DNA of 64,000 nucleotides, from the NCBI GenBank assembly GCA_017458125.1, contig JAFTGB010000002.1, forward strand, positions 1 to 64,000. Reading direction: 5' to 3'. Of the stretch, positions 1-64,000 are shown piece after piece (positions within the stretch are counted from its first letter, which is position 1; each line of letters opens with the position of its first letter). The position numbers were made by a program, and so were the translations under genes. The DNA is from Prevotella sp. Lineage in GTDB: Bacteria > Bacteroidota > Bacteroidia > Bacteroidales > Bacteroidaceae. The notes beneath the pieces were generated by a model. That model was given only the letters and a program-made list of their open reading frames with translations. It was not told where the DNA came from and did no database searches.

Positions 1-197
1 TCGTTCAACTTAGCAGTATGTTGGTTAACACCCTCTATCTTTCTTGTCTTGTCTGATATGCCAATTGCCAACATACCACCATCGGCATTAGCCATCGCCA
101 CGATAGGGATAGCCAATGCCTTTGGATCTATCTGTATGCTTTTCAGGTCAAACGTCTGACCTTCTTTCCCTGCCCTTATTTCTTCTATTGTCATCAT
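1..197 (-). CDS. AlbA_2 (Schlafen-like) putative DNA-binding protein, N-terminal fragment
   Basis: The gene runs off the left edge, so only about the first 65 residues are visible. They begin MMTIEEIRAGKEGQTFDLKS and continue through a glycine-rich stretch (ANADGGMLAIGI). This pattern of an E/D-F/L-K-S strand followed by a neighbouring 'ANADGG' turn is that of AlbA_2 domains, found in putative transcriptional regulators and RecG-like ATPases of Bacteroidota. Two tandem ATGs allow a start at 197 or 194. It lies 72 bp downstream of the integrase on the same strand and so belongs to the integrated element. The family call rests on the N-terminal domain only; the C-terminal part and exact role cannot be seen. 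Confidence 0.6.
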   Translation of the reverse strand, partial: MMTIEEIRAGKEGQTFDLKSIQIDPKALAIPIVAMANADGGMLAIGISDKTRKIEGVNQHTAKLN

Positions 198-269
198 TTG
201 CGTGCAAAGTTACAACAAATACTTCAAATTACTATACCTTATTGTATAATAGTTAACGCTTAAATCTAC

Positions 270-1799
270 TTATCCAATCATGTCAATAACATTTTTCAGT
301 GTCTCGTCCTCAATTTTACGATAACGTTTGAATGCCTTGGAACCATCAACATGACCGGACATCTTACCAATCAAGTTGGGGTCGGAAACTTTAAAGTATG
401 CATTGCCAACGAATGTGCGGCGAGCAAGGTGGCTTGCTGCAATTTCGTTAATAGGGCGGATTTCGTTCTCTCCTGTCAATGTGTTGCGTACTTCCACATT
501 GCGTGTAATTCCTGACATGGTGAATATTGCCTTAATTGCGTCGTTATACTTTTGAGCAGAAATAAACGGGAACAGCCTTCCTTTTTTATCCATGCCTTTA
601 TATTTCTCTATCAGTTCTTTAGCTTTGTCGTGCAATGGAACACGAGCCTGAATGGGTTCGTCGCCCTCGTCTTTTGTCTTATGTGGGGTGTATACAAGAA
701 TTCCATTGTTGATATGCTGGGGAGTTAACTTAACAAGGTCACTAACTCGACATCCTATGAAACAGTGGAATACGAATATATCCCTACACATTACGATTGT
801 CTGGATGGGCATCTTGCATTTCTTCTTGAAATCCTTATCCATAGTCTCCCATATTGCTTCAAGATTCGTATCTGCAATCTTATTACGTTCTTCTATTGTG
901 ATGTAAATCGGAGTTCCCACCTTAGCCGTACCTATCTTTACGCCGTCAAATGGCCTGTTGGTTGTTAATCCCTCTTCGTAGAAGAACAAGAAAAGAGATT
1001 TTAAGCGGGTTCGCATCTTGATAATGGTATTATCACCTCTTTCTTCAAGATAGTTGTGTCCCTTTTTGATGGCAGCAGGATACTCGTTAATGAGCTTCTT
1101 AAACAGTTCTGGATATTCGTCGGACAGTTTTTTCTCGTTACGAAGATAGTAGGTAAGATCTTCTATATCCTCTTTAGTAACTTTATCTATATCAAATTCA
1201 TAATTACTCCTGTCAATATCCGTCGCCTTGACAAAGCCTTGATAACGCGCAATGGCTCTCGACAATACACGATAGACACGTGCATGCGACTCGGCAAGCT
1301 GTCGTTTTTCGATATACTCTTCTACAAGTTCAAAGAAGGAGCCTTTGTGTTGTGGCTTGATCTCATATTTCACTGGATTATGAAATTTGTCTATCACTAA
1401 TTGAAGCCAATCACTCGTCATTTGAATATCTCTGTTTGCCTCGTATTTCTCGATAATAAATTTCTTCAATTCATCCAATTTGGCAGACTGCTCACGGTGA
1501 TATCTGACTTCAGGTGTTTCAAGTCGTTGTTTTACAACAATAACACCGCTCTGTCGTAAGACGTAATGATGTTTGTCGGCTTTTTTTGTAGTGGAAGTAG
1601 TCAGGTTGCCAGGTATCTTCACTCCTAATTTTTCGGTTTTATCTCTGTCAATGTAATATTCGAAGAACTCTGGAGAGACAAAAATACCGCTTTTTGCCCT
1701 TGTATTAAACTTCGTACCTTGGAAGAAGCGGATGAGTACTTCGCACATCCCAGTTTCCTTTTGTACCTTGCTTGATATTCTTAGCTCTATCTGTGCCAT
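270..1799 (-). CDS. Tyrosine recombinase (phage-type integrase) of a mobile element
   Basis: A 509-residue site-specific recombinase that would integrate and excise the element to its left. The N-terminal ~90 residues look like the arm-binding region of Bacteroidota ICE integrases. The SAM-like core-binding domain lies at about 150-280 and the catalytic domain at about 300-500. Visible active-site residues are Arg351 (GCRVSDL), His457-x-x-Arg460 (HLARR), His483 (SGHVDGS) and the probable nucleophile Tyr493 (FKRYRK). The open frame extends 83 codons further upstream, but that stretch runs into the terminator at 2032-2062. A good promoter ends just above ATG 1799, so I place the start there. 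Base composition is clearly more AT-rich than the genes to the right, consistent with transfer. Confidence 0.9.
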   Translation of the reverse strand: MAQIELRISSKVQKETGMCEVLIRFFQGTKFNTRAKSGIFVSPEFFEYYIDRDKTEKLGVKIPGNLTTSTTKKADKHHYVLRQSGVIVVKQRLETPEVRYHREQSAKLDELKKFIIEKYEANRDIQMTSDWLQLVIDKFHNPVKYEIKPQHKGSFFELVEEYIEKRQLAESHARVYRVLSRAIARYQGFVKATDIDRSNYEFDIDKVTKEDIEDLTYYLRNEKKLSDEYPELFKKLINEYPAAIKKGHNYLEERGDNTIIKMRTRLKSLFLFFYEEGLTTNRPFDGVKIGTAKVGTPIYITIEERNKIADTNLEAIWETMDKDFKKKCKMPIQTIVMCRDIFVFHCFIGCRVSDLVKLTPQHINNGILVYTPHKTKDEGDEPIQARVPLHDKAKELIEKYKGMDKKGRLFPFISAQKYNDAIKAIFTMSGITRNVEVRNTLTGENEIRPINEIAASHLARRTFVGNAYFKVSDPNLIGKMSGHVDGSKAFKRYRKIEDETLKNVIDMIG

Positions 1800-1824
1800 A
1801 ACAATTTGTTTTTTTAACTCGTTT

Positions 1825-1857
1825 GCAAAGGTACAAAATAGATAGAACCGAACCAAA
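1825..1857 (-). promoter_or_regulatory. Promoter of the integrase gene
   Basis: On the minus strand there is TACCTTTGC at 1825-1833 and TTTG at 1854-1857, separated by 20 bp. This matches the Bacteroidales -7/-33 consensus. The expected transcription start is close to 1818, about 20 nt before ATG 1799, which supports the shorter integrase start. Confidence 0.75.
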
Positions 1858-2000
1858 CTTTTTGGCGTGTTTTTGGCGTGATAATTTAAAATTGGCGTGA
1901 TTAGTTCGATAATTGTTAAAATTATATAATTATATAATGCGTTTATTTTCAGAGATTTACAAACATTTGAATTAGACAGAAATCGATAGGATTTAACGCT

Positions 2001-2030
2001 TTGTTGTCCGGGTACCCCAACTAACAACAA
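2001..2030. other. Candidate attachment site (element/chromosome junction)
   Basis: A dyad-symmetric segment sits between the integrase promoter region and the terminator of the neighbouring chromosomal gene. TTGTTG and CAACAA arms flank a GGGTACCC palindrome (2010-2017). AT-rich element-like sequence lies to the left and the conserved DUF349 gene to the right. The call rests on position and symmetry only; the other att copy is outside the window. Confidence 0.35.
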
Positions 2031-2031
2031 C

Positions 2032-2062
2032 AAAAAAAAGGCTTCCATTCGGAAGCCTTTTT
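2032..2062. terminator. Rho-independent terminator, probably bidirectional
   Basis: A perfect 7-bp stem GGCTTCC (2040-2046) / GGAAGCC (2051-2057) with loop ATTC. An A8 run precedes it and a T run follows, so it can form a U-tailed hairpin on either strand. It lies 17 bp beyond the stop codon of the DUF349 gene. Confidence 0.85.
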
Positions 2063-2078
2063 CATTTCTTATCTTGCT

Positions 2079-3971
2079 TTACTTAGCGGCGTTCTCAGCA
2101 TCAATGGCTTTGATCTTGTCGCGTACAAGCTGCACTTCGTCCTTCAGTTTCTGTACTTTGCGGTTCATCTCGTCAATGAGTGAGTTACCTTTCTTAGACG
2201 AGGCATTCAGGAAACCAAGATTGTTCTCGTAGGTCTGCACTTCCTGCTTCAACTGCTCATACTGGCGCATCAGGCGTGAACGCTCATTGTCCAGGGCGTT
2301 CTCACCGCGTTCGGCCACCTGCTTCAGGTTATCCTTGAACTTGCTGAGACGACGCTTGGCAACAGAGATGTTCAGGTCTTTGTAGAGCTTGTCCAAAACA
2401 GCGTGGTACTCCTCGTACAACTTGTCTTTCTCCTTGAAGGGCACATGGCCAATCTGCTGGTACTCCTCAACCAGCTTCTGCACCTTTTCCTGCAGGTTAT
2501 CGCCAGCCTCTTCGGCAGTGGCTTTCAGGCGCTGGATGACGTCACGCTTCTTCTCCAAGTTCTCGCGCTCCTCATTGCGGGTGCCGGCACCGGCAGCGTT
2601 GCGTGCCTCGAAGAACTTGTTGCAGGCTCCAAGGAACTCGTCCCACAGCTGGTCGCCCAGTTTCTTGGGCACCATGCCAATGGTCTTCCACTCCTTTTGC
2701 AGGTTGATGAGTTTATCGCTGGTAGACTTCCATTCGGTGCTGTCTTGCAGCGCTTTAGCTTTCTCAATGAGGGCACGCTTCTTGTCGGCGTTCGCTTTGA
2801 ACGAGTCCTTCAGTCCTCTGAAATACTCGGCCTTGCGTCCGAAGAAGTCGTCGCAGGCAGCACGGAAGCGTTCAAAGATTTTGACGTTCATCTTCTGCGG
2901 TGCAAAGCCGATAGTCTTCCATTCAGCCTGAAGTTCGATAATCTGCTTGGTGTGGCGTTCCCAGTCGCCGCTGCCTTTGTTCTCCTCGGCGGCTATGGCC
3001 TCCACTTTCTCGCAGAGAGCGGTCTTCTTCTGCAGGTTCTCCTCCTCCTTGGCACGCAGTCCTTCAAAGTGCTGCTGGTGGCGCTTGTTGATGACGGTGC
3101 TGGCAGCCTTGAAGCGGTTCCATATCTCTTCTCGCAGTTCTTTGCTTACGGGGCCGGTCTCGCGGTACTCCTGATGCAGCTTCTGCAACTGGTGGAAGGC
3201 ACTGATGACGTCAGGCTCTTCAGCCAGCTTCTCGGCAGCCTCGCAGAGTTTGGTCTTCATTTCAAGGTTCTTCTTGAAGTCGTACTCGCGGGCCTCGCTG
3301 TTGAGCTTCAGCAGGTCGTAGAACTGTTCGACGTACAGCTGGTAGTTGCGCCACAGCTCGTTGGCACGCTCTGCGGGCACGTTCTTTATTTCGCGCCACT
3401 CGTCCTGTAGGGCCTTGAAGTCTTTATACGACTTGTTGGCCTCTTCGGGCGACGTGATCATGTTCTTGATTTTCTCGATGATGTCGAGCTTCTTCTGCAG
3501 GTTGTCCTGCTTCTCCTGCTCTTGCTCTTTGAACAGTTTCTGCCGTTTCTCCTTGATAATACCCATCTCGGCTTTGAAGGCTTCCTCCACTTCGTCGGGT
3601 CTTATCTGGTACTGCTCCGGGTCGCCGCCACCGTCAATGTATTCTTTCAGCATGGCTTCGCGCTCGGCAATGTGCAGCTTGTAGAAGACGGTCTTCAGAT
3701 AGTCTACTTCGTCTTTCTGAGGGGCTTCCTCGCTGTGTGCTATCTCACGCACACGCTCCAGCACCTCTTGCTTGGTTTGATACTGCTTGCGCTCGGAGTC
3801 CTTGGCTGTGGCTTCGCCCTCTACAGGCTGTTCTGCCTCTGCGGGCTGTTCCTCTTCGGCGGGTTGGTCGACTGGGGTTTCCACTACGTTTTCCACCTGT
3901 TCAGTGGCAGACGTCGCAATCTGTTCTACGTTCTGCTCCTCGACGGGAGCTTTTTCTTGAGAGTCCATCAT
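2079..3971 (-). CDS. DUF349 repeat protein
   Basis: A 630-residue protein with a low-complexity acidic Glu/Pro/Val N-terminus (about 1-60), followed by charged helical sequence containing about five DUF349 repeats. The repeats are recognised by the recurring pattern LQxEWKxIG-x-P and a following FxxxFD/FFxxK segment (near residues 185, 260, 340, 420 and 490). A coiled-coil C-terminus covers about 540-625. There is no signal peptide, so it is probably cytoplasmic. DUF349 proteins are almost universal in Bacteroidota, but their role is not established. Start MMDSQEK at 3971 has tandem ATGs; a TAATTTTGA -7 element on the minus strand at 4018-4026 fits. It is monocistronic with the terminator at 2032-2062. 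Confidence 0.88.
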   Translation of the reverse strand: MMDSQEKAPVEEQNVEQIATSATEQVENVVETPVDQPAEEEQPAEAEQPVEGEATAKDSERKQYQTKQEVLERVREIAHSEEAPQKDEVDYLKTVFYKLHIAEREAMLKEYIDGGGDPEQYQIRPDEVEEAFKAEMGIIKEKRQKLFKEQEQEKQDNLQKKLDIIEKIKNMITSPEEANKSYKDFKALQDEWREIKNVPAERANELWRNYQLYVEQFYDLLKLNSEAREYDFKKNLEMKTKLCEAAEKLAEEPDVISAFHQLQKLHQEYRETGPVSKELREEIWNRFKAASTVINKRHQQHFEGLRAKEEENLQKKTALCEKVEAIAAEENKGSGDWERHTKQIIELQAEWKTIGFAPQKMNVKIFERFRAACDDFFGRKAEYFRGLKDSFKANADKKRALIEKAKALQDSTEWKSTSDKLINLQKEWKTIGMVPKKLGDQLWDEFLGACNKFFEARNAAGAGTRNEERENLEKKRDVIQRLKATAEEAGDNLQEKVQKLVEEYQQIGHVPFKEKDKLYEEYHAVLDKLYKDLNISVAKRRLSKFKDNLKQVAERGENALDNERSRLMRQYEQLKQEVQTYENNLGFLNASSKKGNSLIDEMNRKVQKLKDEVQLVRDKIKAIDAENAAK

Positions 3972-4070
3972 CTTGATTTTAATTAATGATATGGGTTAGT
4001 TCATACAAAATCAGGCTTCAAAATTAGTCATTATTTCCGACATAACCTAATTTTTTGTCAGAAAAATGCA

Positions 4071-4997
4071 TTAAATGAGTCGTTTCCGCCTGAAAATGAA
4101 CCATGAGATGACCGAAATGACCACCGAAAGGATAATGGCGATGATGAAACCTGCGGGGCTTGACTCCATGCCGTTGACCAAGTTCATGCCGAAGAATGAG
4201 GCTACCAGCGTAGGCAGCATGAGGATGATGGTCACCGAGGTGAGCGTTCGCATGATGGTGTTCATGTTGTTGTTGATGATGCTCTGGTAGGTATCCATGG
4301 TCGACTCCAGAATGTTCGAGTAGATGTTGGTGGTTTCGCGGGCCTGCGTCATCTCGATGGTAACGTCTTCGATGAGGTCGGCGTCCAGTTCGTCAATCTG
4401 TAGCTTGAACTTCAGTTTCGACAGTAGCGTCTCGTTGCCACGTATGGAGGTGTTGAAGTAGGTCAGCGAGTCTTGCAGTCGCGACAGGCCTATCAGACTC
4501 TCGTTGTTCACCTCGCGGTCCAGGTTGCGCTTGGCTTTCTCGATGAGCATTGATATCTGCTTCAGGCGCTTCAGGTACCATACGGCGCTGCTGAGGAAGA
4601 GTCTGAATATCATGTCCACGTAGTCCGTGAAGCCCACGCCGCGTTTCTGCTGATACGACACAAAGTCAATCATCATGTTGGTCTCGTAGTAGCACACGGT
4701 AATGGTGATGTCGCGCTTGTGGATGATACCGAGCGGTACGGTGGTGTATGGTGTGCGCGAGCGTACCTCTTTGACGTAGGGTATGCGCAGGATGATGAGC
4801 ATCCATCCGTCGTCGTACTCATAGCGTGCGCGCTCGTCGGTATCACTGATGTCGGAGAGGAAGTAGTCGGGTATTTTGTACTCCTCCTCCAGCATCTGCC
4901 GGTCTTCTTCTGTCGGACACGTCATCTGTATCCAACAATTAGGCTGCCACTCACTGAGCTGGCTCAGCCCACCTTGGGTGTTCCAGAAAGTCTTCAT
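4071..4997 (-). CDS. corA: CorA-family Mg2+/divalent cation transporter
   Basis: 308 residues. A soluble N-terminal alpha/beta and helical domain is followed by two C-terminal membrane helices. The signature GMN tripeptide sits near residue 270 (FFGMNLVNGM) at the end of TM1, with TM2 at about 283-302 and a basic RRKR tail, as in pentameric CorA channels. The N-terminal domain includes the long helical segment (about 150-240) typical of the family. Length is normal. The messenger is unusual: the promoter lies at 5157-5189, leaving a ~150-nt leader with a possible 11-codon ORF (5093-5128) and a hairpin. Mg2+ rather than Co2+ or Zn2+ as substrate is a family inference. Confidence 0.9.
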   Translation of the reverse strand: MKTFWNTQGGLSQLSEWQPNCWIQMTCPTEEDRQMLEEEYKIPDYFLSDISDTDERARYEYDDGWMLIILRIPYVKEVRSRTPYTTVPLGIIHKRDITITVCYYETNMMIDFVSYQQKRGVGFTDYVDMIFRLFLSSAVWYLKRLKQISMLIEKAKRNLDREVNNESLIGLSRLQDSLTYFNTSIRGNETLLSKLKFKLQIDELDADLIEDVTIEMTQARETTNIYSNILESTMDTYQSIINNNMNTIMRTLTSVTIILMLPTLVASFFGMNLVNGMESSPAGFIIAIILSVVISVISWFIFRRKRLI

Positions 4998-5017
4998 CGT
5001 GCTAATCCGTTTTTAAG

Positions 5018-5051
5018 TGCATGATTCGTCATGCATGATGCATAATACTTG
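5018..5051. repeat. Heptamer array in the corA leader
   Basis: Phased 7-bp units can be read on the + strand: GTGCATG ATTCGTC ATGCATG ATGCATA ATACTTG, starting at 5017. It belongs to the dispersed heptanucleotide family found throughout the window and lies between the putative leader ORF and the corA start. Confidence 0.6.
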
Positions 5052-5092
5052 GGGCAAAGGGATTAGCAGCCTTGCCACCTCAATCCCTCGGC

Positions 5093-5128
5093 CTACGAAT
5101 TGTAATTATCCGCTGGGTAGTCGTCCAT
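5093..5128 (-). CDS. Possible leader peptide upstream of corA
   Basis: An 11-codon ORF, MDDYPADNYNS, lies inside the corA 5' leader about 29 nt after the promoter -7 box. It is followed by a hairpin whose closing stem is GGGATT/AATCCC (about 5058-5088). It is acidic and contains proline near the N-terminus. Nothing but position and composition supports translation; an ORF this short can arise by chance. Confidence 0.3.
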   Translation of the reverse strand: MDDYPADNYNS

Positions 5129-5156
5129 TGTTTGTCTATTATTTGGTTACACGGCT

Positions 5157-5189
5157 GCAAAGGTACGAAAAAGCCGCCAAACGGCCAAA
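5157..5189 (-). promoter_or_regulatory. Promoter of corA
   Basis: On the minus strand there is TACCTTTGC (5157-5165) and TTTG (5186-5189) with a 20-bp spacer, a full match to the Bacteroidales consensus. It gives a leader of about 150 nt before ATG 4997. Confidence 0.75.
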
Positions 5190-5277
5190 CGTTTTCCGCG
5201 ATTTTTCTGTTCCGGGTCATTTCAGGGGGCTTATAGTTTGCGCGCTCATGATAAGCTTTCCATGGAGGATTTTGAAC

Positions 5278-5332
5278 GTGCCTGAAGCAAGCCCCCTTTT
5301 ACTTCAGGCAAAGGGGGGCTTGCTTCAGGCAC
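5278..5332. terminator. Long inverted repeat at the 3' end of the OMP gene
   Basis: A 19-bp perfect arm GTGCCTGAAGCAAGCCCCC (5278-5296) pairs with 5314-5332. A one-base bulge and TTT/AAA extend the stem. The loop contains a third copy of CTTCAGGCA. It starts 4 bp past the stop codon of the 5336-7849 gene, so it is most likely a transcript-end hairpin; there is no clear T-run. Confidence 0.6.
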
Positions 5333-5335
5333 TGA

Positions 5336-7849
5336 TTATTTGTGCAGGATGGCCGAACTGCCCGTACTGCCGGCTTCGATGTCCTGGCGGCTGCTCTTTC
5401 GGCCGAAGTCGAACGAGTAGGAGAGGCGCAGGTATAGCCAGGGGCCGTAGGCATCGCGCTGCACCTGCTGGTTGAACTGGTAGTGCGTGTAGTCAAAGTA
5501 TAACCGCCGGCTCTTGTCGTTCAGCAGCATCCGCCGGGTCCCGACTTCGGCATAGAAGCCTTTGTGGCCGTAGGTAGCACTGATGCCGTAGTCGGCTGCT
5601 GACTTGCTGAAGGTGTTGCTGTACAGTCTGGTCTGCGGGGTCTGGTAGTAGGCACTCAGCGCGAAGTTGCCGATGTGGTAGAGAGCCTTCAGGTTGCAGT
5701 CGATGTGGTTTAGGGTGGCTCCTTCGTGTGCGGTCAGTATGTTGCGTTCTATGGCGATACCGCCCTTCAGCTGCAAGTTTCTATTCAGGAGGAATAGGGT
5801 CTGCTGGATGTTCAGGCTCAGGTTGTGCAGACTGCCGTCGTTGCCGTAGGAGTGAACCAGCCGTTCGCCCTCTGGGGTATAGGTGTCTACCGTCATGTTG
5901 CCCAGCCGTTCGTACTCCAAATGCGCCATCAGTCGCCAGTTCTTCAGCATCAGGCTGTAGTCCAGGTAGACGGTACCGAAGATGGTTTTCTTCAGGTCGG
6001 GATTGCCCCTGATGATTTCGTAGCGGTTGACTATTTGCTCCACCTCGCTACGGCTGGCCGCATTCGGAGTGCTGTTGCCTAAGTAGATGGCCGATTCCAG
6101 ACTGTTCTGCTTGTTCACACGATACTTCACGGTTATGGCACCTCTGGAGGAGAAGTAGGTCTCGCTGTTGGTCTGTGTCTTCCAATAGGCCACGCTGAAG
6201 CCTAATGGGCGGAAGTTGAACAGCCATCTTTGGTTGGGCTTCAAGGTATAGACAGGCCATACGATGGTTTCCGACTCGCTGGTGTTCCGGTCAGCAGGCA
6301 GTGTGCCCCGATACTCGTCGTCGTAGTGCTCGTAGTACTCTATGACCCGCAGGGAGAGACTGTTCTTCGGATTCAGGTTGTTTACATAGCCTATGGTGCC
6401 AAACACGCCAAAAGTCTTCTCCTTGGTATGCGAGGCGATGTCGTAGCCGTCGCTTTCCAGATAGGTGTTGTCATAGCTGTTGCGCCCGAAGGAAAAACTG
6501 GCATCGTAGAACAGCCGCTGTCTGTCGGTGATGTCCCAGTCGGCAGCTGTTTTGACGTATGTCGTCGTGCTTTGTTTGCCCGTGGTGCTCTGGGCCGTGT
6601 TCTTGGCTGTGATGTCGCCGCTGTAGGTCAGGTCTTCCGTGTAGCCGTATTCGGGTGTCCTGTCCTGCGTGATGCCGACCTCGCCCGTCAGTGCCAGCTT
6701 CTTCGCATGGTAGCGGGCACGGAACACGCCGTAGTTGCGCCATTCTTTCAGGTGGTCATACAGGCTGACTGTCGATTTGTGGAAACGCTTGCTGGTCAGC
6801 AGGTCTTCGTCCTTCGTGTCGGTGGCTCCGCGCTCGTTCTTGTAGCCGTTGCCCACGAGCAGCGTGTAGTTCGTCTTCTTGTGGTCGAGGCTGGCCTGGA
6901 TGTTGTTCTCGCCTATCACGTGCAGGAAACGGCTGTGGCTCTTGGCTTCCACGTAGCCGCCGTAGTCGTAGTGGCGCATGACGAAGTTGATGACCACTTC
7001 CTTGTCGGCAAACTTGCCCGTAGGCATGTCGATGTATTCCACGCGGAGCACATCCTTGGGGCGTATGTGGTCTATCTCGTCCTTGTCAACGATGCGCTCG
7101 TCGATGGCGAAGGTGATGCCCCTGTTGGTCTGGCTCTTCACGTCGCCGCTGATGCGGTTGACGTCCAGTTGCGGAATCATCAGGTTGTCCAGCAGGCTGA
7201 TGCCTCCGTTGGCGGCATTGCGCTGGCGCTGGTTGGGAATATACACATCCTTATCCTGTTTGGCGGTGTGCAGGTTGCCCTCTACAACGACTTCATGGAT
7301 GTGCTCGGTGGTCTCGTGCAGGATAATGGTTCCTATGTCACCTGTTTCACAATTCAATATTTGTGTCTCGTAGCCCACGCAGCTGATGCGGATGCGCAGC
7401 AGCCGTTCTGTTGTAGGGATTACGAAGTCGCCGTTCTCGTTGCTGACACCACTGCTGACAATGGCAGAGTCGCCTACGTTCAGCAATGCGACGTTGGCAT
7501 AGACAACGGGTTGCTTCCTGCTGTTGACAAGGCGTCCGATGAGCTTGCCGTCCGTCTTCAGCATGGCCTCAACAAAGAGGAGGCTGTCGCCCATGCTCTT
7601 CATCGTGATGGGGTAGTAGCCGATGCACGCTTGGATGGCTTCGGGGATGGTCAGTCCGCTGAACTGCTTTGTCACCGTATAGTCCTCCAGTTCGTTGTGG
7701 ATGAAGGCAATCTTGTAGCGGTTGGTGCTGCGGCGCAGGTCCATGAGTACCTTCGACATCGACTTGTCTTTGTAGTTGCGGGACACGTGCTGGGCGCTTG
7801 CTGCCTGCACCATCGTGCAGAACAGCAATAGCATCATCATCTGTTTCAT
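5336..7849 (-). CDS. TonB-dependent-receptor-like outer-membrane protein with STN domain
   Basis: 837 residues with a signal peptide (cleavage near ASA-Q, residue 19). An STN/secretin-like domain (about 25-95) is followed by a carboxypeptidase-regulatory-like beta-sandwich (about 103-185), a short plug-like region (about 200-300), and then a beta-barrel of the OMP_b-brl_3 type ending in aromatic-rich strands. The STN domain is the part that talks to an anti-sigma factor in FecA-type transducers. The gene follows the anti-sigma gene by 20 bp in the same operon as an ECF sigma factor. No SusD partner is next to it. The ligand cannot be deduced; such stand-alone receptors may take up iron complexes, peptides or other small ligands. 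Confidence 0.8.
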   Translation of the reverse strand: MKQMMMLLLFCTMVQAASAQHVSRNYKDKSMSKVLMDLRRSTNRYKIAFIHNELEDYTVTKQFSGLTIPEAIQACIGYYPITMKSMGDSLLFVEAMLKTDGKLIGRLVNSRKQPVVYANVALLNVGDSAIVSSGVSNENGDFVIPTTERLLRIRISCVGYETQILNCETGDIGTIILHETTEHIHEVVVEGNLHTAKQDKDVYIPNQRQRNAANGGISLLDNLMIPQLDVNRISGDVKSQTNRGITFAIDERIVDKDEIDHIRPKDVLRVEYIDMPTGKFADKEVVINFVMRHYDYGGYVEAKSHSRFLHVIGENNIQASLDHKKTNYTLLVGNGYKNERGATDTKDEDLLTSKRFHKSTVSLYDHLKEWRNYGVFRARYHAKKLALTGEVGITQDRTPEYGYTEDLTYSGDITAKNTAQSTTGKQSTTTYVKTAADWDITDRQRLFYDASFSFGRNSYDNTYLESDGYDIASHTKEKTFGVFGTIGYVNNLNPKNSLSLRVIEYYEHYDDEYRGTLPADRNTSESETIVWPVYTLKPNQRWLFNFRPLGFSVAYWKTQTNSETYFSSRGAITVKYRVNKQNSLESAIYLGNSTPNAASRSEVEQIVNRYEIIRGNPDLKKTIFGTVYLDYSLMLKNWRLMAHLEYERLGNMTVDTYTPEGERLVHSYGNDGSLHNLSLNIQQTLFLLNRNLQLKGGIAIERNILTAHEGATLNHIDCNLKALYHIGNFALSAYYQTPQTRLYSNTFSKSAADYGISATYGHKGFYAEVGTRRMLLNDKSRRLYFDYTHYQFNQQVQRDAYGPWLYLRLSYSFDFGRKSSRQDIEAGSTGSSAILHK

Positions 7850-7869
7850 GGCTTGTAGTCCTCCCTTTT

Positions 7870-8427
7870 TTATTCTATGATGATGCTGTCGCCCTTCAGA
7901 CTGATGCTGACGTGGTCGAAGTTGCTAATCTGGCTGGCTATGTCGCCGATGCTGTTGTGCTGGTCCCACTCGTAGTAGAGCCGCAGATGGCGCACAGAGG
8001 CATTACGGTAGGCTGGCTTTACCTGATAATAATAGGTGAGGCTGTCTACAATCTCCTGCAGTTCGGCATCCTCGAAGACCACCGTGTGAGGTGTCGCTGC
8101 GGCTGTTTCTCTTTTTTCCTTGGCTGCTTGGGGTATGGTGACAGTGTTTGTTGCCTCCACTGCGTTGCCGTGAGAATCGTCATGGCTGCCTATGATTTGT
8201 ACTGCCGCCCATGCGATGCCTGAGAGCATCAGTATGCCGATGAACGAGGCTGCCATCTTCAGCCACTGGCGGTTGTGCCGGGGGAAGTGCTGTTGCTCAA
8301 AACGTTTCCACTCCGTCTCTACCTGTTCGTCGCTGACGGTCTCACCACCGAATATCTCCTGCCACTCCTCGTCGCTGTACTGCTCGGGGTGCTCTGTCAT
8401 CTGGGTCAGTTTTCTTAGCTTTTCCAT
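7870..8427 (-). CDS. Short FecR-like anti-sigma protein with DUF4974-type C-terminus
   Basis: 185 residues: a cytoplasmic N-terminus of about 60 residues, one membrane helix (about 58-80, rich in Ala/Ile/Gly), a Lys/Thr linker, and a C-terminal domain of about 70 residues (from VVFEDAELQEIVDSL) that looks like DUF4974, an STN-like fold. Full FecR proteins are about 300-350 residues, and the central FecR sensory beta-domain is missing here. It overlaps the sigma gene by 13 bp, so translation is probably coupled. By family precedent it would hold the ECF sigma factor at the membrane and release it on a signal from the STN domain of the downstream receptor. Confidence 0.75.
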   Translation of the reverse strand: MEKLRKLTQMTEHPEQYSDEEWQEIFGGETVSDEQVETEWKRFEQQHFPRHNRQWLKMAASFIGILMLSGIAWAAVQIIGSHDDSHGNAVEATNTVTIPQAAKEKRETAAATPHTVVFEDAELQEIVDSLTYYYQVKPAYRNASVRHLRLYYEWDQHNSIGDIASQISNFDHVSISLKGDSIIIE

Positions 8428-8897
8428 ACAAAATGCTTTTTGAGTTTCGTTAATGCCTGGGCAATGTGCTTATAGACAGCGATGCGACTGATGCCGAGGT
8501 CGGCGGCTATCTCGTTGTACTTCTGCTGGCTGCTGTATCGGCGGAGCATCACTTCACGGCTGCGTGGTGTCAGGTCGTGCTCTATGTAGTGCAGAATGTC
8601 ATCCAGCGGTAGCTCCGTATAACCTTCGTCGATGGTGTCGCGGGGCATCTGTTCGCGCGTGCGTTCCTCTATCATTCGGTGCTTCACCAGATTCAGACAC
8701 TTGTTGCGCACGCTGACCAGCAGATAGCTCTCCGTCCGTTCCGAATCCAGACGGCGGTCGCTCTCTAACAGCTCAGCAAACACGTCGCTCACCACGTCGC
8801 GGGCCTCCTCCGGGTTGCGGAGCAGCGTCCGGGCTGTCAGCAGCATCCGCCCGTAGTGCCGGCGGAAGAGTGTCTCTATCGTTTGCCTGTCTTGCAT
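8415..8897 (-). CDS. ECF RNA polymerase sigma factor (sigma-70 family)
   Basis: 160 residues with sigma region 2 at about 5-75 (FRRHYGRMLLTARTLLRNPEEARDVV as a conserved block) and region 4 at about 100-155, which contains the helix-turn-helix YNEIAADLGIS-R-AVYKHI. There is no sigma-1.1 or region 3, as expected of ECF factors of the Bacteroidota FecI-like group. First gene of the sigma/anti-sigma/receptor operon. The target promoter is probably its own operon (inference). Confidence 0.92.
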   Translation of the reverse strand: MQDRQTIETLFRRHYGRMLLTARTLLRNPEEARDVVSDVFAELLESDRRLDSERTESYLLVSVRNKCLNLVKHRMIEERTREQMPRDTIDEGYTELPLDDILHYIEHDLTPRSREVMLRRYSSQQKYNEIAADLGISRIAVYKHIAQALTKLKKHFVWKS

Positions 8898-8954
8898 TGC
8901 CTGTTTTATGAATAGTACAACTGAGAAGCGGAAAAGCTAACCCTTCATCAAAGA

Positions 8955-8979
8955 AAAATCCGCATGTTCTGCGGATTTT
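8955..8979 (-). terminator. Rho-independent terminator after pepD
   Basis: A 10-bp stem AAAATCCGCA (8955-8964) / TGCGGATTTT (8970-8979) with a 5-nt loop. On the minus strand it lies 16 bp past the pepD stop and ends in a T-rich run. Confidence 0.85.
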
Positions 8980-8995
8980 CCTTTGGTGGAGGCTT

Positions 8996-10453
8996 TTACT
9001 TCGTCGGAATGTTCTCAAGGGTCTTTTTCAGCAGTTCCCAGAAGGGAGCGACGGTCTCGATGAGGGCGCGCTCGGAAGTGGTATGCGGCGACTTCATCGT
9101 CGGTCCGAACGAGACAACGTCAAGGTGTGGGTACTTTTCCAGAATGACCGAGCACTCCAGTCCGGCGTGGTCGACCTGTATGATGCCCTCCCTGCCGAAC
9201 AGGCTCTTGTATTCCTTTAGCAGCAGGTGCAGGATGGGTGACTCGGGATTGGGGTCCCAGCCGCCATAGGAGCCGGAGGTCTCTACCTTCATGCCGACCA
9301 TGTTGAAGCAGCTCTCCAGCATCTTCACCACGTAGTCTTTCATGTCCTCGCGGCTGGAGCGTGCCAGTATCTTGATGCTGGCGTGTCCGCCCTCAATGTC
9401 GACGATGGCCAGGTTCGACGATGTCTCCACCACGTCGGGGTAGCTCGGTATCATGCGCACCACACCGTCGTGGCAGGCATAGATGGCATTGACCAAGTTA
9501 TCTTGGATTTCTACGGGCACCTGCTTGGCCGGCGTCTCAACGCGCTCTACGTTGAGCTTGATGCCGTTCTCTATGCCTTTGAACTGTGCGTTCAGGTCGT
9601 CTAACCAGTCGCTGACAAGCTCTTCCATAGCCTTCACGTTCTCCTTCGGCAGGGTGAGCACCACTTCGGCCTTGTAGGGTATGACGTTGCGCACGTTGCC
9701 GCCATACCACGACACTAAGCGGGCGTCCAGCTCCTCGATGGCCTCGCGCACGATGCGCACCATCTGCTTGTTGGCGTTGGCGCGCCCTTCGTTGATTTCC
9801 AGTCCGCTGTGTCCGCTGCGCAGTCCTTTCAGGGTGACGAGAACGGCCACGTCGTCCATGTCGGTGTCAGCCTCCTGATAGTCCATGGTGGCGGTGATGT
9901 CGATGCCTCCGGCGGAGCCGATGACGAACTTGCCCCAGTGCTCAGAGTCCAGGTTCAGCAGGATGTCGCCCTGAAGCTCGCCCTCGGGCAGCTCGTTGGC
10001 ACCGAACATGCCCGTCTCTTCGTCGCGGGTGATGAGTGCTTCGATGGGGCCGTGCTTGAGCGTCTTGTCCTCCATGACGGCCATGATGGCAGCCACGCCT
10101 ATACCGTTGTCGGCACCTAAGGTGGTGCCCTTGGCCTTCACCCAGCCGCCGTCAATCCATGGACGAATGGGGTCGGTCTCGAAGTTGTGCGTCGACTCAG
10201 TATCGCGCTGTGGTACCATGTCCATGTGGGCTTGCAGAATGACGCCCTTGCGCTGCTCCATGCCAGCAGAAGCTGGCTTGCGGTAGACGATGTTGCCTGC
10301 AGGGTCCAGGAATGCTTCAACGCCGGCCTGCTTGCCGAAGTCAAGCAGAAACTGCTGGACTTTCTCCACGTGTCCGCTGGGGCGCGGCACCTGTGTTAGT
10401 GCGTAGAAGTTTTTCCAGATGCAGGTAGGGTTCAGTTTCGTAATTTCATTCAT
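8996..10453 (-). CDS. pepD: Aminoacyl-histidine dipeptidase (cytosol non-specific dipeptidase, M20C)
   Basis: 485 residues, the usual PepD length. A zinc peptidase that hydrolyses dipeptides such as Xaa-His in the cytoplasm. Metal and catalytic motifs are visible: QAHMDMVPQ (His ligand plus catalytic Asp) near residue 80, LGADNGIGVAA (bridging Asp) near 117, and TRDEETGMFGA (catalytic and ligand Glu pair) near 146. The lid/dimerisation domain with the GLRSGHSGLEI motif is at about 205-215. There is no signal peptide. It starts 3 bp after the stop of the upstream membrane-protein gene, so the two are co-transcribed, and it ends in the terminator at 8955-8979. Confidence 0.95.
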   Translation of the reverse strand: MNEITKLNPTCIWKNFYALTQVPRPSGHVEKVQQFLLDFGKQAGVEAFLDPAGNIVYRKPASAGMEQRKGVILQAHMDMVPQRDTESTHNFETDPIRPWIDGGWVKAKGTTLGADNGIGVAAIMAVMEDKTLKHGPIEALITRDEETGMFGANELPEGELQGDILLNLDSEHWGKFVIGSAGGIDITATMDYQEADTDMDDVAVLVTLKGLRSGHSGLEINEGRANANKQMVRIVREAIEELDARLVSWYGGNVRNVIPYKAEVVLTLPKENVKAMEELVSDWLDDLNAQFKGIENGIKLNVERVETPAKQVPVEIQDNLVNAIYACHDGVVRMIPSYPDVVETSSNLAIVDIEGGHASIKILARSSREDMKDYVVKMLESCFNMVGMKVETSGSYGGWDPNPESPILHLLLKEYKSLFGREGIIQVDHAGLECSVILEKYPHLDVVSFGPTMKSPHTTSERALIETVAPFWELLKKTLENIPTK

Positions 10454-10456
10454 AGC

Positions 10457-11449
10457 TTATGTGTTTTTAGGGTTAATACGTTTCGTAAACAGGAGAGCCG
10501 TCCAGGCGTAGATGCCTAAGGCCACGACCAGCAGTGTCTGTATGGTGTGGACGATGAGCACGAAGTAGAGTGCTTTCTCATCGGCCACGCCATAGAGGAT
10601 GAGCATGGTCTTGACGGCGAAATGCCACGGTCCGGCACCATTGGGCGTAGGCACGATGACGGCGATGCTGCCCACGATGAAGGTTACCAGTGCGCATCCT
10701 ATTCCCAGCCCGGCCGTGAAGTCGAAGCAGAAGAACGTCAGGTAGTAGTGCAGGAAGTAGCTGCCCCAGATGGCCAGGGTGAAGACCACGAACAGCGGGA
10801 TGTTGCGCACGTCCTTCAGCGAGATGACACCTTGCCAGATGCCGCTCAGCGTCGCGCGTACCTTATTATATATTGACAACTTGCGCAGCAGGAAGTGTAG
10901 CATGACGAGTATGGCCACCAGACTGATGGCCACCACCAGGTAGCCCGCCCACGAGAAGTGGTGCAGTATGTTGTCAAGGCTGGTGCCCGTCTTGCGGAAG
11001 AAGGTGCCGAAGGTGCTCATCTCTAACAGCAGCACGACGGTGGTGATGCCCATGACCAGCAGCGAGTCGATGGCTCGCTCGGTCACCACGGTGCCCAAGG
11101 CTTTGGGAAACGACACGCCGTCGTAGCGGCTCAGCACGCCGCAGCGCGTGAACTCGCCCACGCGCGGGATGACTAACGAGGCGGCATAGCTCAGGAAGAT
11201 GGCGTGGATGCTGGTGGCGTTGCGTGGACGTTCGCCCACGGGCTCCAGCGTCTGTCGCCAGCGCCAGCCCCGGAACATCTGTGCCAGTATGCCGAAGGGG
11301 AAGCTGAGCAGCATCCATGTCCAGTCCATCTCGTCCGTCATCAGACGGCTGATGGTCTGCCAGTCTTCGCCGCGGTACATCCAGTAGAGGATGCCCGCCC
11401 CGAGAATCAGCGGCATGAGAACCTTGATGACGACGTTGTTTTTCTTCAT
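10457..11449 (-). CDS. YbhN/UPF0104 (LPG synthase TM-type) integral membrane protein
   Basis: About 330 residues with 7-8 predicted membrane helices and the family landmarks: an FRGWRWRQ-type motif after the second helix, and PRVGEFTRCG and VTERAIDS motifs near residues 100-130. This is the flippase-like transmembrane region of lysylphosphatidylglycerol synthetases/AglD without the catalytic domain; function is unassigned but probably concerns a lipid or glycolipid. The open frame could begin at 11542, but the promoter at 11457-11488 fits ATG 11449 (MKKNNVV). Followed at 3 bp by pepD. Confidence 0.82.
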   Translation of the reverse strand: MKKNNVVIKVLMPLILGAGILYWMYRGEDWQTISRLMTDEMDWTWMLLSFPFGILAQMFRGWRWRQTLEPVGERPRNATSIHAIFLSYAASLVIPRVGEFTRCGVLSRYDGVSFPKALGTVVTERAIDSLLVMGITTVVLLLEMSTFGTFFRKTGTSLDNILHHFSWAGYLVVAISLVAILVMLHFLLRKLSIYNKVRATLSGIWQGVISLKDVRNIPLFVVFTLAIWGSYFLHYYLTFFCFDFTAGLGIGCALVTFIVGSIAVIVPTPNGAGPWHFAVKTMLILYGVADEKALYFVLIVHTIQTLLVVALGIYAWTALLFTKRINPKNT

Positions 11450-11456
11450 ACAGAAT

Positions 11457-11488
11457 GCAAAGATATTACTTTTTTTTGATACGGCAAA
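11457..11488 (-). promoter_or_regulatory. Promoter of the UPF0104-pepD operon
   Basis: On the minus strand TATCTTTGC at 11457-11465 and TTTG at 11485-11488, with a 19-bp spacer. The -7 box ends only 7 nt before ATG 11449, implying a very short or absent 5' leader. Confidence 0.7.
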
Positions 11489-11588
11489 AATTCTGATGCT
11501 GATTATAAGAATTCTGATGGTCATAAAATAAATTTTGAACATCAGAATTTTGCTGCTGAACGTAGTAAGGATAGTGAATGACTTTTTA

Positions 11589-11657
11589 ACCCTACACCCA
11601 CGACACCCACAACACTGGGCTTCAGTGTTGTGGGTGTCGTGGGTGTAGGGTGTTTTT
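11589..11657 (+). terminator. Perfect 29-bp hairpin followed by T5
   Basis: Arms 11589-11617 and 11623-11651 are perfectly complementary around a 5-nt loop. Each arm contains an imperfect internal repeat (ACCCACGAC ACCCAC). A T5 run follows on the + strand. No + strand gene lies upstream, so it more likely ends the minus-strand lipoprotein transcript or insulates the two operons; on that strand the tail is only GTTAAAAAG. Confidence 0.6.
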
Positions 11658-11686
11658 CGTTACACAAATAGCCTGTTCTCTGTCTT

Positions 11687-12391
11687 CTACGGCAGGGCGG
11701 GCACGGTGTATGTGCTGCCGTCGGTCATGATGAAGGTGATGTACTTGCCGTCGGGCGACTGCACGATGCTGAAGAACATGTCGTCGACACCGTTCGTTCC
11801 ATTGGTGCCGTCACGGCCGTCGGCGTTCACGCCGGTGTCAGTCCATGTGATGCCTCCGTCGGTGGAAATCTCCCAGTGGCGCGTCCTGTCGTTGATGCGC
11901 ACCACGGGCGGCGTGGCCGGGTGCTGCGGGTCGTTGATGCCGTCACGGCCGTCACGGCCGTCCTCGGCACCGGCACGCATCCTGTTGCCGTTCTCGTCCA
12001 CTATCCAGTCGCCGTTCATCGTCCAGTACCACTTGCCGTCGCTGTCCTGTGCCACGCCGATGTGGAAGTCAATCTCCCTGCCGTCCTTGCCGTCCTCGCC
12101 CTTTTTGCCGTCGCGCAGGGTGATGGTCTCGCCGTTGTTGAACGTGATGAGGTAAGTGCCGTCTTGGTTTTCCACGACCTTGGTGACGTAGCCGTTGGTT
12201 TCGATGGTGGCTATAATCAGGTTCAGGGCCTCTATGTCAAGGTTCATGTTGCGCAGCGTCTCTTCCAGTATCTCCACGCGCTTGCCCAGTGCCTGCAGGT
12301 CCTCCGTGTAGTTGTACTTGTTGCAGGAACATATCAGCATGCAGAGCAGCAGGGCCAGAAGTGCTGTCGCGGTATTCTTTGCCGTTTTCAT
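11687..12391 (-). CDS. DUF4988-like lipoprotein with collagen-like Gly-Asp-Gly repeats (paralogue B)
   Basis: 234 residues. Lipoprotein signal with lipobox LICSC (Cys about 23), then a coiled-coil segment (about 30-65: leucine-rich LQALGKRVEILEE) like the DUF4988/PL29 N-terminal domain. Three short collagen-like Gly-X-Y patches follow (GKKGEDGKDG, GRDGRDG, GRDGTNGTNG), separated by small beta-modules with paired WYWTMNGDW and WEISTDGGITWTDTG motifs. It shares this whole plan with the adjacent 12404-13087 gene, so the two are tandem duplicates. Third gene of an operon headed by an OmpA-family protein. The role is unknown; a surface or periplasmic assembly is plausible. Confidence 0.72.
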   Translation of the reverse strand: MKTAKNTATALLALLLCMLICSCNKYNYTEDLQALGKRVEILEETLRNMNLDIEALNLIIATIETNGYVTKVVENQDGTYLITFNNGETITLRDGKKGEDGKDGREIDFHIGVAQDSDGKWYWTMNGDWIVDENGNRMRAGAEDGRDGRDGINDPQHPATPPVVRINDRTRHWEISTDGGITWTDTGVNADGRDGTNGTNGVDDMFFSIVQSPDGKYITFIMTDGSTYTVPALP

Positions 12392-12403
12392 AAGCGTGGG
12401 GTG

Positions 12404-13087
12404 TTAGGTGTGCTGGTAGATGGGTATTCTGAATATCTGTCCGGAGTAGGTCTCGATGACCATGAACTCACCGTCGCTGTTGATGTCGTAGTAGACGCGC
12501 TTGATGAACTGGTTGCCGTTCTTGCCGTCGGTGCCGTCGGTGCCGTCACGGCCGGTGGCCTTGGTGCCCGTGCTGGACCAGGTGATGCCGCCGTCCACGG
12601 AGATTTCCCACTCTCCCGTCTCGTCGTTGATGCGCACCTGGGGCGACACGGCATCCTTGCCGTCACGGCCGTCCTTGCCGTCGGCGCGCACCTTGGTGCC
12701 GTCGGGGGCGGTAATCCAATCGCCGTTCAGCGTCCAGTACCACTGGCCGTCAGTGTCCTGCTTGAGTCCGATGTCGGGTATTTCGGCATCCTTGCCGTCC
12801 TTGCCGTCCACACCGTCGGTGATGACGATGGAGCCGGCATCGTTGAAGGTGATGATGTAGCCCAGACTGTTCTTCGTGACATTCGTAATGTAGTCGCCGT
12901 TCTCCATGGCACCTACGATGACGGTCATGGACTCCAGGTCGAGGTTCATCTTCTTCACGAGGTTCTCCAGCACGGTGACGCGGTAGTCCAGCGCATCAAT
13001 CTCGTCCTGATAGTCGGTGCACGACGTTTGCGTTCCTGCCATCAGCAGGGTGATGGCCATCAACAGTAATTTCTGTATCGTTTTCAT
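12404..13087 (-). CDS. DUF4988-like lipoprotein with collagen-like Gly-Asp-Gly repeats (paralogue A)
   Basis: 227 residues from ATG 13087 (MKTIQKLLL). The frame is open to 13330, but that stretch lies inside the ompA-like gene and is not used. SPII signal with lipobox GTQTSC, a heptad-like coil (about 28-50), GVDGKDGKDA, GKDGRDGKDA and GRDGTDGTDGKNG patches, and the modules WYWTLNGDW and WEISVDGGITWSSTG, which match the downstream paralogue closely. It starts 16 bp after the OmpA-like gene and ends 12 bp before the paralogue start. The acidic Gly-Asp-Gly runs could bind calcium or form short triple-helix-like stalks; neither is shown. Confidence 0.72.
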   Translation of the reverse strand: MKTIQKLLLMAITLLMAGTQTSCTDYQDEIDALDYRVTVLENLVKKMNLDLESMTVIVGAMENGDYITNVTKNSLGYIITFNDAGSIVITDGVDGKDGKDAEIPDIGLKQDTDGQWYWTLNGDWITAPDGTKVRADGKDGRDGKDAVSPQVRINDETGEWEISVDGGITWSSTGTKATGRDGTDGTDGKNGNQFIKRVYYDINSDGEFMVIETYSGQIFRIPIYQHT

Positions 13088-13103
13088 ATCGGTCTTGGTT
13101 TGT

Positions 13104-14222
13104 TTAGTATTCAAATTTCTGGGGAAGGGGGTTGTCAGGGTCGTAGACAAAGCAGATGCAGACACGGTTGTCGGCCGGTATGTCGAAGGGCTGCACGCGG
13201 TCGCCCTTGGCGAAACGGCGGATGCGCCATTCGGCAATGCCGTGTTCCTGTAGGTATTGCGACACGGCCTCGGAACGCTCAGCCGACAGTCGCATGTTGA
13301 TTTCGTGTGTGCCGGTGTCCTTGTCGGCATAGCCCGAAAGGCGTACGAAGGCCTTCGGGTGTTCGTTCAGGTACTGTATCAGGCGTGTCAGCTTCTGTAG
13401 CTGGTTGGCCCGGATGATGCTCTGGTTGATGACAAAGTAGACATTGACGTTGAACGAAATTTTTTCAATGGGTACGTCCACGAACTCATGCGTTCTGGGG
13501 GGCAGTGGCTGCTCCACCTCGTATGTAGGTTCCGTGCGCCCGTGGTCCTTGCCTATGGTGAACTTCACACCCACGAGTGCGTTGAAGTGCCAGTCGCGGT
13601 TATCGTTTCTGCCTATCTTCGAGTTGAAGTGGTCGGGCAGCATGTTGGCGTTCACCTCGGCTCCGATGGCTATGTTGTCCGTGATACGGAAGTCGGCACC
13701 AATGCCCGCCCGCACTACGGGGTTCCAGCGGCTGTCGTGCCATAGTTTCTGGAAGTCGATGCCGTAGCGCTTGTCGGCTTCTATGGCTTCGTCGTTGTTG
13801 AACGACAGGGCAACGCCCAGGCCGGCCATGGTATAGAGATGGAAGAAACGCTCTGGTTTCCATCCGTCGATGAGTGTGGTGACATCGAGCATGGCATCGA
13901 CGGCGGGCTGCACGAAGTTCCATTTGTATTCGGCGTACGGATAGGCATAGTTGTTTCTGGCTTGCCATCCGCTGAGTGAGAACCGGGCTGCGAGGAGTGG
14001 GTTGAACTGGTAGCCCAGTGCCCCTTGCAGGGCAGGCGACACGAGTTTCGAGAATTTGGCTTCTCCTACATCGTAGGAGGCACCTGCCTGCAAAGTGACA
14101 AACCAATGCGGCACGAAGAAGTCCGTTCCGGGCGAAACCATGCGCCTGTTAGTCTCTTGTTGGGCTAAGGAACTGGTGGACGTCCCTAACATGATACACA
14201 GAATGAGAAGTAATTTTAACAT
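13104..14222 (-). CDS. OmpA-family outer-membrane protein
   Basis: 372 residues with a signal peptide (cleavage near SLA-Q). An N-terminal beta-barrel with paired aromatic strands (about 30-235) and a linker lead to a C-terminal OmpA-like peptidoglycan-binding domain (about 262-360). The last contains the conserved SGYADKDTGTHEINMRLSAE and RRFAKGD regions; the Asp and Arg contacting diaminopimelate are in place. First gene of a three-gene operon with the two collagen-like lipoproteins. A TATATTTGC -7 box at 14265-14273 precedes it. It probably anchors the outer membrane or the lipoproteins to peptidoglycan. Confidence 0.88.
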   Translation of the reverse strand: MLKLLLILCIMLGTSTSSLAQQETNRRMVSPGTDFFVPHWFVTLQAGASYDVGEAKFSKLVSPALQGALGYQFNPLLAARFSLSGWQARNNYAYPYAEYKWNFVQPAVDAMLDVTTLIDGWKPERFFHLYTMAGLGVALSFNNDEAIEADKRYGIDFQKLWHDSRWNPVVRAGIGADFRITDNIAIGAEVNANMLPDHFNSKIGRNDNRDWHFNALVGVKFTIGKDHGRTEPTYEVEQPLPPRTHEFVDVPIEKISFNVNVYFVINQSIIRANQLQKLTRLIQYLNEHPKAFVRLSGYADKDTGTHEINMRLSAERSEAVSQYLQEHGIAEWRIRRFAKGDRVQPFDIPADNRVCICFVYDPDNPLPQKFEY

Positions 14223-14264
14223 ATAGTGGTTGGTTGGTTATTTGCTTATAATTCTAATCCAAGC

Positions 14265-14273
14265 GCAAATATA
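14265..14273 (-). promoter_or_regulatory. -7 element of the ompA-like/lipoprotein operon
   Basis: TATATTTGC on the minus strand, 42 bp upstream of the ATG at 14222. No good TTTG -33 box lies 20 bp further out, so the promoter may be weak or activator-dependent. Confidence 0.5.
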
Positions 14274-14399
14274 GTAAAAATTTTTAAAAAGTCGTGTGCT
14301 TAGAGCAATAATTATTACATATCGGTTACGGTTTTAATACACTTTAACAGTTTTAATAATAGAATGCGTGCTTATTGTCACACAGGCGTACGGCTTTTG

Positions 14400-14432
14400 T
14401 TTGGCAGGCTCACTTTTTTGTTGTAATTTTGC
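14400..14432 (+). promoter_or_regulatory. Promoter of rsmA, giving a leaderless transcript
   Basis: TTTG at 14400-14403 and TAATTTTGC at 14424-14432 with a 20-bp spacer. Only four bases (AGCC) separate the -7 box from ATG 14437, so transcription should start at or very near the A of the start codon. Confidence 0.75.
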
Positions 14433-14436
14433 AGCC

Positions 14437-15258
14437 ATGAAGCAAGTAAGGCCGAAGAAACATTTGGGTCAGCACTTCCTGACCGACTTGAACATAGCCA
14501 AGCGCATAGCCGACACGGTGGATGCCTGTCCCGGACTGCCCGTCTTAGAGGTAGGGCCGGGTATGGGTGTGATGACGCAGTACTTAGTGGAGAAGCCGCG
14601 TCCGCTGAAGGTTGTCGAGATAGACCGTGAGAGCGTGGCCTATCTCAACGAGCACTTTCCACGGTTGCGCGAGAACATCATGGGCGAGGACTTTCTGCGT
14701 ATGGACCTCAGTAAGGTGTTCGACGGTGGGCAGTTTGTGCTCACGGGCAACTACCCGTACGACATCTCGTCGCAGATTTTCTTCAAGATGATAGACAACC
14801 GCGAGCTGATACCCTGTTGTACGGGTATGATACAGCACGAGGTGGCTCTTCGCATGGCCTCTCAGCCTGGTACGAAGTCGTATGGCATCCTGTCGGTGCT
14901 CATCCAGGCATGGTACGACGTGGAATATCTGTTCATGGTCGACGAGACCGTTTTCAATCCGCCTCCCAAGGTGAAGAGTGCCGTCATCAGGATGACGCGC
15001 AACGCTACGCGCCATTTAGGATGCGACGAGCAGCTGTTCAAACGTGTGGTGAAGACGGTGTTCAACCAGCGTCGCAAGATGCTGCGTGTGTCGCTCAGGC
15101 AACTGCTTGCCGACGATGCTGTGGCTGTGCTCAACGCCCGCTTGTCGGCTGCCGGTACGCGCCTGTCGCTGACCCTGCGCCCCGAGCAGCTGTCTATCCC
15201 CGAGTTTGTGGCACTGACCAACGAGGTCGAAAAGTTGCTGTGTGCGACAATAAAATAG
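14437..15258 (+). CDS. rsmA: 16S rRNA (adenine(1518)-N6/adenine(1519)-N6)-dimethyltransferase
   Basis: 273 residues from ATG 14437 (MKQVRPKKHLGQHFL); the frame opens 23 codons earlier but that part overlaps the promoter. Rossmann methyltransferase with the N-terminal KKHLGQHFL motif, SAM motif I LEVGPGMGVMTQYL (about residue 37), acidic motif II VVEIDRE, and the target-adenine motif IV GNYPYDISSQI (about 107; NLPY in many homologues). The C-terminal helical domain spans about 190-265. Dimethylates two adjacent adenosines in helix 45 late in 30S assembly. Single gene. Confidence 0.96.
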   Translation: MKQVRPKKHLGQHFLTDLNIAKRIADTVDACPGLPVLEVGPGMGVMTQYLVEKPRPLKVVEIDRESVAYLNEHFPRLRENIMGEDFLRMDLSKVFDGGQFVLTGNYPYDISSQIFFKMIDNRELIPCCTGMIQHEVALRMASQPGTKSYGILSVLIQAWYDVEYLFMVDETVFNPPPKVKSAVIRMTRNATRHLGCDEQLFKRVVKTVFNQRRKMLRVSLRQLLADDAVAVLNARLSAAGTRLSLTLRPEQLSIPEFVALTNEVEKLLCATIK

Positions 15259-15354
15259 GTGTGTTCGCGCACAAAGCTCTTGATTTGCATCAAGAATACG
15301 TCGGTTTTTCATCCTTTTTATGCCAAAAGTTATACAAGGAAGCCAAAAACTTCC

Positions 15355-15363
15355 TACCTTTGC
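15355..15363 (+). promoter_or_regulatory. -7 element of the putative ncRNA
   Basis: TACCTTTGC, the best form of the Bacteroidales -7 box, about 100 bp after the rsmA stop. The expected start is near 15370. The -33 position (about 15331) is poor. Confidence 0.6.
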
Positions 15364-15369
15364 ATCGTC

Positions 15370-15627
15370 TTCAAGAGAGAATTGGTTTTTTAAGGTTAAA
15401 GATTGGATAACAGACATTAAGTATAAGGTATTAGTAGTTAAGGAAAAAGAAATCAGGAATAAATCGACAATAGGTCGTTAGAACGAGTAAAGGTAAGAAA
15501 AGAAAGATTGTAGTAAGGATAACACCGACGTCGGGAGACGCACTTTTTTCATAAGAATTAGGTTTTTAGTTATTTATAGTAGTGAAGTGCAGCACGCAGG
15601 ATGAGACCTGAGTGCTGCACTTTTTTT
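15370..15627 (+). ncRNA. Putative free-standing non-coding RNA, about 250 nt
   Basis: The 391-bp gap between rsmA and the convergent MATE gene holds a promoter-like box, about 210 bp of purine-rich sequence without a credible ORF, and a strong terminator (15585-15627). The transcript would contain many AAG/GTAAG tracts, a CCGACGTCGG palindrome near 15528-15537 and a long A/U-rich tail before the terminator. Its ends do not pair with each other, so it does not look like 6S RNA. It is not tmRNA or RNase P RNA by any motif I can see. It could also be the orphan leader of a lost gene. Confidence 0.55.
15585..15627 (+). terminator. Rho-independent terminator of the ncRNA
   Basis: Stem AAGTGCAGCAC (15585-15595) / GTGCTGCACTT (15612-15622), extended inward by CAGG/CCTG around a short loop and followed by a run of seven T on the + strand. 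Confidence 0.9.
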
Positions 15628-15635
15628 GTTTAGAG

Positions 15636-15656
15636 TTAATTCTTAACTCCTAACTC
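15636..15656. repeat. Heptamer array across the MATE stop codon
   Basis: TTAATTC TTAACTC CTAACTC in 7-bp phase; the stop codon of the MATE gene (15650-15652 on the minus strand) falls inside it. Confidence 0.5.
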
Positions 15657-17011
15657 TTCATGCGTGAAAGTCTTGCTAAGAACATCAGGCCGCGGAAGGT
15701 CAGTTCGATGGCCATGGCCGTCCAAACGCCAGGCAGACCGTAGGTTGTGGCCAGCAGGGCGGCCAGCGTCAGGCGTACGCCCCACATGGAGAGCAGACTC
15801 ATGATGGCAGGTTTCAGGGTGTCGCCGGCACCTATGAAGACACCGTTGCAGACGATGGCGGCGGCGAACATGGGTTCGGCAAAGGCCTCGATGCGCAGAC
15901 ATTCGGCACCCAGGCTGATGATGTCGCCGACGGGCGTCAGCACCGACATCAGTTCCGGGGCAAACACAAACATCAGCACGCCCATCAGCGTCATCACGCC
16001 GATGCCTAAGCCCGTCGACATGTAGGCAAAGGAGCGCGTCAGCTTCCGCTGACCGGCGCCAAAACTCTGTCCCACCAGTGTCGTGGCGGCCTCGGCAATG
16101 CCGTAGCCGGGCATGTAGCACAGGCTCTCCACCGTGATGGCTAACGAGTGGGCGGCAATAGCTATGGTGCCTAACGGTGCTACAATCAGCGTGCTCACCA
16201 CCTGTGCCGACCCCATCAGCATGTGCTGTAGTCCCATGGGAGCCCCTATCTTGACGGCAGTGACGACGACGGGCTTCGTCGGGCGGAACGACCCCGGGCG
16301 CCCTTTCAGGTGCAGCAGGTCGGAGCGCACCACTAAGAAGTAGAACATCAGCACTGCCGTTATCAGCATGGCCAGTCCCGTGCCGATGGCCGCTCCGGCC
16401 ACCCCCATGTCTAATATATATATAAATAGGTAGTTGAACAGCACGTCCATCACGCACATCAGGATGTTGAGGGCCGAGGGCACCTTCATGTTGCCCGAAC
16501 ACTTCAGCATGGAACCCGTCAGTCCTTCCATCTGGAAGAAGATGCCGCAGCCGCAGAAGATGGCAAAATAGAGTGTGGCATCGTGCGCTATCTCTTCCGA
16601 GCCGCCTAACCAGTAGGGCAGGAAAGGACTGATGGTCAGCGCAATGGCCGTAACGGACAGTGCCCATATCAGACAGCACACCATCGACTGGCGCAGCACC
16701 GTCCGTGCCCGTTCAAAGTCGTTGGCGCCGATGGCGTGTGCCACCTGTACCGAGAAGCCTAAGTTGGCGGCCGAGGCCAGTCCGCCTAAGAGCCACCCGG
16801 TGGTCTCCACCAGTCCGATGGCAGCCGAGGCCTTGGCTCCAAGATGTCCCACCATCGACGCGTCGATGAAGAACATGACGGTGGCCGAGATTTGTGCCAG
16901 AATAGACGGGATGCTCAGGCTGACTATCAGCCTGAGCTTCTCTTTAGTGGTCATTTCCCGCCCTTCGCGGATGTGGGCCAGCAGTTCTTTACTGTTCATT
17001 TGTCCCGTCAT
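15650..17011 (-). CDS. MATE-family efflux transporter
   Basis: 453 residues from ATG 17011 (MTGQMNSKELL). A longer frame to 17059 would overlap the toxin gene; its stop codon lies 10 bp upstream of the chosen start. Twelve membrane helices in two homologous six-helix halves follow a short cytoplasmic helix. MATE landmarks are the start of TM1 (SIPSILAQISATVMFFIDASMVGHLG) and the second-half counterpart GAPMGLQHMLMGSAQVVSTL. These are Na+- or H+-coupled drug/metabolite exporters; the substrate cannot be told. It is the third gene after the YafQ-type toxin-antitoxin pair on the same strand. Confidence 0.92.
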   Translation of the reverse strand: MTGQMNSKELLAHIREGREMTTKEKLRLIVSLSIPSILAQISATVMFFIDASMVGHLGAKASAAIGLVETTGWLLGGLASAANLGFSVQVAHAIGANDFERARTVLRQSMVCCLIWALSVTAIALTISPFLPYWLGGSEEIAHDATLYFAIFCGCGIFFQMEGLTGSMLKCSGNMKVPSALNILMCVMDVLFNYLFIYILDMGVAGAAIGTGLAMLITAVLMFYFLVVRSDLLHLKGRPGSFRPTKPVVVTAVKIGAPMGLQHMLMGSAQVVSTLIVAPLGTIAIAAHSLAITVESLCYMPGYGIAEAATTLVGQSFGAGQRKLTRSFAYMSTGLGIGVMTLMGVLMFVFAPELMSVLTPVGDIISLGAECLRIEAFAEPMFAAAIVCNGVFIGAGDTLKPAIMSLLSMWGVRLTLAALLATTYGLPGVWTAMAIELTFRGLMFLARLSRMKS

Positions 17012-17021
17012 CAATGGTGTT

Positions 17022-17303
17022 TTACCAGCCAAAAATGTCAGCGTGGGTTCCCGTCTCAAGGAATAATAGCGTCAGCTCATTGTCGTGCTGCTCCCACGTC
17101 ATCAGCCAGTTGGGCTGAATATGGCATTCCCATTGCCCCTTATGGTCTCCTTTCAGAGGGTGCGGCTGGTATTGGGCTGGTAGCTTGCCTGTTGCTTTGA
17201 GCAAGTCCATCGCGTCAGTAATGAGCTTCATGTCAAGCCCGCGTTTGATGCAACGTCGGAAGTCTTTCTTGAATTGGTTCGAGATGATGACGGTGTACTC
17301 CAT
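17022..17303 (-). CDS. YafQ-family type II toxin (RelE/ParE superfamily mRNA interferase)
   Basis: 93 residues. The family pattern is clear: an N-terminal KKDFRRCIKRG helix, the central LPAQYQPHPLKGDHKGQWECHIQP segment (the YafQ HPL-G-W-G-ECH signature), the WLMTWE strand, and the C-terminal LETGTHADIF where the His aligns with the catalytic His of YafQ (HSxLF). Such toxins cleave mRNA at the ribosome. The antitoxin-like gene lies 10 bp upstream on the same strand, the usual antitoxin-first order. Confidence 0.9.
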   Translation of the reverse strand: MEYTVIISNQFKKDFRRCIKRGLDMKLITDAMDLLKATGKLPAQYQPHPLKGDHKGQWECHIQPNWLMTWEQHDNELTLLFLETGTHADIFGW

Positions 17304-17313
17304 AGCCTATAGT

Positions 17314-17541
17314 CTATAGTCCCATTTCTTTGTAGAAATCTTCCAGCGACGCGTAGGTAGTCACCCGTCCGTGCTTGACATCATCCATCGCAGCCTTGTA
17401 ATGAGCAGTCTGGGTGATGTCCTCTGTTTTTGCCGGTGTTTTCTGCACTTTCACCGATGTCACGCCTATCAGCATCTTGCAGGCCTGCTTCACTTTGGCT
17501 ACGAGGCTTTCATCTTGTACCTGTAACACGATTGTTGCCAT
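17314..17541 (-). CDS. Putative antitoxin paired with the YafQ-like toxin
   Basis: 75 residues, probably cytoplasmic. The N-terminal half forms a short hydrophobic strand/helix unit (MATIVLQVQDESLVAKVKQA). The C-terminal half is charged and likely disordered until bound (HGRVTTYASLEDFYKEMGL), typical of type II antitoxins. It is not an obvious RelB/DinJ by sequence; the assignment is from position, size and order. A TATCTTTGC -7 box at 17571-17579 drives the pair. Confidence 0.75.
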   Translation of the reverse strand: MATIVLQVQDESLVAKVKQACKMLIGVTSVKVQKTPAKTEDITQTAHYKAAMDDVKHGRVTTYASLEDFYKEMGL

Positions 17542-17570
17542 ATCTTTCCTTGTTTATACGTTTTCCTTTT

Positions 17571-17579
17571 GCAAAGATA
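17571..17579 (-). promoter_or_regulatory. -7 element of the toxin-antitoxin operon
   Basis: TATCTTTGC on the minus strand, 29 bp upstream of the antitoxin ATG. Spacing to a -33 box is not good, as often seen for autoregulated promoters. Confidence 0.5.
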
Positions 17580-17627
17580 CGAATGTTTTCGCAAAGTAGC
17601 AAGGATTTCATGGGAATTGTGCCCATT

Positions 17628-19817
17628 TCACTCTGCCTCCAGCAGCAGCACGCGGCTGGACCAGTCGCTCTTCTTCGACCACTCGGGCTCGTTGCGGTAG
17701 GGCATCTCCAGTCCGTGCTTCATGAGGTAGGCACCGCTGAACGACTGGCCCTCGCAGTCCAAGGGCTTCAGGTCGATGCGGTTCAGCTCGTGCACCTTAT
17801 ACATGCGGGTGGGGTTGAGGCCTGCCATTTTTACGCGGGGCAGGTGCTCGTTCTGGAACGACTCCGTCTTCCACCAGTACCAGACAGCTTTCTGCTGCTG
17901 GTCGTCGACGTACATCAGCGAGGCCAGGCCTTTCTTGTCGTAGGGCGAAACGAGGCGATAGATGTTGCCAAACTGCACGATGGGGCGTATCTGCTTGTAC
18001 TCGGCGATGGCCTTCCGGCAGAGTTCCTTCTCGTCGTCGGTCATGTTTTTGGGCTGTATCTCCATGCCTAAGCGCCCGCTCATGGCCACGTCGATGCGGT
18101 ACTTCAGCGCCGTGGTGCGGAACACGGTGTGGTTGGGTGTTGCCGAGATGTGGCTGGCCATGGCAATAGCAGGGAAGAAGTAGCTGGTTCCCCACTGCAT
18201 GTAGATGCGTTGCAGGGCGTCGGTGTTGTCAGAGACCCAGAACTCGTCGAACCACGGCAGCACGCCCCAGTTGGCACGTCCGCCACCCGATGCGCAGGCC
18301 TGTATGGTCAGGTCGGGATACTTTTCGCGGATGCGCTGGCATGTCTTCTCGAAGCCCCGGTGATACTCGATGTAGAGGTGGCTCTGGTTGTTCATGGTCA
18401 GGTACTGCGAGCCGTGGTTCAGTATAGGCATGTTGGCGTCCCATTTGATGTAGTCTATCTCCGGGTACTTCGTCATGAGGTTGTCCACCACGCCGAACAC
18501 GAAGTCCTGTACCTTGGGGTTGCTCAGGTCGAGCACCACCTGCGTGCCGCCGCGGCCTAAGACGGCGTCGCGCTTCGGGGCCTTGACTATCCACTCGGGG
18601 TGCTGCTCGTACAGTTCTGAGGTGGTGTTGGCCATCTCGGGCTCTATCCAGATGCCGAACTTCACGCCCCGCTTCTTGGCGTCGCGCAGCAGTCCCTCTA
18701 TGCCTTCGGGCAGCTTTTGCCTGTCGACCACCCAGTCGCCCAGCGAGGAGTTGTCGGTCTTGCGCGGGTACTTGTCGCCGAACCATCCGTCGTCCATGAC
18801 GAAGAGCTCGCCGCCCATCGAGGCAATGTCGGCCATCATCTGGTCCATGCCCTGCTGGTTGATGTCGAAGTACACGCCCTCCCACGAGTTGAGCAGTATC
18901 TTGCGCTCGCGGTCGCCGTGCATCAGCCGGTACTTGCGGCCCCATTTGTGGAAGTTTCTGGATGCGCCGCTCAGTCCCTGCTCCGAGTAGGTCAGCGCCA
19001 GTGCAGGCGTGCGGAATGTCTCGCCGCGCTTCAGGTGGTAGGCAGAGTTGTCCTCGTTGATGCCGGCAAAGAAGTAGTGGTAGTCGGTGTCGTCGGTCAC
19101 CACCTTCAGCCGGTAGTTGCCCGAGTAGCAGATGGCTGCTCCGATGACGGCGCCGGCGTTCTCCTGTCCTTTGCCGTCGAGCGAGAACATCACCTCGCCG
19201 TGGTCGGTGTGTGCGTTGCGCGTGCCGTCTTTGTTGACGATGACCTTCTGGCCCGGCGTCAGCGGTTCTTCACACAGCCGTCCCTCGTTGGCCCACGAGC
19301 CGTAGAGGTGGCTCAGCCACACGTTGCCGCGGCGTATGGGCAGCATGGCCGAGGCAAAGGCGGTCAGCGTCACCGGCTGCTTCTCGCCGTTGGTGATTTC
19401 CGTCCAGGCCTCTATCATGTCCGTCTCGGCGTAGGTCTTGTAGCACAGGTTGACGTGCAGCGGGTACACCGTGTCCTTGAGTCTGACGACGGTGACGTCA
19501 CCCTTCTGCTCCACACCCTCGGCCACGAGGGCTGTCGACAGGTTGCCGTCGCCGTGGGTGACGGCCAGCGCGGCCTCGGCGGGCGTGTTCATGCCGTAGG
19601 CGGGATAGGCGTCCATGCGCCCGAAGGCTGCGGGTGCTTTCAGCGTGCTCAGCTCCTGTGCGCTGAGTTTTGCGCCGTAGTAGACGTACTTGGGCTGTTG
19701 TCCTTTGGTTACTTCCAGTACCAGTGCGGTGTTCTTGGTCAGCACCGTCACCTGTTCGGCCCATGCCGTCATGGCAGTCAGGCAGAGGGCCATTGCAATG
19801 GTTAGTCTTTGTTTCAT
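17628..19817 (-). CDS. GH36 alpha-galactosidase, secreted
   Basis: 729 residues with a cleavable signal peptide (MKQRLTIAMALCLTAMTAWA), so periplasmic or exported. An N-terminal beta-sandwich domain (about 25-300), a (beta/alpha)8 catalytic barrel (about 310-640) and a C-terminal beta-domain. GH36 landmarks: MDDGWFGDKYPRKTDN (substrate-binding Asp and Trp), GIWIEPEM, the catalytic nucleophile Asp in YIKWDANMP, the CASGGGRANWG loop and the acid/base Asp in WVSDNTDALQR. It removes terminal alpha-1,6-galactose from melibiose, raffinose or galactomannan side chains. No SusCD or other CAZyme is adjacent. Preceded by a TACCTTTGG -7 box and, further up, by the 22-bp array. Confidence 0.93.
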   Translation of the reverse strand: MKQRLTIAMALCLTAMTAWAEQVTVLTKNTALVLEVTKGQQPKYVYYGAKLSAQELSTLKAPAAFGRMDAYPAYGMNTPAEAALAVTHGDGNLSTALVAEGVEQKGDVTVVRLKDTVYPLHVNLCYKTYAETDMIEAWTEITNGEKQPVTLTAFASAMLPIRRGNVWLSHLYGSWANEGRLCEEPLTPGQKVIVNKDGTRNAHTDHGEVMFSLDGKGQENAGAVIGAAICYSGNYRLKVVTDDTDYHYFFAGINEDNSAYHLKRGETFRTPALALTYSEQGLSGASRNFHKWGRKYRLMHGDRERKILLNSWEGVYFDINQQGMDQMMADIASMGGELFVMDDGWFGDKYPRKTDNSSLGDWVVDRQKLPEGIEGLLRDAKKRGVKFGIWIEPEMANTTSELYEQHPEWIVKAPKRDAVLGRGGTQVVLDLSNPKVQDFVFGVVDNLMTKYPEIDYIKWDANMPILNHGSQYLTMNNQSHLYIEYHRGFEKTCQRIREKYPDLTIQACASGGGRANWGVLPWFDEFWVSDNTDALQRIYMQWGTSYFFPAIAMASHISATPNHTVFRTTALKYRIDVAMSGRLGMEIQPKNMTDDEKELCRKAIAEYKQIRPIVQFGNIYRLVSPYDKKGLASLMYVDDQQQKAVWYWWKTESFQNEHLPRVKMAGLNPTRMYKVHELNRIDLKPLDCEGQSFSGAYLMKHGLEMPYRNEPEWSKKSDWSSRVLLLEAE

Positions 19818-19865
19818 ATCTCAGAATAAGATTAGGTTTAGTCAGTCTTTTCATTGATTTAGGCT

Positions 19866-19874
19866 CCAAAGGTA
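19866..19874 (-). promoter_or_regulatory. -7 element of the alpha-galactosidase gene
   Basis: TACCTTTGG on the minus strand, 48 bp upstream of ATG 19817. The periodic array begins about 70 bp further upstream. Confidence 0.5.
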
Positions 19875-19944
19875 CAAAATCCCTCGGAATTTTGTAATCT
19901 TTTTGCCATTGTTTTAGGATTGTTTAGGAGTCCGACAACCTTGT

Positions 19945-20180
19945 CAAACGGTGGTCGCTGTTATGTCAAATGGTGCTGGCAGACTTGACAAACAGCGCCA
20001 GGGCTGTTGCAATTTAAATTAAATTGGTGAGCAATTTAAATTAAATTGGTGAGCAAATTAAATTAAATTGCTGTGCAAATTAAATTAAATTGCAATGCCG
20101 TCGCTGATGAATGGCAAGGCTGCGCGCCCTTTCTGGCAAGGCTGCGCGCCATGATTGACAAGGCTGCGGGGCTAAATCAG
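19945..20180. repeat. 22-bp periodic array, locus 1
   Basis: Eleven units, each starting at a CAA anchor, at 19945, 19967, 19989, 20010, 20032, 20054, 20076, 20093, 20115, 20137 and 20159. The spacings are 22, 22, 21, 22, 22, 22, 17, 22, 22, 22. Units 4-7 are AT-only cores (CAATTTAAATTAAATTG or CAAATTAAATTAAATTG) separated by 5-nt linkers such as GTGAG; the others are GC-rich, and the junctions often read TTGACAA or TGGCAA. The last unit overlaps the azlD stop codon. The 354-bp gap between azlD and the alpha-galactosidase gene holds this array and the promoter only. The same plan recurs at 37639-37874. Confidence 0.9.
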
Positions 20181-20471
20181 CAGGTAGGCGATGACACAGC
20201 AGATGACGGCCACGGGGAACAGACCCAGACGGAACCAGGCGGCAACGATGCCGACAAGCAGGGCGACGATGCCGGGCAGTGGCGTCGGCGTGGCCAGCAC
20301 CATGTCCGGGAAGGTCATCACGGCCAGCGTGACATAAGGGACGTAGTAGAGAAAGCTGCGCACGAAGCGGTTCTTGATGGGGCCGTGTATCAGCACCATG
20401 GGCAGCACGCGGATAAGGTTGGTGACCAGAATGGCGATGAGGATGTAGAGGAAGATGCTATGCTGGTTCAT
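20172..20471 (-). CDS. azlD: AzlD-family branched-chain amino acid exporter subunit
   Basis: 99 residues, four membrane helices, the normal AzlD size. It retains the conserved LIRVLPMVLIHGPIKNRF region after the first helix (RxLP in the family) and VTLAVMTFPDMVL. AzlD/YgaH works with AzlC as a two-component exporter of branched-chain amino acids and analogues. It overlaps azlC by 14 bp, so they are translationally coupled. The stop codon lies inside the last unit of the 22-bp array. Confidence 0.87.
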   Translation of the reverse strand: MNQHSIFLYILIAILVTNLIRVLPMVLIHGPIKNRFVRSFLYYVPYVTLAVMTFPDMVLATPTPLPGIVALLVGIVAAWFRLGLFPVAVICCVIAYLLI

Positions 20472-21177
20472 CCGTTTCAGGGTTTATGGGTTTGAGCCAG
20501 GCTACAACGGCAGCGATGACGATGGTGAGCACAACGGTACGCGTGCCGCTGCTCCACGTCCCCACGACGGGAGCCATGACGCTCAGGCCGCTGAGCAGGA
20601 AGCTGGCCGCAAGGGCATAGAGCACGTTGCGGTCGTCGCGGGCGGGGGGAATGATGATGGCCAGGAACATGCCGTAGAGTGACATGCTCAGCGCGGTGAC
20701 GATGTTGGCAGGCAGCAGACTGCCGGCCGTAATGCCTATGGCACAGCCTGAGGCCCAGAAGAGCGTGGAAATGAGTGCCGCCGAGTAGGTGTAGGCGGGC
20801 GGGGTATAGCCCGGATGAGCAATGGAGACGCCAAACACCTCGTCGGTGATGCAGCAGGCCATCAGCAGCCGGTGAGGCCACGACGTGCCGGGGGCTATCT
20901 TCTGCGAGAGGGCGGCGCTCATCAGCATGTAGCGCAGGTTGGCCACCATGCACATGGCCACGACCTCGGCGTAGGCGGCCTGGGCTGCTACCAGCGTGTA
21001 GACGCCGTACTCGCCGGCAGAGGCGCGGACAAAGAAACTGCTCAGGAAGCCCATTGGGGCCGTCAGCCCCGCCTTCGCGGCGATGATGCCTAACGAGAAA
21101 GCCACGGCGAAATAGCCCAAAGCTATGGGAAATCCGATGTGCAGCCCATGGATGATGTCGGTGCTTCTTGTTTTCAC
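20458..21177 (-). CDS. azlC: AzlC-family amino acid exporter, large subunit
   Basis: 239 residues with 6-7 membrane helices. AzlC landmarks: GLHIGFPIALGYFAVAFSLGI at the N-terminus, GLTAPMGFLSSFFVRASAGEY and the LRYMLMSAALSQKIAPG motif after the third helix, then CCITDEVFGVS. The start codon is GTG (21177). The partner AzlD follows with overlap. Regulator and amino acid substrate cannot be inferred; no Lrp/AsnC gene is adjacent. Confidence 0.9.
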   Translation of the reverse strand: MKTRSTDIIHGLHIGFPIALGYFAVAFSLGIIAAKAGLTAPMGFLSSFFVRASAGEYGVYTLVAAQAAYAEVVAMCMVANLRYMLMSAALSQKIAPGTSWPHRLLMACCITDEVFGVSIAHPGYTPPAYTYSAALISTLFWASGCAIGITAGSLLPANIVTALSMSLYGMFLAIIIPPARDDRNVLYALAASFLLSGLSVMAPVVGTWSSGTRTVVLTIVIAAVVAWLKPINPETDEPA

Positions 21178-21265
21178 GACGTGCAGTTTCTTTGACTTAT
21201 GTTGTAACGACTGGCAGTAAGGTACGAAAGAAGGGAACCTGAAGGGTCCCCTTTTACCGTTTCTG

Positions 21266-21353
21266 CGGAGAGAACAGGATTCGAACCTGCGAACCGGTTT
21301 TGCCGGTTACACGCTTTCCAGGCGTGCCTCTTCAACCACTCGAGCACCTCTCC
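21266..21353 (-). tRNA. tRNA-Ser (anticodon GGA)
   Basis: 88 nt on the minus strand. The acceptor stem GGAGAGG pairs with TCTCTCC (one G-U pair). The anticodon stem-loop CACGCC-TGGAAA-GCGTG has anticodon GGA. A long variable arm (ACCGGCAAAACCGGT) identifies it as serine type. The T loop GGTTCGAATCC is standard. The discriminator is G and CCA is not fully encoded. It reads UCC/UCU codons. Its own TACCTTTGC promoter box lies 26 bp upstream. Confidence 0.96.
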
Positions 21354-21378
21354 TTGCGTGCTTTGCAGCTAAGCGGAT

Positions 21379-21387
21379 GCAAAGGTA
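21379..21387 (-). promoter_or_regulatory. -7 element of tRNA-Ser
   Basis: TACCTTTGC on the minus strand, 25 bp before the mature tRNA 5' end. Confidence 0.6.
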
Positions 21388-21399
21388 CTATTTTTAGTC

Positions 21400-21427
21400 G
21401 AGAGTTGAGCGTTGAGCGTTGAGCGTT
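21400..21427. repeat. Heptamer array downstream of tatD
   Basis: GAGAGTT GAGCGTT GAGCGTT GAGCGTT in exact 7-bp phase, between the tatD stop codon and the tRNA-Ser promoter. Confidence 0.75.
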
Positions 21428-21446
21428 TTTCCTGTTTTAACAATCT

Positions 21447-22262
21447 TTATCTTTTGGGCATGCCAAAGACCCTTGCCACGTTTTCGTTGGTCTGAAGGCA
21501 GACTTCTGCCTCACTAACTCCGTAAGCGGCGGCCAGCCGGCTGATGACATGGCGGATGTAGGCAGACTCGTTGCGCTGGCCCCGGCAGGGGACGGGAGCC
21601 ATGTAAGGGGCGTCGGTCTCCAAGACAATGCGTTCCAGCGGGACGCAGGCGGGCAGGACTTCAGGCAGGTGGCTCTTCTTGAACGTCAGTACACCGCCTA
21701 TGCCCAGCACAAACTGTGGGAAGTCCAGCAGCTGCCGTGCCTCCTGTTCGTTGCCGGTAAAGCAGTGGAACACACCGCCGGGCAGGTCGTGCGCGTACCT
21801 TTTTAATATATTGACCAGCTCGTTCTGTGCCTTGCGGCAGTGTATCATCAGGGGCAGGCGGGTTTCTGCTGACCACTGGACTTGCCGCTCAAAAGCCAGC
21901 AACTGCTGCTGTTCGTACTCACGGCTCCAGTAGAAATCAAGCCCTACCTCGCCGATGGCGAGGAGGGGGGCGGTGAGTGGTGAGGGGTGAGTGGTGAGGG
22001 TATGGTCAATGCACTGCCTGATGGCAGACAGCTGGTCGCACCAGTCAGGACGCACCTCTTCGGGGTGCAGGCCCAGCATGGGGTAGCAGAATGCGGGATA
22101 TTGTGCGCAGGTGCTGAGGACGCTATGGCACGTCTTCAGGTCGATGGCTGGCAGAAAGATGGCCTGGCAGCCGGCCTCGCGGGCTCTGCTGACCACTTCG
22201 TCGCGGTCGGCATCGAACTCCTCGCCGTCCAGGTGGCAATGCGTGTCGACAAAACTCATCAT
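21447..22262 (-). CDS. tatD: TatD-family metal-dependent hydrolase (DNase)
   Basis: 271 residues, a TIM-barrel amidohydrolase-type fold with all metal motifs: FVDTHCHLDG at the N-terminus (HxH), AIGEVGLDFYW (Glu ligand), LPLMIHCRKA (His), GVFHCFTGN (His) and LETDAPYMAP (Asp) near 205. TatD proteins are 3'-5' exonucleases acting in DNA repair or degradation, not in Tat transport. Unusually, four tandem heptamers (21972-21999) encode an extra HTLTTHPSPLTAP-like insert just before the AIGEVGLD strand. Last gene of the tonB-prenyl synthetase-tatD operon (11-bp gap). Confidence 0.92.
   Translation of the reverse strand: MMSFVDTHCHLDGEEFDADRDEVVSRAREAGCQAIFLPAIDLKTCHSVLSTCAQYPAFCYPMLGLHPEEVRPDWCDQLSAIRQCIDHTLTTHPSPLTAPLLAIGEVGLDFYWSREYEQQQLLAFERQVQWSAETRLPLMIHCRKAQNELVNILKRYAHDLPGGVFHCFTGNEQEARQLLDFPQFVLGIGGVLTFKKSHLPEVLPACVPLERIVLETDAPYMAPVPCRGQRNESAYIRHVISRLAAAYGVSEAEVCLQTNENVARVFGMPKR
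21972..21999. repeat. Heptamer array inside tatD
   Basis: GGTGAGT GGTGAGG GGTGAGT GGTGAGG, four units in perfect 7-bp phase within the coding sequence. It encodes a Thr/Pro/His-rich loop insert ahead of the conserved AIGEVGLD motif. Confidence 0.8.
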
Positions 22263-22273
22263 AACTGCAGGGA

Positions 22274-23248
22274 CTATTTGTTGCGGTGCAGCATCTCGTC
22301 CATATAGGTACGCAGGGCCTGTTTGCGCTCGTCAGCCACGCTGACCTCGTCAAGCGTACGGCGGGCCAGGTCGAAGTAGTGGTTGATTTTCTGTTCGCAG
22401 AGCTGGCGGATGCCGATTTCGTCATAAAGGCGCGTCACCTCGCTGACCTTCACTTCGCGGTTGAAGGTCTTGGCACTTATCCATCGTTTCAGTTCGGCCT
22501 GCTGTTTGCTGTTGGCACGGTTTATGGCATTGATGAGCATGTAGGTCTTCTTGTTCGACGTGATGTCGCCGCCAATGGCCTTGCCGAACACCTTCGGGTC
22601 GCCATAGACGTCAAGCAGGTCGTCTTGCAGTTGGAAAGCCAGGCCCAACTGCTCGCCCACGCGGTAGAGCCGCTCTATGTCCTCTTGTGGAGCGTCGGCC
22701 AGTATGGCACCCATCTTCATGGCACAGGCCAGCAGTACGGAAGTCTTCAGACGTATCATCTCGATATACTCGTCCTCGGTCACGTCGTTGCGTGTTTCAA
22801 AGTCCATGTCGTACTCCTGGCCTTCGCCTATCTCAAGTGCTGTGACGGTGAAGAGGTCCAAAACCTGACGGAGCTTGTCTGCCGGCACCTGTGCCACACG
22901 CTGGTAAGCCAGCACGAGCATGGAGTCTCCGGAGAGTATGGCTTTGTTGGCGTCCCAGCGGCGGTGTACGGTCTCGTGTCCGCGGCGCATGTCGGCATTG
23001 TCCATCAGGTCGTCATGCAGCAGCGTGTAGTTGTGGTATGTCTCCAGACCGATGGCAGGCATGAGAATGTCCTCTGGCCGTTCGTGCCACAGGTTGTAAC
23101 TCATCAGCATGAGCACGGGCCTTATGCGCTTGCCGCCCATGGAGAGCACGTATTTCACGGGCTCATAAAGCGATGCCGGTTTGCGGTCGTACGGCAGGTT
23201 GGCCAGACAGTCGTTGATTTTCTGTAGGATTTCGTTCGATGTGTTCAT
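22274..23248 (-). CDS. Polyprenyl (farnesyl/geranylgeranyl-type) diphosphate synthase
   Basis: 324 residues, all-helical isoprenyl synthase. Both aspartate-rich Mg2+ motifs are present: LLHDDLMDNADMRRG (first) near residue 85 and FQLQDDLLDVYGD (second) near 215. The GGKRIRP motif near 35 binds isopentenyl diphosphate. Sequence alone does not fix chain length; Bacteroidota homologues are annotated as short-chain (C15/C20) synthases. Cytoplasmic; supplies quinone, carotenoid or undecaprenyl precursors. It sits 22 bp after tonB and 11 bp before tatD. ispH in the same window belongs to the same overall pathway but is not linked. Confidence 0.9.
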   Translation of the reverse strand: MNTSNEILQKINDCLANLPYDRKPASLYEPVKYVLSMGGKRIRPVLMLMSYNLWHERPEDILMPAIGLETYHNYTLLHDDLMDNADMRRGHETVHRRWDANKAILSGDSMLVLAYQRVAQVPADKLRQVLDLFTVTALEIGEGQEYDMDFETRNDVTEDEYIEMIRLKTSVLLACAMKMGAILADAPQEDIERLYRVGEQLGLAFQLQDDLLDVYGDPKVFGKAIGGDITSNKKTYMLINAINRANSKQQAELKRWISAKTFNREVKVSEVTRLYDEIGIRQLCEQKINHYFDLARRTLDEVSVADERKQALRTYMDEMLHRNK

Positions 23249-23270
23249 TATATATTGTTTTTTTATTTCT

Positions 23271-23981
23271 TTACAGTTTAAAGACGATGGGAATGCACAC
23301 CTTCGTGCGGCAGGGCTTGTCGTTCTGTATGCCGGGCTGCCAGTCGGGCATCATGCGGAGCACGCGCAGGGCTTCACGGTCGCATTCCGGCGACAGCGAC
23401 TTCGTGACCTTGATGCCGGTCACCTTGCCGTCCTTCTCGACATAGAAGACGGCAATCACCTTGCCTTGGATGTTCTTCTTGCGGGCGCTGTTAGGGTAAT
23501 GCAGGTGCTTGGTCAGCCACTTCATGAATTCAACGGCTCCACCGGGAAACTGAGGCAAGTCTTCGACAATGTGGAAGTTCAGCGGGTTGTTGGGGTCCAC
23601 GCCCATGGCGTCCAGGGCCTTGTCCTGTTCTTCTGCCAGTTCCTGCAGCAGTGTCTCGTCATCGTTGCCGTCGGTTTCACCTTCCAGCTGTTCCTCAGGG
23701 CTTTGCAGTTCCACGTCGTCGTCAACCACGCGCAGCTGTTCGGTCTTTTCCACGGTCTTCTTTTCCTCGGGCATGGCCATGGTTTCTTCGTTCGACATCG
23801 GCACCAGTTCGCTCTCGTGCGTCAGTTCGCTCAGGTCCAGTTCCTCCACAGACTCCGTGCCGGCCATGCTGTTCCACTCCAGAACGACGTACAGCAGCGA
23901 CAGCACCAGCACTAAGCCTAAGAGAAATCCTGTGGCTCTGCGCTGTTCCATGTCGGCTTTCGGTGTCTTCTTCTGTTCCAT
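23271..23981 (-). CDS. TonB-family energy transducer
   Basis: 236 residues: a short basic cytoplasmic N-terminus, one inner-membrane helix (about 18-37, GLVLVLSLLYVVLEW), a long acidic Glu/Val-rich periplasmic spacer (about 45-130) instead of the usual Pro-rich one, and a C-terminal TonB_C domain (about 155-235, with HYPNSARKKNIQGKVIAVFYV and the closing CIPIVFKL strand). Transmits proton-motive force from ExbBD to outer-membrane receptors; ExbBD are not in the window. The -7 box is only 6 nt upstream of the ATG. Confidence 0.9.
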   Translation of the reverse strand: MEQKKTPKADMEQRRATGFLLGLVLVLSLLYVVLEWNSMAGTESVEELDLSELTHESELVPMSNEETMAMPEEKKTVEKTEQLRVVDDDVELQSPEEQLEGETDGNDDETLLQELAEEQDKALDAMGVDPNNPLNFHIVEDLPQFPGGAVEFMKWLTKHLHYPNSARKKNIQGKVIAVFYVEKDGKVTGIKVTKSLSPECDREALRVLRMMPDWQPGIQNDKPCRTKVCIPIVFKL

Positions 23982-23987
23982 TGTGTT

Positions 23988-23996
23988 GCAAAGGTA
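23988..23996 (-). promoter_or_regulatory. -7 element of the tonB operon, near-leaderless
   Basis: TACCTTTGC on the minus strand, separated from ATG 23981 by six bases (AACACA). Confidence 0.65.
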
Positions 23997-24004
23997 GTGA
24001 TTAT

Positions 24005-24037
24005 TTTGGAAATACGCAATAAAATGACTACCTTTGC
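24005..24037 (+). promoter_or_regulatory. Promoter of porQ-cmk
   Basis: TTTG at 24005-24008 and TACCTTTGC at 24029-24037, 20-bp spacer. It sits back to back with the tonB promoter. Confidence 0.75.
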
Positions 24038-24060
24038 CGTTGATTTAGTAACAAATAACA

Positions 24061-25005
24061 ATGAAGCAAGGTGTTCTGACACTAATAGCATTTGTGCTCG
24101 CATTCAGTGCGCAGGCTCAGGAAAGCCAGGAAGTCTACAGCTTCCTGCGGCTTCCTGTCAGTGCGCATGTGGCTGCACTTGGTGGAGAGAACATCACGCT
24201 GACTGATGACGACCCCACCGTGATATTCCACAATCCGTCGCTTATCAGCAATGTCTCAGACAAAAGCATCAACCTCAACTTCATGACCTATATGGAGGGT
24301 GCCAAGACGGCTTCGGCATCGTTCGTCAAAGGTTACAAGGAGCGTGCCACGTGGGGTGTTGCAGCCCAGTATATGGACTATGGCTCTGTGAAGGAAACTA
24401 CGGCGGAGAACATCCAGACGGGTTCGTTCTCTGTCAAAGACATCGCTGTGGCCGGTTCTTTTGCCTATCTGCTGAGCAACAGGTTTAGCGGAGGCATCAC
24501 CGCCCGCTTTGTCTCCTCACACATCGCGTCATATTCGTCGGCAGCCGTGGCCGTAGACTTAGGCATCAACTACTACGACGAGGAACACCAGTGGTCGCTG
24601 TCGGCAGTGGCCAAGAATTTAGGCGGACAAATCAGCGCTTACGATGACGATTTTGAGCGCATACCCCTTGACCTGCAGTTGGGCGTCAGCAAGCGGCTCA
24701 TAGGTTCTCCGTTGCGCCTGACGGCCACGCTGTCACGGCTGAACAACTGGGACCAGGGCTTCATCAAGCATGTAGCCATAGGTGCCGACCTGCTGTTGGG
24801 CGAAAAGATTTACGTGGCGGCGGGTTACAATTTTCGGCGTTCAAGCGAGATGAAAGTCAGCGACGGTGATGGCGACAGCAATCACGGGGCCGGATTCTCG
24901 ATAGGTGCAGGCTTGCAGTTGGAGCGTTTCAAACTGCAAGCCGCCTATGCCAAGTACCACGTCTCGGCAAGTTCTGTATTAATTAATGTCAGTTATGCTC
25001 TATGA
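24061..25005 (+). CDS. porQ: PorQ-like outer-membrane protein (type IX secretion associated)
   Basis: 314 residues with a signal peptide (cleaved near AQA-Q). The N-terminus after cleavage, [20 protein letters not shown], is the PorQ/PorV-type beginning (LxLPxSAxxxALGG), followed by [14 protein letters not shown]. The rest is alternating beta-strands of a FadL-like barrel ending in VLINVSYAL. In Porphyromonas PorQ works with the T9SS and PorZ/PorU/PorV attachment machinery on the cell surface. Its stop codon overlaps the cmk start (ATGA). A close relative with another role in the PorV/PorQ superfamily cannot be excluded. Confidence 0.85.
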
Positions 25006-25688
25006 AAAAGATTACCATAGCTATCGACGGCCATAGTTCGTGCGGCAAGAGCACCATGGCCAAAGACCTGGCCCGCGAGGTGGGCTATGTCTATGTGGAC
25101 ACAGGTGCCATGTACCGTTCAGTCACACTCTATGCTTTGCGCCATGGACTGTTCCACGGCGACGACATCGACCAGGAAGCCCTGCGCCGTCAGTTGGCAG
25201 ACATTCACATCTCTTTCCGCTTCAACTCCGAGACGGGGCGGCCTGACACCTACCTCAACGGAGAACTGGTTGAGCATGACATCCGCACCATGGAGGTCAG
25301 CAGTCATGTCAGCCCCATTGCCACGCTGGGCTTTGTTCGCGAAGCCATGGTAGCGCAGCAGCAGCAGATGGGTAAGGACAAAGGCGTGGTGATGGACGGA
25401 CGTGACATCGGTACCGTCGTCTTTCCCGATGCCGAACTGAAGGTTTTTGTTACTGCATCGGCAGAAGTTCGTGCCCAACGCCGTTATGACGAGCTGAAGC
25501 AGAAAGGCATGGAGGCCGACTATGCCGACATTCTAAAAAATGTTCAGGAACGCGACTACATAGACTCCCATCGTGAGGTGTCACCGTTGAAGAAAGCTGA
25601 TGATGCACTTTTGCTCGACAACAGCCAAATGACCATTGCCGAGCAAAAGGAGTGGTTGTTAGCGCGCTTCCGTGAACGCACCGAGTAG
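25002..25688 (+). CDS. cmk: Cytidylate kinase
   Basis: 228 residues. P-loop [17 protein letters not shown] at the N-terminus, then [15 protein letters not shown] (nucleotide/CMP binding), [22 protein letters not shown] near 128 and RAQRRYDEL (lid Arg). It phosphorylates CMP/dCMP to the diphosphates in the cytoplasm. The start ATG overlaps the porQ stop by 4 bp. It converges on the pectate lyase gene with only 3 bp between the stop codons, so the 3' ends must overlap. Confidence 0.96.
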
Positions 25689-25691
25689 TTC

Positions 25692-28133
25692 CTATAGCGT
25701 GACCTTCTGTCCCAGTGCGCTGTAGCACTGACCGTCCTTGACGATGACCAGTCTTCCGTCAAGGATGACTTTTTGTGTCTCTTGCCTTGCGCTGGTCGTG
25801 ACGGTGCTGATGCCGTCCGTTGCCTTGTAGGGAACGCGGACATACATGTCGTAGACGCGGGCACCGCCGCTGCCTGACGTGTTCAGCAGCGTGAGGGTGC
25901 GCGTCTGCTTTGCCGTCTGCTCGCTGAGTCCTGCCGCCTCAACGAGGTCCCAGCCCAGGAGTGTCTGCTTCTTCAGCTTGTCGGTAGTGAACGAGCCTGA
26001 CGTGCCGTCCTCCAGTGTCCATAGTATTTTGTAGGTACGGTCGCCCGTGAAGTGCAGGTTGACTTTCAGCTGTAGCACACCGTCATCGAGGTTCCACCTG
26101 ATGCCGCCGTTGTTCTTGCCCATGTCGATGCCGCCCGCGGTGCAGCCGCTCGGTACGCCGCCGTCGCTCTCCGTCTTGTCAGGGGCAAAGGTCGTGGCGT
26201 TGCTGCTTCCGGCTATCAGTTCTACAACCCCCTGCAGATCGGTGGGCAGGTTCTCCCATGTGTCTTGGAAATGGTACCAGTCGCCCGTCAGCACACGGAA
26301 GGGAGTGACCACCGAAATGATGCCTGTCGTGGTGCAGGGCTTGACACCCTGCTGTTCGTTGCCTGTGGCGGTGAGCTTGTATGTGCAGCTGGCCTTTGGC
26401 GTTCCGCTGATGGTCACGCTGTTGTTCTTCACGGTAAAGGTAAGTCCGTCAGCCAGTCCCTCGACAACGGCAGCCGTAGCCACGTCGTTCATTTCATAGA
26501 CGATGTCTTGTATGGGCTGGCCTTCTGTGACCTCCTGCACACTGTTGGCCGTTGTGCATTTGACTTCGATTTTCTCAGGCACTGTGTATTCTGCCGGCGT
26601 ACCCTTCAGCTCGTATGCGCCGAAGTCTGGAGCCGCGTCGTTGTAGGGAATGTAGATATCGTCGGCGGTGATGAGTTCCAGTCCGTGGGTGGTGGCCTCG
26701 GCCTGGGTCATGAAGCGGGTAGGAGTGAAGCCGATGATGGGTGTGCCTTTGTCCTTGAAGATGCTTCCTTCCTTCAGGCGTGCAAAGTTGTTGGCGGGCA
26801 GCGAGCCGTCGGCTTCACGCTCGGCAAGGAAGTCGTTGACGGACAACGATAGAAACTCGCCCGCATGGTTTTGGGTGACAATCTGCGTCTTACCATCCTT
26901 ATAGCCCTCCTTGATGGGGCTGCATCCGTCAATGGTTGTCCATGAGTTGAAGTCGGTGTCGGGCTCTTGGTAGCCTTCCTTGTCAGGCGAAAGAAACTCA
27001 TGGTTGCCTACGGCAACGCCGCTTTTCTCTGCCTTTGCGCCCCAGCCGATGCAGTTGCGTATGACCATTCCACCATATTTAAATAAGGTGGGAAAGCGGT
27101 AGTTGTACTCGTTGCCCCATGCCGTGCAGTTGAGGATATACATGCCTTCGTAGGCGTTGTTCTGGTCAAATCCCTTATGCAGGTTCTCGAATGCCACACA
27201 GTTGGTCACCACATGGGCACCCACTGACTGGTCGAAGGCTGCACCACCTGCTGACCCTCCGCCTCCGAGCTTGAAGCCGTTGCCGTTCTTTCCTTCGCTG
27301 CCGTCCTTCAGGTAGCCTGCGTGCCAAGCCCAGCAGTGGTCGATGACCACGGGGTGATAGACCATATACAGGTCCCAGTTGTCATCGCTGTTGGTCCATG
27401 CACGGCATCCGTGGAACTCCGTTCCCGGTCCGGGGAACAGCTTGCAGGCAAATCCGTCGGCATCGCCGCCGTCGTCGTTGCCGCTGAAACTCTTCAGGTC
27501 TGCATTCTCGTATGCGTCGCAGTTGATGACTTTGTTGTATCGGCAGTAGGTGTATCCTGGGTTGTACTGCGGCTGTCCCGTGATGGGAAACGATTTGGTT
27601 TCCTCAATACTGAAGTCCTTGAACATGCCTATCTGCAGTCCTGTGTCGTTGTTCCAGCGGAAGGTGCAGCGTTCCACGACGTTGAACGACCCTTCTATCT
27701 TCATCCCGTTGTCTTTGGCGTGCTGAAGCACCAGCCCGTAGAAGGTCCAGTAGTTGGCCAGATGGTTGACGTAGATGCATCGTGCCATTTTGAAATCGTT
27801 CTCCGTGGCGGGTTGCATGTCCTTACCGTCAATGATGACTTTACCCACAGCGTCTTCCGGCCATGCACGCAATTGGCAGCGCATGTCCGCGCTGGTGGGC
27901 AGTTCGGGTATCTTGATGCGCTGCGTGATGTAGTACGTGCCTTCATGCACCAGTATGCGGTCGCCGGCTTTTACGCGCTCCATGGCTTTGTGGATGGTGA
28001 GCAGCGGCGCCTGTTCGGTTCCGTTGTTGCTGTCGTTACCGTCAGTGGCTACATGAATGTCTTCGGCCAGAGTGGGCATGTAACCCATGACTGCGAGGCA
28101 CAGCAGTGTGGTGAGTCGTAGAATTTGTTTCAT
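25692..28133 (-). CDS. Secreted PL9-family pectate lyase-like protein
   Basis: 813 residues with a signal peptide (about 1-23). A right-handed parallel beta-helix (about 25-510) begins HVATDGNDSNNGTEQAPLLT, the usual PL9 entry. It contains GDADGFACKLFPGPG (Ca2+-binding Asp and a candidate catalytic Lys) and NSDDNWDLYMVYHPV (DDxxD Ca2+ cluster), followed by HCWAWHAGY. A putative Ig-like module (about 520-620) and a carbohydrate-binding-like domain (about 625-765) follow. The end, VILDGRLVIVKDGQCYSALGQKV, resembles the C-terminal sorting-type segment of Prevotella secreted enzymes. PL9 enzymes cleave polygalacturonate by beta-elimination. It is 23 bp after ispH on the same strand, an odd partner. 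Confidence 0.87.
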   Translation of the reverse strand: MKQILRLTTLLCLAVMGYMPTLAEDIHVATDGNDSNNGTEQAPLLTIHKAMERVKAGDRILVHEGTYYITQRIKIPELPTSADMRCQLRAWPEDAVGKVIIDGKDMQPATENDFKMARCIYVNHLANYWTFYGLVLQHAKDNGMKIEGSFNVVERCTFRWNNDTGLQIGMFKDFSIEETKSFPITGQPQYNPGYTYCRYNKVINCDAYENADLKSFSGNDDGGDADGFACKLFPGPGTEFHGCRAWTNSDDNWDLYMVYHPVVIDHCWAWHAGYLKDGSEGKNGNGFKLGGGGSAGGAAFDQSVGAHVVTNCVAFENLHKGFDQNNAYEGMYILNCTAWGNEYNYRFPTLFKYGGMVIRNCIGWGAKAEKSGVAVGNHEFLSPDKEGYQEPDTDFNSWTTIDGCSPIKEGYKDGKTQIVTQNHAGEFLSLSVNDFLAEREADGSLPANNFARLKEGSIFKDKGTPIIGFTPTRFMTQAEATTHGLELITADDIYIPYNDAAPDFGAYELKGTPAEYTVPEKIEVKCTTANSVQEVTEGQPIQDIVYEMNDVATAAVVEGLADGLTFTVKNNSVTISGTPKASCTYKLTATGNEQQGVKPCTTTGIISVVTPFRVLTGDWYHFQDTWENLPTDLQGVVELIAGSSNATTFAPDKTESDGGVPSGCTAGGIDMGKNNGGIRWNLDDGVLQLKVNLHFTGDRTYKILWTLEDGTSGSFTTDKLKKQTLLGWDLVEAAGLSEQTAKQTRTLTLLNTSGSGGARVYDMYVRVPYKATDGISTVTTSARQETQKVILDGRLVIVKDGQCYSALGQKVTL

Positions 28134-28156
28134 TTTTGTGCTGTTGTTTTCTGTGT

Positions 28157-29011
28157 TTAATGAAATGCGTTGATGGCGTCACGGCATTGTTCCATGAGCC
28201 ATTTGGGGGTGCTGGTGGCACCGCAGATGCCAACGGTCTCCATGCCTTTGAGCCACGCGGGCTCTATCTCGTCAGGACCTTCTATGAGGTGTGTGTTGGC
28301 GTTGACGCGCAGACACTCGTTGAAAAGCACTTTCCCGTTAGAACTCTTTCGTCCGCAGACAAAGAGTATCAGGTCGTGGCGGGTGGCAAACTGCGAGATG
28401 TTGGGCATGCGGTTGGCCACTGAGCGGCAAATGGTGTCGAAGCTTTTGAAGGTAGCTTCCGGCAATATGTGCGACTGTATGTAGTCGATGATGCGGTGGA
28501 ACTCGTCAAGCGACTTGGTTGTCTGGGAGTAGAGATAGATGTCGCGTGAGAAGTCGAGCTTCTTAACCTCCTCAAAGCTCTCGATGACGATGGCCGTCGT
28601 CTGCGTCTGTCCTACCAGTCCTAAGACCTCGGCATGGCCTTTCTTGCCGAAAATGACAATCTGGCCGTCACCGCTCTCATACTGTTTCTTGATGCGTCGT
28701 TGCAGTTGGAGCACCACGGGACATGTCGCATCAATGATTTCGATGTTGTTCTGACGGGCCAGGGCATAGGTGGCTGGCGGCTCGCCGTGGGCGCGCAGCA
28801 GCACTTTGACGTTGTGCAGCTGGCGCATGTCGTCGTGGTTGATGGTGATGAGGCCCATCTGCCGCAGCCGTTCGCACTCCATACCGTTGTGGACGATGTC
28901 GCCCAGACAGTATAGTGTGTTGCCTTTGGCCAGCTCTTCCTCAGCCTTCTGGATGGCCGTGGTCACACCGAAGCAGAACCCGCTGCCGTTGTCAATCTCT
29001 ATCTGTAACAT
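28157..29011 (-). CDS. ispH: 4-hydroxy-3-methylbut-2-enyl diphosphate reductase
   Basis: 284 residues. The three [4Fe-4S] cysteines lie in SGFCFGVTTA (residue 13), DATCPVVLQL (about 96) and FDTICRSVANR (about 190). HNGMECERL and LRAHGEPP provide the active-site His residues, and the conserved Glu/Thr loop is present (FGKKGHAEVLGLVGQT). It makes IPP and DMAPP in the last step of the MEP pathway. The start overlaps the end of meaB by 20 bp, implying coupled translation. Confidence 0.95.
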   Translation of the reverse strand: MLQIEIDNGSGFCFGVTTAIQKAEEELAKGNTLYCLGDIVHNGMECERLRQMGLITINHDDMRQLHNVKVLLRAHGEPPATYALARQNNIEIIDATCPVVLQLQRRIKKQYESGDGQIVIFGKKGHAEVLGLVGQTQTTAIVIESFEEVKKLDFSRDIYLYSQTTKSLDEFHRIIDYIQSHILPEATFKSFDTICRSVANRMPNISQFATRHDLILFVCGRKSSNGKVLFNECLRVNANTHLIEGPDEIEPAWLKGMETVGICGATSTPKWLMEQCRDAINAFH

Positions 29012-30107
29012 GTCTCAGCTGGGCGTAGTAGGTATCCAGCAGTTGCTGGGCGGCAGCAAATGACGTCTGCTGTCCTGCCAGCACCGAGCGTTCGGCATCC
29101 TGCAACTGCTGCTGGATGGTGGCGTTGTTGTAGAAACTAAGGCGCAGGTGCTCATTGATGCTCTCATACATCCAGTATTTAGCCTGCTCGTTGCGCCGAT
29201 AGTCGAAGTAGCCGTTCTTTTTGACGAAGCCGATGTATTCGTAGATCATGTCCCACACCTCTTTGATGCCGTAGCCGTAGAAGCCACTGTAGCAGAGCAC
29301 CTTCGGCAACCAGCCGCTCTCGGGTTTGGGGAAGAAGTGCAGTGCATTGCGGAAGTTGGTGGCAGCCATGTGGCATTTGTCGACGTTGTCACCATCGCAC
29401 TTGTTAATGACGATGCCGTCGCATATCTCCATGATGCCACGCTTGATGCCCTGCAGGTCGTCGCCCGTGCCTGCCAGCTGTATGAGCAGGAAGAAGTCTA
29501 CCATGGAGTGACAGGCCGTCTCGCTCTGTCCCACGCCGACGGTCTCGACGAAAATCTTGTCGAAGCCCGCAGCCTCACACAGTATGATGGTCTCACGCGT
29601 CTTGCGGGCCACGCCGCCTAACGACCCTGCTGTAGGGCTGGGACGGATAAAAGAGTCGGGATGAGTCGAGAGCTTTTCCATGCGTGTCTTGTCGCCAAGG
29701 ATGCTGCCCTTGGAGCGCTCTGACGAGGGGTCGATGGCCAGAACGGCCAGCTTTCCGCCTTTCTCCTTCAGCACATGTATGCCAAACTCGTCGATGCTGG
29801 TCGATTTTCCAGCGCCGGGTACGCCGCTGATGCCCACACGGATGCTGTTTCCACTGTAGGGCAGACATTTGTTGATGACTTCCTGTGCCTTCTGCTGGTG
29901 GTTGGGGTTGACACTCTCCACCAAGGTGACGGCCTGCGACAGGATGGTGACATCGCCTTTGACGATGCCTTCCACCATTTCGGCTGCGCTGAGCTCATGA
30001 CGGCGGAAGCGGTTGCGTTTCAGGTACGGATTGATGATGGCGGGCTGCTCTACGCCACTGTTGACTTGCAGTCCTGCATATTCGGAGCTGTTCTCAGGAT
30101 GTTCCAC
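28992..30107 (-). CDS. meaB: Methylmalonyl-CoA mutase-associated GTPase (G3E family)
   Basis: 371 residues. Walker A GISGVPGAGKSTSIDEFG near residue 95, followed by AIDPSSERSKGSILGDKTRME, the Mg2+-binding aspartate and base-sensing switch typical of MeaB/ArgK; then FVETVGVGQSE (G3 region), VINKCDGDN (NKxD guanine specificity) and a C-terminal dimerisation arm. It gates cobalamin delivery and protects methylmalonyl-CoA mutase in the succinate-propionate route. The mutase genes are not in the window. It lies 21 bp after the DUF1573 gene. Confidence 0.94.
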   Translation of the reverse strand: MEHPENSSEYAGLQVNSGVEQPAIINPYLKRNRFRRHELSAAEMVEGIVKGDVTILSQAVTLVESVNPNHQQKAQEVINKCLPYSGNSIRVGISGVPGAGKSTSIDEFGIHVLKEKGGKLAVLAIDPSSERSKGSILGDKTRMEKLSTHPDSFIRPSPTAGSLGGVARKTRETIILCEAAGFDKIFVETVGVGQSETACHSMVDFFLLIQLAGTGDDLQGIKRGIMEICDGIVINKCDGDNVDKCHMAATNFRNALHFFPKPESGWLPKVLCYSGFYGYGIKEVWDMIYEYIGFVKKNGYFDYRRNEQAKYWMYESINEHLRLSFYNNATIQQQLQDAERSVLAGQQTSFAAAQQLLDTYYAQLRHVTDRD

Positions 30108-30128
30108 TGTGCTTTGATGTTTTAGAGT

Positions 30129-31184
30129 TTAATCTTTCATGTTTAATGTAATCGTGACTTTAGGCTTAGCCGGGTCGTTGGTAATCATGAGTATTCGCGG
30201 ACGCGTGCGCACCTTTTGCAGTTCACCGCGGATGGCCGTAATCTTCAGCTTGGCATACTCGCCGGGTTGCAGTCGCCTTTTGTCGAGCGAGATGCGAAGC
30301 CCGGGTGTGAACATCTGCAGCGACGAGATGTTGAGCACGGAATGGCCCGTGTTGACGATGTCGATGATTTCCGTCTTCTTGTTTTTCCCCTCAAACAGGA
30401 TGTCCACCGCCTCGGCCGACAACTGGATGTGTGGGGCAGACGGACTGTCAGCCTCACCGTTGAAGGACGGCAGCAGTACCGCCGATATGCCGATGGCATG
30501 GTCGTGGTTGACTTTATCGCCAGGGTTTCCGGCCAGAAATACCGTGGTCTGTGTCAGTCCGTAGTCGTGCAGCTTGGCAGAGTTCAGTGTCACGGTGATG
30601 ACGCCCTCTGCCCCCGGTGCCAGCTTTTCCGGCATGGCCTGTGCTTTGAGGTACGGCGGCAGATGCATCACGATGGGCTGGTAGCTCTGGGTGATGCTGT
30701 TGTTGTAGATGCGCAGTTCCCTTACGAGCATGTCCCCACGGTTGACGTCGTCGTATTCCAGCTCGTTTTGGTCAAGGCGCAAGTCACCCATTTCGACAGG
30801 ATACAAGCCGGTGACGTCGACGTAGTTCTCCAGCACGATGCCCTTCATGCGTATGTAGACGGGTTTCTTTGACTCATTGGTGTATATGGCAGCCTGTTTG
30901 TCGAAATGTCCCAGTTGCTTGGCGTCAAAGGTCATGCGTATCTGGAACCTGTCGCCCAGGTCTCCCTTGGGATATTCCACTACAGTGCAGTTGCAGTCGG
31001 GCTGCACCTTTGAAATCCTGACTTTGCGTCCGCCTTTGTTGCGAAAGTCAAAGACGGCGGTCACGGGTGTCTTCCATCCTGTGCGTCCGGCGTCAACGGT
31101 AGTTTTCTCTGCTGCTATCTTCTGTGCCAGTGCCGGCATGGCCGCTAACCACAGCAGGGCAGGTATGATGATTCTTCTGTTCAT
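30129..31184 (-). CDS. DUF1573 exported protein
   Basis: 351 residues with a signal peptide (about 1-20). The first DUF1573 (ASPM-SPD-2-Hydin-like beta-sandwich) module is at about 30-115 and contains the hallmark ISKVQPDCNCTVVEYPKG. A second Ig-like module spans about 120-225 and a third about 250-350 (INTGHSVLNISSLQMFTPG, LKITAIRGELQKVRTRPRI). Probably periplasmic; function unassigned, but commonly next to cell-envelope genes. It follows the A2M gene by 6 bp, so both are expressed together. Confidence 0.85.
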   Translation of the reverse strand: MNRRIIIPALLWLAAMPALAQKIAAEKTTVDAGRTGWKTPVTAVFDFRNKGGRKVRISKVQPDCNCTVVEYPKGDLGDRFQIRMTFDAKQLGHFDKQAAIYTNESKKPVYIRMKGIVLENYVDVTGLYPVEMGDLRLDQNELEYDDVNRGDMLVRELRIYNNSITQSYQPIVMHLPPYLKAQAMPEKLAPGAEGVITVTLNSAKLHDYGLTQTTVFLAGNPGDKVNHDHAIGISAVLLPSFNGEADSPSAPHIQLSAEAVDILFEGKNKKTEIIDIVNTGHSVLNISSLQMFTPGLRISLDKRRLQPGEYAKLKITAIRGELQKVRTRPRILMITNDPAKPKVTITLNMKD

Positions 31185-31190
31185 AATGGT

Positions 31191-34100
31191 CTATTGCTTG
31201 ATGTTAATAGTCGTCGACGGTGCTGTGGCCCTGAACTCAGGCGAGTAGGCGCACTGCACGGTGCAGGTGCCTGTCTCGTAGCAGCCTGCGCGGTCGATGT
31301 AGTATTCTGATTCTATGACGTGACGGCCCTTGGACAGTCCGGAGTAGTAATAGTTGGTGGAGCAGTCCTTGGGCGAAACGTAAGCACCGTTCTGGTAGCC
31401 TGACAGCTGGCGCACGGGCTCCATGCACGCAGCCCTGCGGTCGACAACCTGTACGAAGTCCAGGTCACGCGTCGTCTCGATGGTGATGCGTACCCTGACG
31501 CGTGAGCCTACGGCCAGTGCAGTAGTGCCGTCAGTGGCTGGCAGCAGTTCGCGCTTCACGGAGATGCCGCTCTGCGATGCCTTCACGTCGGACGTCTTCT
31601 GCAGGAACTGTGCGTAGACGGCACCCCACGACGTTCCCTCGCTGGTCTTGGTGGCAGTGAATGTCTTGCCTTCAGGGTGGCTGATGGCCGTCTTGACGTA
31701 GCCCAGTCCTGTCGTAGCTTTGGGCATATCGATGGGTCTGCCGTCAATAGCGAGTGCCGTCTCAGCCTTGGCTGCCAGCAGGTTGTTATGTCCGTGCAGG
31801 AAGGCGTAGATGGCGTTGACGCTGTTGATGGGCGTGTCCCAAACCTGCGTGCGCTTCTCCTGTAGCAGCCAGCGGCGCATTTCGTCAGCGGTCTGCTTGT
31901 CCTGCGGGGTGATGGCCTCTATGGCTTCCATGGCGGCCACCTCGGTAGGTATCTTGTAGTCGTACCACGAGTAGGCGGCCCGCTGTGTGTCGTAGTAGCG
32001 CCCCATCTCCTCCGTATAGACGGTGTACTCCTTCAGGCTCTGCACGTATTCGGCGGCGCGTTTGCTGTCGCCCTTCTTTGACAGGACGATGGCCGTCAGC
32101 GCTTTCTCGTAGATGGTCTGCCGTTTGATGTCTTTCTTCAGCAGTGTGATCAGGTAGTCGTTGGCCGACTGCACACGGCTTGGCAGCTGGCGGCCGTCCA
32201 ATGCGCAGAGGTAAAGCCAGCGCAGGGCAGCGAACGATGGGAAGGTGGGCTTCCGTCCCTTCTTCTCCTCCTTTTTCAGTTCGGCTACCAGGTCAGCCAT
32301 CTCCTGTCCCAAGTAGCTGAAGGCTTTCTCCTGCATCTCGTTGGTGTCGTCCTGTTGGCCTGCCATGTTGTTCAGTCGCACCAGCATCTCCTCTACCGCC
32401 ACGGTGATGGCCGTGCTGCCCTTCATGCCGGGATACCACGAGAAGGAGCCGTCAGCGTTTTGCAGCTTCTTCAGCTTCTCCAGTGCGGTGGTCAGCCGGT
32501 TGCTGATGCCGTTCTCGTCGAAGAAGTCGGCCAGCCGCTGTTTTTGTTCGCTCTCGCGGTCAGCGTCGGCCACCCAGGGCGTTTCAGCCAGCAGGAGGTC
32601 CTTCAGGTCTTGGTTTTGGGAGAGGTGAGAGGTTAGGGATGAGCGGTTATCGGTTTCGCGCTTCCACTGCTCGAAGACCGTTTTCACCTGCGGACTCTCG
32701 GCCAGCAGTGTCTTGGCCAGCAGGTTGGAGTAGTAAGATGCTGCCTGGTCGATGGCACTGTGTTCCCACGGCTGTCCGACGACGGGCAGGGCCTGCACCA
32801 TGAGCCATGCGGGGTTGTTGGTGTATTCTATGGTCAGCTTCTGCTGGGTGGTGCCTGCGGGGAACAGCTGTGTGAGGTCGATGCGCTTCACTCCCGCCTC
32901 GTGCTGCGTGAAGGGCACTGTGCGGGTGACATGCTCACGGTCGGGCAGCACGGGCAGATAGTGCTGTTCGCCGTCGCTGAAGCCTGCGCCTTGAGCCGTC
33001 ACCTTGCATACCAGCAGCGATTCGCTGAATGCGGAGCACTGGACTTGGAACGTGGCAACAGCCGTCGTACCAGCCTCGGCAGTGAACGGCTGCTCCTGCG
33101 CGCAGACCACCTTGCCAGTCTCCGGGTCTGTCAGTTGCAGTCGCGCCGTGCCGCTGACGGCGTGGTCGCTGGTGTTGAAGATGCGGGCAGCTATTTGTGC
33201 TTCGTCTCCCACGCGTACGAAGCGCGGTATGTTGGGTTGCACCATGACGTCCTTCTGCGCTATGGCTTCGCCTTCAATGTTGCCGTAGAGCATGTCGGCC
33301 GTGTTGGCAAGTCCCATGAAGCGCCATGTGGTCAGACTCTCGGGCAGTGTGAAGCTGAGCGTCACGCCGCCGTCCTTGTCAGTCAGCAGGGTGGGGTAGA
33401 AGAAGGCCGTCTCCTGCATGTTCTCGCGCAGCTGCACCTCCTGCGGTGTCTCCTCCTGCTGCTGCGGTGTCTCGCTCTTGGCCTCGTCAGCGGCTGCTTC
33501 GCTGAAGGAGCCTATGGCCTGGTTGCTCTCCTCTGCGGCCATCATCATGGGTGCTGCCGCCTTGGACGCCATCAGCATTCGTCCTGCGCGGCCTCGCACA
33601 TGGATGAAGTGCTGGTAGTAGGGGTAGATGCTGCTGTCGAAGTGGCTGTACTCAAAGCCGGGAATGTTCAGCAGTTTGTATTTGAAGTGTCTTGACAGGT
33701 GTGCGCTGCCCCCTGTGGGCCACTGCCAGGCGGTGGACGGCAGCGACAGGTAGCTTTCGGCAGCGAACGGCCATCCGTGGCCGACTATCTGGTCAAGGCT
33801 CTTGTCGTAGAGCACAGCCATGAGCGACGCCTCGGCGGGTTTGCCGTCCGGCGTCTCTATCTTCAGCCGCCACTCCTCCTGCTGGCCCGGCGTCAGCCGG
33901 TCGCGGAAGGTCTGCCACGTCAGCCGCAGCTGCTTGTCGGGCATGGGGCGTTTGATGGTTTGCGTGTGGCGGTAGCACTGTCCCTCCTTGACCCACGCGT
34001 AGGTCAGCAGCAGTCCGTTGCCGTATTCGTCCCTGTAGGTCAGCTTGCGGTTGAGCAGTTCCTCGCTGAGCTTCAGCGTGCCGCGCTCCACCACCGTGCT

Positions 34101-36527
34101 GCCGGCGTAGATGCCATAGACGATGTGCAGGTCGGGGTCCGTAGCTCCTACCTGCAGGGTCACGGGACTGCCGTCGTCGGGGAATTGGGTGTGCGACACG
34201 TAGAACCAGTCGTGCGTCTGGGTCGCGGGCTTTTTGTCGTCGAGACTGAAGACGACGAACTTCATGTCGATGGTGTCCTGCTGGCAGACGGCCTGCAGGC
34301 GGTGTTCGCCGGTTGAGAGTTGAGGGTTGAGGGTTGAGGGTTGGGTGTTGGCGGCGCACTGCTGCCACTGGCCGTCGTCTATGCGGTAGCTCACCGTGCC
34401 GGCTATCTCCTTGCCTGCGGCGTTGTAGCGGTGGAAGGCGAACGCCGGCAACTGGTCCTTACGCACCTGCTCAGGCAGGTCGCAGGTCAGGGCCGTGGGC
34501 TTTGTGCCTAAGGGCAGCGACATGGTGCCGTGGTGGCTCTCGCCAGCCACGTCGGTCACGTCGGCCTCCACCACGAAGTGGTAGTACATGTTGCGTCCGT
34601 CCAGTCCGTCGGGCAGCACGAGCGGCATCACCACCGGGAAGGTGCCGTCGTCGGCCGTGGTCACGTCGCCCTCATACAGCTGTTCCGTCTCTATGCCGTT
34701 GCCCATGTCGCCCGTTTGCCAGTAGCGCGAGTAGGACAGCCACCAGAAAGCCACGCGGCGCTTCACCGTGTAGTGCACCTTGGCTCCCTGCACGGGCACG
34801 CCGGCATAGCTGACGGCCTTGCCCGTGGTGCGCACGGTGTCGCCCTGCCGGTACTGCTGCTTATACTCCGGAAACTCCACTTGGAATGTGGGGCGCTTGT
34901 ACTCCTCGACGCGGAAGCTGGTGCTGGTGTCGTTGGCGCGTATGGTGAAGTGGCCGTTCAGCTGCCCCGTGGGCAGGGTGAATGCCGTAGCGCACCGCCC
35001 GAAGCGGTCGGTGGTCACCTGTTTCTCAGCTACTACCTTGTAGTTGGCGTCGCGCAACTCCATGGTGACGGCCTTGTCGCCCACGGCTTTGCTGGCGGTG
35101 GCGGAGCATGTCTTCCATACGATGGCTGCTACATGTACCGTCTGTCCCGGGCGGTAGATGCTGCGGTCGGTGAACAGGGTGGTGCGCTCGGTGTTGTATT
35201 TATGGTCGTAGTAGCCGTAGTGTCCGTAGCTGCTGAACGTCGGACTATAGTTGTCGGTGGCGGTAAAGGCAAATACGGCTGACGGTAGTGTCCTGCCCGT
35301 CTTCAGCAGGTATTCGCCCTGCTTGTCGCAAGTGTGCTGTTCGTTGCGCTTTTGTCCCCTGTCGTGGTAGGTCATGCGCAGGGTGGCCCCGCTGAGGGGT
35401 TGCCCCGTGCGGGCGTCGACCACGACGTAGCGCATCACGTCGTTGGGCATGGCCTGTGCCAGCACGCGTACAGCCGACACGTAGAGCAGCGTGCGTGAGG
35501 CTTTCATCCCCGGGGCGCTGCACTCCACGAGGTAGACACCGGCGGGCAGTCCTTCAAGGCGCACGGAGTCTTCAAACGTTTCCGGCTCGGCGTGCTTGCC
35601 TAAGGCGACGGTGCGGGCATGGCTGGCCACTTCCTTCATTCCCGGCGCTATGCGGGCGAAGTCCTTTTCGTTGTCGGGGCTCAGCTCGGTGTCGCCGTTC
35701 AAGGTGGTGCGGTAGACGCGTACGGTCAACTGCTCAATATTGCGCAGGTCGTGCAGCCGCAGCGTCTGCCCCTCGCCGGGCATGACCACCTGCCGTGGCA
35801 GCTCTGCCTGGAACTTAGGGTAGGTCAGCAGCGTCCACGCGTTCTGTCGTCTCTGTTTGATGATGTCGGCCTCGGGCAGGTCGCCGTACAGCGCGCTCAG
35901 CGAGTCTAACTGCTCCACGCTGTCTGCCGTCCTAAGTGCTATGTGGCACAGGGCACGGCGGTTGCCGGCCTTCTCGTAGTATTGCGTCAGCCACGGCCAG
36001 GCCTCCAACTCGCTGCCTACAACGCTCAGCAGGTCGTTGTTGAAAGCCTCGCTGTCCTTGCCGCCGACGACGAAGGGCGCATAGGCGCCGGCCTGCACCC
36101 GAGCCAGCAGGTCGGGCTGTGCGGTGGCGCGGTCGTAGTAGTGCTTGCTGCGTGCAGCCCAGTCGTCTAACTGGCGGTTGTCGGTGTAGACTTTCGAGAG
36201 CACGGTGGCATAGACGGCCCTCAACGCCTCGTCCTTGGCCTGGCGCTCCTCGGCTTCCAGGCGGTCGATGGCCGGGCGAAGCGAGTCGGGGGCTACTTCG
36301 CCCTGCAGGCGTGCGTAGAGCAGTGTCGACTTCAGCAGCTGTCCGTAGGCACGTTCCTTCCGGGCCTTGGACTCGATGCGCAGCAGGTGCTGCATGGCAG
36401 TGCGGGGCAAGTCTTTCCGCTGTGCCTCCTCCACCTGTTTCCAAATATGCTGATAGGTCTGTCCGAATGTCTCCATTGTCGAAAGCAGCACTGCTGCAAG
36501 CAGCAGCCATAGTCCATGTCTCTTCAT
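31191..36527 (-). CDS. Bacterial alpha-2-macroglobulin family protein, thioester-less
   Basis: About 1778 residues from ATG 36527 (MKRHGLWLLL); an in-frame ATG at 36536 is also possible. Signal peptide 1-22, an alpha-helical N-terminal region, and MG2-MG3 at about 440-560 (TTLFTDRSIYRPGQTVHV). A Met/Ala/Gln/Glu-rich stretch near 985-1040 sits where a bait region would be. The A2M domain (FFYPTLLTDKDGGVTLSFTLPE), MG7-like strands (NIPRFVRVGDEAQI), the alpha/alpha barrel (about 1260-1600) and the receptor-binding-like beta domain follow. The CxEQ thioester motif expected in the barrel is absent. Likely an envelope protease inhibitor. Two heptamer arrays interrupt the coding sequence. Confidence 0.9.
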   Translation of the reverse strand: MKRHGLWLLLAAVLLSTMETFGQTYQHIWKQVEEAQRKDLPRTAMQHLLRIESKARKERAYGQLLKSTLLYARLQGEVAPDSLRPAIDRLEAEERQAKDEALRAVYATVLSKVYTDNRQLDDWAARSKHYYDRATAQPDLLARVQAGAYAPFVVGGKDSEAFNNDLLSVVGSELEAWPWLTQYYEKAGNRRALCHIALRTADSVEQLDSLSALYGDLPEADIIKQRRQNAWTLLTYPKFQAELPRQVVMPGEGQTLRLHDLRNIEQLTVRVYRTTLNGDTELSPDNEKDFARIAPGMKEVASHARTVALGKHAEPETFEDSVRLEGLPAGVYLVECSAPGMKASRTLLYVSAVRVLAQAMPNDVMRYVVVDARTGQPLSGATLRMTYHDRGQKRNEQHTCDKQGEYLLKTGRTLPSAVFAFTATDNYSPTFSSYGHYGYYDHKYNTERTTLFTDRSIYRPGQTVHVAAIVWKTCSATASKAVGDKAVTMELRDANYKVVAEKQVTTDRFGRCATAFTLPTGQLNGHFTIRANDTSTSFRVEEYKRPTFQVEFPEYKQQYRQGDTVRTTGKAVSYAGVPVQGAKVHYTVKRRVAFWWLSYSRYWQTGDMGNGIETEQLYEGDVTTADDGTFPVVMPLVLPDGLDGRNMYYHFVVEADVTDVAGESHHGTMSLPLGTKPTALTCDLPEQVRKDQLPAFAFHRYNAAGKEIAGTVSYRIDDGQWQQCAANTQPSTLNPQLSTGEHRLQAVCQQDTIDMKFVVFSLDDKKPATQTHDWFYVSHTQFPDDGSPVTLQVGATDPDLHIVYGIYAGSTVVERGTLKLSEELLNRKLTYRDEYGNGLLLTYAWVKEGQCYRHTQTIKRPMPDKQLRLTWQTFRDRLTPGQQEEWRLKIETPDGKPAEASLMAVLYDKSLDQIVGHGWPFAAESYLSLPSTAWQWPTGGSAHLSRHFKYKLLNIPGFEYSHFDSSIYPYYQHFIHVRGRAGRMLMASKAAAPMMMAAEESNQAIGSFSEAAADEAKSETPQQQEETPQEVQLRENMQETAFFYPTLLTDKDGGVTLSFTLPESLTTWRFMGLANTADMLYGNIEGEAIAQKDVMVQPNIPRFVRVGDEAQIAARIFNTSDHAVSGTARLQLTDPETGKVVCAQEQPFTAEAGTTAVATFQVQCSAFSESLLVCKVTAQGAGFSDGEQHYLPVLPDREHVTRTVPFTQHEAGVKRIDLTQLFPAGTTQQKLTIEYTNNPAWLMVQALPVVGQPWEHSAIDQAASYYSNLLAKTLLAESPQVKTVFEQWKRETDNRSSLTSHLSQNQDLKDLLLAETPWVADADRESEQKQRLADFFDENGISNRLTTALEKLKKLQNADGSFSWYPGMKGSTAITVAVEEMLVRLNNMAGQQDDTNEMQEKAFSYLGQEMADLVAELKKEEKKGRKPTFPSFAALRWLYLCALDGRQLPSRVQSANDYLITLLKKDIKRQTIYEKALTAIVLSKKGDSKRAAEYVQSLKEYTVYTEEMGRYYDTQRAAYSWYDYKIPTEVAAMEAIEAITPQDKQTADEMRRWLLQEKRTQVWDTPINSVNAIYAFLHGHNNLLAAKAETALAIDGRPIDMPKATTGLGYVKTAISHPEGKTFTATKTSEGTSWGAVYAQFLQKTSDVKASQSGISVKRELLPATDGTTALAVGSRVRVRITIETTRDLDFVQVVDRRAACMEPVRQLSGYQNGAYVSPKDCSTNYYYSGLSKGRHVIESEYYIDRAGCYETGTCTVQCAYSPEFRATAPSTTINIKQ
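32617..32651. repeat. Degenerate heptamer array inside the A2M gene
   Basis: TGGGAGA GGTGAGA GGTTAGG GATGAGC GGTTATC in 7-bp phase. It encodes a Ser/Thr/Leu/Asn-rich insert (NRSSLTSHLSQNQ) in the helical barrel region. Confidence 0.6.
34311..34352. repeat. Heptamer array inside the A2M gene
   Basis: GGTTGAG AGTTGAG GGTTGAG GGTTGAG GGTTGGG TGTTGGC, six phased units. They encode the loop NTQPSTLNPQLSTG between two beta-strands of a macroglobulin domain. Confidence 0.8.
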
Positions 36528-36548
36528 CGCGTACATATTTTATGTGCG

Positions 36549-36557
36549 ACAAAGGTA
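36549..36557 (-). promoter_or_regulatory. -7 element of the A2M-DUF1573-meaB-ispH operon
   Basis: TACCTTTGT on the minus strand, 12 bp before ATG 36536 and 21 bp before ATG 36527. The close spacing favours 36527 as the start. Confidence 0.6.
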
Positions 36558-36563
36558 GGAAAT

Positions 36564-36598
36564 AATTATGGATTATGGGTGATGAATTATGAAATATT
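36564..36598. repeat. Heptamer array upstream of the A2M operon
   Basis: AATTATG GATTATG GGTGATG AATTATG AAATATT in 7-bp phase, just upstream of the -7 box, so it occupies the -33 region. Confidence 0.65.
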
Positions 36599-36648
36599 TA
36601 GTATCTTTTATATTCGCACATAATTCGTACATACTTGGCGGCGTGCCC

Positions 36649-37302
36649 TCATTCCAGCATCGTCAGCAATTGCACCGTCCAGTCCTCGTTGTCGTGCGGG
36701 CAGAGTGTGCGGATGCCCATCGACTCGGCGGCGGCACAGTTGGCCGGACTGTCGTCCACGAACAGCGTCTCAGCTGCCGTGGCCTGCTGTCCGCGGAGCA
36801 TGGTCTCGAAGATGTCGCGCGACGGCTTCATTGTTCGGCACTCGTAGCTGAGGTAGAGCGCGTCGAAATAGTCGCCGATGCCGTGCCCCTGACCGTCGAA
36901 GTCGCGCTGTGCCCACTGCATCATGAAGGGGTTGGTGTTCGACAGCAGGCACACCTTGTAGCTCCGCTGCCTCAGCAGTTGTATGGTGTCTAAGTTGCGA
37001 CGCGGCACCGACTCTACGTAGCCGTGCCACGCCTCGTAGCACTCCTGCATGGTCAGCTGGCGCCCCACCATGCGCCCCAGCTCCACGCGGAACTCCTCGG
37101 CCGTGATGGTGCCGCTCTCCAAGTCGCCGAAGATGCCCCTCTGGCGGTAGGCGTCCAACTGCTGGCGGGCGTCGCTGAGCCCTAACAGCTCAAAGCGTCT
37201 GACGGCTCCTTCGTAGCTCAGTGCCAGCACTACGCCGCCCAGGTCGAACGCGATGTTGTGGTATGGTGTGCGCAAGATGTCTTGGGTTATGGTGTCCGAC
37301 AA
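36649..37302 (-). CDS. HAD-superfamily hydrolase (HAD-IA), probable TTG start
   Basis: About 217 residues. Motif I IAFDLGGVVLAL is atypical: the second Asp of DxD is replaced by Gly, as in the YihX/HAD_like phosphatase-epoxide hydrolase subfamily. A helical cap covers about 25-95, motif II is LLSNTNP (about 122), motif III has the Lys in CRTMKPS, and motif IV is TLFVDDSPAN. There is no ATG near the N-terminus. The frame is open upstream but only as an overlap with the TSCPD gene, and TTG at 37302 lies 2 nt after the TSCPD stop codon. I therefore infer a TTG start with re-initiation. Substrate unknown. Confidence 0.8.
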   Translation of the reverse strand: MSDTITQDILRTPYHNIAFDLGGVVLALSYEGAVRRFELLGLSDARQQLDAYRQRGIFGDLESGTITAEEFRVELGRMVGRQLTMQECYEAWHGYVESVPRRNLDTIQLLRQRSYKVCLLSNTNPFMMQWAQRDFDGQGHGIGDYFDALYLSYECRTMKPSRDIFETMLRGQQATAAETLFVDDSPANCAAAESMGIRTLCPHDNEDWTVQLLTMLE

Positions 37303-37304
37303 TG

Positions 37305-37574
37305 CTATTCCAGTGGCGCGCTTTTCAGCTGGCGCAGGGCCTCGCTCAGCTGGTCTGGGCACGACGTGCTCTTGTTGCCGCAGCGGATGCCCTGCAGCTT
37401 GCTGATGACGTCGTCGATTTTCTGACCCTTCACCAGTTGGCTGACGCCTTGCAGGTTGCCGTGGCAGCCGCCGGTGAAAAACACTTGTTGTATCACGTCG
37501 TTCTCGTCGGCCGTCACGTCGATGGCGCGCGAGCATACCCCTGTGGGGCTATACATTATATGTCTTGTCTTCAT
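37305..37574 (-). CDS. TSCPD domain protein (TIGR03905-type)
   Basis: 89 residues from ATG 37574 (MKTRHIMYSPTGVCSRAIDV). Family features: TGVCSRAI, FTGGCHGNLQGVSQLVKGQ and the C-terminal RCGNKSTSCPDQLSEAL, the TSCPD signature shared with the end of some ribonucleotide reductases. Three to four cysteines suggest metal binding. It is probably co-transcribed with the HAD gene downstream. Biological role is not known. A TACCTTTGC -7 box lies at 37594-37602. Confidence 0.87.
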   Translation of the reverse strand: MKTRHIMYSPTGVCSRAIDVTADENDVIQQVFFTGGCHGNLQGVSQLVKGQKIDDVISKLQGIRCGNKSTSCPDQLSEALRQLKSAPLE

Positions 37575-37593
37575 AGCTGTTGAGTTTACGGCA

Positions 37594-37602
37594 GCAAAGG
37601 TA
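37594..37602 (-). promoter_or_regulatory. -7 element of the TSCPD-HAD operon
   Basis: TACCTTTGC on the minus strand, 19 bp upstream of ATG 37574. The second 22-bp array begins 37 bp further upstream. Confidence 0.6.
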
Positions 37603-37638
37603 CGCATTTTTTCTTAAAAACAGCAGCCATAACGTTGA

Positions 37639-37874
37639 CAAATAATGCAGACAGTCTTGCCGAATAACGCCGACAGCGTTGACAAGTATCAGCGACGGCG
37701 TTGCAATTTAAATTAAATTGCAGAGCAAATTAAATTAAATTGGTCGGCAAATTAAATTAAATTGGTGAGCAATTTAAATTAGATTGCAAAACCGATGGCG
37801 ATAAATGTCAAGGCTGAAGGGCCTGTATGACACGGTTTCCGGCTGTTTTTGACAGCACCGGCAGACAAGGAAAT
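37639..37874. repeat. 22-bp periodic array, locus 2
   Basis: Anchors at 37639, 37661 (CGA), 37683, 37704, 37726, 37748, 37770, 37787, 37809, 37831 (CAC) and 37853 (CAG). Spacings are 22, 22, 21, 22, 22, 22, 17, 22, 22, 22, exactly those of locus 1. Units 4-7 are again AT cores (CAATTTAAATTAAATTG, CAAATTAAATTAAATTG twice, CAATTTAAATTAGATTG). Flanking units are GC-rich and differ in sequence from locus 1 apart from TTGACAA-type junctions and one CAAGGCTG. The 345-bp gap between the glycerate kinase stop and the TSCPD gene holds the array plus a promoter. Confidence 0.9.
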
Positions 37875-37919
37875 CCACGACGGGGCATGACACTCAGTGC
37901 CGCCGCGGTAATCAGACGG

Positions 37920-38978
37920 TCAGGAAAGGGAAAATAGACGCTGGCAGGTCTGGCTGATGTTTTGCATGGCTACGGCTTTGCGCAGGGCTTCGGCGCGGGG
38001 GAGACGGGGAGGGTTGATGCACAAAACCTGTGAGAAACCGGCAGCTGTCAGCTGTGCGCTGTCGCTGACTTGTCCGGCTATCAAGACCACGGGGACACCG
38101 TGGGCGCGACGCAGTATGCCCATGGGCAGCTTGCCCATGAGGGTCTGACGGTCGGCGGCTCCCTCGCCGGTGATGATGAAGGCCGCGTCTTTGACGAGTT
38201 CTTTGAAACGGATGGCGTCGAGCAGCAAGTGGATGCCCGACAGGCATTTGGCGTCGAGGTACTGGAGAAAAGCATAGCCCAGACCGCCGGCAGCACCCGC
38301 TCCTTCGGACTGCGAGCGGTCATAGCCGAAATGGCGGGCCGAGATGTCGGCAAACTTCCTGGCACGCGCGTCCAGTGGAGCTAACTGCTCAGGAGTGGCC
38401 CCCTTTTGCGGGGCAAAGACACGGGCGGCGCCGTGTGCGCCGTACAGCGGGTTCTTCACGTCGGAGGCTATGGTGAAACGCACAGGTTTCAAGGCGCTGA
38501 CGTCGTCCCACGAGCCGCGCGGGGCAAAGGCGTCAATGAGCGCCCGCAGCATCCCCATGCCCGCATCGCTGGTTGCGCTGCCACCGAGTCCGACAATGAC
38601 GTGCCGGGCTCCGCGTCTGACGGCATCAGCCACTAACTGCCCTGTGCCGTAACTTGTGGCCACCATCGGGTTGCGCTCCTCCTCCGTCAGCAGGGTAAGG
38701 CCGCTGGCCTGGGCTGTCTCTATGACTGCCGTGGCGTCGTGCAGCAGGTATTTCGCTGTTACCGGGCGCATCAGCGGGTCGCGGACGACGGTCTCGACAA
38801 CCTGGCCGCCAACGACAGTGGTGAAGGCTTCCAAGAAGCCTTCACCACCATCACTTACGGGTAATTGCACGATATCAGCGTCAGGGCAGGCTCTCCGCAC
38901 GCCTTCTGCGGCCGCCATGTTGGCTTCCGTGGAGGTCAGACAGCCTTTGAACGAATCAATGGCAATTACAACTTTCAT
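37920..38978 (-). CDS. garK: Glycerate kinase (GK-I family)
   Basis: 352 residues. The N-terminus MKVVIAIDSFKGCLTSTEAN is the family signature. Further motifs are LPVSDGGEGFLEAF near 45, the glycine-rich GLGGSATSDAGMGMLRAL near 130, GAAGGLGYAFLQYLDA near 240 and the ITGEGAADRQTLMGK loop near 270. It phosphorylates glycerate to 2- or 3-phosphoglycerate in the cytoplasm. There is no linked glucarate/galactarate gene, so the source of glycerate is unclear. It stands alone, with the array downstream. Confidence 0.94.
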   Translation of the reverse strand: MKVVIAIDSFKGCLTSTEANMAAAEGVRRACPDADIVQLPVSDGGEGFLEAFTTVVGGQVVETVVRDPLMRPVTAKYLLHDATAVIETAQASGLTLLTEEERNPMVATSYGTGQLVADAVRRGARHVIVGLGGSATSDAGMGMLRALIDAFAPRGSWDDVSALKPVRFTIASDVKNPLYGAHGAARVFAPQKGATPEQLAPLDARARKFADISARHFGYDRSQSEGAGAAGGLGYAFLQYLDAKCLSGIHLLLDAIRFKELVKDAAFIITGEGAADRQTLMGKLPMGILRRAHGVPVVLIAGQVSDSAQLTAAGFSQVLCINPPRLPRAEALRKAVAMQNISQTCQRLFSLS

Positions 38979-39021
38979 TGTCTTTCCATGGACTATGCCT
39001 TACCAGCTCGTATTTTCTGAC

Positions 39022-40566
39022 TTAATCCTCCTCAGCCTCAGCAGCCTGGTTAAGCAGGATGAGGTTGGCGAGGCTGCTGATGATGGAGCCGAACGAGGTT
39101 ACGGTGGCAGACAGCGGCTCAACGGCGTGGTCGGCGATGTTGAGCAGATAGCTCAGCGACTTGATGTCTAACAGTTCGGTGAGGGGGCGGTAGGTGCTCT
39201 CGTCGGCGAACTTGACAGCGGGCATGGCCCAGAAGTCGACACCCACCTGGGTGGTAATGAGCTTCATGGGCAGCTCCTGCTGGAGACTCTTGCAGGCACC
39301 GCTCAGCTCAATGTTGGAGTTAAGCTGGTCGACATACTGCTGGATAGTCTTCTCGTCGGCACCGGAACGGCGGTATGCTGCCATCTCTTGCTGGGTCTGG
39401 ATGACGGCAGCTAAGTTCTTGACCTTGGCCGTCAGGCTCAGGTCACCAAACAGGGTGACGGTAGCCTCGTCAATGGCACCGTCCTGCAGCAGGCCGAAGA
39501 GGAACGAGTCTACCATCTGTTTGGCCTGGCCGGAACCAACGAGCGAGAGGATGGTGGTCTTGGCAAGATCGGCGATGGAGGTCTCTGCGGGGATGCTCAT
39601 GATGAGGGGAAGCATGCTCATGAGGGTCTGGATGGTGGTGGGCAGCTGGGGAAGCGTTACCTTGGCCGTGCGCTCAATGATGTCCAGACCGTTCTTCTTG
39701 AAACCGAAGGACCTGACAATCTGGCCCGTCGCACCGTCGAAGCTGTTGCTGAAACTGATGGTGTTCTCGTCGTCGGCGAAGCCTAACTCGGCGAAACCCT
39801 TAATGTGAGCATTGAGGTTGCCGCTGATAGTCCACTTGTCGGTCAGCAGACTGACATACTGGGACTGGCTCTTCTTCTCGAAGGCCATCTTCAGCTGGCC
39901 GTTGAACAGCGTCATGCCCGGCATGCCGATGGTAATGTCGAACTGCTCGGGGAGCGTCAGCACCATAGCGCGCTTGCGCTCTCTGATTTTAGGCAGATAG
40001 GGAAGGGCCATCTTCACGGTGTTGCCGGTGCCCTTGATGACGGTCTCGAGCATGACGGGCTCCTGACCCTCGAAACGGACGGGGAAGACAATCTCCAGCT
40101 GGTTGGCATCGGTCTTCACGAAACTGCCGTCCTCGTTGAAGGTGAAGCGGCCGTCGAAATCCTTGGGGTCGACTTCCACATAGTCCAGGAACCCGTACAT
40201 AGCAAGCTCTGAGTTGGCGTCGACCTGCTTCAGGCGCTCCTGTACTTTCTTGGTGGCGTCCTCCTTCATCTTCTCAATGGTCTCTGCCGTCAGCAGGGAA
40301 GCGCACTGGGCTATGACGCTGTTGCCGAGCGTGAGTGCTGAGAAGTTGATGTTTTTCTGGGCAAACTGCTGCAGGGCTGTGCGCAGGTAGGTGGTGAGCA
40401 TGGTGCGCTGTGACAGCTGGCCTTTGTCAAAAGACACGCTCAGCACCTCGTCGGCACTGAACTCCGTTACCTGACCGTTGGTTTGTGTAACCTTCATGAC
40501 ATACTGAGCATTGGCACTGAGAGTTAAGGCCAACGCGGCGACAAATGTTATAATAGTCTTTTTCAT
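39022..40566 (-). CDS. Exported protein of unknown function
   Basis: 514 residues with a signal peptide (MKKTIITFVAALALTLSANA). The mature N-terminus QYVMKVTQTNGQVTEFSADEVLSVSF is the short beta-hairpin module often found at the ends of Prevotella secreted proteins. The bulk (about 50-500) is amphipathic with long Leu/Thr/Ala helices and an acidic C-terminus EAEED. No enzymatic motif or lipobox is visible and I do not recognise the family. It lies 77 bp after a smaller secreted gene on the same strand, which begins with a similar module. Confidence 0.7.
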   Translation of the reverse strand: MKKTIITFVAALALTLSANAQYVMKVTQTNGQVTEFSADEVLSVSFDKGQLSQRTMLTTYLRTALQQFAQKNINFSALTLGNSVIAQCASLLTAETIEKMKEDATKKVQERLKQVDANSELAMYGFLDYVEVDPKDFDGRFTFNEDGSFVKTDANQLEIVFPVRFEGQEPVMLETVIKGTGNTVKMALPYLPKIRERKRAMVLTLPEQFDITIGMPGMTLFNGQLKMAFEKKSQSQYVSLLTDKWTISGNLNAHIKGFAELGFADDENTISFSNSFDGATGQIVRSFGFKKNGLDIIERTAKVTLPQLPTTIQTLMSMLPLIMSIPAETSIADLAKTTILSLVGSGQAKQMVDSFLFGLLQDGAIDEATVTLFGDLSLTAKVKNLAAVIQTQQEMAAYRRSGADEKTIQQYVDQLNSNIELSGACKSLQQELPMKLITTQVGVDFWAMPAVKFADESTYRPLTELLDIKSLSYLLNIADHAVEPLSATVTSFGSIISSLANLILLNQAAEAEED

Positions 40567-40613
40567 AATGCGTAATTTTTAATGCATAATTCATCATGCA
40601 TCATGCATAATTT
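40565..40613. repeat. Heptamer array (plus octamers) between two secreted-protein genes
   Basis: ATAATGC GTAATTT TTAATGC ATAATTC ATCATGC ATCATGC ATAATTT, seven phased units. The first overlaps the start codon of the 39022-40566 gene. An octamer run follows at about 40612-40643, with TTAAC every 8 bp (40613, 40621, 40629, 40637). Confidence 0.75.
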
Positions 40614-40643
40614 TAACTTTTTAACCTTTTAACTTTTTAACTC

Positions 40644-41120
40644 TTATTTGTTGATGACTTTAAGGGAGGTGGCGGGCGACTTTACAATGTAGACACCCTT
40701 GGGCAGTGTGGTCAGGTCGATGTCGACGTGACCGTCGGCAGTGACTACTTGTGAGTTGACCTGACGGCCGTCAGCACCAAACACCACGATGGTCTGGCCA
40801 GCTTTGACGCTGGTCATGTAAACATGACCTTCGGACAGACGGTTGCCTTCGCCGGCTATGTTGCGGATGGCCGTAGCGTCGTCTTCCATAAACTGATAGG
40901 ACAGCACATTGTCAAGGCTTGTGCTCACCTTCTCAACGCCCCCGACGCTGACCTTCAGCACGCCTTCGGTGACGGTCATGACCGGTTGGTCAGCCAGTGC
41001 AACCACTTGCTGGCCGTCTGTGGTGCTGAGTACCAGATAGTTCACCACGCCGGCATGAACATTCAGGGAAGATGCGCCAAGTAGCATGAGAGCTGCGAGT
41101 AGCATTTTCGTAAATTTCAT
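40644..41120 (-). CDS. Small secreted protein with T9SS-type C-terminal-like domain
   Basis: 158 residues with a signal peptide (about 1-23). A beta-rich module follows: YLVLSTTDGQQVVALADQPVMTV and VSTSLDNVLSYQF. A C-terminal region of about 70 residues (MTSVKAGQTIVVFGADGRQVNSQVV, LPKGVYIVKSPATSLKVINK) has the LxxGVYIVK pattern of type A T9SS sorting domains. No catalytic domain is present. Probably exported to the surface, consistent with porQ in the window. Role unknown. Confidence 0.72.
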   Translation of the reverse strand: MKFTKMLLAALMLLGASSLNVHAGVVNYLVLSTTDGQQVVALADQPVMTVTEGVLKVSVGGVEKVSTSLDNVLSYQFMEDDATAIRNIAGEGNRLSEGHVYMTSVKAGQTIVVFGADGRQVNSQVVTADGHVDIDLTTLPKGVYIVKSPATSLKVINK

Positions 41121-41173
41121 AATTGATTCGGTTAAATGTTAATTAAAATGTTAATTCAAGATAATAATCGGTT

Positions 41174-41182
41174 ACAAAGGTA
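41174..41182 (-). promoter_or_regulatory. -7 element of the secreted-protein pair
   Basis: TACCTTTGT on the minus strand, 53 bp upstream of ATG 41120; it faces away from the + strand promoter at 41225. Confidence 0.45.
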
Positions 41183-41224
41183 GTTGTTTTTTTTCTATTA
41201 TTTCACTAATTTGTATTTTTTTTG

Positions 41225-41233
41225 TAATTTTGC
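41225..41233 (+). promoter_or_regulatory. -7 element of the PCMD/OMP operon
   Basis: TAATTTTGC, 21 bp before ATG 41255. The -33 position 20 bp upstream reads TTTC. Confidence 0.6.
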
Positions 41234-41254
41234 ACGCTCAAAACGTAAACGATA

Positions 41255-42430
41255 ATGAAAAGAAATGCTGTTTGGACGATGTGCATGCTGCTTGTGGGAG
41301 CGGCTGTTCTGACATCGTGTATCAAAGATGAAGCCAAAAACAAAGAGTGCGACATCACAAGCGCCTGGGTGCAGGGCGACGAGTATGCGGCCTATTTTCA
41401 AGACAAGAATCAAATGCGCAAGGCTGACATCAGCTCTACCGAGAAGGAGATTGTCTTTACGGTGAATAGCCTGCTGTCGCTGCCGAAGCAGTTGCCGCTG
41501 TTCTTTGAACTGACGCCGGGGGCTACGGTAGAACCGGCTAATGGTTCAATGCAGGACTTCACGGCAGGACCGGTGACCTACACCGTTACGTCGGAGGACG
41601 GTCAATGGAAACGGCAGTACAAGGTGACGTTCAAAGAGCCGGTGCTGCCTTCGTTCATGTTCAGTTTCGAGAACGTGGAGGTAATCGACTATAAAACCAC
41701 AAAGAGCACCTATCACGGATTTTATGAACTGGATGCCAACGGACAGCGACTGAACGTGTGGGACTCCGGCAACAGCGGAGCGGCCTTGACGCTTGGGGTT
41801 AACCAGAAACCTGACGCGTTCCCCACCAGCTCTGTCGACGATGGTTATAAGGGAAAGGCGGTCTGCCTGAAGACCATCTCGACGGGTAGTCTGGGACAGT
41901 TTATGAAGAAACCAATAGCCGCCGGCAACCTGTTCTTAGGCAAATTCTTAGTGGAGAAGGTGTTTACGCCGCTGAAGGCCACACAGTTTGGCACACCCAT
42001 CGAAAGAATACCGGTACGCGTGACAGGCTACTATAAGTTTCGTCCGGGAGAGCAGTTCACCGACCTGGATATGAAAGAGGTGGCAGGGCGTACGGACGAG
42101 GCTCATATCTATGCCATATTCTATAAAAACAAGGACGCTCAGGGCAACGACTACTTCCTGTATGGCGACGACTTGGACGACTTTGCTAAACTGAAGACCA
42201 ATCCCAACGTCTACAAGGTGGCCGAGGTGAAACAGCTGCCGGCCACAGACCAGTGGACGCGCTTCGAGATGTTCTTTGAGGGTAAGGATGCCGACAGCCA
42301 GGAGGTGGCCGACAAGAAGTTCAACCTGGCACTGGTGTTCTCGTCAAGCAAGGACGGTGCCTTGTTTGAGGGTGCCATAGGCAGTACCTTATATATAGAT
42401 GAGGTGGAAATATCGTTTGAGAAACATTAA
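41255..42430 (+). CDS. PCMD-domain surface lipoprotein
   Basis: 391 residues. SPII signal with lipobox VLTSC (Cys about 22). A first Ig-like domain (about 40-130) has the DUF5018-type pattern KEIVFTV...LPLFFELTPGATVEP...YTVTSEDGQWKRQYKVTF. A PCMD (putative carbohydrate metabolism) jelly-roll domain covers about 140-390: FSFENVEVID, WDSGNSGAAL, YKFRPGEQFTD, and the C-terminal GSTLYIDEVEISFE. A beta-barrel gene follows 19 bp later, a common pairing in Bacteroidota. The ligand is not known. Confidence 0.82.
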   Translation: MKRNAVWTMCMLLVGAAVLTSCIKDEAKNKECDITSAWVQGDEYAAYFQDKNQMRKADISSTEKEIVFTVNSLLSLPKQLPLFFELTPGATVEPANGSMQDFTAGPVTYTVTSEDGQWKRQYKVTFKEPVLPSFMFSFENVEVIDYKTTKSTYHGFYELDANGQRLNVWDSGNSGAALTLGVNQKPDAFPTSSVDDGYKGKAVCLKTISTGSLGQFMKKPIAAGNLFLGKFLVEKVFTPLKATQFGTPIERIPVRVTGYYKFRPGEQFTDLDMKEVAGRTDEAHIYAIFYKNKDAQGNDYFLYGDDLDDFAKLKTNPNVYKVAEVKQLPATDQWTRFEMFFEGKDADSQEVADKKFNLALVFSSSKDGALFEGAIGSTLYIDEVEISFEKH

Positions 42431-42472
42431 ACATTAAAAATTATGCATTATGCATTATAAATCATGCATTAA
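42424..42472. repeat. Heptamer array at the PCMD/OMP junction
   Basis: ACATTAA ACATTAA AAATTAT GCATTAT GCATTAT AAATCAT GCATTAA, seven phased units. They cover the PCMD stop codon and the proposed start codon of the OMP gene (42450). Confidence 0.75.
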
Positions 42473-43220
42473 AAAAAACTTGATGGCCACGGCACTCCTG
42501 CTGTTTGTCAGCGTGCAGGCCATGGCTGGCACATGGGGAGAGAGTCTGCATCTGAAAGCACGTGCAGCATGGAGCATAGGTGCCACGGCACCCATAGGAC
42601 TGCCTGAAACCATACGCAGCATTGACGGCTACAAGCTGACACCCTCGTTCCTCATAGGTGCCGACGTCCAGATGACGCTGAGCGGAAAGTGGGGCGTGGC
42701 AGCAGGACTGCATTTCGAGAACAAGGCCATGAATGGCGACGTCACCACCAAGGCCTATCGCATGGACGTGCGCAAGGGCGACTCGGAGCTGGACGGTCTC
42801 TTCACCGGTAGCATTCATCAGAAGGTGACACAGTGGATGTTTACCCTGCCCGTGCAGGCCACCTACACCTTTAACGACAGGCTGCAGCTGAAGGCAGGCC
42901 CTTACTTCTCGCTGCTTACCGCTAAGAGCTTCGACGGCATCGCCTCGGACGGATACCTGCGACAGGGCGACCCCACGGGACCGAAGATACTCATGGGTAC
43001 CAAGGAGGGCGAGTGGGCTACCTACGACTTCAGCGACGACATGCGCCGCTTTCATGTGGGAGTGGCCGTAGGACTCGACTGGCGCTTCTACAGGAGCCTC
43101 GGCCTGTCCGTAGACCTCAGCTGGGGGCTGAATGGCATCTTCAAGAGCGACTTCAAAACTGTTGAGCAGCCCCTCTTCCCCGTCTACGGAACCGTCGGAG
43201 TCTTCTACAGCATCTTCTGA
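42450..43220 (+). CDS. Outer-membrane beta-barrel (porin-like) protein
   Basis: 256 residues. Signal peptide MHYKSCIKKNLMATALLLFVSVQAMA; the basic n-region HYKSCIKKN and its ATG are encoded partly by the heptamer array. An alternative ATG at 42483 would leave a signal without positive charge. Eight to ten antiparallel strands (OMP_b-brl_2/PorT-like) end with the aromatic terminus TVGVFYSIF. It is co-transcribed with the PCMD lipoprotein; the pair may form a surface complex. Confidence 0.78.
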   Translation: MHYKSCIKKNLMATALLLFVSVQAMAGTWGESLHLKARAAWSIGATAPIGLPETIRSIDGYKLTPSFLIGADVQMTLSGKWGVAAGLHFENKAMNGDVTTKAYRMDVRKGDSELDGLFTGSIHQKVTQWMFTLPVQATYTFNDRLQLKAGPYFSLLTAKSFDGIASDGYLRQGDPTGPKILMGTKEGEWATYDFSDDMRRFHVGVAVGLDWRFYRSLGLSVDLSWGLNGIFKSDFKTVEQPLFPVYGTVGVFYSIF

Positions 43221-43251
43221 AAAAGTGTAACCTTTGCAGCCGCCTTCGGGC

Positions 43252-43319
43252 AAGGGGTGCTTGAGGCCTTAACAGTAAGGCCTGGCTACAGGGAAGGACC
43301 ATGGTGGCTAAACCCCCTT
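43252..43319 (+). promoter_or_regulatory. Structured leader, possible riboswitch, of the queuosine-precursor transporter
   Basis: An outer stem AAGGGG (43252-43257) / CCCCTT (43314-43319) encloses a perfect 8-bp hairpin AGGCCTTA/TAAGGCCT (43264-43271 with 43276-43283) and the elements GGCTACAGGG and GGTGGCTAAACC. It lies in the ~100-nt leader after a TAACCTTTGC-like box (43228-43237) and ends 17 nt before ATG 43337. The gene context suggests a preQ1/preQ0 sensor, but I cannot match it to a known class. Confidence 0.4.
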
Positions 43320-43336
43320 TAACAAAACAAGAAATT

Positions 43337-44026
43337 ATGGAACAAGAAAAAAGTAAGGTCAGTGTGCTTTTTATGCTTTTCGGCACACTGTTCTGCGTCT
43401 GCCTCATTACGGCAAACGTGTTGGAGACAAAGCAACTGTCGTTCGGACCGGTTAACCTGACTGCAGGAGTCATCGTCTTTCCCGTCAGCTACATCATCAA
43501 CGACGTGGTAAGCGAGGTGTGGGGCTACCAGCGCACGCGCATGCTCATCTGGATGGGCTTTGCCATGAACTTTATCTTCGTCATCTTCGGAGCCATTGCC
43601 GACTGGATTCCCGGTGCCGACTACTGGCACGGCGAAGAGGGTTTCCACGTCATCTTCGGACTGGCACCGCGCATCACGCTGGCCTCGTTTGTGGCCTTCC
43701 TGCTGGGCTCGTTCATCAATGCCTACGTCATGTCGCGCATGAAGCTGTCGTCCGACGGGCGTAACTTCTCGGCGCGCGCCGTACTGAGCACGGTGGCCGG
43801 CGAAAGCATCGACTCCGTCATTTTCTTCCCGCTGGCTCTTGGCGGCGTCATTCCCTGGGAGGAAATGCCGTCGCTGATGATTTCACAGGTGACGCTGAAG
43901 ACGCTCTACGAAATTATCGTACTGCCCATCACCATCCGTGTGGTGGCTTATACAAAGAAGCACGACAATGAGGATGTCTACGACAAAGACATCAACTACA
44001 ACATCTTTAACGTACTGAAGATATAG
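43337..44026 (+). CDS. yhhQ: Queuosine precursor transporter (YhhQ/VUT family)
   Basis: 229 residues from ATG 43337 (MEQEKSKVSVL); the frame is open to 43301 but that part is inside the structured leader. Six membrane helices with family motifs TANVLETKQLSFG, FPVSYIINDVVSEVWGYQ (first hallmark) and LLGSFINAYVMSRMK, then RAVLSTVAGESIDSVIFF. These inner-membrane carriers import preQ0, preQ1 or queuine. queF follows on the same strand. The queCDE synthesis genes are not in the window. Confidence 0.9.
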   Translation: MEQEKSKVSVLFMLFGTLFCVCLITANVLETKQLSFGPVNLTAGVIVFPVSYIINDVVSEVWGYQRTRMLIWMGFAMNFIFVIFGAIADWIPGADYWHGEEGFHVIFGLAPRITLASFVAFLLGSFINAYVMSRMKLSSDGRNFSARAVLSTVAGESIDSVIFFPLALGGVIPWEEMPSLMISQVTLKTLYEIIVLPITIRVVAYTKKHDNEDVYDKDINYNIFNVLKI

Positions 44027-44028
44027 AA

Positions 44029-44105
44029 TTACGAATGTTGAATGACGAATGACGAAGTGTCGGCTTTGCCGATTATGAATGACGAATGATGAATTATGCA
44101 TTGAA
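44029..44105. repeat. Composite heptamer element, copy 1
   Basis: Eleven phased 7-bp units starting at 44029: TTACGAA TGTTGAA TGACGAA TGACGAA GTGTCGG CTTTGCC GATTATG AATGACG AATGATG AATTATG CATTGAA. The two middle units form a small hairpin (TCGGC/GCCGA). Same order and phase as copy 2 at 47922-48005. Confidence 0.8.
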
Positions 44106-44108
44106 ATT

Positions 44109-44570
44109 ATGGATAGAAAAGAAGACAACCTGAAAAGCCTCGGACGGCATACGGAATACAAGATGACGTATGCCCCAGAGGTGCTGGAGACGTTTGAAAA
44201 CAAACACCCGGACAACGACTACTGGGTGCAGTTCAACTGTCCGGAGTTTACTTCATTATGTCCCATTACCGGACAGCCAGACTTTGCCGAAATAAAAATC
44301 ATGTATATCCCCGGCGAGCGTATGGTGGAGTCGAAGAGCCTGAAGCTCTACCTCTTCTCGTTCCGCAACCACGGCGACTTCCACGAGGACTGCGTCAACA
44401 TCATCATGAAGGATCTGGTGGCGCTGATGGACCCGAAGTATATCGAGGTCGTGGGACTGTTTACGCCTCGTGGCGGCATCAGCATATACCCCTATGCCAA
44501 CTACGGGCGTCCCGGTACAAAATACGCTGCTCTTGCGGAGCAGCGTATGATGTCGAGGGAAATCATTTAG
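44109..44570 (+). CDS. queF: NADPH-dependent 7-cyano-7-deazaguanine reductase, short type
   Basis: 153 residues from ATG 44109 ([17 protein letters not shown]), the unimodular QueF length. Catalytic Cys in [16 protein letters not shown], with the conserved Asp 7 residues later. NADPH and substrate motifs: [22 protein letters not shown] and [14 protein letters not shown]. It reduces the nitrile preQ0 to the amine preQ1 (a T-fold decamer in the cytoplasm). With the adjacent precursor transporter it suggests uptake of preQ0 and its conversion for tRNA queuosine. The ATG lies just after the heptamer element. Confidence 0.95.
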
Positions 44571-44583
44571 ACTTGGTCCGAGT

Positions 44584-45276
44584 CTATTCTCCCAGGGGAA
44601 TCTTGTAGCCCAGGGTGAACTGCCACAGGCGGTGCTTGCTGCTCTCGGGGTCGTCCTTCATCACTGTGATGAGTCCGAGGTTGTAGCGAGCCTCGACGAC
44701 GAAGTTGTAGAACTCGTAGCTGAGTGCCAGGGGAATAGATACATCGACTTTGTTGAACTGACGTGATAATTCGTTCTCGCGGGGTATAGGGATAATCTTG
44801 CCCCAGATGTTGCGGAAGGCTACGATGTCGAAATCGGCATTATACTCCACACCGTCGATTTTCATTCTTTTGCGTGCGGCAAAGTCAATCTGCACGCCAG
44901 CCTTCATTGCCAGGCCGAAATTGGGGATAGGATAATACTCAAGGACGATGGGAATCTTGAAGTAGTCCATTGAAACCTTGAACAATTCATCGTCGGTCTT
45001 ACTGCCTTGATGGGCATACCCTGCACCAAAGGCAATGCCGAACTGGTCGGTGAAGCCGTACTCCCACTCGATACCGGCGGTGAAGGAGGTGATGGGGTGG
45101 AGGGTGGAATTGTAAGTGCCCTCTTCCTTTGTGAGGTCGAACAGCTTGCCGGTCATGTCGGCAACGCTGACACCGACTTTAGGAGTGACATACCAGTTGC
45201 CCTCTTCGATTTGGGCATTCATGTTCAATGATGCCATCATGGCAATGGCTAAAAGGAACAGTTTTTTCATCTTCAA
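44584..45276 (-). CDS. Porin-family outer-membrane beta-barrel protein
   Basis: 230 residues with a signal peptide (cleaved after NMNA). An eight-stranded barrel of the OMP_b-brl (PorT-like) type: WYVTPKVGVSVADMTG, FTAGIEWEYGFTDQFGIAFGAGYAHQG, IPLALSYEFYNFVVEARYNLGL and the closing QFTLGYKIPLGE. Stand-alone gene convergent with queF. Such small barrels have no assigned substrate. A tandem ATG (MKMKK) leaves the exact start open by two codons. Confidence 0.82.
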   Translation of the reverse strand: MKMKKLFLLAIAMMASLNMNAQIEEGNWYVTPKVGVSVADMTGKLFDLTKEEGTYNSTLHPITSFTAGIEWEYGFTDQFGIAFGAGYAHQGSKTDDELFKVSMDYFKIPIVLEYYPIPNFGLAMKAGVQIDFAARKRMKIDGVEYNADFDIVAFRNIWGKIIPIPRENELSRQFNKVDVSIPLALSYEFYNFVVEARYNLGLITVMKDDPESSKHRLWQFTLGYKIPLGE

Positions 45277-45313
45277 TTGTTTGTATTGTTAATAATTCAG
45301 GTTTACGCTCTCG

Positions 45314-45341
45314 TTGCTCACTTCTCACTTCTCGCTGCTTC
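45314..45341. repeat. Heptamer array over the 3' end of a lipoprotein gene
   Basis: TTGCTCA CTTCTCA CTTCTCG CTGCTTC in 7-bp phase. The stop codon of the 45318-46028 gene and its last codons (EAARSEK) lie inside it. Confidence 0.6.
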
Positions 45342-46028
45342 TTTCTGTCGGTAGTAAGCCTGCTCGTGGTCGCTGAAGCGCAACACCAGTGAGTCGCGGC
45401 GCAGCAGCACGATGTCGGCCGTGTCGGGAGCCTGCTGGCTGGTGCTGTCGGTGACCGTCAGCAGCAGTCGTCCGTTGAACAGCCGCCAACCCGTGTACCG
45501 CTTCTGCTGCGGATATTCCACTGGCGACATGGTGTCGCTGCTGGAGTGTCGGCCACCCATGGTGAACGCCGTGCCGCCTCGCATGAGGCGCAGGGTGTAT
45601 TCGCGCGGTGTCATGAGTTCCCGCATGACGCTGTCGGGCAGCGGTCGTGGAGGCTGGTGGCGCAGCACGGGCTGAGCCATGTAGCACCACTTCTGCTGCA
45701 GCGTGCTGACGTTGACGACCAGGGCAGCCTGTCGCGTGCTGTCGTTCCGCAGGATGACGGCCAGTTCGTCGCCGATGTGCGGACGTCCCATGATGTGGCG
45801 TTGCTCGCGTGCCTCAATGATGTCGAAGGTGTCGAGCCCCTCGCACGAGTAAGGCAGCATAATGAGTATGGAGTCCGTGGTGCCGTCGCCGGCCAGCCCG
45901 TAGAGCGTGGAGTCGCCGGGCAGGGTGTCGTAGTGGAAGGGAACGGCCGCTTCGGGAGCCTTTTGGGTGTCGGCACAGGCACAGGCCATGAGGGCGGCTA
46001 TGACGAGCGGAAGAAGTGTTCTTTTCAT
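45318..46028 (-). CDS. Lipoprotein of unknown function
   Basis: 236 residues. SPII signal with lipobox MACAC (Cys about 18). The mature part begins with a lipocalin-like or META-like small beta domain (YDTLPGDSTLYGLAGDGTTDSILIMLPYS, about 35-125). A second part (about 140-225) contains FTMGGRHSSSDTMSPVEYPQQKRYTGWRLFNGRLLLT. No family is recognised with confidence. Divergent from the carboxyltransferase gene; its -7 box is at 46048-46056. The C-terminal residues are encoded by a heptamer array. Confidence 0.65.
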   Translation of the reverse strand: MKRTLLPLVIAALMACACADTQKAPEAAVPFHYDTLPGDSTLYGLAGDGTTDSILIMLPYSCEGLDTFDIIEAREQRHIMGRPHIGDELAVILRNDSTRQAALVVNVSTLQQKWCYMAQPVLRHQPPRPLPDSVMRELMTPREYTLRLMRGGTAFTMGGRHSSSDTMSPVEYPQQKRYTGWRLFNGRLLLTVTDSTSQQAPDTADIVLLRRDSLVLRFSDHEQAYYRQKEAARSEK

Positions 46029-46047
46029 TGTTGTCAGAAATATTTTT

Positions 46048-46056
46048 GCAAAAGTA
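46048..46056 (-). promoter_or_regulatory. -7 element of the lipoprotein gene
   Basis: TACTTTTGC on the minus strand, 19 bp upstream of ATG 46028. A + strand TATTTTTGC overlaps it at 46041-46049. Confidence 0.5.
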
Positions 46057-46100
46057 CAAAGAATATTTAATTTTTCATCTTTAATATTTAATTTATTTTG

Positions 46101-46109
46101 TACCTTTGC
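46101..46109 (+). promoter_or_regulatory. -7 element of the carboxyltransferase gene
   Basis: TACCTTTGC, 39 bp before ATG 46149. The -33 region is AT-rich without a clear TTTG. Confidence 0.55.
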
Positions 46110-46148
46110 AAAAATATTCGATAAACAAGCAACCTTATTTTCGCACTT

Positions 46149-47918
46149 ATGAAAAAGAAGATTAAGTTTAGTCTCGTCTACCGCGACATGTGGCAGTCGT
46201 CAGGTAAGTTCCAGCCTCGTAAGGACCAGTTGGAGCGTATAGCACCCGTCATCATCGACATGGGCTGTTTCAGCCGCGTGGAAACCAACGGCGGTGCCTT
46301 CGAGCAGGTGAACTTGCTGGCTGGTGAGAACCCTAACGGAGCAGTGCGCGCCTTCTGCAAGCCCTTCAACGAGGCCGGCATACAGACCCACATGCTGGAC
46401 CGCGGTCTGAACGCCCTGCGCATGTACCCCGTGCCCGACGACGTCCGCCAGCTTATGTATAAGGTGAAGAAGGCACAGGGTGTCGACATCCCGCGCATCT
46501 TCTGCGGATTGAACGACACACGCAACATCATACCCAGCATTCGCTGGGCCAAGGAGGCCGGCATGATTCCGCAGGCCACGCTGTGCATCACCACCAGTCC
46601 AGTCCATACCGTGGACTACTACTCGGCCATTGCCGACGAGGTCATCGCCGCCGGAGCTGCGGAAATCTGCCTGAAGGACATGGCCGGCATCGGACAGCCC
46701 GCCCTCTTAGGCGCACTGACCAAGAGCATCAAGGAGAAGCACCCCGACATCATCATACAGTACCACGGCCACTCAGGCCCCGGCCTCTCCATGGCCAGCA
46801 TCTTAGAGGTGTGCAACAACGGAGCCGACATCATCGACACAGCCATCGAACCCCTGTCGTGGGGCAAGGTGCACCCCGACATCATCTCGGTGCAGTCGAT
46901 GCTCAAGAACGAGGGCTTCGAAGTGGCTGACATCAACATGAACGCCTACATGCAGGCACGCTCGCTGACGCAGGAGTTCATTGACGACTGGCTGGGTTAC
47001 TTCATCAATCCCGCCAACAAGCACATGTCGAGCCTGCTGTTAGGCTGCGGACTGCCCGGCGGCATGATGGGCTCGATGATGGCCGACCTGGGCGGCATAC
47101 ACTCCAGCATCAACAAACTGCGCGCCAAGAAGGGCGAGCCGGAGCTGAGCATCGACGACATGCTGGTCAACCTGTTCCAGGAAGTGGAGTACGTATGGCC
47201 CCGCGTGGGCTATCCCCCACTGGTGACACCGTTCTCGCAGTATGTTAAGAACATAGCCCTGATGAACCTGCTGACCATAGAGCAGGGCAAGGGCCGCTAC
47301 GTGATGATGGACGATGCCATGTGGGGCATGATACTGGGCAAGAGCGGAAAGATACCCGGCGAGATAGCCCCCGAACTCATCGAGATAGCCAAGAAGCAGG
47401 GACGCGAGTTTACGGACGTAGACCCTCACACCTTATTAGATAATGCGCTGCCCGCCTTCCGCAAGGAGATGGAGGACAACGGCTGGGACTGCGGACAGGA
47501 CGACGAGGAACTCTTCGAGCTGGCCATGCACCCCGAACAGTACCGCGTCTACAAGAGCGGCATGGCCAAGAAGAACTTCCTGGCCGACCTGCAGAAACAG
47601 AAGGATGCCAAGTTGGGCAGCAAGCTGAGCGTTGCCGAGCTGTCGGCCTTCAAGCACGCCAAGGCCGACGCCCTGACGGCTCCCGTAGCCGGGCAGGTGT
47701 ACTACGAGTTCTCGGGCGAGGGGGCCTGCGAACCGTGCCTCGAACCCTACATTGGCCAGCAGTACAAGGAGGGCGACACCTTCTGCTACATCCAGACGCC
47801 GTGGAACGAGATAGTGCCTATTCCCGCTGCCCTGGGCGGAAAGCTGGTCGAGGTCAGCGCCAAGCAGGGAGCCAAAGTACGCCGTGGCGACAACTTGGCG
47901 TGGATTGAGAGAAGTTAG
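46149..47918 (+). CDS. Carboxyltransferase (oxaloacetate decarboxylase alpha / transcarboxylase 5S-like) with degenerate biotinyl domain
   Basis: 589 residues. An HMGL-like TIM barrel (about 5-290) starts YRDMWQSSGKFQ (RDxxQS type). It includes a metal- and biotin-site block AAEICLKDMAGIGQPALLG with the carbamylated-Lys-type KDMAG and the metal-binding HGHSG (QYHGHSGPGLSMAS). The PYC_OADA conserved domain lies at about 300-490. A lipoyl/biotinyl-like domain (about 510-588) keeps its fold residues, but the AMKM biotinylation loop is replaced by QTPWNEI, so it has no target lysine. It probably acts with a separate biotin carrier in oxaloacetate/methylmalonyl-CoA carboxyl transfer. Carrier and membrane subunits are not in the window. 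Confidence 0.87.
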   Translation: MKKKIKFSLVYRDMWQSSGKFQPRKDQLERIAPVIIDMGCFSRVETNGGAFEQVNLLAGENPNGAVRAFCKPFNEAGIQTHMLDRGLNALRMYPVPDDVRQLMYKVKKAQGVDIPRIFCGLNDTRNIIPSIRWAKEAGMIPQATLCITTSPVHTVDYYSAIADEVIAAGAAEICLKDMAGIGQPALLGALTKSIKEKHPDIIIQYHGHSGPGLSMASILEVCNNGADIIDTAIEPLSWGKVHPDIISVQSMLKNEGFEVADINMNAYMQARSLTQEFIDDWLGYFINPANKHMSSLLLGCGLPGGMMGSMMADLGGIHSSINKLRAKKGEPELSIDDMLVNLFQEVEYVWPRVGYPPLVTPFSQYVKNIALMNLLTIEQGKGRYVMMDDAMWGMILGKSGKIPGEIAPELIEIAKKQGREFTDVDPHTLLDNALPAFRKEMEDNGWDCGQDDEELFELAMHPEQYRVYKSGMAKKNFLADLQKQKDAKLGSKLSVAELSAFKHAKADALTAPVAGQVYYEFSGEGACEPCLEPYIGQQYKEGDTFCYIQTPWNEIVPIPAALGGKLVEVSAKQGAKVRRGDNLAWIERS

Positions 47919-47921
47919 AAA

Positions 47922-48005
47922 GACGAATGTTGAATGACGAATGTTGAGTTGTCGGCGTTGCCGATGATGAATTACGAATTATGCATTATGCATTATGAAT
48001 TATGC
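47922..48005. repeat. Composite heptamer element, copy 2
   Basis: Twelve phased units from 47922: GACGAAT GTTGAAT GACGAAT GTTGAGT TGTCGGC GTTGCCG ATGATGA ATTACGA ATTATGC ATTATGC ATTATGA ATTATGC. The central units form a TCGGC/GCCGA hairpin. The start codon of the HD gene (47995) is inside it. Confidence 0.85.
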
Positions 48006-48498
48006 ATTAATAGAAAGTATAATCAATAAGTATTACCCTGCGGACGACGAACTCCGCAGGGTATTATTAAAGCATAGTCGGCAAGTGGCTGACCGCTGCT
48101 TGGCTATCGTCAGGAAACACCGCGAACTGCCGGTCGACGTACAGTTCCTGGAAGAGGCTGCCATGTTGCACGACATCGGCATACTGCGCTGCAATGCACC
48201 CTCCATACACTGCCACGGCACCGAGCCCTACATCAAGCACGGTCCCATAGGTGCCGACATGCTGCGGCAGGAGGGCTATCCCCGCCATGCGCGTGTGGCC
48301 GAACGCCATACAGGCACAGGACTTCCGGGCTATGAACCCGAGACGCTGGAGGAGCAGATTGTCTGCTATGCCGACAAGTTCTACTCCAAGTCGCACCCTG
48401 ACCGCGTGCTCACCGTGGCTGAGGCCGCCCGACAGTTGGAACGCTTTGGTGCCGACGGCGTGCGCAAGTTTCTGGACTGGGCGGCACGCTTTGAGTGA
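47995..48498 (+). CDS. HD-domain phosphohydrolase
   Basis: 167 residues. The HD signature: H28-type LLKHSRQVADRC, the paired His-Asp in EEAAMLHDIGILR (about 62), a later HG (SIHCHGTEPYIKHGPIGADML) and a C-terminal Asp in VCYADKFYSK, completing the metal tetrad. Single-domain HD proteins hydrolyse phosphomonoesters or nucleotides; the substrate is not inferable. Start ATG (MNYALIESI) is supplied by the heptamer element. Probably read from the upstream carboxyltransferase transcript. Confidence 0.87.
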   Translation: MNYALIESIINKYYPADDELRRVLLKHSRQVADRCLAIVRKHRELPVDVQFLEEAAMLHDIGILRCNAPSIHCHGTEPYIKHGPIGADMLRQEGYPRHARVAERHTGTGLPGYEPETLEEQIVCYADKFYSKSHPDRVLTVAEAARQLERFGADGVRKFLDWAARFE

Positions 48499-48567
48499 GC
48501 CTTGCCGCAAGCTCTGGCGGAAATGAAAATAAAATATAATTTATTTTGCGTTTCCCCCAAATTGCAC

Positions 48568-48576
48568 TACCTTTGC
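48568..48576 (+). promoter_or_regulatory. -7 element of the LptD-like gene, leaderless
   Basis: TACCTTTGC followed by AGCC and then GTG (48581). The sequence context is identical to that of rsmA (TTTGCAGCC before the start codon). Confidence 0.6.
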
Positions 48577-48580
48577 AGCC

Positions 48581-51493
48581 GTGAGAAGAAAAACGCTCAT
48601 ATTCATGCTCCTTTTTGTCATCGTTTTCGTGGTGGCAGAAGTTCCCCGGCTACGCTTTCCACACATGGAGAACGCAGGCAGTGGCGCATCTTCAGACACG
48701 CTGATGCCTGCCGCCGAGACACGTGTCGAGACAACGCGAAAGGCTGTTGACGGCGACACCGTGACTACGGACACGCTGGCGGTGGACTCGCTGTTGCGTG
48801 ACTCGCTGCTGAAGAACGACACCACGCTGATGGACTCATTGCAGAAGGCCATCTGGAAGCATAACAAGCTGATAGATGACTCGCTGCGTGCCGACTCGCT
48901 GAACCGCCAGCGCAAGAACGGCATTGACGCTCCTGTGGAGTACACTGCCGACGACTCGATGGTCTATGAGGGTGACACCAAGCGTGCCTACCTGTACGGC
49001 AAGTCGCACGTCAAGTACGAGAACATGGACTTGGAGAGCGACAAGATCTACATGTCCATGGACTCCAGCCTCGTGCACGCCACGGGTTCCGTGGATACGA
49101 CGGGCCAGAAGTTCGGCACGCCGGTGTTCAAGATGGGGTCCAGCACGTACGAGAACGACACCATGGCCTTCAATTTCAAGACCAAGAAGGGACTCATTAC
49201 TAACGTTTACACCGAGCAGGAGGACGGCTTCATGACTTCGGAGATATCGAAGCGCGACGCCGACGGCAACATGTACCTGTACCACGGACGCTACACGACG
49301 TGCGACCAACCGCACCCCGACTTCTACTTCGCCCTGTCAAGGGCTAAGGTGCGCCCGGGCAAGGACGTTGTCTTCGGTCCGGCTTACCTCGTAGTGGCCG
49401 ACGTGCCGCTGCCTTTTGCCATACCCTACGGCTTTTTCCCGTTTACGAAGAGCTACTCCAGCGGTTTCATCATGCCTACCTACGGCGACGAGACGTCACG
49501 CGGTTTCTACCTGCGTGACGGTGGCTACTACTGGGCCATCAGCGATAAGATGGACCTGAAACTGTTGGGCGAGATATACACCAAGGGCTCGTGGGGCGTC
49601 TCGGCGGCCTCCAACTACCGCAAGCGCTACAAGTACAACGGCTCGTTCTTCGCCAGCTACCAGAGCACGGTGACCGGCGAGAAGAACATGAAGGACTACC
49701 TGAAGACGACGAGTTTCAAAATACAGTGGCAGCACACGCAGGATGCCAAGGCCAACCCCTTCAGCACGTTCTCGGCGCGTGTCAACTATGCCTCCACGGG
49801 CTACGAGCGGAACAACCTGTCGTCACTCTACAACCCGCAGGCGCTGACGCAGTCGACCAGAACGTCGTCCGTGTCGTATAGCACCAAGTTCTCCAGCATC
49901 GGCATGGACCTCAGTACGACGTTCAACATCGCGCAGAACATGCGCGACTCCACCATCGGACTCACGCTGCCCTCGCTGACGGTCAATGTGTCGCGCTTCT
50001 ACCCTTTCCGCCGCAAGAAAATGGTGGGCAAGGAGCGGTGGTACGAGAAGATATCGATGAGCTACACGGGAAACATGGAGAACTCCATCAACACCAAGGA
50101 GGACCGCATTCTGAAGTCGAGCCTGAGCAAGGACTGGCAGAACGGCATGCAGCACAAGATACCCATCGAGGGCAATTTCATGCTCTTCAACTACGTGAAT
50201 GTCTCGCCACGCTTCACGCTGACCGACCGCATGTACCTGAATCGCCAGCGTAAGTCGTGGGACGAGGACAATCAGAAGGAGGTGACCGACACATTGCAGG
50301 GCTTCCACAATGTGTACGACTGGGATTTGAGTATGTCGATGAACACGACGCTGTACGGCTTCTTCGTGCCCAACCGCAAACTGTTTGGCGATAAGATACA
50401 GGCTATCCGCCATGTGTTCAAGCCCAGCATCAGTTTCTCGTACCACCCGGACTTCAGCTCTGACCGCTACGGTTTCTGGGACACCTACACGAAGACCGAT
50501 GCCGAGGGCAACGTGTCGACGGTGAAGTATAACCCTTATAGCGGCTACCTTTACGGTGGTGGCGTCAGTCAGGGCGAACGCGGAAGCATTGGGTTCAGCA
50601 TATCGAACAATGTGGAGATGAAACTGAAGTCCGATGACGACTCCATAGGTTTCAAAAAGGTTAGCCTTATTGATGAGTTAGGTGCGTCAATGTCGTACAA
50701 CATGGCCGACAAGGAGCGCCCGTGGAGCAACCTGAGCACCAGCCTGCGCCTGAAGCTGACCAAGAGCTACACGTTCACGCTGAACGCCGAGTTTGCCACC
50801 TATGCATACGAGGCCGACTCGGTGGGTGCCAAGCCCTACATTGGCACCCGCACGGAGTACAGCAAGGGGCGTTTCGGACGCTTTCAGGGCATGTCGCAGA
50901 ATCTGCACTACACGCTGAACAACGAGAAGGTGGCCAACTTCTTTAAGTGGCTGCGCGGCGAGAAGCGTGACAAGAAGAAGGACAAGAAAAACAAGAAAAA
51001 CGCTGGCGAGGAGTACGACCCAGGTGTGGAGGCCAACATAGACACCGACATGGAGGCCGCCAAGCATGGAGCCAAGAAGTCGCAGGACATGGCCGAGACG
51101 GACGAGGACGGATACATGGCTTTCTCCATGCCTTGGTCGCTGACCATCAGCTATGGTGTCACCATGCGCGAGAACACCAGTGGCCGCTTCAACTACGACA
51201 CCATGCGTTATCCTTATAAGTTCACACAGAACCTGAACATTGCGGGAAACATACGACTGTCAGACGGATGGGATATCAACTTCTCGTCGGGCTACGACTT
51301 TGAGAACAAGAAGATATCGGTCACCACAGCCTCTCTCTCACGTGACCTGCACTGTTTCAACATGTCGTGTCAGGTGACGCTGGCTCCTTATACCAGCTAT
51401 AACTTCTCGTTCCGATGCAACGCCGCTACGCTTACCGACGCCTTGAAGTACGATAAGCGCAGCAGCTATACCAATGCCGTGCAGTGGTATTGA
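48581..51493 (+). CDS. lptD: LptD-like LPS transport/assembly outer-membrane protein
   Basis: 970 residues if GTG 48581 is used (962 from ATG 48605). Signal sequence MRRKTLIFMLLFVIVFVVA; the basic residues favour the GTG. A Ser/Asp/Leu-rich linker (about 40-110) is followed by the OstA/LptA-like beta-jellyroll (about 125-245: YTADDSMVYEGDTKRAYLYG, VKYENMDLESDKIYM) and the LptD beta-barrel (about 260-970). A Lys-rich loop KKDKKNKKNAG lies near 805, and the last barrel strand ends NAVQWY. It inserts LPS in the outer leaflet. LptE is not adjacent. Convergent with the antiporter gene. Confidence 0.87.
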   Translation: MRRKTLIFMLLFVIVFVVAEVPRLRFPHMENAGSGASSDTLMPAAETRVETTRKAVDGDTVTTDTLAVDSLLRDSLLKNDTTLMDSLQKAIWKHNKLIDDSLRADSLNRQRKNGIDAPVEYTADDSMVYEGDTKRAYLYGKSHVKYENMDLESDKIYMSMDSSLVHATGSVDTTGQKFGTPVFKMGSSTYENDTMAFNFKTKKGLITNVYTEQEDGFMTSEISKRDADGNMYLYHGRYTTCDQPHPDFYFALSRAKVRPGKDVVFGPAYLVVADVPLPFAIPYGFFPFTKSYSSGFIMPTYGDETSRGFYLRDGGYYWAISDKMDLKLLGEIYTKGSWGVSAASNYRKRYKYNGSFFASYQSTVTGEKNMKDYLKTTSFKIQWQHTQDAKANPFSTFSARVNYASTGYERNNLSSLYNPQALTQSTRTSSVSYSTKFSSIGMDLSTTFNIAQNMRDSTIGLTLPSLTVNVSRFYPFRRKKMVGKERWYEKISMSYTGNMENSINTKEDRILKSSLSKDWQNGMQHKIPIEGNFMLFNYVNVSPRFTLTDRMYLNRQRKSWDEDNQKEVTDTLQGFHNVYDWDLSMSMNTTLYGFFVPNRKLFGDKIQAIRHVFKPSISFSYHPDFSSDRYGFWDTYTKTDAEGNVSTVKYNPYSGYLYGGGVSQGERGSIGFSISNNVEMKLKSDDDSIGFKKVSLIDELGASMSYNMADKERPWSNLSTSLRLKLTKSYTFTLNAEFATYAYEADSVGAKPYIGTRTEYSKGRFGRFQGMSQNLHYTLNNEKVANFFKWLRGEKRDKKKDKKNKKNAGEEYDPGVEANIDTDMEAAKHGAKKSQDMAETDEDGYMAFSMPWSLTISYGVTMRENTSGRFNYDTMRYPYKFTQNLNIAGNIRLSDGWDINFSSGYDFENKKISVTTASLSRDLHCFNMSCQVTLAPYTSYNFSFRCNAATLTDALKYDKRSSYTNAVQWY

Positions 51494-51504
51494 AAGTTTA
51501 GCGT

Positions 51505-53763
51505 TTAAGCCTGCAACAGGGTGTCTAACGACTCCTGCTCACCGACAATCCAAATGATGTCTCCTTCTTGGAAGCGACGCGTGGGAGGGAACGGCGACAA
51601 GTTCTCTTTACCTTCTTCCAAACCCACCACCATGCAGCTGTAGATGTCGCGGATGCCGCTTTCTATCAGTGTCTTACCCACAAAGGGACTATTGCTGCCG
51701 ATGATGAGCTGCTGAAGTTTCATCTCGCGTTTCTCCAAGTACAAGTCCTCGCCTATTACCTCGTCGTTGATGGCTTTTCCGAACTTGCTCAGCTGCTCGT
51801 CACTGCCAATGACCTGTAGCTTGTCGCCGGGGAAGATGATGTAGTCGCCGTCGGGAATGTTCAGGCGGTTGTTGGCGCGCAGGATGCTGCTGATATGTAC
51901 GCCGTACTTGTGGCCTAAGTTCAGTTGCTTGAGCGTGGAACCCATCCACTGCGAGTTCATGGGGATGTCGAAGTCGGCAATGTGGACGTCACGATCCAGC
52001 AGCTTACCCTCGTAGAGCGGTCGCTTCTTGCCGTGTATCTGGGCTTGGATGTCGCGCGAGCGCAGGTTCAGGATGAAGAGCCGCTCTAACCGGATGCTGC
52101 GCGACTTGACGGTGCGCGAGAGCACGATGAGCACGACGGCCACGATGCCGATGGTAATCATGATGGCATTGGTGAAGTGGCTCAGTGAGTTGCAGATGTA
52201 GAAGATGAAGGTCACGGCAATGATGGCACGCACCAGAATGGTGAACAGCAGTGGCAGACGGTTGACGTTGCTCTCGTTCCATAGTGTCTTGAACTCCTCA
52301 CTATGGTTCTTCTTCATCACCATGGCGCGCAGGAAAGGCGAGATGATAAGTACCGTCAGCACGCCTGTGATAGCGTTGGCATACCAGTGCAGGCTCCAGC
52401 CCGGTAGCAGTTTGAGCATGAAGGGCAGCACGAAGGTGAACATGACGGCGATGGTGGCCGACGTGAGAATGGAGTAGACCATGGTGTTGATGGCCATCTG
52501 CGTGAGCAGTTTCTTCCACAGGCTCTGTTCTGACGAGTTGGGGTGACTCATAGTCAGGCGGTTGAGTACCATGATGAGCTTGCGGGGCAGATGGCGCTCT
52601 AAGACGTTGTAGGCCGGCGTGGCCAGTCGTATCATGTAGGGTGTGAGGAAGGTGGTGATGACCGACACAGCCACGACCACAGGATAGAGGAAGTTGCTGA
52701 TGACACCTAACGACAGACCTAACGAGGCGATGATGAAAGAAAACTCACCAATCTGAGCCATGGAGAAACCGCAGCGCATGGCCGACTTGAGCGACTCGCC
52801 ACCTAACATGAACGAAATGGTGCCGAAGACGCACTGGCCTAACAGGATGGTCAGCACTAAGGCGATGATGGGCAGGGCATAGTCGACCAGTATCTTGGGG
52901 TCGACGAGCATGCCGACGGACACGAAGAAGATGGCACCGAAGAGGTTCTTCACCGGTTCCACCAGCTTTTCTATGCGCTCAGCTTCGACAGTTTCTGCCA
53001 GGATGCTGCCCATGATGAATGCACCGAAAGCCGACGAGAAGCCCACCTTGGTGGAGAATACGGCCATGGCGCAGCACAGACCTAACGACACGATGAGCAG
53101 CACCTCAGCGTTGATGAGTTTGCGCACCGAACGCAGGAACTGCGGAATAGCAAAGATGCCCACCACTAACCACAGCACTAAGAAGAAGGCTATCTTGACC
53201 ACGCTACCCAGCATCTGCCCGCCGTCGGCCCCATTGCCGCTGGCTACGGCACTCAGCATCACCATCATCACAATGGCCAGAATGTCCTCCAGGATGAGCA
53301 CCGACATGACCAGTCCGGCAAATTGCTGTTGGCGCAGCCCTAAGTCGTCGAAAGCCTTGTAGATGATGGTGGTGGAACTCATAGCCAGCATGCCGCCGAG
53401 GAAGATGCAGTCCTCCTTGTCCCACTCGAAGAGGTGCCCCACGACGACACCTAACATGGACATGGAGAAGATGATGGTGATGGCCGATATGATGGGCGAT
53501 GCCCCCATCTTCAGTATCTTCTTGAACGAGAAGTCCAGTCCTAACGAGAACAGCAGGAACATCACGCCGATGTCGGCCCACAGGTGTACGCTCTCGGTCT
53601 CGGTGACCGACACGGTATAAGGCATGTGGGGACTGACCAGAAATCCGGCCACGATGTAGCCGAGCACTAAGGGCTGCTTCAGCCGTTTGAATATCAGGGT
53701 GACGATGCCTGCCGAGATAAGGATGATGGCAAGGTCGTTGATAAGGGCGGGTAGTTCTGCCAT
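51505..53763 (-). CDS. CPA2-family cation:proton antiporter with two TrkA_C domains
   Basis: 752 residues: a Na+/H+ exchanger domain of 12-13 helices (about 5-400) with GYIVAGFLVSPHMP, FLLFSLGLDFSFKK and SLGLCCAMAVFSTKVGFSSAFGAFIMGSILAET. An additional helical region (about 430-560) follows, then two regulatory TrkA_C (RCK_C) domains (about 590-670 and 675-750), without a full TrkA_N Rossmann domain. KefB/YbaL-type exchangers move K+ or Na+ out in exchange for protons. It starts 17 bp after the MATE gene, so it may be the last gene of the NRPS operon. No -7 box is evident before it. Confidence 0.9.
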   Translation of the reverse strand: MAELPALINDLAIILISAGIVTLIFKRLKQPLVLGYIVAGFLVSPHMPYTVSVTETESVHLWADIGVMFLLFSLGLDFSFKKILKMGASPIISAITIIFSMSMLGVVVGHLFEWDKEDCIFLGGMLAMSSTTIIYKAFDDLGLRQQQFAGLVMSVLILEDILAIVMMVMLSAVASGNGADGGQMLGSVVKIAFFLVLWLVVGIFAIPQFLRSVRKLINAEVLLIVSLGLCCAMAVFSTKVGFSSAFGAFIMGSILAETVEAERIEKLVEPVKNLFGAIFFVSVGMLVDPKILVDYALPIIALVLTILLGQCVFGTISFMLGGESLKSAMRCGFSMAQIGEFSFIIASLGLSLGVISNFLYPVVVAVSVITTFLTPYMIRLATPAYNVLERHLPRKLIMVLNRLTMSHPNSSEQSLWKKLLTQMAINTMVYSILTSATIAVMFTFVLPFMLKLLPGWSLHWYANAITGVLTVLIISPFLRAMVMKKNHSEEFKTLWNESNVNRLPLLFTILVRAIIAVTFIFYICNSLSHFTNAIMITIGIVAVVLIVLSRTVKSRSIRLERLFILNLRSRDIQAQIHGKKRPLYEGKLLDRDVHIADFDIPMNSQWMGSTLKQLNLGHKYGVHISSILRANNRLNIPDGDYIIFPGDKLQVIGSDEQLSKFGKAINDEVIGEDLYLEKREMKLQQLIIGSNSPFVGKTLIESGIRDIYSCMVVGLEEGKENLSPFPPTRRFQEGDIIWIVGEQESLDTLLQA

Positions 53764-53780
53764 GGTTGCTTGTCCTTTTT

Positions 53781-55118
53781 TTATTCTGCTTGTTGTTTGA
53801 ATTTTAAAGTGAATTGTATGTTCGTCGCCTTATGGATGACTACGATGGCAATGGCTTCTATCAGGTAGGCTATCAGGTAGCTGTACCATAACCCTTCGGG
53901 TGCCAGACGGGACATCGCCCAAAGCACGGGGATGACGGTCAGTGAGAGTGCAAACGAGATGAACAGTGCCATGCGATGATGGCCGAAGAGCTTGTAGACA
54001 ATCATAATGACATAGATGTAACAGAAGGGAATGAAACTCAGCGAGAAGATGCGTAGCGCATGCCTTCCTTCTGATATCATGCCGTCATCGGAAGCCCCGA
54101 AGAACTGCGTGATAGCTTCGGGGTCTATCCATACAAGCGCACAGGTTGCCATCATGGCTATGGTGATAAAGTTGAACGACTTGCGCAGCACCAAACGGAA
54201 CGACTCGCTGTCGCCCTTGCCCACCTGAATAGCACCCAACGACTGGATGGTGCGACAGACACCGGCCAGAAAGAGATTGTAGACCTGTAACAGGTTCATA
54301 CATACGGCAAATGCAAAGATGCCGGTACGTCCCACCGTTGACAGCACAATTGTGTTGGCACTATACAGCAGCAGCGTCAGACAGATAGAGGCTACAGCCA
54401 GAGGAGCGCCCTGGGATATGATGCCACCTAAGGCAGGATGGTTGTGAGTCCATGTAAAGTGAAGATGTTGATCTTTGTAGTGGTAGTGCCAGCACATGAT
54501 TGCGATGCCGACAAGATGGCCCACCACTGTTGCGGTAGACGAGCCTTCGATGCCCCATCCAAACCACTTGATGAACACGATGTCGAGGCAGAGGTTTACT
54601 ACATTGTCGACCATGATGGCCAGGCTGACAAGTCGTGGACTGCCGTCAACTCCCACCATTGTCCCCATGGCCCACACCATCATATAGGCTGGTGCACCGA
54701 TAAGCATGGGTATGAGGTAGTCAAGGGTGGGTTGGATGAGCAACTCATTCTTACAAAGCCAGCCTGCAACAGTGCCGGGAATAGTAAGCCCGGTGAGGGT
54801 AAGCATCAACCCCACTGCCAGACATGAAGCCATCGAGACCGTGTAGATGTAAGCGGCACGAGCCATGTCTTTCTTGCCCAGTTCGATACCCACCAGCATG
54901 CCTGCACCTGTGGATAGAAGCATGCTGAGGGTAAACATAAACTGGATGACCGTTCGTGAGATGTTGATGGCACTTACACCGTCCTCGCCTACCAGGTTAC
55001 CTACGATGATACCGTCAACAACATTACCAAGACAGCCAGAGAGGGCAATAAGTATTGATGACCATAGAAATCGCCAATATTCTTTGTTGAACGAAACTTT
55101 GTCTTCTTGATTCATCAT
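53781..55118 (-). CDS. MATE-family exporter in the NRPS operon
   Basis: 445 residues, twelve membrane helices in two six-helix halves: first half SSILIALSGCLGNVVDGIIVGNLVGEDGVSAINI, second half GGIISQGAPLAVASICLTLLLYSANTIVLSTVG. A basic/aromatic C-terminus follows. It is a different clade from the MATE at 15650-17011. Only 8 bp separate it from the NRPS stop codon; the same strand and transcript suggest export of the peptide product (inference). ATG ATG tandem start at 55118. Confidence 0.9.
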   Translation of the reverse strand: MMNQEDKVSFNKEYWRFLWSSILIALSGCLGNVVDGIIVGNLVGEDGVSAINISRTVIQFMFTLSMLLSTGAGMLVGIELGKKDMARAAYIYTVSMASCLAVGLMLTLTGLTIPGTVAGWLCKNELLIQPTLDYLIPMLIGAPAYMMVWAMGTMVGVDGSPRLVSLAIMVDNVVNLCLDIVFIKWFGWGIEGSSTATVVGHLVGIAIMCWHYHYKDQHLHFTWTHNHPALGGIISQGAPLAVASICLTLLLYSANTIVLSTVGRTGIFAFAVCMNLLQVYNLFLAGVCRTIQSLGAIQVGKGDSESFRLVLRKSFNFITIAMMATCALVWIDPEAITQFFGASDDGMISEGRHALRIFSLSFIPFCYIYVIMIVYKLFGHHRMALFISFALSLTVIPVLWAMSRLAPEGLWYSYLIAYLIEAIAIVVIHKATNIQFTLKFKQQAE

Positions 55119-55126
55119 ATTACTTA

Positions 55127-58100
55127 TTAGTCAAAGAAACCAAAACCACCAATGGCTGTAAGCATGCGCTCAACGTAATCCCACGAAGTGGGTGTCCATG
55201 CGAAGCCCAAGCGATAGAGCACCTGGGTCGTATAGTCGTTGTCGCGCTGTACGTCGGTGGTCTTCTGACCGTGAGCCATGTCCTTATAGGCAAGCAGGGC
55301 CGCCATTTGCTTTGCTTTCTGCGGATCCTGACCAGCCTCGTCCATGACCTGCTGGAATTCCTCCTGTTCCACGAAACGTATACCGTTAGTCACAGAAGAC
55401 AAACCGGAAAGAACGTCTCCCAAGAACTGACCGTGGATGTTGTAAGGATGGAACACGGTACATTCCTTTGGTGTAGTGGTCAACAATACGATGGCTTGAG
55501 CAACCTCGTTGATAGGGGAGAACTCGACACGCTTATTACGCATAGTGTGTGGACAGCAGCCCAGCATATTGTAGATGCGTATGCGGCCCATGAACGAATT
55601 GGTAGAGAAGTTAGCCTGGAACTCACCGTCAGTCGAACGGGCAGCCAGATTGCCGACACGCATAATCTTCGCATTCAGTCCATGCAGGGCTACTGCATCG
55701 AGAATCAGCCGTTCGGCCATGAATTTAGAGTAGATGTACTGATTGCCTAAATACTGGCCCATGTAGAGACGCTGTTCGGTATAGACGTCTTCCTTGATTT
55801 CGCCTGCCCACAGTCCACGGGTGCTGGCCGTAGAGATGTGTATGAGCTTGGCTCCGGTCTTGATGCAGAATTCCACACAACGCTGGGCTCCGCCGATGTT
55901 TACGTCTTCTATCTCCGTGCCTTCACTGAAATGCTTCACTACGGCAGCACAGTTGAAGACGGTGTCAACCTTCAAATCGGAGTCTATATCTTGTGTCACG
56001 TCACCAAGTATTACATGTAAACGCTCGCCGAACAGGTCTTTGTAGGACTTGGCGAAGTAATAGAACAGCAGGGTGCGCAGACGGCTCTCGGCAGCCTCCG
56101 GTGTCTTTCCACGCACGAGGCAGTAGATGTTCTGAGCGTCGCTGTTTATCAGTTCATGCAAGATGTGGATGCCCAAGTAGCCTGTAGCACCGGTCACCAG
56201 CACATTGCCCAGTGGCTGGCGCTCACCGCTACGGAAGAATCCGAGGTTGTTGCGCTGCAGCAGATTGTTGATGGCCGTGTAGTCGAAATTGGCTACGGGG
56301 TCATTGGCGTTGGCACTGTCATCTGCTGTCTCGCCGGTAATCAGACGAGCCAACTTGCGTGGTGTCGGGTTGGCAAAAACTTCACCATACGACACATGGA
56401 GTCCGGCTTTGTCGGCCTCGATAATGACACGCGTGACAACCAGTGAGGTTCCACCAAGTTCAAAGAAGTTGTCAGTCGCACCAACTTTGTCCAACTGAAG
56501 GATGCCGGCAAAGATGTCGCAGAAGGCCCGCTCGGTGTCGTTGGCGGGTGCCTCATATTCGCCGCTGACGGCAATCTCCGGCTCGGGCAGTGCCTTCAGG
56601 TCGGTCTTGCCGTTGGGTGTCATCGGCATCTTCTCCAGCTGCAGGTAAGCCGTGGGCACCATATACTGTGTGAGGCTCTTGCTGATTTCTGACTTCATCT
56701 TGCCAATATCGATGGGGCGGTCGGCGGTGAAGTAGGCGCAGAGATGTTCCTTGCCGCCTATCTGCCGTATCATGATGACCACGTTCTTCACGCCTTCCAC
56801 GCGGGCGATGACACTCTCCACCTCGCCCAGCTCGATGCGCAGTCCGCGCAGTTTAATCTGGTGGTCCTTACGTCCCAGGATAAAGACATCGCCGTCGGAG
56901 GCCCATTTGGCGTAGTCGCCCGACTTGTAGACGCGTGTGCCGTGATAGTCGATGAAGCGCTCTCGCGTCATGTCGTCCAGGTTGTTGTAGCCCCGGCCTA
57001 CGCCTCGTCCGCCGATATACAGTTCGCCCACCACGCCCACAGGCAGCTCGTTGCCGTCGCTGTCGACAACAAACTCCTTGACATTGAGCTGTGGACGGCC
57101 TACGGTGACGCGCTCGGCATGGGTTAGCTCCTGGATGTTCGACGATACGGTAGTCTCTGTCGGCCCGTAGGTGTTCAGTATGCGCGACGGTGTGAGCTGT
57201 TGCATCTGGTGGAGCAGGCTCTCGGGAAGTTTTTCACCGCCGAAGCGTATGATGGGTACGGTGCGGATGGCCTCGATGAAATCGTCGCTGTATATCCACG
57301 TCTGCCACTGTGAAGGTGTTGCCGACACATAGCCGATGTGGTGCTGCCGGATGAGCGCAGCCATATCGAGCGGGTTCTTGGTCTGGTCCTCGTTGGCCAG
57401 CACCAGGGTGAGTCCGTTGAACAGCGAGATGGCTATCTCGTGCAGCGAGGCGTCAAACGAGATGGTGGTGACAGCCAGGATGCTCTCTGCGGCATTGGCT
57501 ACGGCGTAAGCCTCCACGTTGGGCGGCAGTGGCGTGCTGTAGTTGCACATGCCCTCGTGACGCAGCATGACACCCTTTGGGCGTCCTGTGGAGCCGCTGG
57601 TATATATCAGGTACGCGAGGTTGTCGGGCGTCAGTGTCGTCTGCGGCAGAGTCGTCTCTTCGCAGGCGAGCAGCTCCTCGGCCACCTCCGGGGTGATGAT
57701 CAGTTTGGCGCCGCTGTCCTCCAGAATCAGTTTCACACGGTCTGCGGGATATTCCGGGTCGCAAGGGATATAGGCTGCCCCGGCTTTCTGAATGCCGAAC
57801 ATCGAGAGGATGAGGCGGCTGGTGCGCGGCAGCAGCATAGCCACGCGGTCGCCCTCGTGCACTCCACGCTGGCGCAGCGCATTGGCTATGCGGTTGGTGG
57901 CCTGGTCAAACTCGCGGTAGGTGAACTGTGCATCACATGCTATGAGGGCCATGCGGTCGGGGTGCACCTGTGCGTGATGCACGATGCTTTCGAAGAAGAG
58001 CTTGAAAGGCGCCTCGCCCGTGCCGGTGGTACGTATCTGGTCCAGATGCTCCGCCTGCCGCTGGCTGACGATAGACAGCTGGCGCACTTTGCCGTCGGGC

Positions 58101-61100
58101 TGTGCCATGATATGCTCCACCGTGGCGGCAATGCTCTCTGCCAGCCCTTGCGCCGTTTCTGCGGTATACAGGGTGTCGTCATATTGCACCAGAATGCCAC
58201 GCGTCTCAATCTTGATATTGATTTTGAACTTGGGCACATTCAGTTCGAGCAGTTCCTGGCCCACGGCCTTGCCTCCTACGGTATATTCCGACAGCACCCC
58301 TACCTGGTAGGCGTAGGAGATGGCGGAGTGGAATCCATAGTCGGCGGCAATGCGTGCGTAGGGGTAGTCCTCGTGGCGCAGCGTCTCGTCGAAGGTTTCG
58401 CTGACTTGTCGCAGGTATTCACCCACCGTCACGTCGTCAATTTTCAAGCCGAGAGCCAGTGTGTTGACAAACATACCCACCGTGTCTACTATCTTCAGGT
58501 TGGAGCGGCCATTGCTGATGGTGCTGATGTAGACATCGCGGTTGTTGGTGTATCGGGACACCACATAGCCCACGGCGGCGAGATACAGATGGGCCGGCGT
58601 AATGTCGTGCTGCCGGCAGAAAGCGGCGGCTTTGTCGAGGTCGGTGGGACAAAGTGCCTCGCCGATAAATCCTTGCTGGTCGGTCTTGGGCAGGTCGGCA
58701 GGAATCTCGCTCGCCCCTTCTGAGGTGCCCAGCTTCTCGGCAAAGAACTGCTGAGCCGACTTGAATGTCTCGCTGTCCTCCGCTTTCTGCTGGTCGCTGA
58801 CGAAATCGAGATAGGTGTAGCGTTCCTGCTCGATGGCATGGCCGTCAAGCACACCGTTGAGCTGACGGATGAACAAATCGGCAGAACCACCGTCGAACAC
58901 CAAGTGGTGAACATCCATCAGCAGGTGGGTGCCGCTCTCGCTCTTCACCACCTCGAAGCGGTAGAGCGGTGCCTTCTGCAGGTTGAACGGCCGGACGAAG
59001 TCCTGCTTATAGGCAGCGAGCTCGTCGTCCGTCATTTCACTGACGGCAACCTCTACGGGTACACTGCCCTCGGTGGTCTGCACAATCTGGTCGCCCTCAG
59101 TGGCAAAGTGGACACTCAGCTCCGGATGTGCCTCCACAACCTGCTTGACAGCTTGTGCCAGCTGCCCGGCATCTATATCTGCCGGATAGCTGAGCAAGTA
59201 AGGAATGTTATAGATGGTCGAAGTGGGATTCTTCAGGCATTCAAAGTAGACGCCTGTCTGGGCGTAGCTCAGTGGAGCCACCGACGGTGTTTCTCTCTTG
59301 GGGGCATCTGTTGGCGTAACAGCTGCACCCGACATCATCTGCTTCAGTATCTCGTTCTCGATACCTTGCAGCGTACCGCTCTTGACCAGCGACTTAGAGT
59401 CGAGGGTGACACCAAAGCGCTTGTTCACCTGTACAGCCAGTTTTATTGACGATATAGAGGTCAGACCGGCATAGCCAAGAATGGTGGTGATGCCGAACTC
59501 GGTATTATTCACAATACCGGCAATCATATCGTGAAGCTCCTGTTCCAGGATGTTCATCGGTACGTTCGACTCCTCTACGGCAGCATCCTTTTTCTCTGGC
59601 TTAGGCAGTGCCTTCTTGTTCACCTTCTGGTTCTGGTTCAGTGGTATCTTGTCAATCTGCATCGTCACGGCAGGCACCATGTAGGGGGGCTTTTGGTCAA
59701 GGATAAAGTTGTTCAGTGCCTCAATGTCTATTTGTTCATCGCTGACGATGTAGGCTGCGATGAACTTTCCGCCACCGGCCTCGTCAAAGGCCTGTACGGT
59801 GGCGTCCTTGATGCCGGGGAACTCGCGGATGACACCTTCCACCTCTTTCAACTCGATGCGGAAACCACGAATCTTCACCTGTCCGTCGCGACGGCCTACG
59901 AAGGCGATGTTGCCGTCGGGCAGATAGCGTACGATGTCGCCCGTACGATAGACGCGAGCATACTTTTTGTCGTCAGAGACGAACGGGTTCGCAATGTAAA
60001 CCTCGGCCGTCTTCTCGGGGCGGTTCAGATAGCCGCGGCTCACCTGCGGACCGCTGACCCATAGCTCACCGGCAGCACCAATGGGCAATCGGCGTCCCTG
60101 AGAGTCTACAATGTAGAGCCGCATGTTGTCCAGCGGTTTGCCAATGGGGATGTCCTTCTGTTTCTTGTCCACCCGATAGGTGGTGGTATAAATGGTACAC
60201 TCCGTGGGGCCATAGGCATTATAGAACTGATAGTCTTTCGGAGGAGTGATGCTGGCCAACTTTTCGCCACCGGTAGAGAGATACATGAGCGAGTGGTTCT
60301 CGATGTTCGAGGCAAACTGGAAGCCCACTTGGGTGGTCATAAACGAGTGGGTGATGTGCTCACGCTCGAAGTAGTCGTTCAGGGCAATGAGATCCAGACG
60401 AATTTCCTCCGGGATAATGTGAACGGTGGCACCGCATGTCAGCGCGGGATACATATCCATCATGCAGGCATCGAAGCCGTAGCTGGCGTAGGCCGCCACG
60501 TTGTGCTCAGCCGTCAGACCATAGAAACGCTGGTACCAATGGATGAAGGCCACCATGTTGCTGTGAACGAGCTGGCAGCCTTTAGGCACGCCCGTCGAGC
60601 CGGACGTATAGAGCATGATATACATGTTGGAGGGTTTGGGACCTTCGGGCAGTTCAGCCACAGCAGGCATACTGCTCAATTCTTTGGTCAGGATGACGTC
60701 TCCCTGATATTCGTCTACGATGGGGCGCAGTTCCTCGTCGGCTATCAACAGTTTCGCGCTGGCGTCCTGCATCATGAAGTTCAGACGCTCCTTCGGGTAG
60801 GTGGAGTCCAGCGGCTGATAGGCACAGCCAGCCTTCATCACACCCAGTGAGGCGATGGCCATCCACTCGCAGCGGGGAATGAGTACCGACACGACATCTT
60901 CTTCGCCCAATCCCTTCGACGCGATGTAGCCTGCGATGCGGTCGCTCAATTCGTCTACCTCTTTGTAGGTGTAGCGCTTGTTTTGATAGACGACGGCAAT
61001 GTTGTCAGGAGTCTCCTTGGCCTGTTGGCGGAACAGCGAGACGATGGTCTGGGTGTCATCGTAGTCTACGTCGGTGTGGTTGAACGAGTCAAGCAGTGCC

Positions 61101-62344
61101 ACCTGCGAGGCGGTGGCAATGTTGATATCGGTCAGTTTCTCTTCCGTGAGGAACCCCTCCACTACGGCCTCATAACTCTCCAGGAACTGTGAGATGAGTG
61201 CTTCTGAATACTCGTTGGCACGATACTCTGCCTCCACCAGATAGCGGCCGTCGAGGATATAAGCCTTCACATATACGGATACCCCTCCGGAGTTGTTGTT
61301 CAGTCGCTGTGCTGCCACCGGCGTTCCACAGAACTGAAGACTGTCGAATAGTTGTCCGTGCCATGCAAACGAGGTGGCTGTTTGCAGACCTAAGTCGTTT
61401 ACGGCGTCGCTGAAGGCATAGACCTCATGCTGACGGCAACCCGTCATTTGGTCTTGTCCTGCCTTCAGGAAGTCGAGCACCGTGGTGTCATTGTCGAACT
61501 TGGCATACACCGGAAGCGTTCTGACCAGCATGGCCACCGAGTGAGCCAGTCGTTTGTCGCTGCGTCCATTGTGTACCGTATAGAATAACACCTCTTGCTC
61601 GTTGTTGTACTTTGCCAGCAGATAGCTGTAGGCTGCCGTGAAGAAGGTGCTCTTGTAGATACCGTGCTCCTTGCAGAAAGTCTCGACTCGTTTGGTATCT
61701 ATACCCATGGTGCGGGTCAGCAGGCCCTCCTTGGCCTCGGCCTCCTCAAGGTCAGGAAGAATGGGTGAGTAGCAGTCGCCGCAGTCAAAATGCTCTGCAT
61801 ACCATTTCTTGTCTTCCTCGAAAGCCGGGCTCTCGCGCTGCTCAGCCTCCGTCTTGGCAATGTCGGCCATCGACAAAGTCTCCGGCTCCAGTTGCTTACC
61901 GCTGTAAGCATTTTCTATGTCTGCCAACAGCACTTTTCTTGACGAGCCGTCGCTGATGATGTGGTGGATGTCCTGAAGCAGATAGTAATGCTTGGCATCC
62001 TTCAACAGCCGGATGCGGAACAGTCTGTCTTTATACAGGTCGAAGGGCTGGACGAACCGGGCCTTTTCTGCCTCGATGTCTGTCGTGTTCTCTATCTCTA
62101 AGGAGAAGGTTTCCGCATCGTCGACGGTCTGCACAGTGTCGCCCTGCTCAGTCAGTTCTATACGCGTGAACAGTGTCGGGTGTGCAGCTACGGCGGTCTC
62201 AATGGCCTCTTTCAGCTTCTGCCCGTCCAGACTGCCGTCGAACGTATCCAGATAAGGCATGTTATAACAAACCTCTCCCTGGTGTTCAAAACATTCCACA
62301 TAGAGGCCATACTGTACTTTTGTTAATGGTGCTGTTGCTTTCAT
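55127..62344 (-). CDS. Dimodular non-ribosomal peptide synthetase, C-A-PCP-C-A-PCP-reductase
   Basis: 2405 residues from ATG 62344 (MKATAPLTKVQYG); an upstream in-frame ATG at 62422 would overlap the OMP gene. C1 about 5-430 (HHIISDG near 130). A1 455-912 (YTSGSTGVPKG ~578, YGPTECT ~711, YRTGDIV, RGFRIEL ~828, NQKVNKKALP ~909). PCP1 930-1000, with an unusual core GLTSISSI (Ser ~961). C2 1025-1440 (HHLVFDG ~1145). A2 1465-1920 (YTSGSTGRPKG ~1581, YGPTETT ~1728, NGKTDLKALP). PCP2 1935-2005 (LGGTSL). Thioester reductase 2045-2405 (TGATGYLG, YIYSK). It joins two amino acids and releases the product by NAD(P)H reduction as an aldehyde or alcohol; aldehydes can cyclise to pyrazinones. No epimerase domain and no separate loading domain. 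Confidence 0.95.
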   Translation of the reverse strand: MKATAPLTKVQYGLYVECFEHQGEVCYNMPYLDTFDGSLDGQKLKEAIETAVAAHPTLFTRIELTEQGDTVQTVDDAETFSLEIENTTDIEAEKARFVQPFDLYKDRLFRIRLLKDAKHYYLLQDIHHIISDGSSRKVLLADIENAYSGKQLEPETLSMADIAKTEAEQRESPAFEEDKKWYAEHFDCGDCYSPILPDLEEAEAKEGLLTRTMGIDTKRVETFCKEHGIYKSTFFTAAYSYLLAKYNNEQEVLFYTVHNGRSDKRLAHSVAMLVRTLPVYAKFDNDTTVLDFLKAGQDQMTGCRQHEVYAFSDAVNDLGLQTATSFAWHGQLFDSLQFCGTPVAAQRLNNNSGGVSVYVKAYILDGRYLVEAEYRANEYSEALISQFLESYEAVVEGFLTEEKLTDINIATASQVALLDSFNHTDVDYDDTQTIVSLFRQQAKETPDNIAVVYQNKRYTYKEVDELSDRIAGYIASKGLGEEDVVSVLIPRCEWMAIASLGVMKAGCAYQPLDSTYPKERLNFMMQDASAKLLIADEELRPIVDEYQGDVILTKELSSMPAVAELPEGPKPSNMYIMLYTSGSTGVPKGCQLVHSNMVAFIHWYQRFYGLTAEHNVAAYASYGFDACMMDMYPALTCGATVHIIPEEIRLDLIALNDYFEREHITHSFMTTQVGFQFASNIENHSLMYLSTGGEKLASITPPKDYQFYNAYGPTECTIYTTTYRVDKKQKDIPIGKPLDNMRLYIVDSQGRRLPIGAAGELWVSGPQVSRGYLNRPEKTAEVYIANPFVSDDKKYARVYRTGDIVRYLPDGNIAFVGRRDGQVKIRGFRIELKEVEGVIREFPGIKDATVQAFDEAGGGKFIAAYIVSDEQIDIEALNNFILDQKPPYMVPAVTMQIDKIPLNQNQKVNKKALPKPEKKDAAVEESNVPMNILEQELHDMIAGIVNNTEFGITTILGYAGLTSISSIKLAVQVNKRFGVTLDSKSLVKSGTLQGIENEILKQMMSGAAVTPTDAPKRETPSVAPLSYAQTGVYFECLKNPTSTIYNIPYLLSYPADIDAGQLAQAVKQVVEAHPELSVHFATEGDQIVQTTEGSVPVEVAVSEMTDDELAAYKQDFVRPFNLQKAPLYRFEVVKSESGTHLLMDVHHLVFDGGSADLFIRQLNGVLDGHAIEQERYTYLDFVSDQQKAEDSETFKSAQQFFAEKLGTSEGASEIPADLPKTDQQGFIGEALCPTDLDKAAAFCRQHDITPAHLYLAAVGYVVSRYTNNRDVYISTISNGRSNLKIVDTVGMFVNTLALGLKIDDVTVGEYLRQVSETFDETLRHEDYPYARIAADYGFHSAISYAYQVGVLSEYTVGGKAVGQELLELNVPKFKINIKIETRGILVQYDDTLYTAETAQGLAESIAATVEHIMAQPDGKVRQLSIVSQRQAEHLDQIRTTGTGEAPFKLFFESIVHHAQVHPDRMALIACDAQFTYREFDQATNRIANALRQRGVHEGDRVAMLLPRTSRLILSMFGIQKAGAAYIPCDPEYPADRVKLILEDSGAKLIITPEVAEELLACEETTLPQTTLTPDNLAYLIYTSGSTGRPKGVMLRHEGMCNYSTPLPPNVEAYAVANAAESILAVTTISFDASLHEIAISLFNGLTLVLANEDQTKNPLDMAALIRQHHIGYVSATPSQWQTWIYSDDFIEAIRTVPIIRFGGEKLPESLLHQMQQLTPSRILNTYGPTETTVSSNIQELTHAERVTVGRPQLNVKEFVVDSDGNELPVGVVGELYIGGRGVGRGYNNLDDMTRERFIDYHGTRVYKSGDYAKWASDGDVFILGRKDHQIKLRGLRIELGEVESVIARVEGVKNVVIMIRQIGGKEHLCAYFTADRPIDIGKMKSEISKSLTQYMVPTAYLQLEKMPMTPNGKTDLKALPEPEIAVSGEYEAPANDTERAFCDIFAGILQLDKVGATDNFFELGGTSLVVTRVIIEADKAGLHVSYGEVFANPTPRKLARLITGETADDSANANDPVANFDYTAINNLLQRNNLGFFRSGERQPLGNVLVTGATGYLGIHILHELINSDAQNIYCLVRGKTPEAAESRLRTLLFYYFAKSYKDLFGERLHVILGDVTQDIDSDLKVDTVFNCAAVVKHFSEGTEIEDVNIGGAQRCVEFCIKTGAKLIHISTASTRGLWAGEIKEDVYTEQRLYMGQYLGNQYIYSKFMAERLILDAVALHGLNAKIMRVGNLAARSTDGEFQANFSTNSFMGRIRIYNMLGCCPHTMRNKRVEFSPINEVAQAIVLLTTTPKECTVFHPYNIHGQFLGDVLSGLSSVTNGIRFVEQEEFQQVMDEAGQDPQKAKQMAALLAYKDMAHGQKTTDVQRDNDYTTQVLYRLGFAWTPTSWDYVERMLTAIGGFGFFD

Positions 62345-62367
62345 AATGTTTATAGTTTTTAGTGTAG

Positions 62368-63708
62368 TTACCATTTGGTGCTGAATAGGCGTGGCGAAAC
62401 GATGAGTGAAAACCATCCCCATCGCACAGCTTTGTCACCCGCCTCTTGCTTTAGTCTGTCCATGGTCTTGGTGCCGTACATGAACGAGTATCCTGCCGAC
62501 AGTGCCACGTCTTTCGAGAACTGGTAGGAGGCCTCCAGCTCAATGTCGTGCCCCAGAGTCATGTCCAGTCCTTCCAGACTGGTGGCAACGGCCATGTAGT
62601 GGTAGGCGCCTTTGATGGCCAGCGGTGTCACCGGCTTGCACTGTACGCCGATATATGCGTTCTGCAGTCCTGGTGTGAAACCGCAGGAGTAGGCACTCTC
62701 GTAGAAGTAGTCCATGACGCCGAAGAATTTATGGTGCGAGCCGTAGACCGTGTTGAACCCTTTATACACCTCGTGGTATGGCATTCCCATGGAACCGGGT
62801 TTGGGAACGGGTACGTAGTCGTCGCCACTTAGGTAGTCGTATCCCATTTCCAGTTTCACCTTGTCTGTGGGGTAGTAAGCCACCTTGCCGCTGGCCATCC
62901 AGGCATTAATCCTCTTCTCGTATTCATTGTGTCCCGTCTGGCGGTAGTATGAGCCCTCCACTTTCCACTGTCGGGGCGTGTAAGTCAGGTATCCGCCTAA
63001 CAGCTGTTGGTATTCAGTGTGGGCGTCTTTGCCTTTCGTGCCGGCCTGCATACCGATGTTCATAAACAGTAGGGAGGCTCCGATGGGAATTTTGGGCACA
63101 TCATAATGATACCACAATATATGCATGGTCTTATACGCCTGAGCACCGTCTTTGTAGTAGGTTCCAGTGGTCATGTTCTCCTGGTTTTGGTTATAAGCCA
63201 GCAGTATGTGGGCCTGATGGCCGTACCCCTGATAGCCTACACGAACTATGTCGTGAGTCTTGGAGGCCATTGCCCAGTCGTTAGGTCCTATGATGCGCTC
63301 GTCGTCGTACGACAAGGCGATACGGCCTATCTGTCCGAACAGTCCGAAAGGTGCTGTCAGCTTGGCCCATCCTTCATACAGGTTGACGGTAGCATTGTTC
63401 TTCTGCCCCCAGACGGCCTGGTTCTGCAACACAGCCTTTGCTTCTAAGACCCCTCGCTGGTACTCTACTGCCAGTCGGGTGCGCCCCAGCAGGAAATTGG
63501 CACGTTTCTCCACTGCTTCTTCGGAATCTATGATTCCGGGCAATCCTCCCCCTCGCACTTCTCCGTGGGTTATGAAGTTCAATCCGATGCTCAGTTTGTT
63601 CTCTTTCCGCTGCGTGCTGACACTGTCCGTCTGAGCCCAGCCACTGACGTGGGTCGTCAATAGTGCGGCCAATAGCCATCCGTGGTGCATGGATTGCTTT
63701 GTGCTCAT
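62368..63708 (-). CDS. Outer-membrane barrel protein of the NRPS operon
   Basis: 446 residues with a signal peptide (cleaved near GWA-Q). About 16-18 amphipathic strands, rich in Tyr/Gly, begin LSIGLNFITHGEVRGGGLPGIIDSEE and end WFSLIVSPRLFSTKW with a terminal aromatic. The layout is like alginate-export/OprP-type single-chain barrels (LLGRTRLAVEYQ, IGRIALSYDDERIIG). It lies 23 bp upstream of the NRPS and 14 bp downstream of the STAS gene on the same strand. Role could be product export across the outer membrane or an unrelated substrate channel. Confidence 0.75.
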   Translation of the reverse strand: MSTKQSMHHGWLLAALLTTHVSGWAQTDSVSTQRKENKLSIGLNFITHGEVRGGGLPGIIDSEEAVEKRANFLLGRTRLAVEYQRGVLEAKAVLQNQAVWGQKNNATVNLYEGWAKLTAPFGLFGQIGRIALSYDDERIIGPNDWAMASKTHDIVRVGYQGYGHQAHILLAYNQNQENMTTGTYYKDGAQAYKTMHILWYHYDVPKIPIGASLLFMNIGMQAGTKGKDAHTEYQQLLGGYLTYTPRQWKVEGSYYRQTGHNEYEKRINAWMASGKVAYYPTDKVKLEMGYDYLSGDDYVPVPKPGSMGMPYHEVYKGFNTVYGSHHKFFGVMDYFYESAYSCGFTPGLQNAYIGVQCKPVTPLAIKGAYHYMAVATSLEGLDMTLGHDIELEASYQFSKDVALSAGYSFMYGTKTMDRLKQEAGDKAVRWGWFSLIVSPRLFSTKW

Positions 63709-63722
63709 AGGGCTTGTCAGTC

Positions 63723-64000
63723 TTATTCGAAGTCGAAGATGTTGATGAAGCCCGTCAGTTTGAAGACATCCTTGATGTCGCTGTTGACGTTCCTAAGCAC
63801 TACTTTGCTGCCGTTGGCCTTGGCACCCTTCAGTATGCCCAGCAGGATGCGCAGTCCGCTGGATGCGATATATTCCAGTTTCTCGCAGTCAATGATAACG
63901 TCACGTCCGCCGCTCTCATAGAGGGGTTTCAGTGCTGTTTGGGCTTCCATTGCTGCTGCAGTGTCCATTTCTCCTTCCAGTGTGGCAACATACTTGCCAT
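63723..64000 (-). CDS. STAS-domain anti-sigma factor antagonist, 5' end outside the window
   Basis: At least 92 residues; the frame remains open to the window edge (GKYVATLEGEMDTAAAMEAQ). Only the first few codons are probably missing; the in-frame ATG at 63968 is internal by comparison with SpoIIAA-like proteins. The STAS core CEKLEYIASSGLRILLGILKGAK has the phosphorylatable Ser-Ser-Gly site, followed by LRNVNSDIKDVFKLTGFINIFDF. Such proteins sequester an anti-sigma kinase (RsbW/SpoIIAB type) when unphosphorylated. First visible gene of the NRPS operon; the kinase partner may lie beyond the edge. Confidence 0.87.
   Translation of the reverse strand, partial: GKYVATLEGEMDTAAAMEAQTALKPLYESGGRDVIIDCEKLEYIASSGLRILLGILKGAKANGSKVVLRNVNSDIKDVFKLTGFINIFDFE

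Follow-up and report, generated by a model that had tools for sequence, protein, structure and literature searches.

What does a two-module non-ribosomal peptide synthetase (NRPS) that ends in a reductase produce in a gut Bacteroidales bacterium, and do the genes beside it serve the same pathway? This question is raised by a gene in a 64,000-nucleotide stretch of a Prevotella sp. contig, the whole of which we call the window.

The synthetase and its operon

The NRPS is encoded by the minus-strand open reading frame at 55127-62422, in which the ATG at 62344 is the likely start (MKATAPLTK..., 2405 aa), since the gene before it stops at 62368 and relatives share the N-terminal pattern MK..APL..QYG; with this start, the coordinates given by the initial annotation are exact. 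The gene belongs to a tight operon in the order sensor, STAS, barrel, NRPS and MATE, with a 4-bp overlap between sensor and STAS, and with spacers of 14 bp (STAS to barrel), 23 bp (barrel to NRPS) and 8 bp (NRPS to MATE). The sensor gene lies just past the window edge, on a contig of 74,334 bases. In the direction of transcription, the genes are:

Contig 64022-66199 (beyond the window), minus strand: sensor with a PDC/Cache-type domain, a SpoIIE phosphatase and a HATPase_c_2 domain, by domain search
63723..64000 in the window (start at contig position 64025), minus strand: STAS protein of the anti-sigma-factor-antagonist type, 100 aa
62368..63708, minus strand: outer-membrane beta barrel, 446 aa, with an AlgE-like fold (Alginate_exp)
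55127..62344, minus strand: dimodular NRPS, C-A-PCP-C-A-PCP-R, 2405 aa, a single intact gene
53781..55118, minus strand: MATE exporter, 445 aa

The barrel passes the Alginate_exp model (PF13372) weakly, at 26.4 bits against a Pfam cut-off of 25.2, and this model is matched at E 1e-3 by 35 of 40 aligned barrel members, i.e., 39 of 59 listed relatives and the window's own. Its AlphaFold model has a mean pLDDT of 78.1, and the 17 best PDB matches are all AlgE structures, with identities of only 12-14%, TM-scores near 0.6 and rmsd of 6-9 Å. No sigma factor is seen in the operon, and a PPTase of the same genome lies on a separate contig. A Na/H exchanger with TrkA_C domains (51505-53763, minus strand) begins 17 bp after the MATE gene, and 4 of 82 loci, the window included, have such an exchanger close to the NRPS. 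Elsewhere in the window are a bacterial alpha-2-macroglobulin of 1781 aa, by family a protease trap (31191-36536, minus strand), and a tyrosine-integrase-like protein whose Pfam match is slightly below the cut-off (270-2048, minus strand).

Pfam identifies two Condensation stretches, two AMP-binding domains, two PP-binding domains and one NAD_binding_4 domain in the NRPS, in agreement with the order C-A-PCP-C-A-PCP-R that the initial annotation had read. The domains, all on the minus strand, are:

61070..62335: C1 domain, HHIISDG, the presumed cap loader and the most variable domain within every A2 class
59600..61057: A1 domain, code DAMFSGAIYK, nearest solved domain LgrA A1
59345..59572: PCP1, carrier serine S963 in GLTSIS
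58025..59293: C2 domain, HHLVFDG
56570..58012: A2 domain, code DAHSRGTVSK, which sets the residue becoming the aldehyde and occurs in classes
56330..56542: PCP2, carrier serine S1967
55130..56287: terminal thioester reductase (R), Thr2172-Tyr2203-Lys2207

Both HHxxxDG motifs are present, including that of the N-terminal C domain which had been described as intact, as are the D235, A5, A7, A8 and K517 residues of the A domains, the serine of each carrier domain and, in the reductase, GxxGxxG and Thr-Tyr-Lys. Across 86 aligned rows, the window included, the checked catalytic residues are invariant; the exceptions are gaps where a contig end truncates the row, a single G-to-Y change in the last position of the C1 motif and a single Arg-to-His change in A8. 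None of the essential C, A or R residues checked, whose loss the initial annotation had named as counting against its reading, is lost on this full alignment. We rejected an artefact or pseudogene on the grounds that the gene has no internal stop, its residues are intact and relatives occur in 79 named loci. The R domain best matches 6vtj in the PDB (E 1.4e-67), which we take to be an archaeal PCP-R didomain, followed by the R domain of AusA (3e-36).

The specificity codes of A1 and A2, first read by eye, were re-derived from motif anchors and came out identical. The pocket of LgrA A1, the substrate of which is valine, is hydrophobic like that of A1 in an alignment read by eye. In A2, 73 of 86 rows carry either Arg at 299 (classes DAH and DAQ) or Lys at 239 (class DMK), as counted from a MAFFT alignment with one representative per class checked by motif anchors. 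Since the common A2 classes thus have a basic residue in the pocket, we would guess, weakly, at an acidic or amide residue (Glu, Asp or Gln) in the P1 position.

The initial annotation had linked the NRPS to gut-associated synthetases of dipeptide aldehydes by domain order and by product. The shared order is a matter of background, in which C-A-PCP-C-A-PCP-R is the two-module order of the human-gut dipeptide-aldehyde NRPSs and, as the initial annotation also had it, their defining one; the window NRPS has this order and intact C, A, PCP and R catalytic residues. The product side of the link is borne out by passages of PMC12327764 and PMC8518294, in which gut NRPS clusters yield N-acyl dipeptide aldehydes that are termed protease inhibitors, for example ruminopeptin of Ruminococcus bromii, an N-acyl Leu-Glu aldehyde. 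The same passages bear on a product reduced further, i.e., that the reductase acts twice and the operon exports a capped dipeptide alcohol with another role, such as a surfactant or an antimicrobial. Triad-bearing R domains are described in part of PMC8949500 as capable of 2- or 4-electron reductions, but the gut NRPS products described so far in these passages are aldehydes, and we regard the alcohol as quite unlikely.

AusA (NCBIfam NF047350) is the sole curated model of a dimodular reductase NRPS that the protein matches, at 1177.3 bits, which is below the curated cut-off of 2500; the NRPS is therefore not AusA, and the membership in a known family that the initial annotation had kept in view is not found among the curated models matched. 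This match also bears on a second alternative, in which an uncapped amino aldehyde cyclises to a dihydropyrazinone or pyrazinone and serves as a signal, with no inhibition of proteases. The aureusimine of AusA, the best NCBIfam match, arises by imine cyclisation of an aldehyde, pyrazinone by-products are the form in which gut dipeptide aldehydes were isolated in part of PMC12327764, and partner-switch regulation would fit signalling. We nevertheless consider cyclisation unlikely, as the NRPS lies far under the AusA cut-off, and as all 84 of the 86 rows that reach C1 begin with this domain and retain its HH and D; this speaks for a cap, and a cap would prevent cyclisation. An acyl cap agrees with an N-terminal C domain bearing HHxxxDG, and the PDB matches of C1 do not tell starter from ordinary C domains.

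Distribution and conservation of the operon

A scan of named genomes returned 547 pattern matches and 473 coding relatives, the best of which were kept as 79 loci. Among these best 79 loci, 62 have record titles that name a ruminant source (ruminant, rumen or the label RUG, presumably rumen uncultured genome) and 17 name no host. The assignment to a gut Bacteroidales was thus correct, and by the titles of the best 79 of 473 relatives it can be narrowed to mostly ruminants (cattle, sheep, deer and related hosts). The 79 loci bear the NCBI labels Prevotellaceae, Bacteroidaceae, Muribaculaceae, Paludibacteraceae, Porphyromonadaceae and Tannerellaceae, with 15 lacking a family, and such labels of metagenome-assembled genomes (MAGs) are unsure. 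The gene is patchy in the window's own genus, where 4 of the 23 other species searched have strong matches. At E 1e-250, and with the own genome counted in each sample, the family sample gave 42 matches out of 399, spread over 11 of 30 genera and some of them partial or only 41-44% identical, the order sample gave 5 out of 393 and the phylum sample 1 out of 296; the other four matches of the order sample comprise two at 32-33% identity, one at 52%, and one at 72% over a portion of the protein. We also rejected an origin on a plasmid of PLSDB, since 2811 of 72,556 records matched, none with at least 60% identity, and the best among the matches listed reached 29.3%.

Several loci contain more than one synthetase. 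Six (L042, L079, L084, L094, L103 and L104) have two related NRPS genes each, on the same strand, and in five of these six the second gene has the A2 code DAEGTGVDDK. The second gene of L103 and that of L113 are versions with three modules, and a single-module gene is additionally present in L050. The window's own genome contains the end of a second NRPS (L033:2-3861, contig C86), which reads A-PCP-R and is cut by the contig. The MATE exporter behind it carries a HATPase_c_2 domain fused to its C terminus, and this fusion may link an exporter with a partner-switch kinase. A further A-domain piece in this genome is cut by the end of contig C3 (L034:7844-8884).

With the window's own proteins as tblastn queries, we counted neighbours in the best 79 loci of the 473 relatives; plain presence counts span the whole locus and may include unrelated copies. 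On this basis, among 66 loci whose upstream sequence extends for 4.3 kb or more, a STAS protein is present somewhere in 62, a sensor in 61 and a barrel in 57. The full order sensor-STAS-barrel-NRPS is found directly upstream in 48 of these 66, a barrel directly upstream without the full set in 5, and no barrel directly upstream in 13. Of 68 loci with at least 3 kb downstream, 59 have a MATE exporter somewhere and 53 have it on the same strand within 3 kb, while a PPTase is present in 27 and a PaaK/F390-synthetase-like ligase, i.e., of the acyl-adenylate type, in 9. Such a ligase lies directly 3′ of the NRPS in 8 of 82 loci (e.g., L047:17266-18615), with the order NRPS-ligase-MATE in six, and is a candidate supplier of the cap; that few loci carry a ligase for it is a counterpoint to an acyl cap. 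In one locus (L025, genome G008), the NRPS has no partner genes alongside.

Sensor, STAS, barrel and MATE proteins are each of a common type, and some loci have no barrel or MATE adjoining the NRPS, as might be seen if these genes were ordinary neighbours outside the pathway. Against this stand the retention of the order in 48 of 66 loci, which is common to MAGs labelled as several families with median protein identities of 45-66%, and the serine phosphatases, anti-sigma-factor antagonist and MatE exporter in the mru0068 cluster described in part of PMC2812497, and we judge mere adjacency to be very improbable.

Variation in A2 and C1

The code alignment kept 91 of 97 proteins, leaving out six distant NRPS-like proteins, and the 86-row set was obtained by removing the L050 single-module piece and three proteins that are tri-modular or cut, namely those of L099, L113 and the second gene of L103. 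L053, which is the same gene as L023, is inside the 86 rows and was dropped for comparisons of identity and silent divergence, and a PCP2-R tree was built on 83 rows.

Compared with the window, members of the DAH class have A2-core identities of 93-98% and C1 identities of 54-78%, and members of the DMK class have 56-57% in the A2 core, 92-93% in PCP2 and 89-91% in R. Mean A2-core identity is 95.0% within DAH, 87.5% within DAQ and 69.4% between the two, whereas C2 identity (78.8%, 73.2% and 70.9%, respectively) and R identity (86.2%, 80.9% and 80.1%) hardly drop between them. C1 is the least alike domain in the four larger classes, with 63.7% in DAH, 60.8% in DAQ, 77.6% in DMK and 69.6% in DAE. 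In the DAE and DAMF classes, the difference from the window extends beyond A2 to C2, PCP2 and R, i.e., from C2 onwards, and the block is therefore larger than A2 there; exchange of an A2 cassette would describe some of the classes, excluding DAE and DAMF.

Mapped on the PCP2-R tree, the A2 classes need 12 changes where the minimum is 6, and so appear to cut in part across the reductase tree. Part of these 12 changes may be tree error, because 28 of 79 inner branches are open and the well-supported ones force no more than 1 to 3 changes per A2 class. In most of the 16 pairs shown, silent divergence differs little from one part of the gene to another, with the pair of the window and L049 a clear exception, and in 2 of 2658 testable pairs it is significantly lower in A2 than in C1-A1 plus R after correction; both of these pairs, the window with L049 and L045 with L071, are of the DAH class. 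On this evidence we rejected the idea that a recent sweep keeps A2 so alike. Since silent divergence is about even along the gene, the conservation of A2 looks like mainly the effect of selection. We read these alignments as suggesting that A2 is strongly constrained inside each class and now and then exchanged, and that C1 is free to vary. The A2 classes are also natural experiments in the exchange of NRPS domains.

The proposed pathway and known systems

The operon is real, intact and conserved, and it appears to be a variant of a pathway type already known, the chemistry of which we infer. Our best explanation, to which we give somewhat better than even credence, is that it makes N-capped dipeptide aldehydes under the control of the sensor and exports them across both membranes, probably as inhibitors of proteases, where product, cap and residues are deduced from domains and family. 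In this pathway, a membrane sensor that combines a SpoIIE-type phosphatase with an RsbW-like kinase domain would answer an outside cue together with its STAS partner, and the NRPS would join a cap, brought in by C1, to two residues, a step for which the architecture is seen. A1 would pick a hydrophobic residue and A2 the second one, and the reductase, by analogy with its family, would free the product as a dipeptide aldehyde. From their folds and positions, the MATE pump would then take the product over the inner membrane and the AlgE-like barrel over the outer membrane. The product could instead be an alcohol formed by a second reduction, as part of PMC8949500 allows, or an amino aldehyde that cyclises. 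For a capped aldehyde, the most likely targets would be serine or cysteine proteases of the rumen or gut; a change of A2 class would change the aldehyde (P1) residue and with it the choice of protease, and C1, the most variable domain, may alter the cap.

A bolder version of this explanation, which we put forward tentatively and consider rather doubtful, is a system, centred on the rumen and possibly cross-domain, for the secretion of peptide aldehydes that inhibit proteases, in which a partner-switch sensor, a swappable P1-setting A domain, and a MATE pump with a dedicated AlgE-like channel would let ruminant Bacteroidales vary inhibitor specificity on one chassis shared with methanogens. If the product does inhibit proteases, it would have a bearing on protein breakdown in ruminants.

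Part of PMC8241843 reports 5,346 NRPS clusters from the rumen, 934 of them in Bacteroidaceae, and places Prevotella NRPSs among 17 clusters with feed-efficiency-dependent expression, 16 of which were higher in less efficient steers; the words reductase and aldehyde are absent from its main text. Our search of the literature, outside which most subscription papers lay, found no published study of this operon in rumen Bacteroidales. Among rumen NRPS clusters without products, the operon stands out for a testable product class, an equally testable export route and natural A-domain classes.

The known systems resemble the operon in different parts. AusA, the aureusimine synthetase, ends in an R domain like the window NRPS and is its best NCBIfam model, yet the score is below the cut-off and AusA lacks the leading C domain that the window NRPS has. 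AlgE shares the outer-membrane barrel fold at the low identity given above, and it exports alginate, whereas the cargo of the window barrel is presumably a small peptide. The human-gut NRPSs (the Clostridium cluster BGC0001686 and that of R. bromii ruminopeptin), which we liken by published descriptions, make N-acyl dipeptide aldehydes and come from another phylum than the window, and part of PMC10039858 describes a dipeptide-aldehyde clan in cultured human gut genomes in which every cluster is from Blautia. The closest published arrangement that we found appears to be mru0068 of the rumen archaeon Methanobrevibacter ruminantium M1, described in parts of PMC2812497 as a dimodular NRPS with a leading C domain and an unknown product that has two serine phosphatases, a MatE exporter and an anti-sigma-factor antagonist around it; its terminal domain is a thioesterase in the main text and a thioester reductase in a supplementary figure legend. 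Because its host is archaeal, no outer-membrane barrel is expected there, unlike in the window operon, but a phosphatase, an anti-sigma antagonist and a MATE exporter beside a dimodular NRPS are, by the published text as distinct from the sequences, common to both.
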